This document shows positions 1 through 64,000 of a stretch of 64,000 bases of DNA, piece after piece. A model generated the notes under the pieces. The model was not told where the DNA came from and did no database searches. It saw nothing but the letters and a program-made list of their open reading frames with translations. The stretch is from Boletus sp. NGJ (taxonomy: Eukaryota > Basidiomycota > Agaricomycetes > Boletales > Boletaceae): assembly GCA_019096195.1 (NCBI GenBank), contig JAGTXK010000126.1, positions 1-64,000 on the forward strand, in the 5' to 3' direction. The number at the start of each line of letters is the position of its first letter. Position 1 is the first letter of the stretch. A program made the translations under genes and the position numbers.

Positions 1-199
1 CAAGTCTTTGCAAAATAGCCAAACATTGGGACACTTTTTTGAGCCACTGTACATTACATTGTGGCAATTCTGATCCACCAGCCACCTCATCCTTTTTATT
101 GGTGTGAGTTGTAGCAAGAGGGCCACTGATGATGTGAATGGACTCTGTGGCAGGCTGGGAACGTACATCATTGAGGTTATCCTGGATGGCCGCAGGCAC

Positions 200-574
200 C
201 TAAACAGATGGTATTGCACCCTTGACAGAGTTATCTGACTGACCAACAACTGGGGCAGCATTCACACATGCTTCCTCACACAACAGAGGCATTGCATTTA
301 TGGTCAAAGAGGGGGGGCATACTGGCTGCTTTCGAAGACTGAAGGGATCCATGCCATTGTCATCCCTACTGGTTTTAGCCAAGGTCTTCTTAGTTACAAG
401 GTGGAGCTTTGGACGTTCATGGATTGAAGCTTTGGTGCTGTCATATCCTGTGCAACTTGACAAGTCCAACTCCAGACCTCCATCCATAACTCCAGCGCGT
501 TCCCCCTTGAAGTATGCTCTCATACCCTTGGACTTGTAACTCACCCCACATAGTATTCCTACTTCCTCATTCAT
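200..574 (-). pseudogene. Unrecognised ORF fragment, possibly tail of the adjacent accessory gene
   Basis: An open minus-strand stretch of 124 codons, rich in Lys, Ser and Thr, with no domain I recognise. It lies downstream, on the minus strand, of the accessory gene remnant at about 1.1-4.1 kb and could be a far 3' exon of it. The plus strand is also open over part of the same interval, so coding status is uncertain. The 500 bases between 575 and 1090 hold no convincing reading frame and only scattered CT-rich sequence. Confidence 0.2.
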
Positions 575-1092
575 ACATAAAGTTATGTCCTACTCATCTG
601 TTTTAGTCCCACTTCGTAGCTGTCTCCAATCCAGTGTCTGTCTCGCTTAGGAGCACCACTCTGGCGAGGTCCTATCTCTGTTCCTAATTACTCAGCTACT
701 ACTTACTCATTACACCTTATGAACTCCGTTAGTAATCTTGTTTCCAATCATATATAAACCTTCGCTACTACTCTTGTAAAGTTAGTTGGAATATCAACTC
801 TGAACACCACTCCTGTCCTCCATCTGAGTCTTGACAACTCACTCTGATCCTCTGCTCAACTTGACATTTGACCACGTTGAGTCCAAACCTCTGATCTTAC
901 TACATCCTCAAAATCTGGGACATTGGACTTGAGCAAGGGCGCACCACATAAGGTGAAGCCAAGTCCCAACACCCTCAAGTAACTCCAGTCCTTTGGAGTT
1001 TCATTGGAGTTGTCCATTCTTAATAGGCACTGGTTCTGACTGCGGCAGCAATCTTGGAGATGTCACTCTATCATAGGATAGATATGCAATGG

Positions 1093-4078
1093 TCAGCATG
1101 GAAGACTGTAACCAAGGGAGCTGAGGCTCACTTCCTTAGACGACGATGCATTGAAAGCACCATGCCTCTTCTTTGTAATGTGTTCTGAAGCCTTCCCCTT
1201 TTGTTTGGATGTGAAAGACGGCAGATGTGGGACCTTGACAATGATGTGCTTCTTTGCAGACCATTGTAATCTGTCGACCTTGGCCTTTTGTTTGCGTGAA
1301 ATCAGCATCATGAGTTCTTCTGAGATCTTTGAATCATTAGACGGGGTGCCTGCTTCATCAGCATCGCTCACAACTTGGCTCTTCTTTTCCTTCTCCTCAG
1401 GATGGAACTCAGAACCAGAAGGAGAGCTGATATCTTGCACTTTGTCCTTGTCATCATCTGCAGGAGACATGCAGGTCTTCTTGGCCTATTGAGGGCATCC
1501 CTTTCGGTCAGGCAAGCACCTCTTCTTGACCGCAGGTGGTGGCAACTCTTGTACCTTGACTGAGCCATCAACCAAATCCATGGACCGCCTTTTCCCTTTC
1601 CCTCTCATCTGGCCACCATTGTCATCTGGGTCAGCGATGACCATCCTTTCCTTTCCTTTTCCTTTCCTAATGGGGGTATTAGAGTCAGAGTCAGCGATGG
1701 TGATTGTCTGATGTGCAGACACAGCCAACAATTTCTTCTTCTTGACATGTGTTGCAGCCTGAAAAGCACCACCAGTCAGTCTGCATGGTGGCTCTGTCCT
1801 ATCAGACATTCCACCTGCAAACATCCTCTTGGCAAATGCATGCAGTGAGTCAGATTGGGTTGAACCTCCTATGATGACAGGTAAGTGACTTGCATGCAGG
1901 TCATCTGAACAGTAATGAGAATAATGAAATTGAGAACTAGATAGAGTAACATACCAATCCAATCAGGGTTTCTTTTGAAGTGCAGCCTGTTTGCAGACAA
2001 ATTATTCAAAATGATGATAAGAACAGAGCAATCTGCAAGAGAAATGTTGGCAATTCCTTTGGACCCACTCTTCAAGTGCAGGCACTCTTCTTCTGGGAAG
2101 GGCACTGAGTCAGGGAAATTGTGGCAAACAACCCTGCTGAATGCTAGTTTTCCAGATAATCCCTTCCAAGGAAATAGCTTGCGTTCTGACACCCACTTAC
2201 ATCCAAGCTTTTCTAGAAATGAAGGGGATCAAAATCACCACCCAAGAAGCAAAGTCTGTGACTTACTCAAGGCAGCAACGAACGCATTGCACACACAAGA
2301 GTGATCATCCAAGTCGGACATCTCCACAATCACCACCTCATTGGCATCAACCTCCTTAGATGGCTTTGCAGATCCTCTGGATGGGCCTTCTTGACTCAGA
2401 AAGGCGAGAGCAACATTAGACAATGACACTTTGTTGCTAGAAACCATTAGATCAATTTGATTACATGTCTAACACACACATACTAGATGTGCACTTTGAA
2501 ATGAGCAAGCATATCATTGTCATTTGCATGACAATGCTCCTGACAAAACTACAGGGATAATGTAATCTAGGCATGTCAAAGGGGGATAAATGGCAACTCA
2601 CGTTTTCTGCCCCTGGCGTAGTGAATAGCAAATCAAGAGGACCATCTTGATGCACAACGCTGCTTGCCATGATCAACAGCACCTCAAATCCATGTGCTTT
2701 GGCCATTCCTGTGAACTATATAAATGTCAGTGTCAGCAAATGTATTGTCTGGCTCTGATGTACTGCATGGCAATGATTTTCAGCCAGGCGGAAGAAGAGC
2801 AACTGTTGGTGACTGTCTGTCTTTCCCCCCTTGTTCATGGCAATCTCAAGTTCTTTGAACTTCATCAATATTTGATGCCATGTCTTTGGATGAGCCTCCT
2901 GGAATAACTTATAAGACATTTTCATTATTTGCACTGAGATGCAGTTGTCAGAACACAACATCATGCTATATCCACGGTATGTGTCCAAACTTACCTGGTG
3001 CCAACGTTGTAACATCTAAGTTGTGCAGCCTGGCAACCTTCTTGTCTTTCTTCGCAGCATGGTACTTCTGGTATATATTCCAGTAGTTTGGAGTGCAGCT
3101 GCGAGAGAACTGCCATGCAAAATGGTTGAGGACTTGTTGAAACAGTAGCCCAACACATGCAGTGACATTATTTAACTGCTTCTGGATACCTTGGAAGGCC
3201 TCATCCATCATAGCCTTGGAACTAGCAGGTGTTCAGCCAAGGACATTGCTCAAACCACAGTCATCAACTAGTCCATCCAGGTCTGGATTGAGCCAAGATG
3301 CAGATTCTCCACATGAGTGAGAGGGAGGTGTCAGTGTCTCAGGATGGTTGAGTTCTGTGAACCTGAAGTCAAAGGGAGCCTCATCTGTGTTGTCAAAGAT
3401 GGGATTGGTGGAGAGGAGATTGGAAGGACCAGCATGGGGAGTCAGATCATTGGTCCTCTCAAGCGAGTGATGAAAGCCGACAGTGGGCAATGACACTCAC
3501 ACTACTACTGCCTTCTGTGTGTTCACATCTGCCAGCACATCTTGGAGGTTGAGTAAAGTAGGAGGGTTAGGTACTTGTGACAAAAGCAAGGTGAGTATGA
3601 TTATGTTACCATTATCAATACACTCACTCCTTGGCACTGGAGAACCTCCAGGTTGTGTGGAAGCCAAAGATGTCTGGACAGTGAGAGGTGGAGGTGCTTC
3701 AGGAGGTGTGACCATTGTGGGTGCAGGGGGGCAAGCAAAATCAGGTGCGGAAGAAAAGGAAACCTCCCCTTCTAAGGGGGGATGCATGCCATGGTCAGTT
3801 ATGAAGAGGGTGGATAGGGAGGAGATGACAGTCCCTGAGTTCCCAAGCAGTAACGTCGGTTGTGAGCCTGGTCACTTTTAGTCACCTCATGAGTCTACAG
3901 ACATGTTGAGTGACATACCTGCGGTTTGCATCTTGCAAGTGAGAAATGGAGACTGAGCAGGCATCCTGGTGAAAAGATGACTGGTGCATGTGACAATGTC
4001 AGTATTTGACAGCATAGTGGATCCAGTCAGCTCTCCTATGTCATCTTCTGATAGGACAGGTAGAATGTCATCAAGCAA
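1093..4078 (-). pseudogene. Decayed multi-exon accessory gene of a transposon-linked basidiomycete family
   Basis: Several minus-strand open segments in series look like exons of one gene reading from about 4.1 kb down to 1.1 kb. In order they give a Pro/Ser/Thr-rich start (about 3.8-3.2 kb), a basic and aromatic stretch containing YWNIYQKY (about 3.1 kb), a segment ending near ETWH-like PKTWHQILMKF (about 2.85 kb), FEVLLIMASSVV followed by TTPGAEN (about 2.65 kb), RKLFPWKGLSGKLA (about 2.15 kb), then a Lys/Ser-rich disordered tail with clusters such as KGKGKERM and RGKGKRRS (1.1-1.9 kb). From memory this order of motifs recurs in proteins encoded beside KDZ elements in Agaricomycetes; I know no biochemical function for it. 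The exons are separated by stops and splice sites are not all clear, so I call it a pseudogene. Its strand and position next to the CxC1-type KDZ gene suggest cargo of the same element. Confidence 0.45.
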
Positions 4079-4751
4079 ATGCTCACAGCGAGTACCTGCA
4101 TGGCAGACTAGCCCAGTATCACATTCTATAGGCTTTACCTTCGAGCGGAGGCAAGCGGGTGTCTGGAAGGGAGGAGGGGATGGAGGTCTTCTGCCACTGC
4201 TGAGTTGTTCCTCCTATAGCAGAGCAGTCCCAGGAGGTTGCAGCTGCAAGCTCTGGTCAAGAGAGCAGGGGGGACCAATGTTCATCTAGCAGATGGTCAA
4301 TAATGATACTCCCCCAAACGCGAACAATATACCTGGTGCATGTGGTGACTGTAAAAAGGGTAGAGTATATCACCCTCATGCAGCAACACCTCCAGGATTT
4401 ATCCTCAGCCACTCTGTTGGATTCCCTCAGCATCAAGTTAGATAGAAATGGTCATAGAAATGGCCCAGAGAGAATGGTGCTTACCTCCAGCAGCAGAAGC
4501 TTCCTCTGAACATCCTGTGGTCACTTGAATCCGCTTGTGATGTGCTTAGTGATGCTTAGATTGATTAAGTTAGATGGCAGATAGATTGCCCATACCAAAA
4601 TAGAATAATTGTCCTGATCCGACCAAACCTCCCAATGAGCTCCATACATGATTGAAGATGAACTATGAGTGTGAGTCAGTATTCCATGAGCACCACCACT
4701 GGGTAACTTGAAGGCACCATGAAATCACTTTGTTTGTCTTTGTTGTGTCCA

Positions 4752-7490
4752 TCACTTTTTGCGCCCCAGCTTGGGGAGTTCAAGGCCTGAAAAATGACGA
4801 AAGCCCCCTTGCATTTCAAGTTCTATGCAATGTAGTTTCAAGGTATACAAGAAAATGATCCTCTGTTCTGGTCGCACCACTTGCCCCACACCCACCACAT
4901 TGAAATGCACATCAATAATATTATCCTCCTCAATCAACTAGTGGGTTGTAATTGATCGCCTGGTAGGAATATGTGGAAATACCCTCATCAACTGCCCACC
5001 TACATGGCAGTAAGTCCATGTTCAGTACTATTTGAAGCATTCAATATTCACTTTAACAGACACTGGGAAAATACGTTGATATTCTCTGCCTGGATTGGGA
5101 ACAGTGCACCTCCACCTTGGTTGCAAACTAGAGTGATAATGAATTTCCATCCACTCACTCCATAGATCCTCTGATCTTGCTGGTGAACCAATATCACCTT
5201 AACTTCCTGCTTGTTACAGATGGCACTATGAACACGGAGATCCAGTGTGTCTCCTGTCACAGAGAAGAAGGTCCCAGGTAGGTGGAGCTCTTTATGAAGG
5301 TTGTCGAACATGGGGTCAACCAACTCCACTGTAAAGTTCTGCGGTGCAAATGTGGAATGTACATGCCCTGGTGTAGGTTCTCGGAGAAAGGAAGAATATA
5401 CAATCTGGGACTCTGGTCAGGATGTGGACATGCATGGTTAGAGTACTAGTTCTGTGTTCAATTTGACTCCTTCTCCCATGGGCTATTTATCCATCCAGCA
5501 TCTACCAAGCATCTCGAATCGAGAAGACTGAGTGTCCCACTCCAGAGTTATCCATTGAAGTACTTCGTCAGATGTGACTAAGCACTCGTAAATGTCGGAA
5601 CTCATGGCACAATGTCATCCAGACATGCAGCCAGCACACTTCCATGTCCCCACAATAGAAGTACGACAGGATGATGAATCCTCACCACATCCTAGATCCT
5701 TGGCTCTCTGCATTGATGATGCTCCAAATACTAGTTCACTGCTCTGTTTTAATGCCATCCACCTAACATCATTCATAATTCTATGATGTAACTGAGTTTT
5801 TACTGCCGGATTCAACATGCCGCCCCATTGTTAATACAATCGTGAAGCAACACTTCACCCTCCATGACACTTGCTACTTTAATACAGACCACCCTGCTCA
5901 CAAACGTGACATGAGGAGAAACTCAGGCCCTAATCACAATCATCAGCATCGTGCATTTAAAGGTAAAATCACCCACCATGTAGCAAAAATGCCAACACAG
6001 TGACCACAAGTAATGAGATAGAGCCATTCTGTCGATCTAGGAGCTGGTAGATCATAAATAAAGCCATTGTACATTGCCTGCATGCAACCATCCAATGACA
6101 GATCCCCTGGAACAAAAAGTGATAGAGGGCCATTCAGATTGAAATTGGTGGTCGTGATCTTCGATGCGATTTCATTCACCACCCTTGCCATCATGCCATC
6201 TAGAGGCATCATGGAATGGGAAAGAAGAGAACCTAGGAAAGTAGACAGGATAGGCAGCTCAGTGTTCTCTGAGTCGGTGACGAGGCTGTCAACAAGTTGA
6301 CCAGTCAACTTGGTACACTCTTCCAAGAGCTGGTGCATCTGAAGCATGAGCTCTGTCATGTTGTTATAGTGAGTTGAACAGGACTAGAGAGGGACAAGAT
6401 GAATTCAATAATGCTGAAAGCCTTAAGAGCACCAAAATTGGTGCAACAGGCTCAACATTGGACTCTGACTGGGACGACATCATGGATTCTAAAATCGAGG
6501 GTGGTCAGAATGTCAAACTTGATGTGTTTGTCTTTGGCTGCAATCTGTTGTATTAATACTCCACTGTAGATTCCATGCAAGTTGGGCAATGTGATTGGAG
6601 TTCAGTGGAGTCCAGCAGGACATGAAGTCATGACAACGATTTGGGTATCATTGTCCATGCCACACTGAATATGGAAGCCATTCCCAGAAGCACATGTTGC
6701 AAAACGCACTCATGAATCTTACCTCAGTTTGATGCAATGTAGTTAGAGGCTAGCTTTGCCTTGGGATTAAATCCTTGCCAGTACTATCCCCACCAAGTTG
6801 CTGACACAAATAAACTCATCCCTAAAATTCCATTAGAATGAGCAGTCCTAATGATTTGATTTGTGAGCTCAACATGTAGGTCATTCATTTTCACTCTTCA
6901 CTCTGACTCTGACCAGTGAGTGGCTAGGCCACCCACCATCTCGGTATCTGTCCAGCCTCAGAGGGCAATACATTGTCATTATACATTTCCCCTCTGCGCT
7001 TGGCAGATCACATAAACCATTAATCATTTCTATGCCTGCGAAAATTGGCACTTCAACAGCTGTGACAAATCCCACCAGTTCTTTGTCGCTCTTGTCAATA
7101 GCTTCGATGAGAAATGGCCGATCAGGGCAGATACTTTCCCTTTCTCCCCTTTGAATTTTGCATTGGATCTCTCACAGCAGCAGGAGGTGACCAGAAGGAA
7201 GCATGAGCTATATCATGTGAGTGCTACATTTACTCATCATGGTCATCACTGATAGCCTTACCTTAGGTTTTGATTTGCATTTGGAAATGGGTCCAATATG
7301 GGTAGTGTAACTTCACCATTGAATTCTGCATTCCAGACGACATGAATCTGGAGTGTTCAGAGTCAGAGTCAGAGTCTAGCTTGGAAGAATAAAGGATGTA
7401 CATCCTGTTTGTAACATCCCCATAGATTCTGCTTAACATTGTTAGTAATATAGTAGTCATGGATTCTTCTTGCAAAGGAAACATGTCCAT
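4752..7490 (-). pseudogene. Unrecognised decayed minus-strand coding segments
   Basis: This stretch carries a run of short minus-strand open segments (about 7.49-7.26, 7.08-6.88, 6.36-5.94, 5.33-5.05 and 4.94-4.75 kb) whose composition looks protein-like, for example a Leu/Met-rich piece of 138 codons at 5943-6359 and a Val-rich piece with VEVPIFAGIEM at about 7.0 kb. I do not recognise a domain. The order and strand match the accessory gene remnant to the left and the KDZ gene to the right, so these could be exons of one or two further cargo genes of the same element. Stops and absent splice junctions suggest decay. Confidence 0.3.
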
Positions 7491-7624
7491 TACAACTTAT
7501 GGCTTGGTTTTGAGTCAGACAATACAACATTGTCCTTGTCTGAGTTATGGTGGCTTGTCAGATTGAATGGTTCAGCTTAGGAAACACTTGTTACTAGTAC
7601 CAGGTCCATGTATGCATATTTCAC

Positions 7625-7891
7625 TTGGCGGTTCGGAGTCCAGACAAGTTAGATGAATCCAAACTTGTTCATTGGGACAAAGACCCCCCTTACTTGCAGC
7701 CTAAGCCAGCTGATACCCCGGAAGAAGGGTGGTTCACCAACAATCTCATGGATGTCATGTTTGGAAGATGGGCACATCTGGAGATTAAAGCAAGGGCTCA
7801 CTGTGAACAAAAATATTATATGGGTGAGAGGCAGGAGCTGATACAGGACCTCCATCAGACCGCCGCCAGGGTGTTTGTCCAATGGGAGTGA
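7625..7891 (+). pseudogene. Unrecognised plus-strand ORF convergent with the KDZ CxC1 gene
   Basis: An 88-codon open frame of balanced composition, rich in Trp, His and charged residues, with WFTNNLMDVMFGRWAHLEIK near its middle and an alpha-helical C-terminus ending FVQWE before a TGA. This composition is more protein-like than the overlapping minus-strand frame. It ends about 190 bases from the end of the minus-strand KDZ gene and points toward it. I cannot name the family. It may be the last exon of a decayed plus-strand gene, since nothing convincing precedes it. Confidence 0.3.
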
Positions 7892-8082
7892 CTCAACAAT
7901 GTTATTGTCACATGCAAGGCACAGAGGCACAGAGAGATGGCCAGGATATTATTGTGTTGGCAAGCCAGAACGGTATATTTTTATCACATTGAAGCCACTA
8001 TGATAGAGGTTGGCGAAAATCCTTATTACATGTCTAGTGGATAAGTAGAGACGAAACTACTCATAACACTATCTACATGTAG

Positions 8083-11000
8083 CTACTTAGATGGGAGACT
8101 AAGGATGAGGTTCAGTAGATATTTCTGGAATGCTGGCATGTGGACCTCATGTAGTCCTGTAACCTACCGTCTGCAGAGTATTGCTGCAATCTGGGTGACA
8201 ACCCATAATCCACAGTCAATGTCATTCAACTGCAGGAGGTCAGTCTGATGTACATCACATGTGTGGGTTGAGATTCTCGATGCTGTCAATGATGATTATG
8301 ACTCACTGTGACAGGGACTGCAAGCCACTGAGGTTGAGCGACTTGTGGAAGCCCACAATGTGAGTGCCTGATGCTGGTGAGCCACGTTATCAATGTGAGG
8401 ATGTTCTGTGGTGGGTCGTTAAGGTATGGCAACTGGAGACAACAGGTGTGCATACCAACAAGTCTTTTTCCCAAGATTGCCATTCTGCAAGACTGTTAAA
8501 TAAGAGGATGCAGTGGAAGTCAAAGTGCATGGTGCAGAGAATCCAGTGCCCCCATGATGAAGGTTGGTGAATTGGGAGAATCTATACTGATTTCTCCCAG
8601 AATCTTGTTCTTGATATATTACACCACAAATCTTCATCTGTCGCTTAATACCTAATGCAGGGGAGGTCATGGGTGGAAAAAATTGCAACCTGTGATTCCA
8701 CATGTTTAATTGTCTTGGAATAAATGAGTGCAGCACAACCATTGACACAGATATTATTCAGGTGACCTTCTGGGTCTGCTAATATCTGGATGTCCTTGAC
8801 TTCAAACAGAATATCTCTGAAGCCTTTGGTGGCTGGCCTAATCCGCTCTACAATGAATGTGGGTGGTCTCCAGGGGGTGGCGGGAACTTTGAAGATGTTG
8901 GCTGAGAGATTCTTCAAAATCACTAGTCAGACGGGATGCTTGATGACATGGTATAATTTACCTCCAGTACATTCCAATGAATGGCAACATCTGGTTTATA
9001 GAGCTCCAGCTCGTCATCTTTGTGATCACTGTCCTCCAGGACATCAACAAGTAGGACTTGCTTGGGGGGGATGTCTGTATCCTCTGCTAGTGTGATAGCC
9101 ATGGTGGCCTCAGGCTCTGTGTCATCCTCTTCCTCAATGATTATAGGGGCGCTGCAGACAAGGGGCAGCAACCACTGCAAGGGAGGGTTGCTGGATGTGG
9201 GAATGCCCACAACTGCCTGTGCCAGTTGGTTGGCCTCATGAGCACGTGAGGTGTAGCGGGCAGCAGGCACCAATGGTGAGGGCCATTGGGCTTGCAGCTG
9301 AAGCACTTTCTCTCGACATTGCCATAACAGAACATGGAAGATCGAATCTAAATAGATGTTGATGAGGATGACAGGGAAGTTTGTCAAGCTTACATTCAGA
9401 GAGTCGCATGGCCAATTCAACTGTGGCAAGTTCCCTGCCAAAAAAAACGACACATGTTGTCGGCTTTGACTCCTAATCATATCTGTTTCTCCCAACAGCA
9501 TTTCTGCTTTAGCATGGCTCTGATGCCCTCCTGCACATCACAGTCTTCTAGCCATCATGGGATTCATCCTTCTGCTGGGGTAATCCAGACATCTTGTAAC
9601 AATGTCTGGTCACTGTGCAAATCTGCTAGTTTTGTAGGAAGGGGGGTGGGTAAGGGTATCACATACTCAGGGTTGTACATTTGTTTGAGTTGCTCACAAT
9701 ACTTGTTATACTTTCTTATCGCTGACATCAGCGCGGGCTGCCACTTTGCTATCACTTTTCAGATTTGTTGGTGGAGTTTGGTGCCTGTGGTAATGGTAGA
9801 CATTGTTGTCAATGTCATAAATGGGGAACTTATTGAGTGCCTTGTCCTTCCCACCCACCGCATGGTCAAGTTTGTCCCACTCAAAAAAACTGCCTATCGC
9901 CCTTTTTCATATGTTGATTTTAAGATCTTGTGCCATGAGAAGTATTTTCATGAAATCAAGATTGATGCCCTCAAGTTCCAGAAACTGGTCTTGTACATTT
10001 CAGGGAGGCATAGAGTGCCTCCACCTTTTCCAACAATCAATTGTGTGTTCATTCCATGCTATCGAGGGCATCAAGAGTGAGGTCAGCATTATGGTCTTTG
10101 GCAATAGCTGCCCAGGTGGTTTGTAGAGCATGGTTGGAGGCATCTAACTCGGCCTGTAAGCCAAGTACTGTGTCTAGTTCTTTCTTGAGTCTGGCTGGAG
10201 CATCTGTGAATAGTGTGGTAGTGGTCATATGTATAATATGAGAGAGAAGCACTCACATGTGCGGATGGACAACTGTGCCTCACATTGCTCAGCCCATTGC
10301 TCATGGAGATCTGCAACTGATATCAGACTATCGTCAAGCAGCTTCTCCATGGCCTCTCCTTGTTCCTTCACACCTTTCTTGAGTTGGCACTTCAGCCATC
10401 CTCCTAGGTTTTGCAACATCTCTGTGGTGACTACAGTAGCTTGCCTATCAATCAGCCAGATTCTCCGTTGCCACTGTAATTCTTAAGTATATGACTGCTG
10501 CTGTTGACATGAGAACTTACTCCTGAGGACTGCTCAATGCTGATCAGTTTAATGAAGCGGGACCATAATCGTTCTGTCCCCTCACCATTGGTCAGCCCAA
10601 GGCCTTGGAAGGCCTTGGATGAGTCATGGGTTGTAGATTAGCTGGCAGGCCCACTCATGGCCACAGGCATGCATTGCAGTTGTAGCGAAGCAGAGGCGGG
10701 AGGCAATGCTGGTGCTGAGAATGTTACACTAAAATTATCTGTTGTGAGCATTTCTGAAATTGAATTATTCCAAAGGTGCACCCATGCAATCGAGCATTCA
10801 ATGACACAGCCTGTGTCATAGAGAACAACAGTGGACGCTGTTGGAGGTATGAGTGAGAGTAGATGTTCAATGAGAGCAATTGAATACTTTTGCTGTTCAG
10901 CCAGGAGAATCAATATTGGTAAAGAATAGTGGTATGTTGTGGCGACATATCAGTGCCATTATGCCAGTGTCATCATAGCTGTCCATTGACGATTTCTGCT

Positions 11001-12500
11001 TCTTGCCATCTGCTGCCTCGTGGATGGATTTGCAATGATTGATTGGTTTGTCAGGGACCCTCACTTGCCTTGGATGTGCTGGGCATGCTTTCGAGCTTGC
11101 TCAATGCGTTTCCCTACTGTGTCCACCTGTGACTTGGGAAGGAAAAATCAGGGGGTTGTAAAAGGTGGGAGATTCACCTGCAGAATGGTGGTGCCAGTGG
11201 TGGAAATTACCATCAGTTGCTACATGGATATCAGCTCCGTCACTGAGAGACTGGCCAAAGGAATTTCCCCAAAAACAGGTGGGACAGTGCTGGATGAGGA
11301 GAGAATCACAGGATGGGGGGAACTGTTCAGCGAGGATATGACTGGCCCGGGATGATGTATTTCAAGGACATGACTTCACGAATTAATGGGGTGGGGTGAG
11401 TGGAGTCATTTACCCCTTGAGCTCAGGGCTCTTTCTCATTTGATTCAGATTTGCAGGTGGCATCCTCTAATTCAGTATATGATAGGGGTCCCTTTGTCGA
11501 TAAGGGTTTGACATTTCACTGATGGTCATTTATTCGCTCACGGCACTCTGATAAGGCAGTGTCCAGCCGACGTTCTAGCTCAACTTGGAGAACATCAAAC
11601 CACTGTATGGCCCGACTGAGGCTGCGCTGGAATGGTTCATGCACAGTTGAGCCCTGTGGGGCTGTCAGTTTGCATGACCAGTTGACTGGAGGGCCTTACT
11701 TCTTTGTCTGTCATCTGATACCCACAACACTTGTAATGCATGTGGAGTGCGATCGCTAATGCATTAACAGTGTCGCACGAATGTTCAAAAAGTGCTTGGT
11801 AGAATGCAAGTAATTCAACCGATACTGCCATTTGAGGTTGAGAGGGCGCCGTTGGAAATAGTCCGTGGAAGAGTAGTACTTGAGCAAGAGATGCATATGT
11901 ACATGTTTGTACTGTAATCATGGTAAAATCTGTGATGCGTTAGTGCTTGCATGAGACGTAGGAGATAACAAATCTTACAATCATTGAACAGGGCGATCAT
12001 TTCATTCTTCTTGAAATCACATCTCTGTTTGCAACAGGACAGTGTTGCAGGAAGGAGCTTGGGTGGTTTCCCAAGGAAGTGTGTGAGATATTCCAGGTAA
12101 GGTTGGATGAGAGTGGGGATTATGGCCTGCCACTTATCATACTGATTGATAGTGTTAGTGCAATGTGTAGAGACCTCATCACGGAGAGGGGGCTCCACTT
12201 CAACAGGAGGGACATTGCCTTCATCAGCATAGTTGAACTGAAAGGGTTGGTCTTGTTTGATCTGTGAGCCCAGAGATGAAGGCAGTGCCCAACTGTCTGT
12301 GTCGAGGGCAGTAGGGGCTTCAGTGGGCGTATTAGTTTGTTCTTTACCCTGGTTCAACAGCAAATTGAGTTCAGCTATGAGGCATTGCCACTTGAGATCT
12401 CAGCCAGGTATTATCACAGGGATAGCATTTCGCTTTTGCCAGCGGGGTCCATGGGGAGATGTAAAATGTTGTCCCAGACCTCTGGTGGCACTGGGCTAGC
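8083..12500 (-). pseudogene. KDZ transposase, CxC1 type, with C-terminal Ulp1/C48-like protease domain (decayed)
   Basis: This is a transposase gene of the Kyakuja-Dileera-Zisupton class, read on the minus strand. Visible in order: an N-terminal segment with QYDKWQAIIPTLIQPYLEYL and a Cys cluster (12.1-12.0 kb); GLFPTAPSQP (11.85 kb); a CPTC motif followed by the core strand TDGNFHH (about 11.2 kb); AADGKKQKSSMDSYDDTG (about 11.0 kb); a stretch reading EQQKYSIALIEHLLSLIP and LYDTGC (10.9-10.8 kb); GEGTERLWS (about 10.6 kb); LIDRQA and APARLKKELDTVLGLQAELD (10.4-10.1 kb); ALMSAIRKYNKYCEQL (about 9.7 kb). The acidic positions in DGNF, YDTGC and GEGTER are retained. After a Glu/Asp-rich linker comes a cysteine-protease-like module: FSTHDLPCIRY (8.65 kb), GHWILC (8.54 kb), FNSLAEW, then DIDCGLWV (8.2 kb) and the end LPSK-stop. 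In Ulp1-like enzymes the FNS position is normally Asp. Stops (for example two around 8.6 kb) and a T-run frame change near 9.44 kb show decay. The 5' tip continues beyond the gypsy insertion at 18922 to about 19190. Confidence 0.85.
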
Positions 12501-12987
12501 TGTTATAATATAAGAAATTTTCAAACTTTTCAAAATGAACATTTACTTTTCATTTTCTTCAACCCTTTTCTTCATAAGTCACGTGACTATGCATGTGACC
12601 GTGGAAACACATCACATGATAGGTCTAGAACCTATGACATCATATATGACATCATACCTCATGTGATCCACGCCTCTTTAATTTCTGCTCTTCTCACACA
12701 GCCCTATTAATCTCCGTCTTACTATACCTAGTAATTTATCACACGCACTGCTTGGTCCGTGCACATTCTCATTATATATATAAAGTAGCACTTTGACGAC
12801 TGGAAACCCCAGTCTAATCCATTTGTTCGCTTCCTCCAATAACCTATTAGCTTTGGCCACTCTGGTCATTGTAGGGTTAGGAATAGAACGGCCTAAGACT
12901 CCCGACCTTATTCGTTAAGCCAGGACTTGTGTAGCCTGTGAGACACGTTTGAGCCTTGTGGATTGGTTTCCAAAAGGGATCATAACA
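12501..12987 (+). repeat. Gypsy-1 5' LTR (487 bp)
   Basis: Direct-repeat partner of 18432-18916, starting TGTTATAATA and ending CATAACA. A TATA stretch lies at about 12773-12785, and the presumed transcript start is at about 12811, roughly 30 bases downstream, where the sequence complementary to the primer-binding site begins. Confidence 0.95.
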
Positions 12988-12989
12988 GT

Positions 12990-13000
12990 TGGATTAGACT
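12990..13000 (+). other. Gypsy-1 primer-binding site, self-priming type
   Basis: The 11 bases TGGATTAGACT just after the 5' LTR are the exact reverse complement of 12811-12821 inside the LTR. In Tf1/sushi elements the 5' end of the transcript folds back on the primer-binding site and primes reverse transcription, and this arrangement matches that. No match to a tRNA 3' end is needed. Confidence 0.75.
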
Positions 13001-13598
13001 ATCATACACAATGCTCGGACTCCAGAGCCAAGGAGATTATACGTGGGCCCAGTGTTTAAGGAACATCTGTAGTATTCACCACTTGACAGTGATGAGAAAA
13101 GCACTCGCCGAAATGCTTGCATATACGCTCGTCCGGTGTCATAAATAAGGATAACGTTGCTGCTGGGCATAGTGCACTAGCCCCACTTCTTAGGTGGTTG
13201 CCGATCTAAGCGTACGCTGGTTCTACGATAGTGAACCCAGGTTCTCGTGATTACCTGTGACGTCACAAAGTAATGATAAGGAGATTTATCTTGACTTTCT
13301 CCTATGTTACACCTGCTAGTAGTAAAGCAGTCATCCTCTGGTCCCCCTATCACTGTTGCCCACCATTTTCAATGACCTCTACTTCGACTCCTACGAAGGC
13401 ATAGGGACCCCAGAACCCGATTGCAAGATATTGGGTAGTAAGGTCCTGAAAGAAGACCGACCTAGGAAAAGGAAAACCTACATCAGAAACCCTGACAAAG
13501 TCAGACCTCTCTGTCCCTCCTCCACATTTGCCCTCTATCGCATTGCCTACTTCCACTCCTATCTTCACCCAACCTCCCTCTTAAAACCTGTTGACAAA

Positions 13599-14483
13599 TA
13601 TGTCTCGTGTCAACATTGATGAGCTCGTACAAAAACTCGCTGACCTTACACAGGAACGCGACAAGGACAACATCACTAAGAAAATTGCTGACCCTGGAAA
13701 ATGGGATGGCACAAGGTCCACATTCCACCCATGGTGGATTAAGCTCCGTCTCTGGGTTGACGCCCAGACATGGAAAACAACAAGATCATGGACATCGCAG
13801 TCCTCTTGCGCCTCGAGGGAAAGGCAGAAAGTTTTGCTCAACTTATAATGGAGCACTATCTCGATGAAGAGGTGACCATCGAGACAGACACAAATGGGGT
13901 TATGCAGCCGGCAAAAGGAGCCAATGCATGGCCTACGTGGAACAGGTTGCAAGACCAAATAAAAATGCACTTTTGTATTGACACATTAGCGCACGAGTCT
14001 TTGAGGAAACTCGAGACTTTAAAACAAAATGGTCATCCAATTGACCTGTTCCTACAAAAATTCGAGATCTTGAGGAAAGAGTCGTACATCGACGACCACC
14101 ATGCAGAAGTTCTACTGAAGAAGGCAGTAGACTTCAAAATTTATGAAAGGTCGCGATTAAATAGTCCGGCTCGAAACTTTGATTATGAAGATCTGGTAAT
14201 CAATTATAGAGTAATCGGAAGGGTGTTCGAACAGATGGTAAACAAACGCGGACCACCCATCCGATCCCAACCTCCTCGATTGCCATTACCTCCTCCCCGT
14301 GGCCAGCCCCCACACAATTCATACCGCCCCCAATACACGGCAGTGGGCACTCAACTGGGTCGCGGTGCATCCATGGAAATAGGAGTCCAGCAGGCTGGAC
14401 CTTCAAAAGAAACAAGGACCTGTTTCCATTGTGGCAAGCCCAGCCACATAAAGCCAAATTGTCCAACAAATCCGTTTAAATGA
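13599..14483 (+). pseudogene. Gypsy-1 gag region (fossil)
   Basis: Coding-like sequence begins with MSRVNIDELVQKL and carries a capsid-like helical region, a Pro/Arg-rich linker and a single CX2CX4HX4C zinc knuckle (TCFHCGKPSHIKPNC) close to the end. These are typical of Ty3/gypsy Gag. It is broken along with the rest of the element. Confidence 0.85.
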
Positions 14484-14758
14484 ACTGGTTGTCCACCGAT
14501 GCAGAGACAAATATGGGATTGGAACCAAGGCTCGTACGTCAAGCAAATTCAGGGAGAAAATGAGTATCCCTCTTTTTTTAATGAATCCCAATCTTGACAA
14601 TATGCATCCTGACCGCTTCCACAACCTCCCATAGCTACAGTGGCACCAAGTGTAGCAGCAAGGGCATATGTTTCTGATGAGGCAGAAGTGTATTACAGAG
14701 ACAAGTTTGAGGTAGAGGCCAAAGCCAGAGCTGCGCAGGCTTTAAATGGACAGCGCCA

Positions 14759-17700
14759 ATGAGTGAAGAGGGAACTCAGTGGCACGAACAATTTTCTTCT
14801 TCTCTTACAACATGTACAAGTAGCAACTTTCCTATCTCAGATCTTTCTTCTGTCCTACGTAATTTATCAATGAAATCCATGAGGGCGTTTCAATTGAGCA
14901 TGGCACTGGACTTAAGTATACTTAATTCCCTCGTAAAACAACAAAAAATATCGCATATCTATAAACCCACAAAGGTTACATTGAACCAAGCATCCATGCT
15001 TTCCTATGGCGGAGAATTCTCCCTTGAAACCATAGTATCATGCAATGTCAATGGTCAGTGGTCACGTTACCGTTTTCAGTCCCTCCTGGATTCGGGAGCG
15101 TCGCATACTTTTATTGATCAGGACTATGTTAAACATCACGGAATTCCCTTCTATACTATTGATAACCCCATAAAGATACATAATGCTTATGGTTCAGAAG
15201 GAGCTATCAGACCGATCCGTCATGCAGTAACACTAATGGTGGAAATCAAAGGACACTATGAAGTAATAGACGCTTACATATCGAAGCTAGGAACCCATCG
15301 TATGATCATTGGTTATGATTGGCTGTACCGCCACAACCCTGACATTGATTGGGTAAAACAGACAATTACTTTTCCTCGCTGTACCTCTTACTGTAAAATT
15401 ATGGACCTAGGACCCACTTCTTCTTACGAACCGGTTCAACTTCGTACTATAGAAGAAGGACTTAAAGAGAAAGTTCCACTAACTTATCACGACTTTCTAG
15501 ATGTCTTTTCGGAGAAAGAATCTCAAAGGATGCCCTTACGAAAACATTGGGATCATGCAATCGATCTCAAAGAAGACTTCATTCCAAAGAAAGGACGCGT
15601 TATTCCCCTTTCAGACATAGAGATGGAAGAAGTCAGAATGTTTATCGAAAAGGAAGTCAAAAGGGTTACGTCAAACCCTCAAAATCTCCACAGACATCTC
15701 CCATCTTCTTTATTCCAACAAAGGACGGTAAAAAATGAATGGTCATGGACTACAGATATTTAAATGAAGGAACAATCAAGAATTCCTATCCACTCCCTCT
15801 TATCCTGCAGTTAATTGATCGACTCAAGAACGCGGACCTATTTACGGCTATGGACCTTCAATGGGGATATAACAATGACTGTATCAAAGAAGGCGACGAA
15901 TGGAAAGCAGCCTTCGTCACCCCTATTGGAGCATACGAGCCTACTGTTATGTATTTCGGACTCATGAACTCTCCCCCCACATTCCAAACTATGATGAACG
16001 ACATATTTAATGACATGTATGCTGTAGTCATCATCTACATCGACGACGTTATGATATTGACGTCAAAAAAGACAAAAGAACAACACAAAGAAGTTGTGAA
16101 GGAAGTTCTACACCACTTACGCGAGAATGACCTTTACATAAAACCAGAAAAGTGTACCTTCTCGGCAGAAAAAGTGGACTTTTTAGGAATGGTCGTATCT
16201 AAAGAGGGGGTAGAGATGCAGTCGAAGAAAGTAGCTGGGGTCATGGATTGGCCAGTACCTACAAGACTAAAGCAACTCCAAGGCTTCCTCAGACTTTGTA
16301 ATTATTATAGACGATTCATAGAAGGCTTCACACAAATCGCTTGACCTTTGAATGATCTTACCAAGAAAGATGTTCCGTTCAAATGGGGTCCAGAACAACA
16401 AGAAGCATTCTCCAACTTAAAAAGAAAATTTACAGAAGCGCCACTTCTCGCATATCCAAACCGTGATCAAGAAATGCACGTGGAAACTGATGCCTCAGAC
16501 ATCGCCATGGGAGCAGTGCTCTCTACCTTATGTAATGATGGTAATTGGTGACCAGTCGCCTTTATCTCTCACACTCCTTTGATAGCGCAGAGCACAATTA
16601 TCCAATTTACGACAAAGAACTGCTTGCAGTAATCCACGCCCTAGAAGAATGGCACCACTATTTAATCAGTCGAGAAGGATTCGAAATCTGGACCGACCAC
16701 AAAAACTTAGAATATTGGAAGAAGCCTCAAATGCTTAGCGGACGTCAAGCATGTTGGCACGCACTTCTCCAAGAATTTAATTATTCTTTCGTATACAAAC
16801 CCGGATCGTCTAATGGAAGAGCCGATGCCTTATCCTGACAACCAGATTACGGTAACGTAGTTACAGATCATAACCAAAATGTCACTGTTCTCCCTCCTTC
16901 TATTTTTATAAATCATGTTTCTCTTTCTTCAGACCTCATAACAAAAATACAAAAAGAATCTAAAAAATATGACGTAGACGCTATAAATAATTTTCTTTTC
17001 TATTTTGAACTTAATCTATTCAAAAACGAAAAAGACCAAATATTCATCCCCGAACCATTACATACAGAAATCATTACTTTATGTCACGACTTGCCCATTG
17101 CAGGACACGGCAGTCATTCCAAAACCATACACACTCTTTCTCGATATTTCTCATGGCCAGGAGTCACAAAGGATGTAAAACATTATGTAGATCACTGCCA
17201 AGTGTGCGCCCTCATGAAGGGTAAGCAAAATGCACCGGCAGGAAAAGTTATTCCTCTACCTGTGGCAAAAAGACCATGGGAAGATTTATAAGTAGACTTT
17301 ATCACAGGTTTACTGCCATCACAATCCTTTACTGCTATTTGCATTATTGTGGACAGATTTTCTAAAGAAGTTATTTTCATACCCACTTATGATACATGTT
17401 CTTTGAAGGACCTTGCCATTTTATTTAGAGACCATATATGGTCAACACACGGACTCCCTTCTACCCTTGTCTCAGATCAAGGACCACAGTTCGTTTCCGC
17501 TTTCACACAAGAGCTTTGTAAGCTTCTTGGAATAAAACAAAAAATCTCTACAGCATATCATCCACAAACGGACAGACAAACCAAGCACATTAACAGACAT
17601 CTCGAGCAGTATCTCCGCGTGTATGCCGGAAAGAAACAAAAATGACTGGGTCGAATGGTTGAAATTAGCCCAATTCTCGCATAATAACACCGTTACAACG

Positions 17701-18420
17701 GCTACTGGTGAAATTCCTTTCAAAATAACACAAAACTACATACTGCATATGGGTTTCAAAGGGAATCTCATGGGATTTGCAGAAGAAATCGGGCGAAATC
17801 ATAAGGATATTGAAGAAGCGCTGGAAGCTACATGAAAGAGGATGATCACCTCTTCAGATAAAAAATGATCAACCGCACCTGAATATTCTATTGGTCAGCA
17901 AGTCTGGCTGTCCACCGATAAATTAAAACTTCCGTATACAGCGAAAAAGCTTACTCAAAAATGGATCGGTCCTTACGCTATCACTTGGATCCTTCCTAAC
18001 ACCGTAACGCTTAAACTCCCGAATTCTGTTCACATTCACCCAACTGTGAACATCTCTCGCATCAAACCATATAAAGAAATGCTGCCTGGACAGCCTAAAT
18101 CTTGACCTGACGCAATAGAGATTGACGAAGAGGGAGAAGAGCAGTTTGAAGTTGATTTTATTGCTGCTTCCAGGATAAAGAAAGGTAAACTAGAATATCT
18201 GGTTCACTGGAAGGGTTATGATGAAACTGATCGTACATGGGAATCTGAAGAAATTCACATCACTGCACCGGATGCAGTTAAAGTTTTCCATCGTCTAAAC
18301 CCATCCGCACCACGCAAGCTTTGTGGTTTATCCATTTCAGCATTCGCTTCTTTATTCACTCCTTATGAAAATTTCACCGAAACTGAAAACACAATGACTC
18401 GCCTGGAATTCGAGTCTTAA
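14759..18420 (+). pseudogene. Gypsy-1 pol region: PR-RT-RNaseH-IN-chromodomain (fossil)
   Basis: Visible domains in order: aspartic protease with LLDSGASHTFID (about 15.09 kb); reverse transcriptase with the YIDD box (16036-16047); RNase H with TDASD and TDHKNLEYW (16.48-16.72 kb); integrase zinc region with paired His and paired Cys (about 17.10-17.21 kb) and its catalytic core (17.3-17.7 kb); and a C-terminal chromodomain containing EYLVHWKGYDETDRTWE (about 18.19-18.24 kb). Chromodomains in this family usually steer integration toward heterochromatin. The region is broken in several places and is treated as a fossil. Confidence 0.9.
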
Positions 18421-18431
18421 AGAGGGGGTAG

Positions 18432-18916
18432 TGTTATAATATAAGAAATTTTCAAACTTTTCAAAACAAACATTTACTTTTCATTTTCTTCAACCCTTTT
18501 CTTCATAAGTCACGTGACTGTGCATGTGACCATGGAAACACATCACATGATAGGTCTAGAACCTATGACATCATATGACATTATACCTCATGTGATCCAC
18601 ACCTCTTTAATTTCTGCTCTTCTCACACAGCCCTATTAATCTCCGTCTTACTATACCTAGTAATTTATCACACGCACTGCTTGGTCCGTGCACATTCTCA
18701 TTATATATATAAAGTAGCACTTTGACGACTGGAAACCCCAGTCTAATCCATTTGTTCGCTTCCTCCAATAACCTATTAGCTTTGGCCACTCTGGTCATTG
18801 TAGGGTTAGGAATAGAACGGCCTAAGATTCCCGACCTTATTCGTTAAGCCAGGACTTGTGTAGCCTGTGAGACACGTTTGAGCCTTGTGGATTGGTTTCC
18901 GAAAGGGATCATAACA
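18432..18916 (+). repeat. Gypsy-1 3' LTR (485 bp)
   Basis: Direct-repeat partner of 12501-12987, preceded by a purine-rich tract (AGAGGGGGTAG) and followed by the target duplication CTAGC. All substitutions I counted between the two LTRs are transitions. Confidence 0.95.
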
Positions 18917-18921
18917 CTAGC

Positions 18922-19240
18922 CTGCACAGCTGTCAGGGGCATATGGAATAGGAACGTGGGGTTAAAGATGTAGTTGATGGATGCTGTTTTGGAAGAGCAA
19001 TGTGCAAGCAGATGGAAGGCAGACAGTCACTGCAAAGCATCCCGACAGTGCATGTGATGTGTATGGCTGGCAACATGGCTGTGCTAGAATCACTTGCATT
19101 GTATCTGCAGAGCTGCCACACTGGCTATTGGATGGTCTTCTTTTAGTTGAGCTTATTTTCAGATTGAATCGAAAGCTGCTGTGATGGATGAACTGACCTC
19201 TTGGGTTACTTCTACTCCAACACTGAAGCCCACCTGTCAG
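18922..19240 (-). pseudogene. Displaced 5' tip of the KDZ CxC1 gene and flank
   Basis: Host-side sequence to the right of Gypsy-1. Removing the insertion and one target copy would make it contiguous with 12500. Minus-strand frames here are short and weak (a 62-codon piece at 18933-19121), consistent with the variable N-terminal end or 5' flank of the CxC1-type KDZ gene. It leads straight into the palindromic array at about 19.28 kb. Confidence 0.45.
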
Positions 19241-19284
19241 GTCACTATTGATGCCAAGATCAGGTGCCTGAGGTGGTGAATATG

Positions 19285-20122
19285 ATGCATTTGGCCAGTA
19301 CCACTTGTGTGGCCATATATGCTATGTATACATGGTACCAGCCGATCAAGATGTATATGGTGAGCTCGGCTGGTACCATCTATGTGAGGTGATATATACT
19401 ATGTGTGGGTGGTACCGGCTGACCAGGGTGAATAATGGTGCAGTCAGCCAGTACCATGTATACATAGCATATATGGCCACATATGTGGTACCAGCTGACC
19501 AGGGTAATTTGGTGCAGTCAGCCGGTACCATGTATACATAGTACATATGACCACACAGATGGTACTGGCCACCTAGGATGAGTTCTATGTGAGGGTGGTA
19601 CCAGCTGACCAGGGTGAATATGGTGTAGTCAGCTAGTACCACCCCCATGTAGTATGTATGGCCATGCATGTGGTACCAGCCAATTAGGGTGAATATGGTG
19701 TAATTGACTGGTATTGTATGTGTGGTCATACATATTACATGGGGGTGGTACCAGCTGACCAGGATAAACATGGTGAGCTTGGCCAGTATCACTTGTATGG
19801 TTATACATACTAGATAGGGATGGAATGTAATGTCAGAAGGTTCCCCCTGGCCTACCTTACCCTGAGTACCATATGAGTAAAGATATGAAAGATGTTGTTT
19901 CCTATCTGTTGTCCCATGGTATCTATGTATATGTGATACCAGCTGACCAAGGCAGATGCTCTTCCAGTCGGCTGATACCACATGTGTGGACATAAGTGGT
20001 ATGCATCCATGGTACCAGCTAACCAGGATGAATATGGTGTGGTCGGCCGGTACTGCATGTGTGGTCATACATACTACATGGAGGTGGTACTGGCCGACCA
20101 TCATACATAGAACACATATATC
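19285..20122. repeat. Left palindromic repeat array, inverted partner of 38780-39724
   Basis: A degenerate array built on GGTACCAGCTGACC-like half sites. These face each other around an asymmetric spacer resembling AGGGTGAATATGGTG, and the units are linked by stretches resembling CATGTAGTATGTATGGCCAT. Spacing is irregular, about 60-95 bases. The part 19588-20122, including a non-repeated segment at about 19815-19930, reappears in inverted orientation at about 39180-39724 with roughly 95 percent identity by eye. This is not a CRISPR array: there are no uniform repeats or unique spacers, and the genome is eukaryotic. It could be the subterminal inverted repeat of a large KDZ-type element. Confidence 0.85.
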
Positions 20123-20269
20123 TAAACTATATTGCCAGGTATGTCTCTCAAGTAGTCTCATCAGAATTGAAACAAAGTATCAAATTCTTTGTGATACAAC
20201 AATACAAAATGATGATAAGTAAGGATGGTCTTAGGCATAGTCTGAACCTCAACTTTTCTTGCTAGGCTC

Positions 20270-22801
20270 ATGCTGGCGCTGGCTTTGGGTGTTTCTAGCA
20301 GGGCTATTGGGTTCCTTTTAGGCACAAGATGGCTTGCTAGTTAATTGTGCTGGGAAAGGGGAATGAACAGAACATTTCCTTGCTGCAGGCTTCTTCTGGC
20401 CCACCTCTACCTTGTCTTTTTTCTTTCTGCCATCAACAACCTTCTCCCCCTCAGCTGTGGCCTTTTCCACCTCAGCACTACTGCCCAGCTCAAACTCCTA
20501 TGGCATCTCCTCATCAGCGATCTGGGATGGCAACTTACCAATCATTTCCTTGATGACCTTGATGACTTCTTCAGCCCTTTCCCTTCCAAAGAGAGACTCT
20601 TAAAGAAACATTAGAGAGTTTTCATCATCATCCTCCACCTCCACCACCCTCCAACACTCCCGCAAAAGCAAACTCAAAGCAAGAACCATAGGAGTACCTT
20701 TGTTGCGATCTGCAAACACATACTTGCGAAGTAAAACCAAAGCCGTGCGAAACTCATCCCTCTTGGCATGAATATCCTGGGAAAGATACTTATGGCCTCA
20801 ATGCCAAGACACCCAAGCAGGTAAACTGAGCTTCAACTTTGGGGCCAAGAAGGAAGATTGAGGGGCAGCCTTATGTATTAAAGGTGATCAAACCAGTACA
20901 TATGCATGAATACAAACAAAGACTTACAAAAATAGGCAATGCCAACATATCATCCAACAAAGTCTTGTAAGAGGGGTTAAGAGACAGGCTGTATAGGAAC
21001 TTTGGCCTGTCGCTGTTATTTGCTGTAGGACTCTGGTCCTTAGAGACAGCTGGCTGCTGTCCAGAGAAACGAGGATGCTTGGATGGTGGAGGTCTAACAG
21101 GGGATGCTGATATCCCCTTACTCTTGTCAACTCCATCCTTACCTTTCCCAGTGTGCCCATCCAGGTCATCATCACCTTGATCGTCACCTGACTCAACCTC
21201 AACATACAGCTTCCTTTTGTTGACAACCCGAGGCACCTCTAATCCAGCAGATAACCCCAAGTCTTGCCTCCATGCCTTGATGAATATCAGGATGGGAACC
21301 TTGACCTTTGCCTGTGCTGCCCAGTAGGACCAGAGGCGGCTGATCATCACCTTGGTCAACTTCGAGGGGTCCAACATCTCAAAACCTTCAGGAATGATAT
21401 CAGCATCCAGATACTTGGTTGGCATCCTGGCCAGCTCCAGCCAAGGTACATGGACCTTGTCGTGCTTGGTGATCCTCACTAGTTGTAATTAGAATAGTAT
21501 AGTTAGCAAGAAAAAAATATACTAACTGTATGCTTTGGTAAAAATATCACATACAACATCTTGCCATGACTTCAGCTGGATGGCATGGCATGTTAGGAGG
21601 ATTGGATGGCCCAAATCATCCACTGCAACCTCTGGGACCTCTTCTTCTCATCAGATGAACTCTCATTCTCATTCTCATTCCCCTTCTCCTTTTTGGAAGT
21701 CTCATCTGGAGCATTTTAGTAGCATAAGATAGATGAAATTCTTATCAGTTAGTTATTGTAGTACTCACCTTCATTTGGCCATAAAACCAGCCAGGAGTTC
21801 AGCTCCCTGCTTGGCCCAAGCCTTGCAGTCATTGAATGAGACTGTGAAGTGGTGGTCTCATTTGCCACCACAGATACTTGTCTCAATACTATAGGGGAAA
21901 TTTTGAATAAGAGCCAATATACATCAAACCACTTACTATAGTGCATTGACACTGGCACCAGGAGCCTCATAGCCCTGTAGGACTATACAGTGAACCCCCA
22001 TAGTATGGTGTAAAGCATCAATAAATTCAACTGTCCTATTTCAAAGGTTCTTCTTGCAATAACTAAGCAGAAATCAGTTGAATGCCCCTTTCAAAACAAC
22101 AAATAAAACTCACACAAGCATTTTGTCCTTGTTGGGAGCACCCTCAGAGTTCCACTTTACAACAGCCTTCTCTGCTTCCTCCATTTTGCTCTTGGGAAGT
22201 TTGTTGAACCATTTGTGGATAGCAACAGTGTGATTCCCAAAAGTCTTCTTATCTGTCTTGTCTTGAGACCCACCATTGATCTAGGCTACTTCATCTGCAA
22301 AAATTTATTGGGCAACATGAAAGGTATCCCATGGAGTCCAGTAATCCCCAGCATCGTTTGGTCTTGCAGCAGCCTCATGCTCCTTGGGGGTCATGTCTTC
22401 ACCACTTTCCTCAAGTAGCACCAACCTCAGTTCTTCTTCCTGCCTATCAGCAGTGTCCAGCCAAGGAAGGAATTCCCTGCAGATTGCCTGCAAAATTAAT
22501 CATCAATAAATCAGTAGTAGGTACACAGACATGTAACTTCATGAATAGAAAGACTTACTCAATGAAGAAGTTGGGAAAGCTCAATGGCTTGGTTTTCAAG
22601 CAAGGGAGACTTTATAATGACATTCCAGCAATCCTTGAGAATTTGTGCACAAGCAGCAGGGTCCCCACAATCCTCAATGTACAGCTGGGCATATTTAGCA
22701 AGGGTTTCAAAGAAAATCACACACCAATCAGCAGACATGATGAGGGAATTGGTGAGTTGGAGCAGTGTGGGATGAGGGCAAAAATGTGTGAGAATCAGCA
22801 A
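20270..22801 (-). pseudogene. Decayed multi-exon accessory gene C of the transposon cluster
   Basis: A series of minus-strand coding-like segments read from 22.80 down to 20.27 kb. Recognisable stretches include QAICREFLPWLDTADRQEEE and WTPWDTFHVAQ (22.49-22.31 kb), FNKLPKSKMEEAEKAV followed by EGAPNKDKML (about 22.2-22.1 kb), VPWLELARMPTKYLDADIIP then GFEMLDPSKLTKVM (about 21.4 kb), an acidic, Lys-rich disordered stretch (21.25-21.0 kb), and a helical C-terminal region with FRTALVLLRKYVF (about 20.7 kb). Introns of about 60-100 bases are plausible between them. From memory this arrangement belongs to a recurrent Agaricomycete family found near transposons, with no known function. Occasional in-frame stops (for example at about 20.6 and 20.5 kb) suggest decay. 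It lies directly inside the left palindromic array. Confidence 0.45.
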
Positions 22802-22945
22802 ATCACAGTACTATACCTGTGACACATCACTTGCATACCAGAACCATGACATCATTGGCTCCCTTTTATCTATCAATCTACCAATTCCACCCATTACGAG
22901 ATCAGATTCAATCCAAGACTACATACACCCTTGCAAATTAAGTTT

Positions 22946-25491
22946 CTAACTGATAATAAGCTTCAACCATCTACTAGCACATCCCCCATATTCCCTCCTG
23001 ACACTTAAAATAACTGAATCCAAAGGGTACACAACCTGAAAAGAGTAAGGCTCCTTGAGAGTCTTACCATCTGCCTTACCACAGTCCTGGTTCTTGCATT
23101 CCAGCCTATAACCCTGGATCTGTTTCACAAAAACAGAGGCCCATGGATCAAGTATTCCACATTGTGGGCACTGCAGTGGCAAGATCTGGCCCCACGGTTG
23201 ATAGTTCTGATGGGCCCAGAAATACTTGATGATGCGCTCTGCAAAGTGGACAACAGAGGTATGCCTTCCCAATGTTGTACATTGCTTGAGGGAGTATTCA
23301 AGGGCTTGACTAAACTCAAAGCTGTGAATTATGACAGACTTGGTGACTTTCATCAACAAATCCACCATATTCATGGTAGAAAGATACTTTGTATCAAATG
23401 TAAGAGCATCTCCTACCCCCAAGCTAATGGAAAACATATTAGTAATATATCGGACTGAAGTGCAAAACTTACCTGGCCAAGCCTTATCTCAGCTCAGCAA
23501 GGGACTCAGAGTTGTTGACCACAGCACCACAAAGCCAACATAAACAGGATACAGCCGTCAAGTACAGCCTTGAAGGGTCTGAGAATATCCTCAAGCCACT
23601 GTTGGATTCAAGGTGAACGTCAGTATGAAAAGATAAAATAGATGGGTACTCACATTACTGACCATGGCTGCACAAGTATCACCATGCTCATCTTGTCCGA
23701 GCCACAGGTCACCAGTATCGGGGTCGGAATGCATGGTGACAAAGACAAAGACATGCCTATATCTAGAAAGACTGGCCACGAGCTTGGCTGCTTCGCTATG
23801 CCAGTCATGTCGAGCGCTCCGTCATGGCCAACATTGAATGGGACATCGATCACCCAAAGTCAGTCATCTTGGTAATATTCAGCCAGGAGCTGATCCACCA
23901 TCATGAAATGGGTAATGCAGTGGATCATATGGAAGTGGAAATGGAGGAGGAGAGTGGGGGGGGAAAGCACGGTGGCACTTGTCGCCGTTTCAAAGGTTTC
24001 TTGCATCTCAAGGAAGTTGTTAAGAACCTGTTTGTCGTCGATAGTGAATCCCTTTAAAAGATATTTACGCATTAGCATGAACACAAGAAGCAACAAAAAA
24101 ACTTACAATATATGAGAGGCCCTTCCCTCAATCCAATTTCCAGTGGCATGAGATGCAGCGGAACTTGACATTGGGGGCCTCCAGCTTGCTGAGTTTCTCA
24201 GGTGGAATTTTGATGCAACAAGCACAAACAGTGTGCTCACAGCCTGGCTCATCACATTCCCAGAGATTTCCCCCATCTTGACAGAGGGAATGAAATCAAG
24301 CCATCATTGTGATTATAAATATACCACAACAAGTACTCACCTGAATATCTGAAGACAATCTAGCTTGGCGCATGTTTGAGTGGCAAGGCCAGGTTTGGGC
24401 TGAGGATGTGTGACCTCAGGCCATGCAAGCAGCATGCATTTGGCTGTGCCACCGGTGGTCTTCTTTGCCATTTGCTTGGTACAAGTCATGTTGGAAGGGC
24501 TACATCTCACATTCGCGGTACTGTAAATATGTTGACTTGTCCCGAAAAAAGAACTGGTCACATACAAGCCAAATGCAACGTGTACTGTTGCCCAGCAGGG
24601 TCAGGATTACTTTTTTTCGAACAACGTCCATTTTTGGTTTGGCCATATATAACATGTATGGCGTGTCCAATTTGACCTATACAGCCTCGATGCATCCATT
24701 CGACTTGGTGAATCGGTCACCTTGATCTGGGTACAGCTAACTCTTGTAGGGTGCGATTTTAATTGCCCTTGACGACATGGTGGATCTGGAGTATCTGGAG
24801 GTCATCTGGGACACTTGGGACATGCATGGGACATTCAAGGGTGCAGTGGAGACCTTTAGGTATGTGCACATTACCTCCCAGGTCGTGTACAGCATGTTTC
24901 ACCTTTGGGCGCATGCCCGGTGAGTTCAACTTTTCCTTGTTGATGCGCTCAGGTTCTGATGTTATCTGCAGCTTGTCAAACTGATTGGTGGCCTTGCCGA
25001 CGTCCTTGGAGGGTTCTGGTGCACCCGCTTTGGGTGCAGTGTCATAGCTCACTGGTTTACTCCTCTCCCTCTCCCTCGACACTCAGGGATTTGTTTTGTC
25101 ATGCAGTTTGTGGAGGTGGACTGGTATGTGATGGGGTTGGTTCCTGGGATAGTCCAGGTGCATTGTTGTCGTCCATTGAGGTGCGCTGATGATTGTCTTC
25201 GACAGCTCCTCACCTTCTCTCACCTTCAGTCTGCATGTTCTGTGTGCTTCCTCTGTGATACTGATGCTGTCCCGCCATGTTGCATTGCACATTGTTGCCT
25301 TCGCCATGCGCATTCGTGCTGTGGCGTTGGTCTGCATGTGTGCTGTTCGTGTGTGGTGGTGTCTCGTCTGTAGGGTTGGAGGTCTGCTCTTCATCTAGCT
25401 TGACCTGGGTACGCGCGGTCTCTCGACTCGTCGCATGGTTTGTCCATTCACATACTATGTGTATTGTGCGATGCACTCCATGCGCTCGCAC
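22946..25491 (-). pseudogene. Decayed accessory gene D with PHD-type zinc finger
   Basis: The minus strand reads from about 25.5 kb. An N-terminal region rich in Gln, His, Thr and charged residues (25.49-24.76 kb) is followed by a PHD-like finger at about 24.27-24.13 kb: CQDGGNLWECDEPGCEHTVC, then ACC and CISCHW. Next come KGFTIDDKQVLNNFLEM (about 24.06 kb), DPDTGDLWLGQDEHGD preceded by HVFVFVTMHS (about 23.75-23.68 kb), CGAVVNNSESLAEL (about 23.5 kb), and a last segment (23437-22946) with CPQCG and CKNQDCG knuckles ending SRWLKLIIS. The strand-then-His (TMHS) and strand-then-Cys (CGAVV) positions recall the His-Cys dyad of caspase/CHAT-fold proteins; that is only a hypothesis. PHD fingers usually read histone tails. 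Stops and unclear joins indicate decay. It is transcribed away from the TET/JBP-like gene. Confidence 0.5.
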
Positions 25492-25865
25492 TACTCATTC
25501 AAGTCCACTCTCCGAGGTGGTGGTGTGGCAGAGGGAGTCTGAACTACCCTACCCTCAGGCTGTTCCTGCAAACTCATGTTGTGTCAATAGCTGCATTCAT
25601 AACATGGTTGCCTACTACCGATCATTTTGGAACCCATCTGCAATGAGCCTGCTGCATGATTGCAGTTTGTGATTTGAGAATCTAAACTCATGTGACATGT
25701 CCCCCCATGAATCTCTGGGACTGATCACAATGTGTTATGCATGATCAACATTGTCACATGCTCAGGCAATGCCAAACACATATAAATGTTTGGCAACCAT
25801 AAGCAATGTTTCCCTGGTGATTTTAATTCTCATGCTCCTTTCTTTTTCCCTTCTGTCACAGTATA

Positions 25866-25925
25866 TAACAAACCACTTTGTAGTTATATAGGGCTGCAGC
25901 CTATATAACAACAAAGTGTTTGTTA
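25866..25925. repeat. 60-bp near-perfect palindrome
   Basis: The left arm 25866-25892 (TAACAAACCACTTTG onward) and right arm 25900-25925 are reverse complements with one mismatch and one extra base, around the centre GCTGCAG. It sits in the intergenic gap between the minus-strand PHD gene and the plus-strand TET/JBP-like gene. A role as hairpin-forming site, transposase site or the footprint of a small inverted-repeat element is possible; none is shown. Confidence 0.8.
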
Positions 25926-25984
25926 CCTTTTTCAAAGTGTGTTTTTACCTCATGTATTCACTAGCTAATCTTACTGGGTTAGGT

Positions 25985-26280
25985 GTGGGCTCAGAACCAG
26001 GCAAGGGTTGGTGTGTCAGGATGCTAGTCCTGCTCCCACCCTTGCTGTTTTCTTATGAGTTGATGGCTTTGCAAGGTTGGTGTGTTGGGATGCTAGTCCT
26101 GCTCCCACCCTTGCTTGCTTCTACTTTGTTGGTCCAGGGCTTCGTGGGGTTGGTGTGTCGGGACACTAGTCCCACTCCCATTCTTGCATCTTCTTTGTTG
26201 GTTGAGGGCTATGTGGGGTCGGTGTGTCAGGACACTAGTCTTGCTCTGACCCAACCCTTGGCTTTATCCTTGTTCAGTGA
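25985..26280. repeat. Minisatellite, about four units of 65-73 bp
   Basis: The phrase TTGGTGTGTCGGGATGCTAG followed by TCCTGCTCCCACCCTTGC recurs about four times with drift (starts near 26008, 26077, 26150 and 26219). The plus strand happens to be open through it, giving a Leu/Val-rich repetitive peptide, but there is no domain and the repeat explains the open frame. The surrounding 25.93-26.30 kb holds nothing else. Confidence 0.75.
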
Positions 26281-26299
26281 GATTTGGGTAAGCTTAATT

Positions 26300-26840
26300 G
26301 TCTATTTTGCTATTTAACACTACTAGCGCTTCTGATGTGATCTACCCCAAGGATTTGGTTTCCACTTCCAAAGAAGCAGTTACTTTGTTTGAATTTGGTA
26401 TTGGCAGCACTTGTAAGGTTAGTACAATTATTCTATTTCATTACTAAAGTCTTAGACTTCTTATAGCCCTTATGTTGGATGGATTTTCGGTAAAGGTTGG
26501 ATTTCAGTGTTGAGGAGTTCCATTTTATGGTTTTGGTTGGGATCTCAGTGCCATGTACTTTCTCTTGCTTGAACAGCTTGTCAAGGGGTGGGCCCCCCCT
26601 TGCCAAGCTGCCTTGCTCTTTTTTTTTTTTCACTGTGCAGTCGAACTTCCATTTAACATACGTACTAGCTACTTGTTTCTGTTTAAATTTTGGGATGACT
26701 CATCATGGCCCCTGTTCACATCGCTGCAATGTGGTCACATGACCTCATGTCTGTCTGATTTTTAACTTAAAGTGCCTGTAACCTAGTGTGATGACCAAAC
26801 TTTAAAAATTTTCAAATTGGCAGATTGGCAGCTTTCTCGA
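26300..26840 (+). other. Possible 5' exon or leader of the TET/JBP-like gene
   Basis: Weak plus-strand coding signal, such as VIYPKDLVSTSKEAVTLFEF at about 26.34-26.40 kb followed by a GT-rich junction. A T-run lies at about 26621-26631. These could be upstream exons of the dioxygenase gene; no domain is recognisable. Confidence 0.2.
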
Positions 26841-26849
26841 ATACTTGAT

Positions 26850-28155
26850 ATGGATGCAGGTCCTCCCCTGGCTGCCTGTGTTGGTAAGGTTCTGCAAGAG
26901 GTTGCATGGAGCCCCATCATCACTCAGGATGAATTTTAGTCAGCAAACTTTACAAGCCTAAGTACAACCTGCCAGTCCTTGTAACATATTGATTCAGTCT
27001 AACCACTTTCATTTTCACAAATTCTAGGTTAAGGGCTCAAGCCTTTGTTGAAACTCCTCCCACAATCACTATTGAACAACAAGAAGGTAAAATGATATCA
27101 ATAATGGATGTAGAAGTCCAACATTGTGCAACTGTCATTGCTGTGGCCTTCTTGAACCCAAGTAAGCAAAATTAAGTTCCAAATTGGTATGCATTTTGAT
27201 TGCTCAGCTCCCTACTTGGCTCCCAGTCTCAGTTGACTGGAATTATGACAGGTTTGCCAACTCAGAGAGAAAGCAGCATTCAGGGAAATTTTTTGCCAGT
27301 GTCCACATGGGTTCCATTACAAAACCAACAACAGTTATTGACATCCATGGTAAAATTCTTATGTGGTATCTGCCTGGCCTCCTGCTCCCCCATCAAGTGG
27401 TGTGCTTCAAAGCTCCTTTCCAATCTCTTGTTTATGCTAACTTTGTGATCAGGAAGAATTGAACTGGGTTACCAAGTGCCTGAAGAAATCTATATGTGAT
27501 TCAACCAGCTGTGGCCAAGACTTGTCAAGCTGGCAGTTGGACAGTTTTACTTGCAATAGTGGAGAAGCAATTTTTGGTGCAGGCAAGTTATCACTGTTGA
27601 TCAGAAAGTTGGTACCTGGACATAAGATATGTACACCTAGTCTGTAGTTAGGAACTCCCACAAATGTCTAATATAATGTAGTGGCTTCAAGACCCTATAT
27701 GTTCCCCACAGATTCTCTGTGAGGAAGCTGTTCAAGAATGGCTTGAGTTCATTGACCCAGTTGAGCAGCTGCTAAATGCAATGCTGTAGATTGTCCATCT
27801 GGAGATGTGGTCAGTAAACAGCAAGGTTACTCCATTGCTGACTTGGCCATCTATATACCCTGGCATGGATGTTATTGCCAACCAGGTCACACCTCAGCAT
27901 TACAATCAGGGTGGTGCAATTTCTTTTTATGACCACTTAGTTAGCTTTGGTAAGGGTCATGGTGCCCAATTTCTGCTTGCAGACTTTTATGCAGAGTTTT
28001 CATACCAACCTGGAACATCTATTTTATTTCCAGATAAGGTTTTGGCACACTCAGTTCCAGAGTGGTCTGGGGGGAAGAGGTTAGTAATTGCCCATTATGC
28101 CAAGGATGACATACAGGACAGATTGGGAGTGGCTAGACTCTTGTTGCCAACTTAA
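26850..28155 (+). pseudogene. TET/JBP-family 2OG-Fe(II) dioxygenase gene linked to a KDZ element, inactivated
   Basis: TET/JBP enzymes oxidise methylated pyrimidines in DNA. Visible here: an exon with RAQAFVETPP (about 27.03 kb); after an intron, TVIDIHGKILMWYLPGLLLP (27.33-27.39 kb), the DxxGxIxxWYLPG signature I associate with fungal members; a segment with SWQLDSF (about 27.53 kb); ILCEEAVQEWLEFIDPVEQL (27.71-27.77 kb); then WPSIYPGMDVIANQVTPQHY with NQGG (27.85-27.91 kb), SYQPGTSILFPDKVLAHSVP (28.00-28.06 kb) and KRLVIAHYAKDDIQDRLGV. The double-stranded beta-helix order is clear. The HxD iron motif reads H-Y-N (His 27898-27900, Asn 27904-27906), so the second metal ligand is lost; the distal His of LAHSV and the Arg of GGKR remain. 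An in-frame TAG lies at 27787-27789. It sits 440 bases upstream of, and in the same direction as, a KDZ transposase, the linkage reported for basidiomycetes. Confidence 0.8.
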
Positions 28156-28592
28156 TTGGATTGGTGGTCCAAATTTAGTTAGATTTGTGGAGTAGCTAGA
28201 CAATCAGCATTATGACGTGATTATAACTGACACCAAAGTTCCTTGAGTATCTGACAGATTAGCACATAGTATGACGTGATTAGTTTGTAAAGATTCTTGA
28301 GTGTCGGATGGATTAGGGGTGGCTTGACCCTTGTTGCCAATCCATTTGGGTTGTTATAGTTCAAATATAGCTAGATGCTACCAAAGTTCCTTGAGCCATC
28401 AAACAGATTAGGGGTGACTTGATTCTAAGCTAGACCAATTAGCACTGGACATAGCCATGATATGTAATGTGGTAAAAATATAGCAGGTTAGATTAATATG
28501 TAGTTATTTGACAGGTTAGGCTGTGTGATTGGCACTGAGGCTCCTTGAGTAATAAAATTTAGGGGAAATAATATTAGCCTCTGAATGCCAAA
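28156..28592. repeat. AT-rich spacer with imperfect repeats between TET/JBP-like and KDZ genes
   Basis: No gene. The spacer holds drifting copies of short phrases: CAAAGTTCCTTGAG followed by ATCTGACAGATTAG or similar (near 28233 and 28382), TATGACGTGATTA (near 28213 and 28269), and a CTTGACCCTTGTTGCCAA type phrase (near 28138 and 28325). It looks like a small decayed tandem array forming the promoter region of the transposase gene. Confidence 0.5.
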
Positions 28593-31500
28593 ATGTCCTG
28601 CTCTCATCGAAAGGCCAAGAAAGTCAAAGTTTCTGTTTACAAATTGGGAGGCACAAAACCTAGGGCTTCTAGGTCTATGGTTGTCCTCACCCCTACCACA
28701 ACCAGGAGGGAAAAGATCATTTATACTGAAGTAGATGCTGCCCTATATTACAAATCATCTGATGAGGAAGGCAAATCACCAAAAAGGAAATGTCCTAAGA
28801 CCCCATCTCACTCTAGGATAACTGTTTCTGCCTCGCTAGAGGATACATTTCTGCAGGAGGCTTGCTTAGATGATCAGGAGCCTCATGTACCAAGGATTAC
28901 CAAAGTAAGATTGAGATGTAATGCATAATTATGATCTAATAAAAAGTAGTCCCAGAACGATTTCCTTTTGGAATGGGTTCCTTGGAGGGCTACCTACCTG
29001 AAGATTCTCCTGGATTCTGAAAGCCCAGGATAACTGCAAGACAAATGTGCTCTTTGTCTTCAAGCAGACAATGAAATCCAGTGTCTTTCATGCCTAGGGC
29101 ATCATGGATGGTGTCATATTTGTGCTGTCAAAGCACACATGTCTTTTCCATTTCATAGACTTCAGAGGTGGAATGGTCAGTTCTATGAGGTTATCTCTCT
29201 TTAGGACCTGGGTTTTACTCTAAACCTTGGACATAATAGAGATGCCTGTCCTCAAAATGCTGGAGAAAACGAACATGGTGATCGAATAACTATGGTGGAC
29301 TCAGCAGGGATCTTTGTTCACTCAGTGAAATGGTATAGATGCAATGAGGCCAGTGATCAGGACAAACATCTGCAGCTTCTTTGGCATCATCTCTTTCCCT
29401 CCAGTATCTTCAAGCCTCAAACTGCCTTCACATTCGATGTTTTGGACCAGTTTCTTATTGATTCCCTGGAATGCAAGACCTCAGCATCTAGCTTCTATTC
29501 AAAGCTCAGAAGGTTCACCAACAATGCTTTTCCTGATACTCTTCCTGTATGCTTTCTGATTTTAATATTGATTGAAACTAACACAGCAGTATTAGGATCA
29601 CTATTGGAAATTAATGAGGGTGTCAAGGACTTGGAGAGACCTCTCCAATCGAAAAAGATCAGGGTTTGGTCATGATGCTTAGAAGGACCCAGGAAAGGGC
29701 GATTTGGCAGTGTTTTGTCCTGCTTGTCCTCAGCCAGAGATCAATTTGCCTAAGGACTGGGCTATGTGATATGGTAGGTCAGTGTATTGTCATGCCCCAT
29801 GGAAATTATTTTTGCATGGCTAACTATAAAACAGTGATACTGTCTCATTGCACTATGTGGTGGATGGTAACTTCACTGCTCAGCACATGAAAATGTGTAA
29901 GCCTGAGCATGATGTACCTCTCTCAGATGGTTTAGCTTATATGGTGACTAATGAGCCCTACAAAAAGCATGTTGTCCAGGCTGCAAATAATGAAGAGATA
30001 TGTATTACTGAACCTCAAGGGTGCTTTCGCTTTCATACTCCTTTTACATCTTATAGAGGTCAACATGCCAGAATCATAGGGCTGTTAACAACACCAATAT
30101 TAACAAAACTCACCTGCAGGCCACTAGTGTGGGTGCTACTGCCTGTGCTTGTCATGGATGCTTTGTTCCTCATTCTGTGGTTGATTTTTACAAGGGAGAA
30201 CAGTAAGTTCATTTCCTAGGATTATATAAATAATTTGTTGATTTTTAACTTGGCTAAAGGCAAAAAAATGTTGACTACTCCATTTGTCAAGTGATCTCCT
30301 ACAACTCTGATGGTATACAAAAAACCATTATCATCTATGATGTGGCTTGCCAATGGCACAAGAATTTCTTGGCTAGGGTAGAGAAAGCTCCTGCCTTGTT
30401 CTTGCCAGATGATTTAGATGTGGTTCCAGCGGTTTGAAAATTCCATTTGAGTGCCCACAAGGCTCTATGTTTCTCCCAGTTCAGTCTCATGTTCCTTAAA
30501 GGGGCAGGCCATATTGATGGAGAGATATTGGAAACTCTTTGGGCCTCCTTTAATAAAATCTCACCTTCTGCAAGATCAATGACTTTGGCACACCGGCAAG
30601 AGCTTTATGATGATCATATGAGAGACTCAAACTGCAAGAAGCTAGTGGGAATAGGTGAGTGAACTTTTGCTTTGAATTGCAGGTATTCAAGTCAAATTCA
30701 CTTTGAATTGCAGTGAAGACTTTATTGAGGAAGCTAAAAGCTGCTACTGATGGAGTAGAGTCCACAGAAGGTCCATTTGAAGAGCTTAGCTCTGCTTTGA
30801 ATACTGATAAATTGAGAGTTTGGACTGAGGAGGTAGAGAAAGCTAATGATGAAAGAGGTGAAGCTTTGAATGTGTATAGTTTACAGATGGACAGAGGTGG
30901 ATGGTTTTTCTTTATCAAAGTGGTCCTGCTCATTATTCTTGCATCCCTTCCATAGCTCCTACATTGGCAGAGATGAGACTCAATCTGCTAGATGTGAAGA
31001 CCTCAACCTCTGGAATACAAGGTTCTATGACCTGGATGATAGAAGGTATTAGTATTAAGGATGCCCAGTGAGTAACTGGGTTAGTCATTTATAAGGGGCT
31101 CTGTAATATTAATGCTATTATTGCAGAGATGCCTTGCAGGCAGATATACGTTGCTTGCCTGCCATTCCAACAACAATCCAAAATGCTGACATTCTCCAAA
31201 AGCGACAAAGACTTCATACCAGATTATCCAAGGTCAACCAGATGACACAACTCTTCATGTCTGATTTGGACATAAATGTTATATTTTTACATGTGGATGA
31301 TCCTGATTTCTGTCCTGAGGAGAAAGGTGAGACCCTGGATGATGAAGAAAGGGAGAGGGCATTCTGGGGAGCCCTAGGAAATAATAATGCTGAATATGAT
31401 GGATATAAAGATGATTCAACTAAGAGCTTTCCTGAAGATCTCACCCTTTGAATGCCATCCTATTTGAGGGCCTCCTGCCTGAAAGAGGCTGGGTTAGAGG

Positions 31501-31900
31501 AGCTGGTAAAGAAGGAGGTCAAATTGCACATTGGGCAGGTAAATGATTGTTTGGAAAAACTAAGAACTCATTTAGGTCACAAGTCTATCCTCTATAGGAT
31601 GGACTTTTGAAGTTCAACCTTAGTCAGGACTGACACCAGATCCAAACAAGATATCTGAAGGGTAGCCTTGAAGATTACCAGGAATGTTCGAAGTTACCAT
31701 AGGGCAAGGGAGTCTCTGTCCCATTTGGAAGCTTCTCAAGACATCCTGCAAAAGTATCAACTCATAAAGCCTGATGAACTAGCAGTATCCAAGGATATTA
31801 CTGAGATAAATCAGTTTGGTCAAAGTTCTGACATTCTTCCTTGGTTTTGGAGAATCAGAGAAAGTTAGCTTGGGCCATCTGGTGTGTGGAATGAGGAATG

Positions 31901-32243
31901 TGAAAGGAAAAAGATTCACAATGCTACGAGTCACCCCTAGAGATGATATTCGCAGTGTAAAAGGACAATTCCAAAGATGCATATCTACTACAAGGTGTGC
32001 TACCATATATACGTAAGGAGAAGTGCACGGACCAACTATAGGGCTGGCATGGAATGCACTAGAAGGATGACATAATGTTCTGGGTAGTTCTATGACATAC
32101 GTATTCAGTCATAGGTCCAGATGCGTTCTCTAGTTTAGTGTAATTGTAAGTGTCAATCAGGATGTCAGTCAGGTTCTGAGTTGGAGGAGTCAAAATGAGC
32201 TCGGGAGTCTCAAGATTGTTGGATAAAGAGAAAGTTCATTTCA
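31901..32243 (-). repeat. Gypsy-2 3' LTR (343 bp)
   Basis: Exactly the same length as its partner at 37969-38311. The complement of a purine tract (CCCCCTTTTC on the plus strand) follows immediately at about 32248, as expected at the inner edge of a 3' LTR on the minus strand. Confidence 0.95.
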
Positions 32244-32254
32244 TTACCCCCTTT

Positions 32255-35200
32255 TCAAGGGTAGAACTCCTGGTCGACCAGTGTGCCGGAGAGGAGTGGT
32301 TTCAAGTCGGGCGAAGGGATTTTGAAGAGATGATCAGGAAGGTGGTTAAGCAAGGCGGCGTAGGAACGGAAGGTAGCATCGTTGAAGAGGGTAGTTTGGT
32401 ATGTGCAGAGGGGGCAGTCACACACTGTGTCGAGGGATCGTACGGCAGAAGGGTTGTCGGTGTGGAACTTTTCCACTAGTTGCGGAGCATTGGTAACATT
32501 GTGTTTCAGTTCCCAAGTTCGTTCCTCACATGGGTAACCCTTCCAGTGGACGAGGTACTCCATCTTTCCTCGGCATTTCCTTGAGTTGACGACTTCTTGT
32601 ACTTTGTGCTCCTCTTCCTGGCTGACAATCACCAGTGGTGGTGGTTTCAGTTTTGTCTGCAACTTGGCTGTCCCTTCGTGGTAGGGGGTGAGTAGGGACT
32701 CATGGAATACTGGATGGATTCCACGCCATGTTTTGGGGAGGTCCAACTTGTACAACGCCTCTCCTACTTTGCGTTTCACCTTGAAAGGGCTGTAGCGCTT
32801 ATCATCAAACTTTTTCGTGGGCTGGTCTGTTCGGATGTTGGTTCCTTCGAGGAGGACTTGTTGACCGGTCATGTAGTTTGTCAACGGGGCAGCTCATTTG
32901 TCGTGATTCTTTTTCATCATTGCAGCCACCTTTTCTAATGCACATTTGGCTGCTTCATGGTGTTTCCTCATCTTCTCTGCGAATTCTGAGGCCGACTTGT
33001 TCCATACTTCAATCTGTCTGTCTGGGATGAGGAGTTGTTGCCCATAATTGAGCAGGAAGGGGGATACTCTGGTGGCACTTGTTGTACACGAATTATGCAC
33101 AAACTCTGCAAGCGGAAGCCACTCTATCCAGTCAGTCTGACGATGATCCACGTACACCCGTAAGTACTTTTCGATTTCGCGGTTCACCCGTTCTGTTTGT
33201 CTGTCTGTCTGGGGGTGGTATGCAGTGGACGGGTTGGCCTTGATATCAAGGAGTATGTAGAGGTCCTTCATAAGGAAGAGATGAATTGTGTTCCTCAATC
33301 GGAGATAACCTTGCGGGGGGTGCCATGGAGTTTGAAGATTTGGTCATGAAATATGGTTGTGACCCCTTGAGATGTGATCGTGTTCATCACTGGTGCGAGG
33401 TGTATCATTTTGGAAAAGCAGTCAACAACGACCAGTATTGCATTCTTTCCCTGTGATTGGGGGAGTGGGCCGATGAGGTCAACGGAGATGATTTCCCATG
33501 GCGAGGATGGGATTTCGTTGGGATGGAGGGGGGTGTGGAGCAAGGTAGTCTTGGCTTTTACCTTCTGGCAGACGTCACAGCCCTTGACGTATTCTTCAAC
33601 GTCTTTCCGAAGTGATGGCCAGTAGTACTCGCTCATGATCAGATCACATGTTCGTTTCATGCCAGGATGTCCCGCAATTGGGTGGTCGTGGTTGGTTACA
33701 ATGATGTCTTCTCATAGTTTCTCGTCGTTTGGGACATAGACGAGTCCTTTCCACATTATGAGCCTGTCTTTCTTTGCCCAGTTGGTGTTCTCTTTAGTGA
33801 AGCCCTCCTTTATGAACTTCTCGAGTTTGTATTGCAGTTTTGTAATTCTCGAGAGGGTGGAGGGTGGGGTGACTGCGCTGATGGACACTGGTGATGAGGG
33901 GAGAGAAAAAAGATTGTCCGGGAGGAGGATTTGGGTGGTGTTATTGAGTTCCACCCCCTTTTCAAAATCTGGCCTTTGAGACAGAGGGTTGGCAGGGTTA
34001 GTCTTACCCGAGTGGTGAGTGATAACCAGGGAATATTCCTGGATTATCTGCTGCCACTGGGCTTGATGACAGGAGAGGTCCTGAGGGCGGCGGAAGAATT
34101 GGAGGTTTTTGTGATCAGTGAGGATTTCAATGGGATGCACAGTGTTGAGGAGGTATTGGTGCCATTCACTGAGGGCATAGATAATGGCTAGCATCTCCAA
34201 GTCAGCTGCATGGTAGTTGCATTCCACGTCATTCAGGGATCTTGAAATGAAGGCGATAGGGTGCCAAAGCCCATCATGCTTCTGGGATAGTATGGCGCCT
34301 ATGCCGATGCCTAAGCCATCAGTTTTGACCCAGTAGGGATCGGTGTCCGTTGGCATGGCAAGGGCAGGGATGCTCATGATTGTTGCTTTGAGGTCTTCAA
34401 AGGCCTTCTGGCAATCCACAGACCAGGTGAATTCTTTCTTCACCGACATGAGCACATTAAGGGGGTGCGTGATCATAGCGAAGTTTTTGATGAAGCATCG
34501 GTAGAAGTTGAGAAATCCTAAGAAACCTCAGAGTGTTTTCTTGGAGGTCAGGACTGGCCAGTCGGCGATGGCAGAGACCTTCTTTGCATCCATCTTTACC
34601 TTGTCTTGTGCGACAATGAGGCCGAGGAACTCAGTTTCTTGGACCTCGAAGTCACACTTGTTGTGTCTGAGATAGAGATGGGTGTCTCTTAATATTTGTA
34701 GCACTTCTCATACTACCTTACAGTGTTCCTTGATGGTTCTCATGAATATCATGATATTGTCAATATACACTACCACTACGCCTCAGTCTACCAGGTCCTT
34801 GAACAGTGCGTTCATCATAGTTTGGAATGTTGCTGGGGAATTGGTAAGGCCGAAGAACATCACGAGAGGTTTGAAGAGTCCGTGATTCATCTGGAATGCT
34901 GCCTTCCACTTGTCACCTTCTGCCATCCGCATGTTATTGTAACCCCACCTTATGTTGAACTTGGTGTAATACTTCGCCGCTTTCAGTTTATCAATGAGTT
35001 CGGCGATGAGGGGGAGGGGGTATTGATTACGGCAAGTTACTGCATTGAGTTTTCGGTAATCTTGCACGGGGTGGAGGCATTGGATGTCATTTTGATGAAG
35101 AAGAACATGGAGGCGAATGGGGATTTGGACGGTCGTATGCATCTGGATTTGAGGTTTTCCTTGAGAAATACGTCAAGTTCCTTTTGTTCCCCTGGGTTTA

Positions 35201-35840
35201 GGGGGTAGACTTTACAGTCCACCTTGTGGTTTCCAGGGAGGAGTTCAATTGCATGGTCCCAGGGGTGCCTTGGTGGGAGTGCATCAAAACTCTCTTTTGT
35301 GAATACATCCTTGAACTCATGGACATATTTGGGGGCTGCTTCCTCAAAGGTTTTCTTCTTTTTTTGGGCGTAGTCTTTGATGGCTACTTCCATGGCAACA
35401 TTTCATAGGTATTCATCGGTATCCAGTCGGAATAGCCAGTCTCCCTGCGATGGGACAAAGTCTTCATTGTCTACTGATGCAGTGGTGTGGTCGTTTCTGC
35501 ATCGGAAGGAGATCCTCCTGGTTTTCCAGTCAATGGCTGGGTTGTGAAGCTTCAGCCAGTCATGACCGAGGAAGATCGTATTGGGCCTCAGGTTGGTTAC
35601 TGCTAGGACGATTTGTTCCTTGTGGTCTTGTACCTGTAGCTTGACGATGACAAACTTTTCAATTTTGCCTCCAGCATTGGCGATGCCGTCAGCATTGTAC
35701 ATCGTGAGTGCACGGGGTAACGAGTGCGTTTGCACCCCCTTTTTAGCAACAAAGTCCTCATGGATGGATGATCCTGTGCATCCTGAGTCAATGAGTGCCT
35801 TGACTTCAATTTGTTCTCCATTCAAGGTGCCAAGTTTCAC
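32255..35840 (-). pseudogene. Gypsy-2 pol region: PR-RT-RNaseH-IN-chromodomain (fossil)
   Basis: Minus-strand domains in order: protease with LIDSGCTGSSI (about 35.79 kb) and ending with FLGHDWL; reverse transcriptase (about 35.14-34.49 kb) with NPGEQKELD leading in and FGLTNSPATFQTMMNALFKD; RNase H (34.43-33.95 kb) with HAADLEMLAI and TDHKNLQFF; integrase zinc region and core (33.66-32.89 kb) with CDVCQKVKA and TAYHPQTDRQTERVNREIEK; and a chromodomain with EYLVHWKGYPCEERTWE (about 32.56 kb). It is broken and treated as a fossil. Confidence 0.9.
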
Positions 35841-35949
35841 AGGGATCTTGAGGGAGTTTCTTCTTGTTGTTCACAGGGACGTTTTTTTGAAGTGGGGGGG
35901 GGGGTTTTGTAGATCACGCAGTACCCAGTACACGTTTTCCGGTGTCATT

Positions 35950-37640
35950 TTTCAGAGTTCCTGGACAAGGTCCTGGGACACTTCAATTGCCCTGGTTTCG
36001 TGAACAAAGGATTTTAGGTGTCTGATGGTCCACTCAACCTCAGGGTGTTCCACCTGTGCCTTCATCCAACGTATGGACCAAGGGTCCAACATATTTAACC
36101 AAGGACGAGAGGATGTCCCTTCCTTTTGTTCGGGTTCTCTTTCTTTCGGGTGTTTATGAGGTATCGTACTCACATCATTTGGTTCGTCCTTTTTTACCGA
36201 CGGATGGAATATCACTTTCTGTTCGTTTTTAGGACATTTGGCAATTTTTGTTATCTGGAGGCTTGTTGGAACCTCTAATGCTGATGTGACTTGCTTTTTT
36301 GGGAGGCTCACTCATACCTCCTCTTCATCGGTCTTGTTGTTGCACAGAACAGAGAATCGATTGTTTTGCAACTTATTACTTAGTACAGTAGGTCAACCGT
36401 TGTCTACTCTACAGGGAGAAAAGACGAATCCTCTGCTACTTCGGAGGAGTATTTTACATCAGGGTTACGCTCAGCATCTGTCATCATGAACTCCGCTTCC
36501 TCTGCGAAGTGGTACAGCTTGGTGAAGTAGTCCTCCACCATATCCTTGCCTTGCTTAAGGGCCATTAGCTTTTGCTGTGCCACCTGCTTGAGATTGGCAG
36601 GTTGGAAGTTCTTCTTGAGCTTCTCCTCAAAGCTCACAAAGGTGAGAATGTGGACGGCTCCTTGTGTCATCATGAGGTCTCCAAACCATCCTGCAGGGTT
36701 ACTTCCGCAAAGGTATGAGAGGATGATCAAGATTTTTTGGTAGTCTTGTGGGTTGGTCTCAAAGCTGGACAGGTATAGCTTCATGGTCCTCCACCATGAA
36801 ACAAATTTTTCCTTGTCACCGTTGTAGTATTCTGGTTTGGCGGCGAGAGATTTTCCCAGTTTTGGAGAGGTACTAGGGAACCCTCGTGCTGGGAGGCAGG
36901 GAGTTCTGGGGGATGGGGCGAATGAGGGGATCAAGGGGAGTGGTTGCCAAGGTGGCATTGGTTGCAGGGGAAGAGCTCATGATAAGAGGTTGGCGGGAGG
37001 CGGCGGTGGTGGGCCAGCCGCTGATCCTGCCCTTGCATATATTCTTTGCCATGCGTCAACTGCAGCAAGCCACATCCCTATGGGGTCCATGGCGGAGACT
37101 TCGTGTCATTGGTGTAGCAGGGGGTTTACAGGCATGGCAGGGACAAGACCTGGGGGGATCTGAGGTTGGAGGATGCCTCTTGCCAAGGCTTGGATGGGTG
37201 TGGGGAATGTGATGGAGGTTGGCGTGGATGGGATGCTGACCCAAATGTCCTCAAGAGCTGCCTCCATTTCCCCGAAGGTACTCTGGTGGGTCAGGATGGG
37301 GGTCTGAGAGGGCGAGTTGATGTAGCTCATCAGTGGTATTGCTCATTGAGGTTGTGGAGGAGAGCAGTGAGTACCTCAGCAAGTAGACGATTGGGGTTGA
37401 TTGGGTACAGTCACCGAAGCAGGCAACAAAGGAGATGAGGGCGCGGTAAGTGGGGATTGGGCATGGTGGTGAAATGCCAATGAAACTCGTGCCAGGAGCA
37501 GCTGGCAACAAGTTGTGACAGGGGATAGTTGCAACCTGGTGGCGCTCAGCAGCATGCCTGGAATTATGTGGAATGATGGGATAGGGGCATGTGTAACATG
37601 GGTGAGTACGATCACCAACGACCAACTACACATGTAATGC
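35950..37640 (-). pseudogene. Gypsy-2 gag region (fossil)
   Basis: Upstream of the protease on the minus strand. The best part (36958-36404) has a Pro-rich start and a capsid-like domain with YYNGDKEKFVSWWRTMKLYL and an alpha-helical region ending near FAEEAEFMMTDAERNPD. I see no clear CCHC knuckle in the 3' part. It is broken like the rest of the element. Confidence 0.7.
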
Positions 37641-37956
37641 AGGCAAGTACGATTGCCAACAGTGGAGACACTGTGGGGGCAAACAGAAGGTGGGAGTTTC
37701 TTTCTTCAAGAGTTGCGAGTCATAGGGGACCTAGGCCTCCTTATCTTCTCTGCTAGTTGTAACTTACCCTTGCGCTAGCCACCACCGTAAGAGGCTGGGA
37801 TTATGCTTATTGCTAACAAGGGGTTACAGATTCCTAGGGATCAATGCGGGAAGGGAAAGGAAAAGAAGGAGAACAAGCACGCCTGCAAAGTGCGGCAGTG
37901 AGGCAAGACTGGGGGGGAAGGTGGTCAAGAGGCAAAGTGCCTGGTGACCAAGGGTT

Positions 37957-37968
37957 ATCTTTGGAATT
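37957..37968 (-). other. Gypsy-2 primer-binding site, self-priming type
   Basis: The 12 bases adjoining the 5' LTR (minus-strand AATTCCAAAGAT) are the exact reverse complement of minus-strand sequence inside the LTR (38035-38046). A TATA-like stretch lies about 33 bases upstream of that LTR segment (about 38073-38079). This is the Tf1/sushi fold-back priming layout. Confidence 0.75.
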
Positions 37969-38311
37969 TGAAAGGAAAAAAATCCACAATGCTATGAGTC
38001 ACCCCTAGAGATAATATTCGCAGTGTAAAAGGACAATTCCAAAGATGCATATCTACTACAAGGTGTGCTACCATATATACGTAAGGAGAAGTGCACGGAC
38101 CAACTATAGGGCCAGCATGGAATGCACTAGAAGGATGACATAATGTTCTGGGTAGTTCTATGATGTACGTATTCAGTCATAGGCCCAGACGTGTTCTCTA
38201 GTTTAGTGTAATCGTAAGTGTCAATCAGGATGTCAGTCAGGTTCTGAGTTGGAGGAGTCAAAATGAGCTCGGGAGTCTCGAGATTGTTGAATAAAGAGAA
38301 AGTTCGTTTCA
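37969..38311 (-). repeat. Gypsy-2 5' LTR (343 bp)
   Basis: Direct-repeat partner of 31901-32243. It is followed at 38312 by the target duplication GAATG and then by the continuation of the KDZ CxC2 coding sequence. All of the roughly 15 LTR differences I counted are transitions. Confidence 0.95.
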
Positions 38312-38779
38312 GAATGTAAGTGCTATAATGCATTGAATTTTTATATCTTTCTGAGGTTCACATATCTGCTTTGAAGTTCATAGAGTCAGCTGGTTGAAGA
38401 CCAGGGCCAGATATCAAAGGTGGAAAGAAGAATTGGTGATGGTGAAACATGAGATGGTTTGGACCACTCTGTGGTTCAAACATCATAAGCAAGAATGGGA
38501 GAGACAACACAAAAATTCTGCAAAAGCAGGGCTGAAAGCATATGCTGCAAAGCAAAAAGATATTTGGGAGAGGTTCAGGAAAAAGGCTGAAGAGAGATTC
38601 AGAAAGTACGTGACTTCCAGTGAAATCTGAGTTGAAATTGTGTCATGCAAGTCAAACTACATGATCCCTTTAAATGACATATACGGGATATGTATATACT
38701 TTAGGTATTCAGATTACACTAGTGTTATTGGTTAGTCATATCATATAGATAGTATAGGCTATCTAGGAAGACATTATGA

Positions 38780-39724
38780 GGTTGGCTGGTACTATATATA
38801 TATCACATAGCTCATATGTATTATGGTTGACCAGTACCATGTATACATAGTATGTATGACCACATAGGTGGTATTGGCTGATCACACCACATTGGCACCC
38901 AGGCCAGCCAGTACCACCTCCACGTAATATGTATGACCACACATGCAGTACTAGCCGATCACACCATATTCATCATTGTCAGCCGGTACCACAGGTGTGG
39001 CCATACATATTACACAGAGGTGGTACTGGCCAACTGCACCATATTCACCCTGGTCGGCTGGTACCAGCCTCACATAGTATGTATCACCTCACAAAGAACT
39101 CACCCTGGGCAGCCGATACCACATGTGTGGACTTAAGTGGTATGCATCCATGATATAGGCCGACCAGGATGAATCTGCATTGGTCAGTATATGTGTCCTA
39201 TGTATGATGGTCAGCCGGTACCACCTCCACGTAGTATGTATGACCACACATGCAGTACCAGCCAACCACACCATATTCATCCTGGTTAGCTGGTACCATG
39301 GATGCATACCACTTATGTCCACACATGTGGTACTAGCTGACTGGAAGAGCATTTGCCTTGGTCAGCTGGTATCACATATACATAGATACCATGGGACAAC
39401 AGATAGGAAACAACATCTTTCATACCTTTACTTATATGGTACTCAGGGTAAGGCAGGCCAGGGGGAGCCTTCTGACATTACATTCCATCCCTATCTAGTA
39501 TGTATAACCACACAAGTGATACTGGCCAAGCTCACCATGTTCATCCTGGTCGGCTGGTACCACCCCCATGTAATATGTATAACCACACATACAATACCAG
39601 TTAATTACACCATATTCACCCTAATTGGCTGGTACCACATGCATGGCCATACATACTACATGGGGGTGGTACTGGCTGACTACACCATATTCACCCTGAT
39701 CAGCTGGTACCACCCTCACATAGT
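38780..39724. repeat. Right palindromic repeat array, inverted partner of 19285-20122
   Basis: Same half-site vocabulary as the left array (CTGGTACC, GGTCGGCTGGTACC, ACATAGTATGTATGACCACA) in inverted orientation. The segment from about 39180 to 39724 aligns to 20122-19588 reversed. Inner ends coincide at the CTATGTATGATGG phrase and the outer homology stops at CCTCACATAG. The array begins about 150 bases after the end of the KDZ CxC2 coding sequence. Long minus and plus open frames through it are by-products of the repeats. Confidence 0.85.
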
Positions 39725-40117
39725 ATGTACTTCATATCAAGAGATGCAAAACTGTTGCAATGGTATTGCTGTTTTGAAATGGACATAACTCCACAGCCTC
39801 TGATCCAAATCACATGATCCAGAGGCCAGATTGTAGCAAAGAGTGTGTACATTGTTTGTTCCCATCAAAGCGAAGTGTAATTCCCACAGGTGTTTGCAGA
39901 CACCACATCAGAGTTAAACATTGCAACAGTTTTGAAGGTCACTGTAATATATGATCTACCCAAACTGCTACTAATTGCTCATAAGGGGGTACTACTTGGA
40001 CCAAGTCAGCCAGACCCATATATACATTTCCTCGGCCACATGTTGGGTGGTCCCAGATCTACAACTATTTGTACATGTCAGGGGAACCAGTTGTGTGACT
40101 CTTTGACTAAATGGTCT
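39725..40117. other. Junction between transposon cluster and WD40 triplication
   Basis: About 390 bases without a recognisable gene. A plus-strand open stretch of 83 codons (39890-40141) has no known domain. The sequence outside the array has no match to the flank of the left array, and I could not find a target-site duplication that would fix the outer edge of the transposon. Confidence 0.4.
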
Positions 40118-43100
40118 GGTGGCAAAACTAGGACAGTTTGAAGGGGTAGTTCCTGGTGGCGAAAATAGTTTATGAACATGTTGGAAGAGCATGGATTGGT
40201 TGGACCCACAGATAATACTTGTCGTGGTAAAACACATGACGAAACTGGTTTCGGTGTTTCTCAAGTCTGGGGGGACAAGCATACATGCCGCAACAACCTG
40301 AGGCAAGAAAGCATTCAATACACCCGGGGAAGAAATAAAAATAAAAATTGACCGGAGTGAGTCTGTATTCGAGAGATGTGACCGCGACCACACACGCCGT
40401 ACCGTGTCCGCACTAAGGACGATCGTTTACTAAACAATTCTAAAACCACACAGAGAAGAGAAGCTAGAAGCAACCATTTGTTCTCCCAGGACAGCAGCAA
40501 ATGCAAGATGAAGTAGGAGACAACGGTGAATGAAGTATCTTGGGTTTTTCAACGGACATCTTGACGAGGTGCAGGATGTAGAATGAATTCTAACTGGCAC
40601 ATTTCTGCCTTTGCGCAGAATATGTGCGGATTGTAAACTCGTCATGAATAGCCTCGCAGCGTAGATACAACAAACATTAGACTGCGCTTGGAAACGACGG
40701 AAGGTTTCGCAGACGTTGATTGTTTACCTGGTCATCGCAACGAGATCAGATAGCTGGGATCCAGGTAAGAATAATACAAGGCAGTGTGTGAACAGACCAC
40801 ATTAAGAACAAAGGAAACGAAAATTTTGCGTACCACAAGTAAACCGAAATACCTTGTTTTTCCACTCTTCAAAGCCGACGACTGTGTACCATTGGTGAGG
40901 ATGTCGTGGACGAACACTGGTGGGTAGTAGCTCGAGGTGTGATTGAGCAATGCTGACAATCCAACTTGAAGAAGACCAAACAATAGTACTTGACGCGGGT
41001 CACCCTGACCGTATTGTATACGCAGTTGCGTTCCACCCTGACGGAAAGCATCTTTTGGGCGGGAGCGATGATGGGATTCGACGATGGCGACTTTCAGACG
41101 GTCAAGAGGTCGCAAAGGAAACGGGAGGGGAGGTGCATGCCATTTCTGTGTCGAGAGATGGCAAATGGATAGCGTGCGGGACTGAGAAGGGGGCAAGTGT
41201 GTGGGACGGAGAGATGCGCGAAAAAGTCATCGACGTGGAGAGCGGCGACCTTGTGGGGGCAGTTGATGTCTCCCCAGATTCGACCAGATTTGCCACTGGG
41301 ACTCGCAAAGCTGCGAGCATTTGGAGCATCAAAACCAGAGAGCGACTTGTTGGCCCACTCGAGCACGACCATGTTGTCACTGGAATCCAGTTCTCCCCAA
41401 GTGGCAAGCACATCGCCACTGCATGCTACGGTCGCCCAATCCGCATTTTCGACAGTCGCAATGGCGACCAGCTCATCACCATCGACACCATCACACCCAG
41501 ACTTGCTGCAACCACACCGCTTGCGTGGTCGAGTGACGGTCAACAAATCTTTGCCACATCCAAGGACAACAAAATCAACTGTTTTGATGCATCCACTGGG
41601 TCACAGCTCGCCGAATTGCAGATTACTGGTGGCAGCTACTCTCTCGCTCTCGCTCTCGCCCCAAATGGCAAATTCATCGCCACCTTTGGAGACCGATCGA
41701 TAGTGTTCCTGGACACATTGACACACTCTCAGACGGGCCCTGTCATCAATGACGATGCAATACGGTCAATTGCCATTTCCCAGGACAGTAGCTACCTCGC
41801 GACTGGACGATACGACGGAAAAATTGTCGTTCGTCACCTCGACGGTGCGCTCCCGGACTTGTACGGTCCATTCCATGCAAGTATTTGTGCTTTCTTGGCC
41901 CTTGTGGGTTGGATAATTCTGCCTCTCACCTCGACAAACTAAATAGGTAGCTACTCACGAGGAGCGACCGTCGGTATCTGGCAGCCACAACAGCAAAGTA
42001 CGTGACTCCACCGCGTGTCATTTCGTCACCAAAGAGTTTTGTTGACTCTGTCATCAGAAAGATCCTGGCAAGTCCAGCCACCTCGAGTCCGACGGCGATG
42101 GTGATCTCCTCGACGTACGAGTGCATTCGTTTCCCCCTTGAACTGAGTTCTCACATTAGCATAGGCTGAGGTGCCGTCGAGCATCCCCGCCCCTCAATCG
42201 TTTGACTATGACGAAGTTGGTGGTTATTTTATTCTCCTCTTGCTGCCGTGTTGACGCTACTGAAGTCTTTGTCCCTGGAATCCTCTGTCAATCCCCAGGA
42301 GGACGAGATACCGCCAGTTGGGTCATCTCATGTCGTAGCACAGTCATCAGATCACCTCCCAGCGACCTACCCTCCAGAGGCGCATCGAGAGGAAAATCCC
42401 AAGTCATCCAAGGGCATCATGGTGGTCAAGAGGTGGCTGCAGACGAGGTTCAGGAAGAGTCGCAAGGACCCAGTGCCGCACAAGCTCGATCGACTTTCCG
42501 GAAAGTCATGCGAACCTGTCGATCGTCGATCTCCTTCCCACTCACCAGCGAGAGTGGATGACAGGCAAGAGGGACCTTCGTGGATGGCTGCAGGTCAACT
42601 TACGCCAGTGGGTACTGTTCCTTGATAGATGATCCGACGCAATGTGTCTAACATGTTATTCTAGCGAGTGGCTGCAAGATCCATCAGACGACAAAAGGTT
42701 TGTTGTGCCTCGAGTTTGTATGCAGGAACTGATCACACGTTGCAGAATAAATCATCCGCCAAGACCACCGTTCCGAAGCAGTCGAACAAGGACGCCTCGC
42801 ATAGTGGACAAAATGCTCCAGATCCAGAACAAGATCCCGTGTGTCTCTCTGTCGACGTAGACCTCATCATGACTGCTCACGTCCTATTAGGTGCAACAAC
42901 CGAATAATCCGTCTCAACCCCCAGCTGGGAAGGTCCACCTCACGGTGCGCATTGTTTTCCTTTCACCTTACGTAGTCGGACTTACAGTCGATCAGCACCA
43001 ACGAGAAACGGGCAACTCTACCCTTGCGATCACGTTTCCCACCTGGATGCTGTGTTGTCGGTCAGTCACACCCGACGAGACCAATTGATCCATGGGATAT

Positions 43101-43300
43101 ATCATACATGTAGACACTTGGTTGGTATTACAGGTCAGCATCTGATCGAGTATGACCAGTGTATGTTAAGATGTCGCACAACGCAACCTCGGGCTTTGGA
43201 AAAGCACACCAACGTCTCGAGGGCTAATTTTTCGTACCATGATGACAGGGATTCAGATAGATCAAACTATGTGTGCCATCCTTGTGCCGAAACGGCACTA
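40118..43300. repeat. WD40 tandem triplication, unit 1
   Basis: About 3.2 kb, closely similar to 49871-53072 from the phrase TGGCAAAACTAGGAC onward through the whole WD40 gene to the phrase GTGCCATCCTTGTGCC. The unit includes about 830 bases upstream of the gene, so its promoter was copied with it. Confidence 0.85.
40950..43088 (+). CDS. WD40-repeat protein, copy 1
   Basis: Starts MLTIQLEEDQTIVLDAGHPD at ATG 40950. The first exon runs to 41877 and encodes a run of WD40 blades: VAFHPDGKHLLGGSDDGIRR, ISVSRDGKWIACGTEKGASV, VDVSPDSTRFATGT, FSPSGKHIATACYGRPIRIF, LAWSSDGQQIFATSKDNKIN, LAPNGKFIATFGDRSIVF and ISQDSSYLATGRYDGKIVV, probably one seven-bladed propeller acting as a protein-docking surface. 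The next intron (41878-41946) has a GC donor. Downstream are Arg/Lys/Ser-rich exons, including SSHVVAQSSDHLPATYPPEA (42.3 kb) and KRWLQTRFRKSRKDPVPHK (42.4 kb), and a short end WMLCCRSVTPDETN-stop at 43088. A shift of frame around 42.0 kb means the full C-terminal exon set is not resolved and the protein may end early. The family is known to me from Agaricomycetes, function unknown. Confidence 0.65.
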
Positions 43301-44884
43301 CACACGGCTCGAGAGAAGGTTACATGACATGTCTATTTACCAATGCTGACTCGAAGGATGCTCAGTCTCGACACCAGATGACGCATGCACAGCCAAAAGA
43401 TGATGGCGACGGGCCATGCAGTATTAGTATATGATGATAAGACTATCCGAACCGTTGTTTATCAAGTTGTTGGGGTATGTTCACGGGTCGCGTATCGCGA
43501 ACGCACGTCCGACGCGCCGTCGCCGCCTTGTCTTCTCGTGCTGCGGTATGTTTCTCTTCGAAACGTTTCCGGGCAGCAACCCGTCGTGCTACACTGTCAT
43601 ACACGTCAATAACAAAAGCTTGGTGAGTAGCAAAACACACAACTGGTCTCTGTAACCATCCCCACCGCCCAGCAATTTCGATTCGTGCGCTTCGTACTCC
43701 GAGTCATCGTTTTGCTTTCCCGAAATGCATGATCTCTCCGCGCACATATCCCCCCTGCCGTCCCACTTCTTTAAGTCCCACCCATGTCTTCTAGACGTTC
43801 CTTTGCCTCCGTACGGTCTTGTTTCCATTTGAGGTCGCGTTTGGTGGCCTGATAGAGGATGGGCCCGATGGCGTGACCATTGGCATCCCCCAAGGGGTAA
43901 TAGGTCACCAAGTCATGTCGCGCGCAGTGCGTTTGGATCTGTGCTCGAAACAAACAACCGCTTGTAAGCAGTTTGGCTGGCAGCGGAGCTTGTCATCGCT
44001 ACTGTGCCGTGGTACAACCCCTCTGTTGTGACACAACACGAGAGGGAACATGAACATGACATGCGCGAGGGAGGGAGATCTTGTCGAAAGCGGTGGGGGG
44101 TCTCCATTTTTTTTTTTTTTACGCCAGGACGAACTTGCGAAAGGGACCAGTACATCGTTGTACAACTGGTCTGATATCACGCCATTGTGGCGGTTGAGCA
44201 GGAAGAGAGGGTCCCCGTGATATAGGAGCGCTCCATGGCTGGAGCCCGGTGTCGAAAAAGAGACCTGGACCTCTCTATAGCATCAAGCGCGATGGGACAA
44301 CCGATGAGTATCCAGAAGAAAAGTGGGAGTTTGCTCCCCGAGGATAGCACCGAGTGCGAGGCGATTTAGGTGGCAATGGAAACCGAGTCTATGCAGCTGC
44401 CTAGGACGTAGAGTGAATTCTACGTGGCATATTTCCTGTCTTTCTGCGTAGAATATCGCGAATTGGACGAACGCGGATTGTAAACATAACCATCGAGTCG
44501 TTCTGCTGCCCGTTTCCCCCTCAAAAGCGCATCCGGATAAATATCCCTGACGACCTTACATTCCTCGTTTGCTGTCCCCTCCCAAAATCAGCAACTGAGG
44601 CTCCGACTCAGTATGCCAAAAGCTGCGAACTCGTGCTAGTCATCACCGATGAATAAAGGGGATCGCATGGCGAGATATCCAGCAGGACAACCTACAGCAT
44701 GGAGTCGGATCCAAACATTGGAAAATAGATCGCCCGTTGATGAGGGCGTTTACGATCAGACGGATCAGCAGAGTGGACAAGACGACGGGTGGACGTGTGC
44801 ATGAAACATGTGCCTTTGAGGCATGGATAGGACTCGGATGACGACGAGACGGAGGCCAATTGACCATGATGCCATTACCTGTCG
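43301..44884. other. Spacer between WD40 units 1 and 2
   Basis: No convincing gene. It contains a T-run at about 44107-44120 and repeat blocks shared elsewhere: about 44405-44480 matches the promoter-side block of units 1 and 3 (40575-40640 and 50330-50395, around GAATTCTA and GCGCAGAATAT or GCGTAGAATAT); about 44490-44575 matches 47956-48035; about 44650-44765 matches 49620-49735. Open frames here are short and lack domains. Confidence 0.5.
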
Positions 44885-47720
44885 TCGACGCGTGGACGAA
44901 ACCGGCCTCGGTGCTTCTCAGTCTGACGCGGCTACCTGGGACGACACAGCACTCCATACTCATCAGGGGAGAGTTGTTGAGATGAAAATAACAATTGCCC
45001 AGAACCCGAATACTGGGGTGAGTCCATATTAGATAGATGTGACCGCGACCACACGCTGTACCATGCCCGCCCCGGAGACGATCGCCTGTTAAACAACTCT
45101 CAAACCGCACGGCGAAGGCCCGCGTCGCGTTGAGAATCCCAGAATGATAAGTTGTGCGAGATTGCGAGCGAAAGTAGACCACTATCTCCGGTGATGATGG
45201 TGTCCCTGCTCGAGATTTGAGAGAAAGATACGCGTCACCGCGTGGGTCCCTGGAGCATCTGCACAAGTCATATGTAACGACACAGCGACAGCAGGACGAA
45301 CGGATCTTTTTCTGTGTTGAGCTGGACAGGAGAAGGTCATCTATCTCGAACGCACGATATACAATAAGAATTTCCCTACTGGGAACCCTGTATATTGGTG
45401 TAGAGCCGAACCGATACCGCAAGGAATAAGCGCCAAAGACACAAGGCAGTGTGTGAACAGACCACGAGTAAACCGAAACACCTTTTTCTTCCACTCTTCA
45501 AAGCCGACAACTGTGTACCATTGGTGAGGATGTCATCGACGAACACCGGTGCGTAGTAGCTCGAGGCGTGATTGAACAATGCTGACAATTCAGTAAGACC
45601 AAACAATAGTACTTGACACCGGTCACTCTAGACGGGTATTTGCAGTCGCTTTCCAGACTGATGGAAAGCATCTTTTGGGCGGGAGCGACGATGGGATTCG
45701 ACGATGGCGACTTTCAGACGGTCAAGAGGTCGCAATGCAGACGGGAACAGGGGTGGTGCATGCCATATCTGTGTCGAGAGATGGCAAGTGGATAGCGTGC
45801 GGGACTAATGAGGGGGCAAGCGTGTGGGACGGAGAGATGCGCGAAAAAGTCATCGACGTGGAGAGCGGCAACCCTGTGGGGGCTGTGGATGTCTCCCCAG
45901 ATTCGACCCGATTTGCCACTGGGGCTCTTCGAAGCTGCGACCGTTTGGAGCATCAAAACCAGTGGGGAGCGACTCGCTGGCCCACTCGAGCACGACCATA
46001 CCGTGTCCCTGGAGTCCAGTTCTCCCCAAGTGGCGAGCACATCGCCACTGCCTGTTGGGGTCGCTCCATCCGCATTTTCGACAGTCGCAACGGCGACGAG
46101 CTCATCACCATCGACACCATCACACCCGAATTTGCTGCAACCACTCCGCTTGCGTGGTCGAGCGACGGTCAGCAAATCTTTGCCACATCCAGGGACAACA
46201 AAATCAACTGTTTTGATGCATCCACTGGGTCACAGCTCGCCGAATTGCAAATTCCTGGTGGCAACTACTCTCTCGCTCTCGCCCCGAATGGCAAATTCAT
46301 CGCCACCTTTGGAGACCATTCGATCGTGTTCCTGGACACATTGACACTCTCTCGGACGGGCCCTGTCATCGAGGAAAGTGACAATACGGTCAATCGCCAT
46401 TTCCCAGGACAGTAGCTACCTCGCGACTGGGCGATTTGACGGAAAAATTGTCGTTCGTCACCTCAACGGTGTGCTTGCAGACTTGTACGGTCCATTCCAT
46501 GCAAGTATTCGTGCTTTCTTGGCCCTCTCACATTGACAAACTACATAGGTAGCTACTCACGAGGAAGACGAGCGGCCGTCGGTACCCAGCGGCCACGACA
46601 GCAAAGTACGTGACTCCACCGCGTGTCATTTCGTCACCAAAGAGTTTTGCTGACTCCGTCATCAGAAAGATCCTGGCAAGTCCAGCCACCTCGAGTCCGA
46701 CGACGATGGTGATCTCCTCGATGTACGAGTGCATTTGTTTCCCTCTCGAACTCGAGTTCTCACAAAAGCATAGGCTGAGGTGCCGTCGAGCACCCCCGCC
46801 CCTCAATCATTTGACTATGACGAGGTGGGTGATTAGTTTATTCTCCTCTTGCTGCCGTGTTGACGCTACTGAAGTCTTTGTCCCTGGAATCCTCTGTCAA
46901 TCCCCAGGAGGACGAGATACTGCCAGTTGGGTCATCTCATGTCGTAGCACAGTCATCAGATCACCCGCCAGCGACCTACCCTCCAGAGGCGCATCGAGAG
47001 GAAAATCTAGAGTCATCCAAAGGCACCATGGCGGTCAAGAGGTGGCTGCAGACGAGGTTCAGGAAGAGTCGCAAGGACCCAGTGCCGCACAAGCTCGATC
47101 GAGTTTCTGGAAAGTCATGCGAACCTGTCGATCGTCGATCTCCTTCCCACTCCCCAGTGAGAGTGGACGACAGGCAAGAGGGACCTTCGTGGATGGCGGT
47201 GAGTGTATTTCCTTGAAGGACGATTGAATGCGCTGTGTCAAACATATCTTAGCCGGCGAGGAACAAAATCATTAAATGGCGAACGGTTCGTTGTTCCTCG
47301 GATTTGTATGCAGGGACTTATCACGCAGCAAGACCACTACTCCCAAACGTCCGAAAAAAGACGCATCTCGTGGTGGACAAGGTGCTGCGGATGCAACAGA
47401 AGCAGACCCGGTGCGTCTCTTTCCGGTGATGATGACCCTCGTCACGTCAGCTCACGTCCCATCAGACGCAACAAGCGAACAATTCATCCCAACCCACGGC
47501 CGCGGGGGTCCATGTAACGGTGCGCGTCACTTTCCTTTCACCTACATTGGTAGACTCACGATATATTAGCGCCAGGAAGACTCAGGGTATGGTACCCTCA
47601 GATTTTCGATCAGATATCCCATGTGGCTGTTGTGCTGTCGCCCAAGCACAAACGACGGGACACATTGATCGAGGCATTTGAATGCATTACATGTAGATAT
47701 CACGTTGTAAACGGAACATT
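44885..47720. repeat. WD40 tandem triplication, unit 2 (degenerate)
   Basis: The most diverged unit, alignable to unit 1 from about the phrase GACGAAACCGGCCTCGGTG (unit 1 GACGAAACTGGTTTCGGTG, about 40239) through the WD40 gene. Several small insertions and deletions separate it from units 1 and 3. Confidence 0.7.
45580..47668 (+). pseudogene. WD40-repeat protein, copy 2, frame-broken
   Basis: Homologous to copies 1 and 3 along its length but disrupted. The equivalent of the start reads MLTIQ then stop (about 45581), small deletions occur just before AVAFQTDGKHLLGG (about 45.65 kb), and the frame slips and returns around 45.93-46.01 kb, replacing the end of one blade. Clear blades remain: ISVSRDGKWIACGTNEGASV, FSPSGEHIATACWGRSIRIF, LAWSSDGQQIFATSRDNKIN, LAPNGKFIATFGDHSIVF. 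The intron 46501-46548 has a GC donor like copy 1. An exon with PPRVISSPKSFADSVIRKIL (about 46.62-46.67 kb) is open here. The end is WLLCCRPSTNDGTH-stop at 47668. Confidence 0.7.
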
Positions 47721-49870
47721 CACCACGCAGTCTTTTGAGCCCTGTATCTCACAGCACTTGTACGAATCATGATACATACACCTGTCCTGCGAGAGTCCAA
47801 GCCCTGAGCTGATCGCCCCTGGACAAGATGGATTCGTAATAGATCATCGGTGTACTTGTTCCGAGACGTCTGTATCTTCACCTGATCTCCTCCAAACTTC
47901 AACACGGGCGGGTGAACCCAACTTCACTCTGTACTCAACCGACAGCGTAATTATCGAGTCGTTCTGCTGCCCGTTTCCCCCTCGAAAAGCGCATCCAGAT
48001 AAATATCCCAGACGACCTTACATTCCTCGTTTATAGGGAGAAAACAAAGTGACAGGTGTATAGTGCCAGAAAACGACACAAAAAGATCATGAGATCCGAT
48101 TGAGAGCGAGAGAAAGTCGGGGAAAAGAGAGGGACACGTATGATCGAGCTAAATGAATGAGAGAGCGTCCTAGAACAATGCTAGAAATGCATCATGATGC
48201 GAATCAACAAGGAAGAGAAAACACCACAAAAAAGGAACGATGACGCAAGACAAAATTGATGAGGACATTTAAAAAGGGTGGTCAAACCATGCTGCGAGAG
48301 ATTAAAGAAATAGTGATAATCAAACCGAGTCACTGGTGGCCGTCGTTGCGGCAAAAAAATGAACACATTACGAGTGCGACGTTGATCCACGAAAAGCAAG
48401 ACGCAGATGCGAGGTGTGACTTGTGTAAGGTGGAGATGAGACATTATTCCAGCTCGATGGTGGTGACTCCGTGCTGGTTTTCCCGGACGTTCTTGTCGAC
48501 TGCCCTGACGATGTCGATGGAGGCATAACACCTGTCCAAGCGCGAGGTCTCGAGCTACCCCCATACGCGCTCGCAGCACTATTCCCCGCGTGGTTCGAAC
48601 GAAAGGAGGAGGGCCTAAACAAGTCGCCAGAGACACTCCGCGTGCGTCAGCCTCCGACACCCCATATTCGCTCTGCGAGTGCTGATGCCAGCATAGACAG
48701 AGGCAGTGGCGCTTGGGAAGGCCACGAAGCTTCATGCCCATTGGTGCCATCCCATAGCTCTCCCCGCACCCTCCGTTCACAGAAAATCTGCTCCAAACCC
48801 GACATTCGAGCTGCGTTTCCATTCTTCACCCGATCCGTAGCGAGGATCGTTGTTGCTGAAATTGACCCATCAGGGTCATGCCACTCGCCATGGGCTGCTG
48901 CAGGGTGACTTGACGGAAGGTCGACCAGACTCACTATTCAAACCGCTGACGAACCTAATTGTATTCACGAGATCCTTATCGCGGTCAAGTCTCACGTCGC
49001 TGCTAGATCTGCAATGATACACTGAAGATGCGGCCTTGTGAACTGGCGGAGTATGTCTAGTACAAGGAAGCAGCGCCTTACCATGTGAACTAGAAGATGA
49101 CTTGTTCGCTGCCACGATTGATACCCAGCGTGCCGTTTCACTTGGCGTCAACGTACTTGTCGAAATGGAAGCTCGTGGGCCCAATCTGACTGAGTGGCCA
49201 CGCTGATCTGGACAATTGCCAGTGAGGGAGATCTTGTCGTGGGTGTGATATTTGATAAATAGAACTAGGGCCAAGGTAAGGAACGGGGAAATTGACATGG
49301 CTGTGAGCTAGCGCTTCCCTGAATGCTGCAACAGGTATCCTTCGGGAAGAGTCCGACGCAACGCTATCGCCTCGTTGCCGCTGGCGAGGCGGAACGGGTG
49401 AATGTTTGAGGTTGATTCATTACGGACAAGAAGGTCGACGGCCGTGAACAGAATCAGACGTCGCGGAGATGGTGCATTTATTGGGTTATAGGACAACTGA
49501 CGAGTACCTGGAGGAGATCATTTGTACCCATAAGAAATTGGCAAATTAGAGGCCAAGTAGGAGACAAAAATATTGTTTCTTCAGCGCACACTGTCATTTG
49601 AGGAAGCCCAGGGTGATTTTCGTATGACGAGAGATATCCAGCGGGACAAACTATAGAGATCATTGGCCGATAGATCTCGCGTTGATGACGCGTGTTTACG
49701 ATCAGACGGATCGACAGAGTGGACAAGACGACAGTGTCAGAGGTGTTGCCAACTCCCCTCGAAACGACCTCTGAGGGATGGGAAACAACGTCTGAGAGCA
49801 TCAGGTGCCTGAGCTCGAGCGTTTGGGCCTGAATGCGTGCATGCGTTGTGGCGAGAGCCGCCATGGAAAC
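47721..49870. other. Spacer between WD40 units 2 and 3
   Basis: No recognised gene. An open plus-strand frame at 48471-48908 (145 codons) and overlapping minus-strand frames at 48647-48934 and 48876-49298 are of similar length on both strands and show no domain, so I cannot choose between them. Repeat blocks at 47956-48035 and 49620-49735 match the preceding spacer, implying that the duplicated unit was originally longer, about 4.8-5 kb. Confidence 0.45.
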
Positions 49871-52800
49871 TGGGTGGCAAAACTAGGACGGTTTGAAGGG
49901 GTAGTTCCTGGTGGCGAAAACAGTTTATGAACATGTTAGAAGAGCATGGATTGGTTGGACCCACAGATAATACTTGTCGTGGTAAAACACATGAGGAAAC
50001 TGGTTTCGGTGTTTCTCAAGTCTGGGGGGACAAGCATACATGCCGCAACAACCTGAGGCAAGAAAGTATTCAATACACCCGGGGAAGAAATAAAAATAAA
50101 AATTGACCGGAGTGAGTCTGTATTCGAGAGATGTGACCGCGACCACACACGCCGTACCGTGTCCGCACTAAGGACGATCGTTTACTAAACAATTCTAAAA
50201 CCACACGGAGAAGAGAAGCTAGAAGCAACCACTTGTTCCCCCAGGACAGCGGCAAATGCAAGATGAAGTAGGAGACAACGGCGAATGAAGTATCTTGGGT
50301 TTTTCAACGGACATCTTGACGAGGTGCAGGATGTAGAATGAATTCTAACTGGCACATTTCTGCCTTTGCGCAGAATATGTGCGGATTGTAAACTCGTCGT
50401 GAATAGCCTCGCAGCGTAGATACAACAAACATTAGACTGCGCTTGGAAACGACGGAAGGTTTCGCAGACGTTGATTGTTTACCTGGTCGTCGCAACGAGA
50501 TCAGATAGCTGGGATCCAGGTAAGAATAAGCGCCAAAGATACAAGGCAGTGTGTGAACAGACCACATTAAGAACAAAGGAAACGAAAAATTTGCGTACCA
50601 CGAGTAAACCGAAATACCTTGTTCTTTCACTCTTCAAAGCCGACGACTGTGTACCATTGGTGAGGATGTCGTGGACGAACACTGGTGGGTAGTAGCTCGA
50701 GGTGTGATTGAGCAATACTGACAATCCAACTTGAAGAAGACCAAACAATAGTACTTGACGTGGGTCACCCTGACCGTATTGTATACGCAGTTGCGTTCCA
50801 CCCTGACGGAAAGCATCTTTTGGGCGGGAGCGATGATGGAATTCGACGATGGCGACTTTCAGACGGTCAAGAGGTCGCAATGCAGATGGGAACAAGGGTG
50901 TACAGCATATCTGTGTCGAGAGATGGCAAGTGGATAGCGTGCGGAACTGAGAAGGGGGTAAGTGTGTGGGACGGAGAGATGCGTGAAAAAGTCGTCGACA
51001 TGGAGAGCGGCGACCTTGTGTGGGCAGTGAACATCTCCCCAGATTCGACCAGATTTGCCACTGGGATTTACAAAGATGCAAGCATTTGGAGCATCAAAAC
51101 CGGAGAGCGACTTGTTGGCCCACTCGAGCACGACTATACTGTCACTGGAGTCGAGTTCTCCCCAAGTGGCGAACACATCGCCACTGCATGCTACGGTCGC
51201 TCGATCCGCATTTTCGACAGTCGCAATGGCGACGAGCTCATCACCATCAAAACCATCACACCCGAATTTGCTGCAACCACACCACTTGTGTGGTCGAGCG
51301 ACGGTCAGCAAATCTTTGCCACATCCAAGGACAACAAAATCAACTGTTTTGATGTGTCCACTGGGTCACAGCTCGCCGAATTGCAAATTACTGGTGGCAA
51401 CTACTCTCTCGCTCTCGCCCCGAATGGCAAATTCATTGCCACCTTTGGGGACCATTCGATCGTGTTCCTGGACACATTGACACTCTCTCGGACCGGTCCT
51501 GTCATCGAGAAAAGTGAACAGATACGGTCAATTGCCATCTCTCAGGACAGTAGCTACCTCGCGACTGGACGATACAACGGAAAAATTGTCGTTCGTCACC
51601 TCGACGGTGCGCTCCCGGACTTGTACGGTCCATTCCATGTAAGTATTTGACCCTTGCATGTCGGATGACCTGCCTGCATATTGACAAACTACTTAGGTAG
51701 CTACTCACGAGGAAGACGAGCGGCCGTCGGTATCTGGCAGCCACAACAGCAAAGTACGTGACTCCACCGCGTGTCATTTCATCACCAAAGAGTTTCGCTC
51801 ACTCTGTCACCAGGAAGATCCTGGTAAGCCCAGTCACCTCGAGTCCGAGCGACGATGGTGATCTCCTCGAGGTACGAGTGCATTTGTTTCCCCCTTGAAC
51901 TGAGTTCTCACGATAGCATAGGCTGAGGTGCCGTCGAGCACCCCCGCCCCTCAATCATTTGACTATGACGAAGTTGGTGGTTATTTTATTCTCCTCTTGC
52001 TGCCGTGTTGACGCTACTGAAGTCTTTGTCCCTGGAATCCTCTGTCAATCCCCAGGAGGACGAGATACTGCCAGTTGGGTCATCTCATGTCGTAGCACAG
52101 TCATCAGATCACCCGCCAGCGACCTACCCTCCAGAGGCGCATCGAGAGGAAAATCTCGAGTCATCCAAGGGCATCATGGTGGTCAAGAGGTGGCTGCAGA
52201 CGAGGTTCAGGAAGAGTCACAAGGACCCAGTGCCGCACAAGCTCGATCGACTTTCCGGAAAGTCATGCGAACCTGTCGATCGTCGATCTCCTTCCCACTC
52301 ACCAGCGAGAGTGGATGACAGGCAAGAGGGACCTTCGTGGATGGCTGCAGGTCAACTTACGCCAGTGGGTACTGTTCCTTGATAGATGATCCGACGCAAT
52401 GTGTCTAACATGTTATTCTAGCGAGTGGCTGCAAGATCCATCAGAAGACAAAAGGTTCGTTGTGCCTCGAGTTTGTACGCAGGAACTGATCACACGTTGC
52501 AGAATAAATCATCCGCCAAGACCACCGTTCCGAAGCAGTCGAACAAGGACGCCTCGCATAGTGGACAAAATGCTCCAGATCCAAACAAGATCCCGTGTGT
52601 CTCTCTGTCGACGCAGACCTCATCATGACTCCTCACGTCCTATTAGGTGCAACAACCGAATAATCCGTCTCAACCCCCAGCTGGGAAGGTCCACCTCACG
52701 GTGCGCATTGTTTTCCTTTCACCTACGTAGTCGGACTTACAGTCGATCAGCACCAACGAGAAACGGGCAACTCTACCCTTGCGATCACGTTTCCCACCTG

Positions 52801-53072
52801 GATGTTGTGTTGTCGGTCAGTCACACCTGACGAGACCGATTGACCCACGGGATTTAATGTAATATATCACATGTAGACACTAGGGTATTACAGGACAGTG
52901 TCTGATTGAGTATGAATAGCTGATTATTGGCGACAAAGGCCAGCGTGTGTTAGGATGTCACACAACCCATTCTTTGGCAAGCACGCCACGTTTCGATGTT
53001 CGATTTCTTGTGCTATGATGACAGGGATCTAGACAGTTCAGACTAGGTGTGCCATCCTCGTGCCAAAACGGC
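49871..53072. repeat. WD40 tandem triplication, unit 3
   Basis: Closely matches unit 1 over about 3.2 kb, including upstream sequence. Similarity ends after GTGCCATCCTCGTGCC at about 53060. Unit starts at 40118, 44885 and 49871 give a period near 4.9 kb. Confidence 0.85.
50715..52843 (+). CDS. WD40-repeat protein, copy 3 (start codon used by copy 1 changed to ATA)
   Basis: The codon aligned with the ATG of copy 1 is ATA here (50715-50717). The next in-frame Met is at 50760, 15 codons in, just before HPDRIVYAVAFHPDGKHLL, so translation could begin there with loss of part of the first blade. The propeller exon is otherwise open to 51638, with blades such as ISVSRDGKWIACGTEKGVSV, FSPSGEHIATACYGRSIRIF, LAPNGKFIATFGDHSIVF and ISQDSSYLATGRYNGKIVV. 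The following intron (51639-51696) has a normal GT donor, unlike the GC of copies 1 and 2. C-terminal exons parallel copy 1, with the end WMLCCRSVTPDETD-stop at 52843. As in copy 1 the region near 51.75 kb requires a change of frame, so the C-terminus is unresolved. Confidence 0.55.
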
Positions 53073-54066
53073 AAAGGAGCGTACTATACCAGCCAAGGTT
53101 GGCTGTGAGCGCCTGTCGATAAATCCTTCCAGCGGGGCTGGGTGATAATGCGGTCAGCCCAGACCTGTTGCAGACAAACCGCATGTTCGTTCGGTCATCC
53201 AAATAGAAATACATTGACGACATTGAATGCAGCACGACGATTCCAACTCTGTTGCACAAACAAACTTGGTGTACTTGCGTCTAAACGTGCGCACGACTGT
53301 CCGCAAAATCTAGCAACTGACATTCAGCTGGTTTTGCGTTTAGGGAAGCAGGTGATAGGACATGTCCAATGACACCCACTGAAAAGGCACATTAGCCGTG
53401 CTTCGTATGATATCAGCACCACCAACCATCACCTAGCTACCAGTGGACCGCGATACCGCAAAACCGAATATTTCTCGTCGGAGAACGTACGTCGGAGAAC
53501 CGTCCCACCTCTCACACTGCATTCGTCCACTTTACCTAACCCACCTAGTCTATGCCAGCTCCCTGTTCCTCAGCGCACTCGGCCAGAGTAGGGCGATACC
53601 ATTTCCAGACAGTGGGGCGGTGGTTGTGACCAATGCAAAATATTGTCGGTCTTGACCCAAGCGATATGTATATCAGAACACACAATAAACAATACCCGTT
53701 CCTGTATGATGGGGAGGCATGAACTCGTGTTGAAAGTCAAGCCATCGTGGGGACATGGATGAGAAGTAGGCTGTCCTGACAAACAGACGACAAAGGCGGG
53801 AACAAAGGGGCAGCGATCGAGACGATGTGCCTGCTACTAGAATCAGAGTCTCGAGGTTGATTAGGAACGCAGAGTTGTACGACAATCAATTCAAAGGCCA
53901 TGATTACCTTTTATTGATAGGATGCAATCGCCTTTCTTGCACACTTGATGTGCGACTGGTAATGGTTGTGATGAGGCCGAAGTGGAGGCTGTTCTAGAAC
54001 CCGAACAGGCTAGGTCGGGTATTACAATCGCCGCGCAACCCCTCCCCCGACTCATCGGTTTGTGTG
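53073..54066. other. Intergenic, no gene seen
   Basis: About 1 kb with only short, unrecognised open frames on both strands and no domain. It separates the WD40 triplication from the host gene block. Confidence 0.4.
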
Positions 54067-54803
54067 TTAGGAAGTGTTGCCAGAGCTGGTAGCCGCATGA
54101 GAGTTCAACATTCGCTCAGAGTTTGCTGCGTGCAGTGGTGGAATGAGTGCAAGAGGGAGTCTGGTGGATCCAGGCTCCGTTTCAGCTTTAAATATGTAGG
54201 TCTTGACAGCCCATTTCGAAGGACTCGTCTGTCGTCGGGCCGAGGATGGGGACGGTATTAGATATATCCAAGAAGAAAAAGATACTTGCCGCAAGAGAGT
54301 GGTTGCTAGGGTATAACCATGCAACCCAAGTTCCAATGTGGGCTGGTGATCCGCGAGAGTGGTGGGGATAAGGATACGTTTAACCCCTCCATCGCTGTGG
54401 AGGATCGCGGAGCGGAGTGCGTGGAAAGGTGAGAGACATACCAAAGGTGTAACTCACCTTATACCTGACAATGACAGTCAGAGGATTAACAATTTTGAAG
54501 CTTGACACCTTTACCTCCCCGCCATCGCCGCGGACGACCGCGTTTCTAGCCACCTTTAGCGACGCAGGAAACGTCTGGATGGGTAATGGATTCAACTCCA
54601 TGGTTCTGGGAACAAGGTGTCCGACATGGTTGCGAATCCTTTTTGCTTCGTGCAACCTGCTCGCGGGCAGGGCGTCGGAGATGAAGATTGCGAACGCGTG
54701 TCCTGGTCACCGCTATTCTCCAACGGACATGTTTAGGCCTACCAAGCTCAATGAGTTGGTTTCCGATGGGTCATCGCGTGTACAACTTCTAACCTGCACG
54801 TGA
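54067..54803 (-). pseudogene. Hypothetical minus-strand gene remnant
   Basis: Two minus-strand segments look like exons: about 54.70-54.46 kb with VGHLVPRTMELNPLPIQTFP and VKVSSFKIVNPLTVIVRYK, ending at a GT-type donor, and about 54.39-54.28 kb with KRILIPTTLADHQPTLELGL followed by HGYTLATTLLRQ. Codon use and hydrophobic periodicity look genuine. I do not recognise the family. Stops upstream of 54.70 kb and no clear start suggest a truncated gene. Confidence 0.35.
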
Positions 54804-55289
54804 CACTCGCCTCAAAACCTATGTGGTTTATTTTTCATCGTGTTCTTCAACGCACTCAGTCAAATTACAGACCACACTGTCGTCGAACGATTCACGGTGG
54901 TTTGTGCCAAAGTAGGGCGGAAAAGGACGTCTTTTCGGCACGTCTTAGTGCTATGGCATCTGCGTCGTGTGTAGGCGGAGATGCAGGCCGGTGGTTCCTA
55001 CATTCTTGCCTGTGGTTTTTTGTATGTCTTCGCTGCATTTCTGTAATTCAAGTGATATTTGAACGATTTGACCTGTCGTGAGGTTCTACCAGGTCCATCA
55101 TGCGGCATCAGTCATTCCCCGGCCGACTTTAAGGCGAGGGTGTACTTTGGGTTGGTTGCAAATTTTGTAAGTGGACTGGTTGGGTTCATGATGTCATGAA
55201 AGTGACCCTATGTCACGCTCCTAGAACTCAACCAACCACTCAACACATATCAGAAAGACATGACCGGGCCCGATCGTCGCTCAGGTGCA

Positions 55290-55782
55290 ATGATGTCCAA
55301 GGTGGGCAACCCCCAGATATACGAGGACCACGAGCAGCGGTACGTCCCTCCCCAACTTCATGTTCAAACACCCAGACCGACCTCTCGAAACCTCACCTCG
55401 CCGCGCTGGTGGTTACAGGACGTCCAAACAGACAGACCACAACCTGCCCAAGAAACATGTCCCCGATCAATGGCACATTGATATCGACCAGCTGTGCGTC
55501 TCATCGTAATCGTTGACACGCGCGAGAACTGACCCCGTGTTATTTATGTGGGTCGGGGATGATAGGGACGAACGGGAGATTGGGGAGAGGATGGCAGAGG
55601 CGCATCAGCGTTCCATGGGCATCGCGCACGGACAGGGAACGACGAGCCCTGGTGCGGACCCCAAGGTAGACCCTTTGGGACCAGCGACATTTCATGGCAA
55701 CGAGCCGTCGAGGGGTGCAAAGATTGATGCGGAGATCATGGCCGAGGAACGCGAGGAGCTCAAGAGAAAGGGCAAGGCGTGA
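55290..55782 (+). pseudogene. Small hypothetical gene with frame breaks
   Basis: Begins MMSKVGNPQIYEDHEQRYVP (Met 55290 or 55293), continues with LTSPRWWLQDVQTDR, then the sensible frame shifts near 55.44 kb to LPKKHVPDQWHIDIDQL, and near 55.55 kb to DDRDEREIGERMAEAHQRSM. It ends with PATFHGNEPSRGAKIDAEIM and a Lys/Glu-rich tail at TGA 55780-55782. Three consecutive coding-like pieces in three frames suggest a gene with about two frameshifts or an intron I cannot place. It is hydrophilic with no known domain. Base-calling indels are an alternative explanation. Confidence 0.45.
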
Positions 55783-55945
55783 GTGGGTTACAGTGTCTCG
55801 TGTACAGGAGCAGACTTTGGGAACAAGGTGTAAGAATCTCTACGATCTTGTGGTACTGCCAATCGTCACGGTTTCAGCGGGAATCTCATAAGAGTTTGTT
55901 GTCGGTGCGAACCTACTTGATGGCATGCGCGATCTAGAGTGAATA

Positions 55946-56251
55946 TCAATATCCTTGTTCTTCATCCTCTTCTGCCTCTTCGTCCTCTGCTCGGGCAGCT
56001 TTGGCGGCCTTCTCTTTCCCTACTTCCGTGTTCCCCACTGCGTCTCGCCACGCCGTCAGCTCCTCCCCCAGCTTTTCCCTCGCGGCAGCGATCGACTTTC
56101 GCAGTGCCTCATAGTACTCTCCAATATTGGCTGTCTTCTCAACCTCAACCGCAAAAGCATGTGCACCGCTCGGTGCGAGGGAGGGTGGCGAATTCGTGCC
56201 CTCTGGTGGAGATAGCGTATACGATACCGTCAACGTCGTCTGAGTGGCCAT
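55946..56251 (-). CDS. EKC/KEOPS complex subunit GON7-like
   Basis: A single 101-codon frame. N-terminal beta-rich part TTLTVSYTLSPPEGTNSPPS, a central helical segment with IGEYYEALRKSIAAAREKLG followed by EELTAWRDAVG, and an acidic tail rich in Glu. Fungal Gon7 is a small acidic KEOPS subunit that supports N6-threonylcarbamoyl modification of tRNA; length, order and the acidic end fit. Start ATG at 56251 is the first in frame, with a GATA-box cluster 28-50 bases upstream. It is divergent from the methyltransferase gene to its right. Small, fast-evolving families are easy to misname, so the identification is moderate. Confidence 0.6.
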   Translation of the reverse strand: MATQTTLTVSYTLSPPEGTNSPPSLAPSGAHAFAVEVEKTANIGEYYEALRKSIAAAREKLGEELTAWRDAVGNTEVGKEKAAKAARAEDEEAEEDEEQGY

Positions 56252-56278
56252 GATGGGTTGGGATCAAGGTGACCAACT

Positions 56279-56300
56279 GATCTTATCTTATCTTATCTCG
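56279..56300 (-). promoter_or_regulatory. Cluster of three tandem GATAAG boxes upstream of GON7-like gene
   Basis: On the minus strand three GATAAG hexamers follow one another with overlap-free 5-bp periodicity, 28-50 bases before the GON7-like ATG. Fungal GATA factors bind such motifs. Because of the closeness it could equally lie in the 5' UTR and be a simple repeat. Confidence 0.35.
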
Positions 56301-56627
56301 TCATCGTGCATCCCCTTCTGCTCGTGCTTCGGCCGTTCGTTCTTATCCTCTTACTACCCATATGATGGCGGTCCTTGTTCAATAACAATGCAGGCTCTCT
56401 GGTGTTCCTCTTTTTTTCTACTCGACGAGCCTGCGTTGTGCGATCTCATTCATCTCACTTGCTTTTGCTTCTGAATAGTTTTTTGCTCGCTTTTTCACTC
56501 GACGGGCACGTCGCAAGACCGACTCGAACATAGACCATAGAATCCACGAAACCCTAGATGAATAACTAGATCCGATAGAATATATTTTGGTCCATACGCC
56601 AAACGATACCACCGCCACTTGAAACGA

Positions 56628-57990
56628 ATGACACACTTACTATCGCCTGCCACAATCCTCCCGGTGCTTGCTACCCTCCACGTTTGTAACGCGGCATGCG
56701 TCGGGGAAGCACTCCGAGAGGTGTATTTCTCGCATGCACCGTCATCGACGATGATGGGTGCCGTCCCAACGCTCAAGCAGTCATTGTCTGGAGCTGTACC
56801 GGCTTTGCGGCCCAAGCGAACGGTGCACCTTGTCCACCACGATGGTGTCCCCGATTCCGGATACGCATCTGCCGAGGATGATTGTCAGGATGAACAGGAA
56901 GACACGAAGACACGATAGACGATGAAGAGTTGGACGTATTACGCTCAGACGAGCTCGAGCGTGGCTATCCAATCAAATGGCTAACTGGATTGGTGAAACG
57001 GGGTGATGCCTGGGTTTGTGGGGATGGCTCTGCTTTCCCCTCGTCCGAATTGTAGGAAGCGTGAACGAGGTGTCTCAAGGACGCGTCAAGACTCCTCGCA
57101 CGCTTTGCGGGCGACGACGGACCCGAAGAGGGGTTGACCCGGACGTTTGTCTTTCCGTTTCGTATGCCGCCGTATCGTTGTTGCCGTTGTTGGGACGTTT
57201 CGTCGCCGGCACCACCAATCACGGTCGAATTGAACGATGCACTTGTCGATGGGACCGATTATACTGTCGTCGGACTACAAAGCTGGGGCAGCGCCATCGT
57301 TTTTGCGGAGCGTATGCTGTACCTCTATACCCACGACCGCACGCCAACGCCGACTCCTCAAGCTTGGCGCTGGGACAGGCCTGCTCAGTATCACGGCCGC
57401 TCAGATCCTCTCTCGGACGTCCGTCCAAGCCAAGATCAAAGCAACAGATTATCACCCGAGCGTGTTGGAGAACCTCGCTCGAAACGTGCAGCATGATCAC
57501 AGCGCGGTGGGCGTGTCTGTCGAAAAGCTCGATTGGTGTGCGGTATCTTGCACCGAGGGCGTCGGTGTCCATGTTGATGTAGACGAGGACGAGGACAGGG
57601 GTGTGGGTGTGTACCATCCCGAGCATGCGAGCTGGATTAGAGGCTGAAGGATGCAGTGTTTTGGTTGAATATTCCGGTGAGAACGATTGGGAGACACGCG
57701 GGTTTGGGGCAGACGGTCGAGGAGGCGTTTCTTGCCATGGTGGGTGGGCAAGTGCGGGAAGGTGAGCGTGAGCGTCTCGCGTTCGTGCGCAGAGAAGAAG
57801 TGGATGGGGGGTAGTACATGTTCATTGTTGTTCGAGATTCGTTGGGTAGTAGACTCCCAATCTCTCGATGAATTCGGACGTTCTTCATCTCCACGGGCTC
57901 CACGAAGCGACGTCCATCGTCCAAGCACTACAAGGTTTCATTTGGCCGTGGAGCTGCTGCGTGTGGTGCCCAAACTGAGGGTGGGGTAGA
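56628..57990 (+). pseudogene. Methyltransf_16-type (lysine) methyltransferase gene, broken
   Basis: Starts MTHLLSPATILPVLATLHVC (Met 56628; a Met three codons earlier is possible) and includes DSGYASAEDD. Further in are DELERGYPIKWLTGLVKRGD (about 56.95-57.01 kb), LKDASRLLARFAGDDGPEEG, VGLQSWGSAIVFAERM (about 57.26-57.31 kb) and the S-adenosylmethionine-binding loop LGAGTGLLSITAAQIL (about 57.36-57.41 kb), then ATDYHPSVLENLARNV and SVEKLDW. The C-terminal part includes GRHAGLGQTVEEAFLAMVGG (about 57.69 kb) and CSLLFEIRWV. Related enzymes methylate lysines of translation factors and chaperones. The frame is lost by an 8-bp tandem duplication at 56898-56913, a TGA lies at 57062-57064, and another shift is needed between 57.31 and 57.36 kb. 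Unless these are assembly errors, the gene is dead. Confidence 0.7.
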
Positions 57991-58335
57991 AGTCGCCTAG
58001 CTCCAACTTGAAGCCTTCTCGAGATTCCCTCCCTTCCTTGGTCGTTCCGCGTTCTCGCATCGCCGTCGTACTGCAAGAGATACCCAGATTCTAGCAGTTA
58101 CCCCCCCCTCTAAAGCACATTTTTTCATTTCTCCATTGATTCGCAGACTCCCCGCCGACAGGCTTGTGGACAATAACCAAGAATACGTCAAGATGCACAA
58201 GATCTACTACTATATTCGACAAGATCTGACACCGAGTCCTCTTGCTCGGGGTCGACACGAGTGTCGTTTTGATACATCAACTCGCTCGATATGTACCAGG
58301 ATATGGATTTGAGAGCCACCAGCGCATGATGCGAC
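57991..58335. other. Convergent intergenic region
   Basis: Between the 3' ends of the methyltransferase (+) and homeobox (-) genes. It contains CT-rich sequence with a C-run near 58105 and no supported gene. Confidence 0.4.
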
Positions 58336-59529
58336 TCATCCACTTCTCCGACCGAGCCCACACAGCGCCAGCGCCGCACGCATCATATCTTCGTCCTGCG
58401 GTGCATCCTTGGCTCCACTCCCTAGCGCGTCCACGTACGCGTGCCACTCCCCTCTCTGCGCAGACCCTGCAACAGAAACAGAATTGGGTATGGGTGCGAA
58501 CGTGGGCGGAGGGAGACGTAGACGCGTCCGCGTCGTGCGCATACCATGCCACCTTGCAGCGTCCAACGCACCAAGACTCCCCTCGGGCGTCACCGCTTCG
58601 ACGTCGTCTTCCTCCGTTTCGTCCCCTGCGATCCCGTGCCCCTCGCCATCATGCTCACCCTCGCCGTCCCGATCCCGCTCGCGCGCGCAGGGCCGCCGTC
58701 TTCCTTCCTTCCCTGCCAACCTCGCCGCCGCACATGCCCACTCTAGTGTTCGAGAGCTCCCCATGTACTCGATCAAGTCGCGCGAGGGCGGGCTCGCGGG
58801 GGCTGCGAGTGGGGACGACGGCATATTGTCCCACAGGGAGGCATGTGGGTTGTGTGGTTTCGTCGGGGTGCGGGGTGGAGGGAGGCGGGACTCGGAGCGG
58901 GTGGCGACGCGGTCGAGGGAGGGGCGGGGGCGGGGCGGCGTGAATTTGCGACGGGGTGTATGTGTAAGAGTATGTGGGTGGTTGGAGGTGGAGAGCGTCC
59001 GTGTGTGGGGTGTCCGGGTGGGATGGGACGACGCCGAGGGTGACGTCGGTGTAGTCGCGTTGGGGGGAGAATGGATAGACGGGGAGGAGGGAAAGCTCAA
59101 GGGTGCGATACGATGCCCATCTGTGGGTTGGCTGGTCGCGCGGTGCAGCGCGACCTTGCGCTCCGTCTGGCGCTTATTTTGGAACCAGATCGTGACGGAT
59201 TTCATTTCCCTATCATCAAGGAAGATACGTGGACACGTCAGTTGCGTCTCGTGACCGCGGAGTGAGACGAATGGTGAGATAAGGTGGGATTGGAAAGGCT
59301 AATAGCTAATATGACTTGGGGACCAAGAACGGAGGTGGACGTACATGCTCGCGGCTTGTGCGACCGCTTCGCGCTCTCCGCGCGTCGGATGGGAGGATTG
59401 GTGGAAGAGCTGCTCGAGCATCATGAGTTGCACACTGGTGAAACGTTTGCGCGTCCGACGGGCGGCATCGTCAGAGGATATGCTCGCTACAGAGGACGTC
59501 CTAGAAAGCGTGGAGGATTGCATGATCAT
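58336..59529 (-). CDS. Homeodomain transcription factor
   Basis: Exon 1 59529-59345, intron 59344-59210 (GT-AG, 135 nt), exon 2 59209-58336; total 1059 nt, 352 residues. Residues about 20-80 form a homeodomain: ARRTRKRFTSVQLMMLEQLF then HQSSHPTRGEREAVAQAAS, and after the splice MEMKSVTIWFQNKRQTERK. The recognition helix carries the canonical WFQN, and the join across the intron restores it exactly. The rest is Ser/Pro/Thr-rich and probably disordered, then an acidic stretch (DETEEDDVEAVTPEG) and an Ala/Leu-rich end. Spacing to the helix 3 motif fits a typical 60-residue domain, not the TALE type. It is likely a nuclear DNA-binding regulator; which pathway cannot be told. A large GC-rich open frame on the opposite strand is a shadow. 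Confidence 0.85.
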
Positions 59530-59718
59530 CGTGATCGTCGTTGACGGCGACGACGAGCAAGGTTAGGACGAAGATGGGCAAGAAGGTAACGGTATTTAAG
59601 CTGCCAACACCCAAACGAACGCGTGGCGGTACGCGTATGTCACGTGATCGCGTCCCCGCATATGATCGGGAATCAAAATACGTGTATATGAAACATATCT
59701 AGGTCAACTGTAAGACGT
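59530..59718. promoter_or_regulatory. Homeobox promoter / 3' flank of L2 gene
   Basis: 189 bases upstream of the homeobox ATG and downstream of the L2 stop. It includes a CACGTG box at about 59641-59646 within TCACGTGATC. No other element is recognised. Confidence 0.3.
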
Positions 59719-62980
<3,262 letters not shown>

Positions 62981-63137
62981 ACGACATGTCACTTTTTTTT
63001 TTTTACTTTTGTTGGCTTGCTATGTAGGGTGTATAATACCATACACACTTTTGTGCATTTCTTGACGTGGAATGAGTCAGTCAAGTTGAAATCAGGTCCA
63101 AGGAATGGACATTATTTGTGTTATTGGAATTGCTACA

Positions 63138-64000
63138 TTATGCTAATTCATCGTCCTTGAGGAGTTCCTTCCTCTCGTCGTCTGGGTCAGCTGCCTGGAA
63201 ATAATCAAGTGATTAGACAACATTAGTAATAAAAGTCAGTTATCTACCGTTGCTGAGCACCAAGTAGGAAAAATACAATATCGGCGACGTCCATGCATTT
63301 CGAATGTCGATGAGGTTTCTGCTTCCGCGCGGGTGTTTGCACGTCGTCTCGATGGCGTAAACATGGCTGTGCACCACTTGATCGAATCCCAGATGTCGTT
63401 AACAACGATCAAACCTGATTCTCTCTCTCTCCCGGCTGCGACTGCGGCTGTTATCGCATGGAGGTAAATAGCGTCCAGCATAAGGAGGTATCGATAGATT
63501 TTGACCTGACTAGCATGAGGCCTACATTGAGGCCCACAGAGCAGATGCCGGCGGGCGGGAGTAAGACATCCGCTGACATTTCCATTTTGACAACACGAAA
63601 ACCAACCAAAGTGATCTCCCAGTCGTGATAAGCGATGCGCCATGCGCTGACACAGTGGGCCAGCCGTTGGGCAGCACTGGACACGCCACCAATTAGAGTG
63701 ATGGCAGAAGTGGCAGCATGAATGGCAAGATAAAGTACGAATTGATGAGAGTGAAACTGTGTGCCGACACCGCTGAGAAGTGTGCTGAGAATGATGAGCA
63801 CGAGACTGTCAAACACAAGAATTGCAATGGAAGCCTCAGTAGAGAGAAACAGTCAGTGGAACCGCATGGAATCTTCTCTGCGACGGTTGGTGTCGGCGGT
63901 GGTCACTGGCATTGGCAGGGACATGACGGGTTTGAGGATATAGGAAGAATTGCCCCTAAAACTCCGCCAATATGAGGAAGTAACGTGGAAATATATTTGT
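63138..64000 (-). CDS. Predicted multi-pass membrane protein, C-terminal part
   Basis: The minus strand gives hydrophobic segments LVFDSLVLIILSTLLSGVGT (about 63.82-63.75 kb) and VLYLAIHAATSAITLIGGVS (about 63.74-63.68 kb), then YRYLLMLDAIYLHAITAAVA (about 63.49-63.43 kb), and a cytosolic-type tail. A last exon of Ala/Asp/Glu/Lys-rich sequence (PDDERKELLKDDELA, stop at 63138-63140) follows an intron with donor just after 63248 and acceptor near 63197. Internal splice sites are uncertain: frames change around 63.50 kb. The 5' end lies beyond the window. I do not recognise the family. Confidence 0.5.

Follow-up and report, generated by a model that had tools for sequence, protein, structure and literature searches.

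A probable KDZ transposon copy, truncated and apparently dead, with inverted palindromic arrays in Boletus sp. NGJ

Two palindromic arrays in mirror orientation lie within a stretch of 64,000 nucleotides of Boletus sp. NGJ (the window) at the start of contig C11 (JAGTXK010000126.1). A preliminary description, made from the sequence alone, took them as candidates for subterminal inverted repeats belonging to a large DNA transposon and thought that they flank about 19 kb with cargo and transposase. The locus thus raises the question of whether the arrays belong to the ends of a transposon of the KDZ (Kyakuja-Dileera-Zisupton) superfamily, where such an element begins and ends, and what the arrays might do. 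The features of the window that bear on this question are as follows.

12501-18916, strand not given: second LTR retrotransposon, left of the element, with CTAGC on both sides
19275-40117, plus strand: remaining KDZ transposon copy, which measures 20.8 kb including its nested insertions and, by arithmetic, about 13.1 kb without them; left terminus lost
19275-20120, plus strand: left subterminal palindromic array; 19585-20120 matches the right array, and the outer edge is the truncation point
20121-29204, no strand: left body, in which the scanned ORFs showed no recognisable cargo domain; piecewise colinear with the copies on contigs C40 (to 26966) and C10 (from 21525) at 84-93% identity
24583-25716, no strand: 1.13 kb insertion of a dispersed repeat family, absent from the C40 and C10 copies
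29205-29675, plus strand: ORF with the CxC2 cysteine-cluster domain of the transposase gene (PF18803, E 5.2e-25, 88.1 bits against a cut-off of 27)
29845-30632, plus strand: KDZ transposase domain in three pieces (PF18758 profile positions 2-51, weak at 18.1 bits; 50-101; and 88-217, 101.3 bits)
31901-38311, minus strand: nested LTR retrotransposon, 6.4 kb, with chromodomain and RNase H on the minus strand and GAATG at 31896-31900 and 38312-38316
38780-39187, minus strand: additional inner part of the right array, a diverged duplicate (self-comparison, motif sites)
39188-39729, minus strand: right subterminal array, an inverted copy of 19585-20120
39730-39946, no strand: 217-bp fragment from the inverted repeat of an abundant 1.6 kb transposon, inserted between array and terminus
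39947-40117, minus strand: right terminus, 171 bp, recurring at the ends of the copies on C10, C40 (and its duplicate on C55) and C82

The element very probably belongs to the KDZ superfamily, an assignment that concerns its identity alone. The best piece of the KDZ domain (30228-30632) exceeded the PF18758 cut-off of 26.6 bits by a wide margin. The domain carries in-frame stops, which may reflect introns or decay. The transposase part, 29236-31890, was without a close second copy at the DNA level, apart from one 74-bp match, and the KDZ core was visible only in the window copy because the C40 copy stops before the KDZ gene, at window position 26966, and the C10 copy 31 bp into the CxC2 ORF. 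The genome as a whole (32.8 Mb, 141 contigs) contained at least 88 KDZ domain pieces and at least 23 TET/JBP pieces; no TET/JBP match was found in the window.

Self-BLAST showed that 39723-39188 is an inverted copy of 19585-20120 (536 bp, 96.1% identity, E = 0), in good agreement with the earlier placement of the repeat at 19588-20122 and about 39180-39724 with about 95% identity. The match covered the non-repetitive stretch at about 19820-19925, and the inner edges of the arrays coincided (20120 on the left, 39188 on the right), so that these two details of the preliminary description also held. Array-like sequence extended further when the window was compared with itself: the left array reached out to 19275 and the right one reached in to about 38780. 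All 21 differences between the left and right arrays over the 536 bp were transitions, with no transversions. The two arrays differed from each other at 17 positions in 393 and from the C40 array at 29 in 396 and 32 in 393, respectively. Nearly all of these differences were transitions; the comparison therefore shows that the two arrays were nearly identical when inserted, and their homogenisation by later conversion was considered and rejected.

The internal structure of the arrays was followed with a 14-bp motif, GGTACCAGCYGACC, picked by eye from the array itself and counted at up to 3 mismatches. There were 15 sites in the left array, 16 in the right and 6 in the remaining 62,175 bp of the window, while dinucleotide shuffles (200 per array) averaged 0.175 and 0.18 sites and never exceeded 2. 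The basic period of the array was 75 bp, with the motif mostly alternating in orientation at 30/45-bp spacing. Eleven of the 29 gaps between neighbours ran from plus to minus (29-31 bp in 10, 47 in one) and another 11 from minus to plus (45-47 bp in nine, 81 and 8 in the others); the seven between motifs of the same orientation were 75 and 188 on the left and 122, 75, 102, 188 and 75 on the right. The same 30/45 phase was present in C40 (11 and 6 sites) and C10 (5 sites), and C82 had one site. The alternation suggests that the motifs are candidate transposase sites. A genome-wide search with this one motif found no clusters at other KDZ loci. One such locus, a stretch of 10 kb that holds another KDZ gene and also a TET/JBP gene (C133:38000-47999), contained one hairpin and no palindromic array; direct repeats of 52-82 bp, weak at about 70% identity, began at 47742, at the edge of the stretch.

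The body of the element was compared with the other copies. The window was colinear with C40 from 19727 to 24582 (C40 855751-860708), continuing in pieces to C40 864019, and with C10 from 21525 to 29235 (C10 192932-202157). The colinear pieces were interrupted by insertions at different places in each copy. The left array of C40, for instance, was split by an apparent LTR retrotransposon (848979-855750) with 302-bp terminal direct repeats at 92.7%. Contig C55 appears to be a noisy duplicate of C40, the flanks matching at 82%, and no other paralog of the C40 left flank was found. In both C40 and C10 the order was terminus, array, body, with nested insertions between.

The 171-bp terminus was found at five places in the genome, the window, C82, C10, C40 and C55, which were counted as four insertions because C55 looks like a duplicate of C40. 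The window right terminus, when inverted, matched the left ends of C10 (94%) and C40 (93%). By these alignments the unit qualifies as a terminal inverted repeat, mirrored between copies and never seen at both ends of one copy. It lay directly outside the array at the left end of C40; a nested 1.6 kb transposon separated the two in C10.

Several observations place the right boundary at 40117, 1) two paralogs of the right flank, C11:49873 and C14, which match each other perfectly across the 80 bp upstream, diverge from the window at 40117/40118, and can be read as an empty-site comparison, the two counting as one line of evidence because they are related, and 2) the match of C82 to the whole window stops at 40117, the same base. 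At the left end of C10, the paralogs C113 and C109 diverged from C10 at about 189302-189304. The ends were of two types, 5'-AGACCATTYAGTY... (window right, C82) and about 5'-AYATACTTCAGTC... (C10, C40), followed by a common run; they begin 5'-AGACCATT in the former and about 5'-AYATACTT in the latter, the left boundary being uncertain by 1-2 nt. The preceding base was C in the window and C10, and T in C40 and C82. An 18-base end pattern had 54 matches at up to 3 mismatches, as did its reversed control, and four at 0-1 mismatch, namely the ends in C10, C40, C82 and C11.

On the left, homology to the other copies ended at 19275, and 18917-19274 had one other match, of 53 bp on C118 to window 19226-19278. 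Because homology stops there and an LTR retrotransposon lies beyond, the left terminus is lost, and 19285, where the preliminary description began the segment, is near the truncation point. The upstream sequence of the supposed empty site had only a 14-bp match left of 19275 (19259-19272, E 0.05), and consequently the window does not hold both flanks of one insertion. None of the four insertions, at all five terminus sites, was found with both ends, and the search thus yielded no complete element and no target duplication. The arrays fit the proposal that they are subterminal inverted repeats in a large DNA transposon whose KDZ gene lies between them, but their edges are not its termini.

The interior did not match its earlier description as about 19 kb with cargo and transposase. 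The CxC2/KDZ gene was present, but the interval also holds the nested LTR retrotransposon and the 1.13 kb insertion. To search for cargo, 76 ORFs (74 of the 96 in one ORF list and 2 from another) were compared with Pfam at E 0.01. The matches were three to KDZ, one to CxC2, one to CxC1 and a weak one to a RING-type finger (E 0.006), and no cargo gene was recognised among the ORFs scanned. In 20 comparisons of 13 partly overlapping ORFs with C40 or C10, mismatches at codon positions 1, 2 and 3 numbered 246, 184 and 221, with no third-position excess, and new stops appeared in 12 of the 20. No cargo gene is therefore supported; one may have been active before the copies died. Of 175 candidate matches to the 217-bp piece beside the right terminus, 40 were scored, and 37 of those were matches elsewhere. 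The 1.6 kb transposon nested in C10 was examined as a full copy of its source and rejected, since there was no real match between them and they therefore represent different families.

The element copies look dead and are poor in CpG. The body had an observed/expected CpG ratio of 0.19, each of the two arrays 0.18, and 38317-38779 a ratio of 0.135; two stretches lying to the right of the element had 0.98 and 1.09, the two LTR elements 0.73 and 0.51, and window 1-12501, which has another KDZ domain inside, 0.25. Transitions and transversions numbered 204:20, 157:5, 150:8 and 202:12 in four comparisons of the body and 132:43 in a tandem host duplication. Recognisable CpG patterns accounted for 91/204, 92/157, 89/150 and 71/202 of the transitions, a share that does not distinguish the element, because the host duplication had 59/132. 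The element did differ from the host duplication in its transition excess and in TG-to-CA exchanges, of which there were 34, 30, 30 and 26 in the body comparisons versus 5. This pattern could be a trace of methylation-driven or RIP-like mutation.

Taken together, the segment is probably, though by no means securely, a truncated and apparently dead KDZ copy whose arrays bound transposase; the binding role is put forward as a proposal. The terminal unit of about 170 bp stands mirrored at the right and left ends of different copies, with an array of about 0.5-1 kb inside it, 536 bp of which is mirrored within the window. Several CxC2/KDZ transposase molecules would occupy the motif pairs, perhaps via the CxC2 cluster, and draw the two ends together, with the catalytic domain positioned at the outer terminus to carry out cut-and-paste. 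Cytosine methylation probably silenced the copies once they had inserted, and C-to-T changes probably eroded them. The wider suggestion, that a KDZ lineage evolved kilobase-long ends whose phased palindromic motif pairs serve as assembly sites for CxC2/KDZ transposase multimers, is a tentative one and open to considerable doubt.

The arrays could instead belong to the KDZ element and act in another way, as a promoter or silencing target or by giving rise to hairpin RNA, which we consider rather unlikely. Six array units chosen by the analyst fold as hairpins (-16.6 to -25.3 kcal/mol, RNA parameters), and the arrays are CpG-poor and were therefore perhaps once methylated, both as such a role would have it; however, end recognition agrees better with the regular phase and with the mirror orientation beside the terminus on both sides. 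It is improbable that the arrays bounded a different, non-KDZ transposon into which the KDZ element was nested. The single-copy state of the transposase part and the end of the C40 copy ahead of the KDZ gene would agree with nesting. Against it, C10 is colinear through 29107-29235 and so into the CxC2 ORF, no inverted repeats of at least 15 bp (E up to 1) that would delimit a nested element were found in 20121-31895, and the 76 ORFs scanned held no other transposase domain.

An origin outside transposition, as a palindromic satellite or a hairpin duplication, would account for an array that is palindromic, tandem and internally duplicated on the right side, but has scarcely any credibility left. 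The preliminary description had itself set its proposal against arrays found widely as free satellite with no link to KDZ genes. At least 22 array matches were listed in three contigs (11 in C11, 8 in C40 and 3 in C10), and the array is not a free satellite because these lie at the three element copies, in two of which, C40 and C10, the order given above is kept. Moreover, 25 of the 42 genome-wide matches to the motif at up to 1 mismatch were in the arrays of these copies or C55, and the other 17 were fewer than the 30 of the reversed-motif control. On the array matches at element copies and these motif counts, the satellite reading was rejected.

The favored reading, an array that binds KDZ transposase, offers a defined terminus and a phased motif array as a concrete candidate binding sequence, and the array can be used as a probe for intact relatives. 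As a member of a known superfamily, the element is informative although apparently dead, and its end structure is distinctive. CACTA/EnSpm and hAT elements have subterminal transposase-binding repeats and resemble it in having clusters of short motifs inside the ends, but their transposases are unrelated, and we know of none with a 30/45-bp alternation.

Among the titles and abstract openings listed from an open-access library, none on subterminal arrays in KDZ elements was found; in the text consulted, "subterminal" and "tandem repeat" were absent from PMC12730594 and "subterminal" from PMC12810828. Within those sources, array-based end recognition is a mode not described for KDZ elements. 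The termini of the superfamily are better known than the preliminary description held. Cryptococcus neoformans KDZ1, KDZ2 and KDZ3, as described in PMC12810828, are mobile elements of about 9-11 kb whose TIRs measure 241, 139 and 169 bp and whose TSDs are 8 or 4-8 bp long. They are likewise large KDZ DNA transposons with a CxC cysteine cluster, a KDZ core and TIRs, but have CxC1, whereas the element described here has CxC2 (PMC12810828). In contrast to their TIRs of 139-241 bp, the 171-bp-type terminus and array at the left end of C40 total 1,256 bp (860+396, by arithmetic), of which the mirrored sequence shown is 171 bp between copies and 536 bp within the window, not the whole (PMC12810828).

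Zisupton and a Dileera element have 8-bp TSDs, according to PMC12730594. In the same source, the mushroom elements Kyakuja-1_LB and -2_LB of Laccaria, also of the KDZ superfamily, have 7-bp TSDs, 5'-CA..TG-3' termini, no TIRs and a TET/JBP gene; the Boletus element differs in having TIRs, ends that are not consistently CA and no TET/JBP match in the window (PMC12730594). The giant KDZ elements of Ectocarpus, according to PMC12477816, are also large and carry nested insertions of other TEs. Those insertions are generally common to the copies, whereas the nested insertions mapped here differ in place from copy to copy (PMC12477816).

The element was bordered on its right by tandemly duplicated genes, and a second KDZ domain was located elsewhere in the window:

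40118-53073, genes with WD40 repeats (assignment from two ORFs tested), duplicated in tandem, directly right of the element
10527-11229, minus strand, second KDZ domain, left of the first LTR retrotransposon

Contig C14 of the same genome carried a 283-bp relative of the start of one WD40 tandem copy. An exact 14-bp match was found between window positions 19259-19272, which adjoin the point where the element's left end is truncated, and positions 49800-49813, in the sequence lying upstream of the supposed empty site. This match may have arisen by chance or may be a remnant of the flank that originally lay to the element's left.

Within and near the element copy on contig C10 lay four transposons, each about 1.6 kb long and carrying inverted repeats of 213-227 bp:

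189471-191089, transposon
191334-192938, transposon
196215-197832, transposon
209875-211487, transposon

When the first of these was compared with the inverted-repeat piece nested at window 39730-39946, the two were found to belong to different families. The short contig C55 appears to be a second, error-rich version of the C40 locus, which carries another copy of the element. On C133 (42932-62320), KDZ and TET/JBP matches mirrored each other around approximately 52.6 kb, as if two TET-carrying copies were mutually inverted.

No inverted-repeat pairs of at least 30 bp were seen around the second KDZ domain at E 0.1. CpG was strongly depleted across window 20123-31895 and the arrays, and window 1-12501, around the second KDZ domain, was likewise CpG-poor (0.25). 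In the former regions, the element copies diverged almost exclusively by transitions; the CpG loss and transition bias there appear as if they came from methylation or a RIP-like process.
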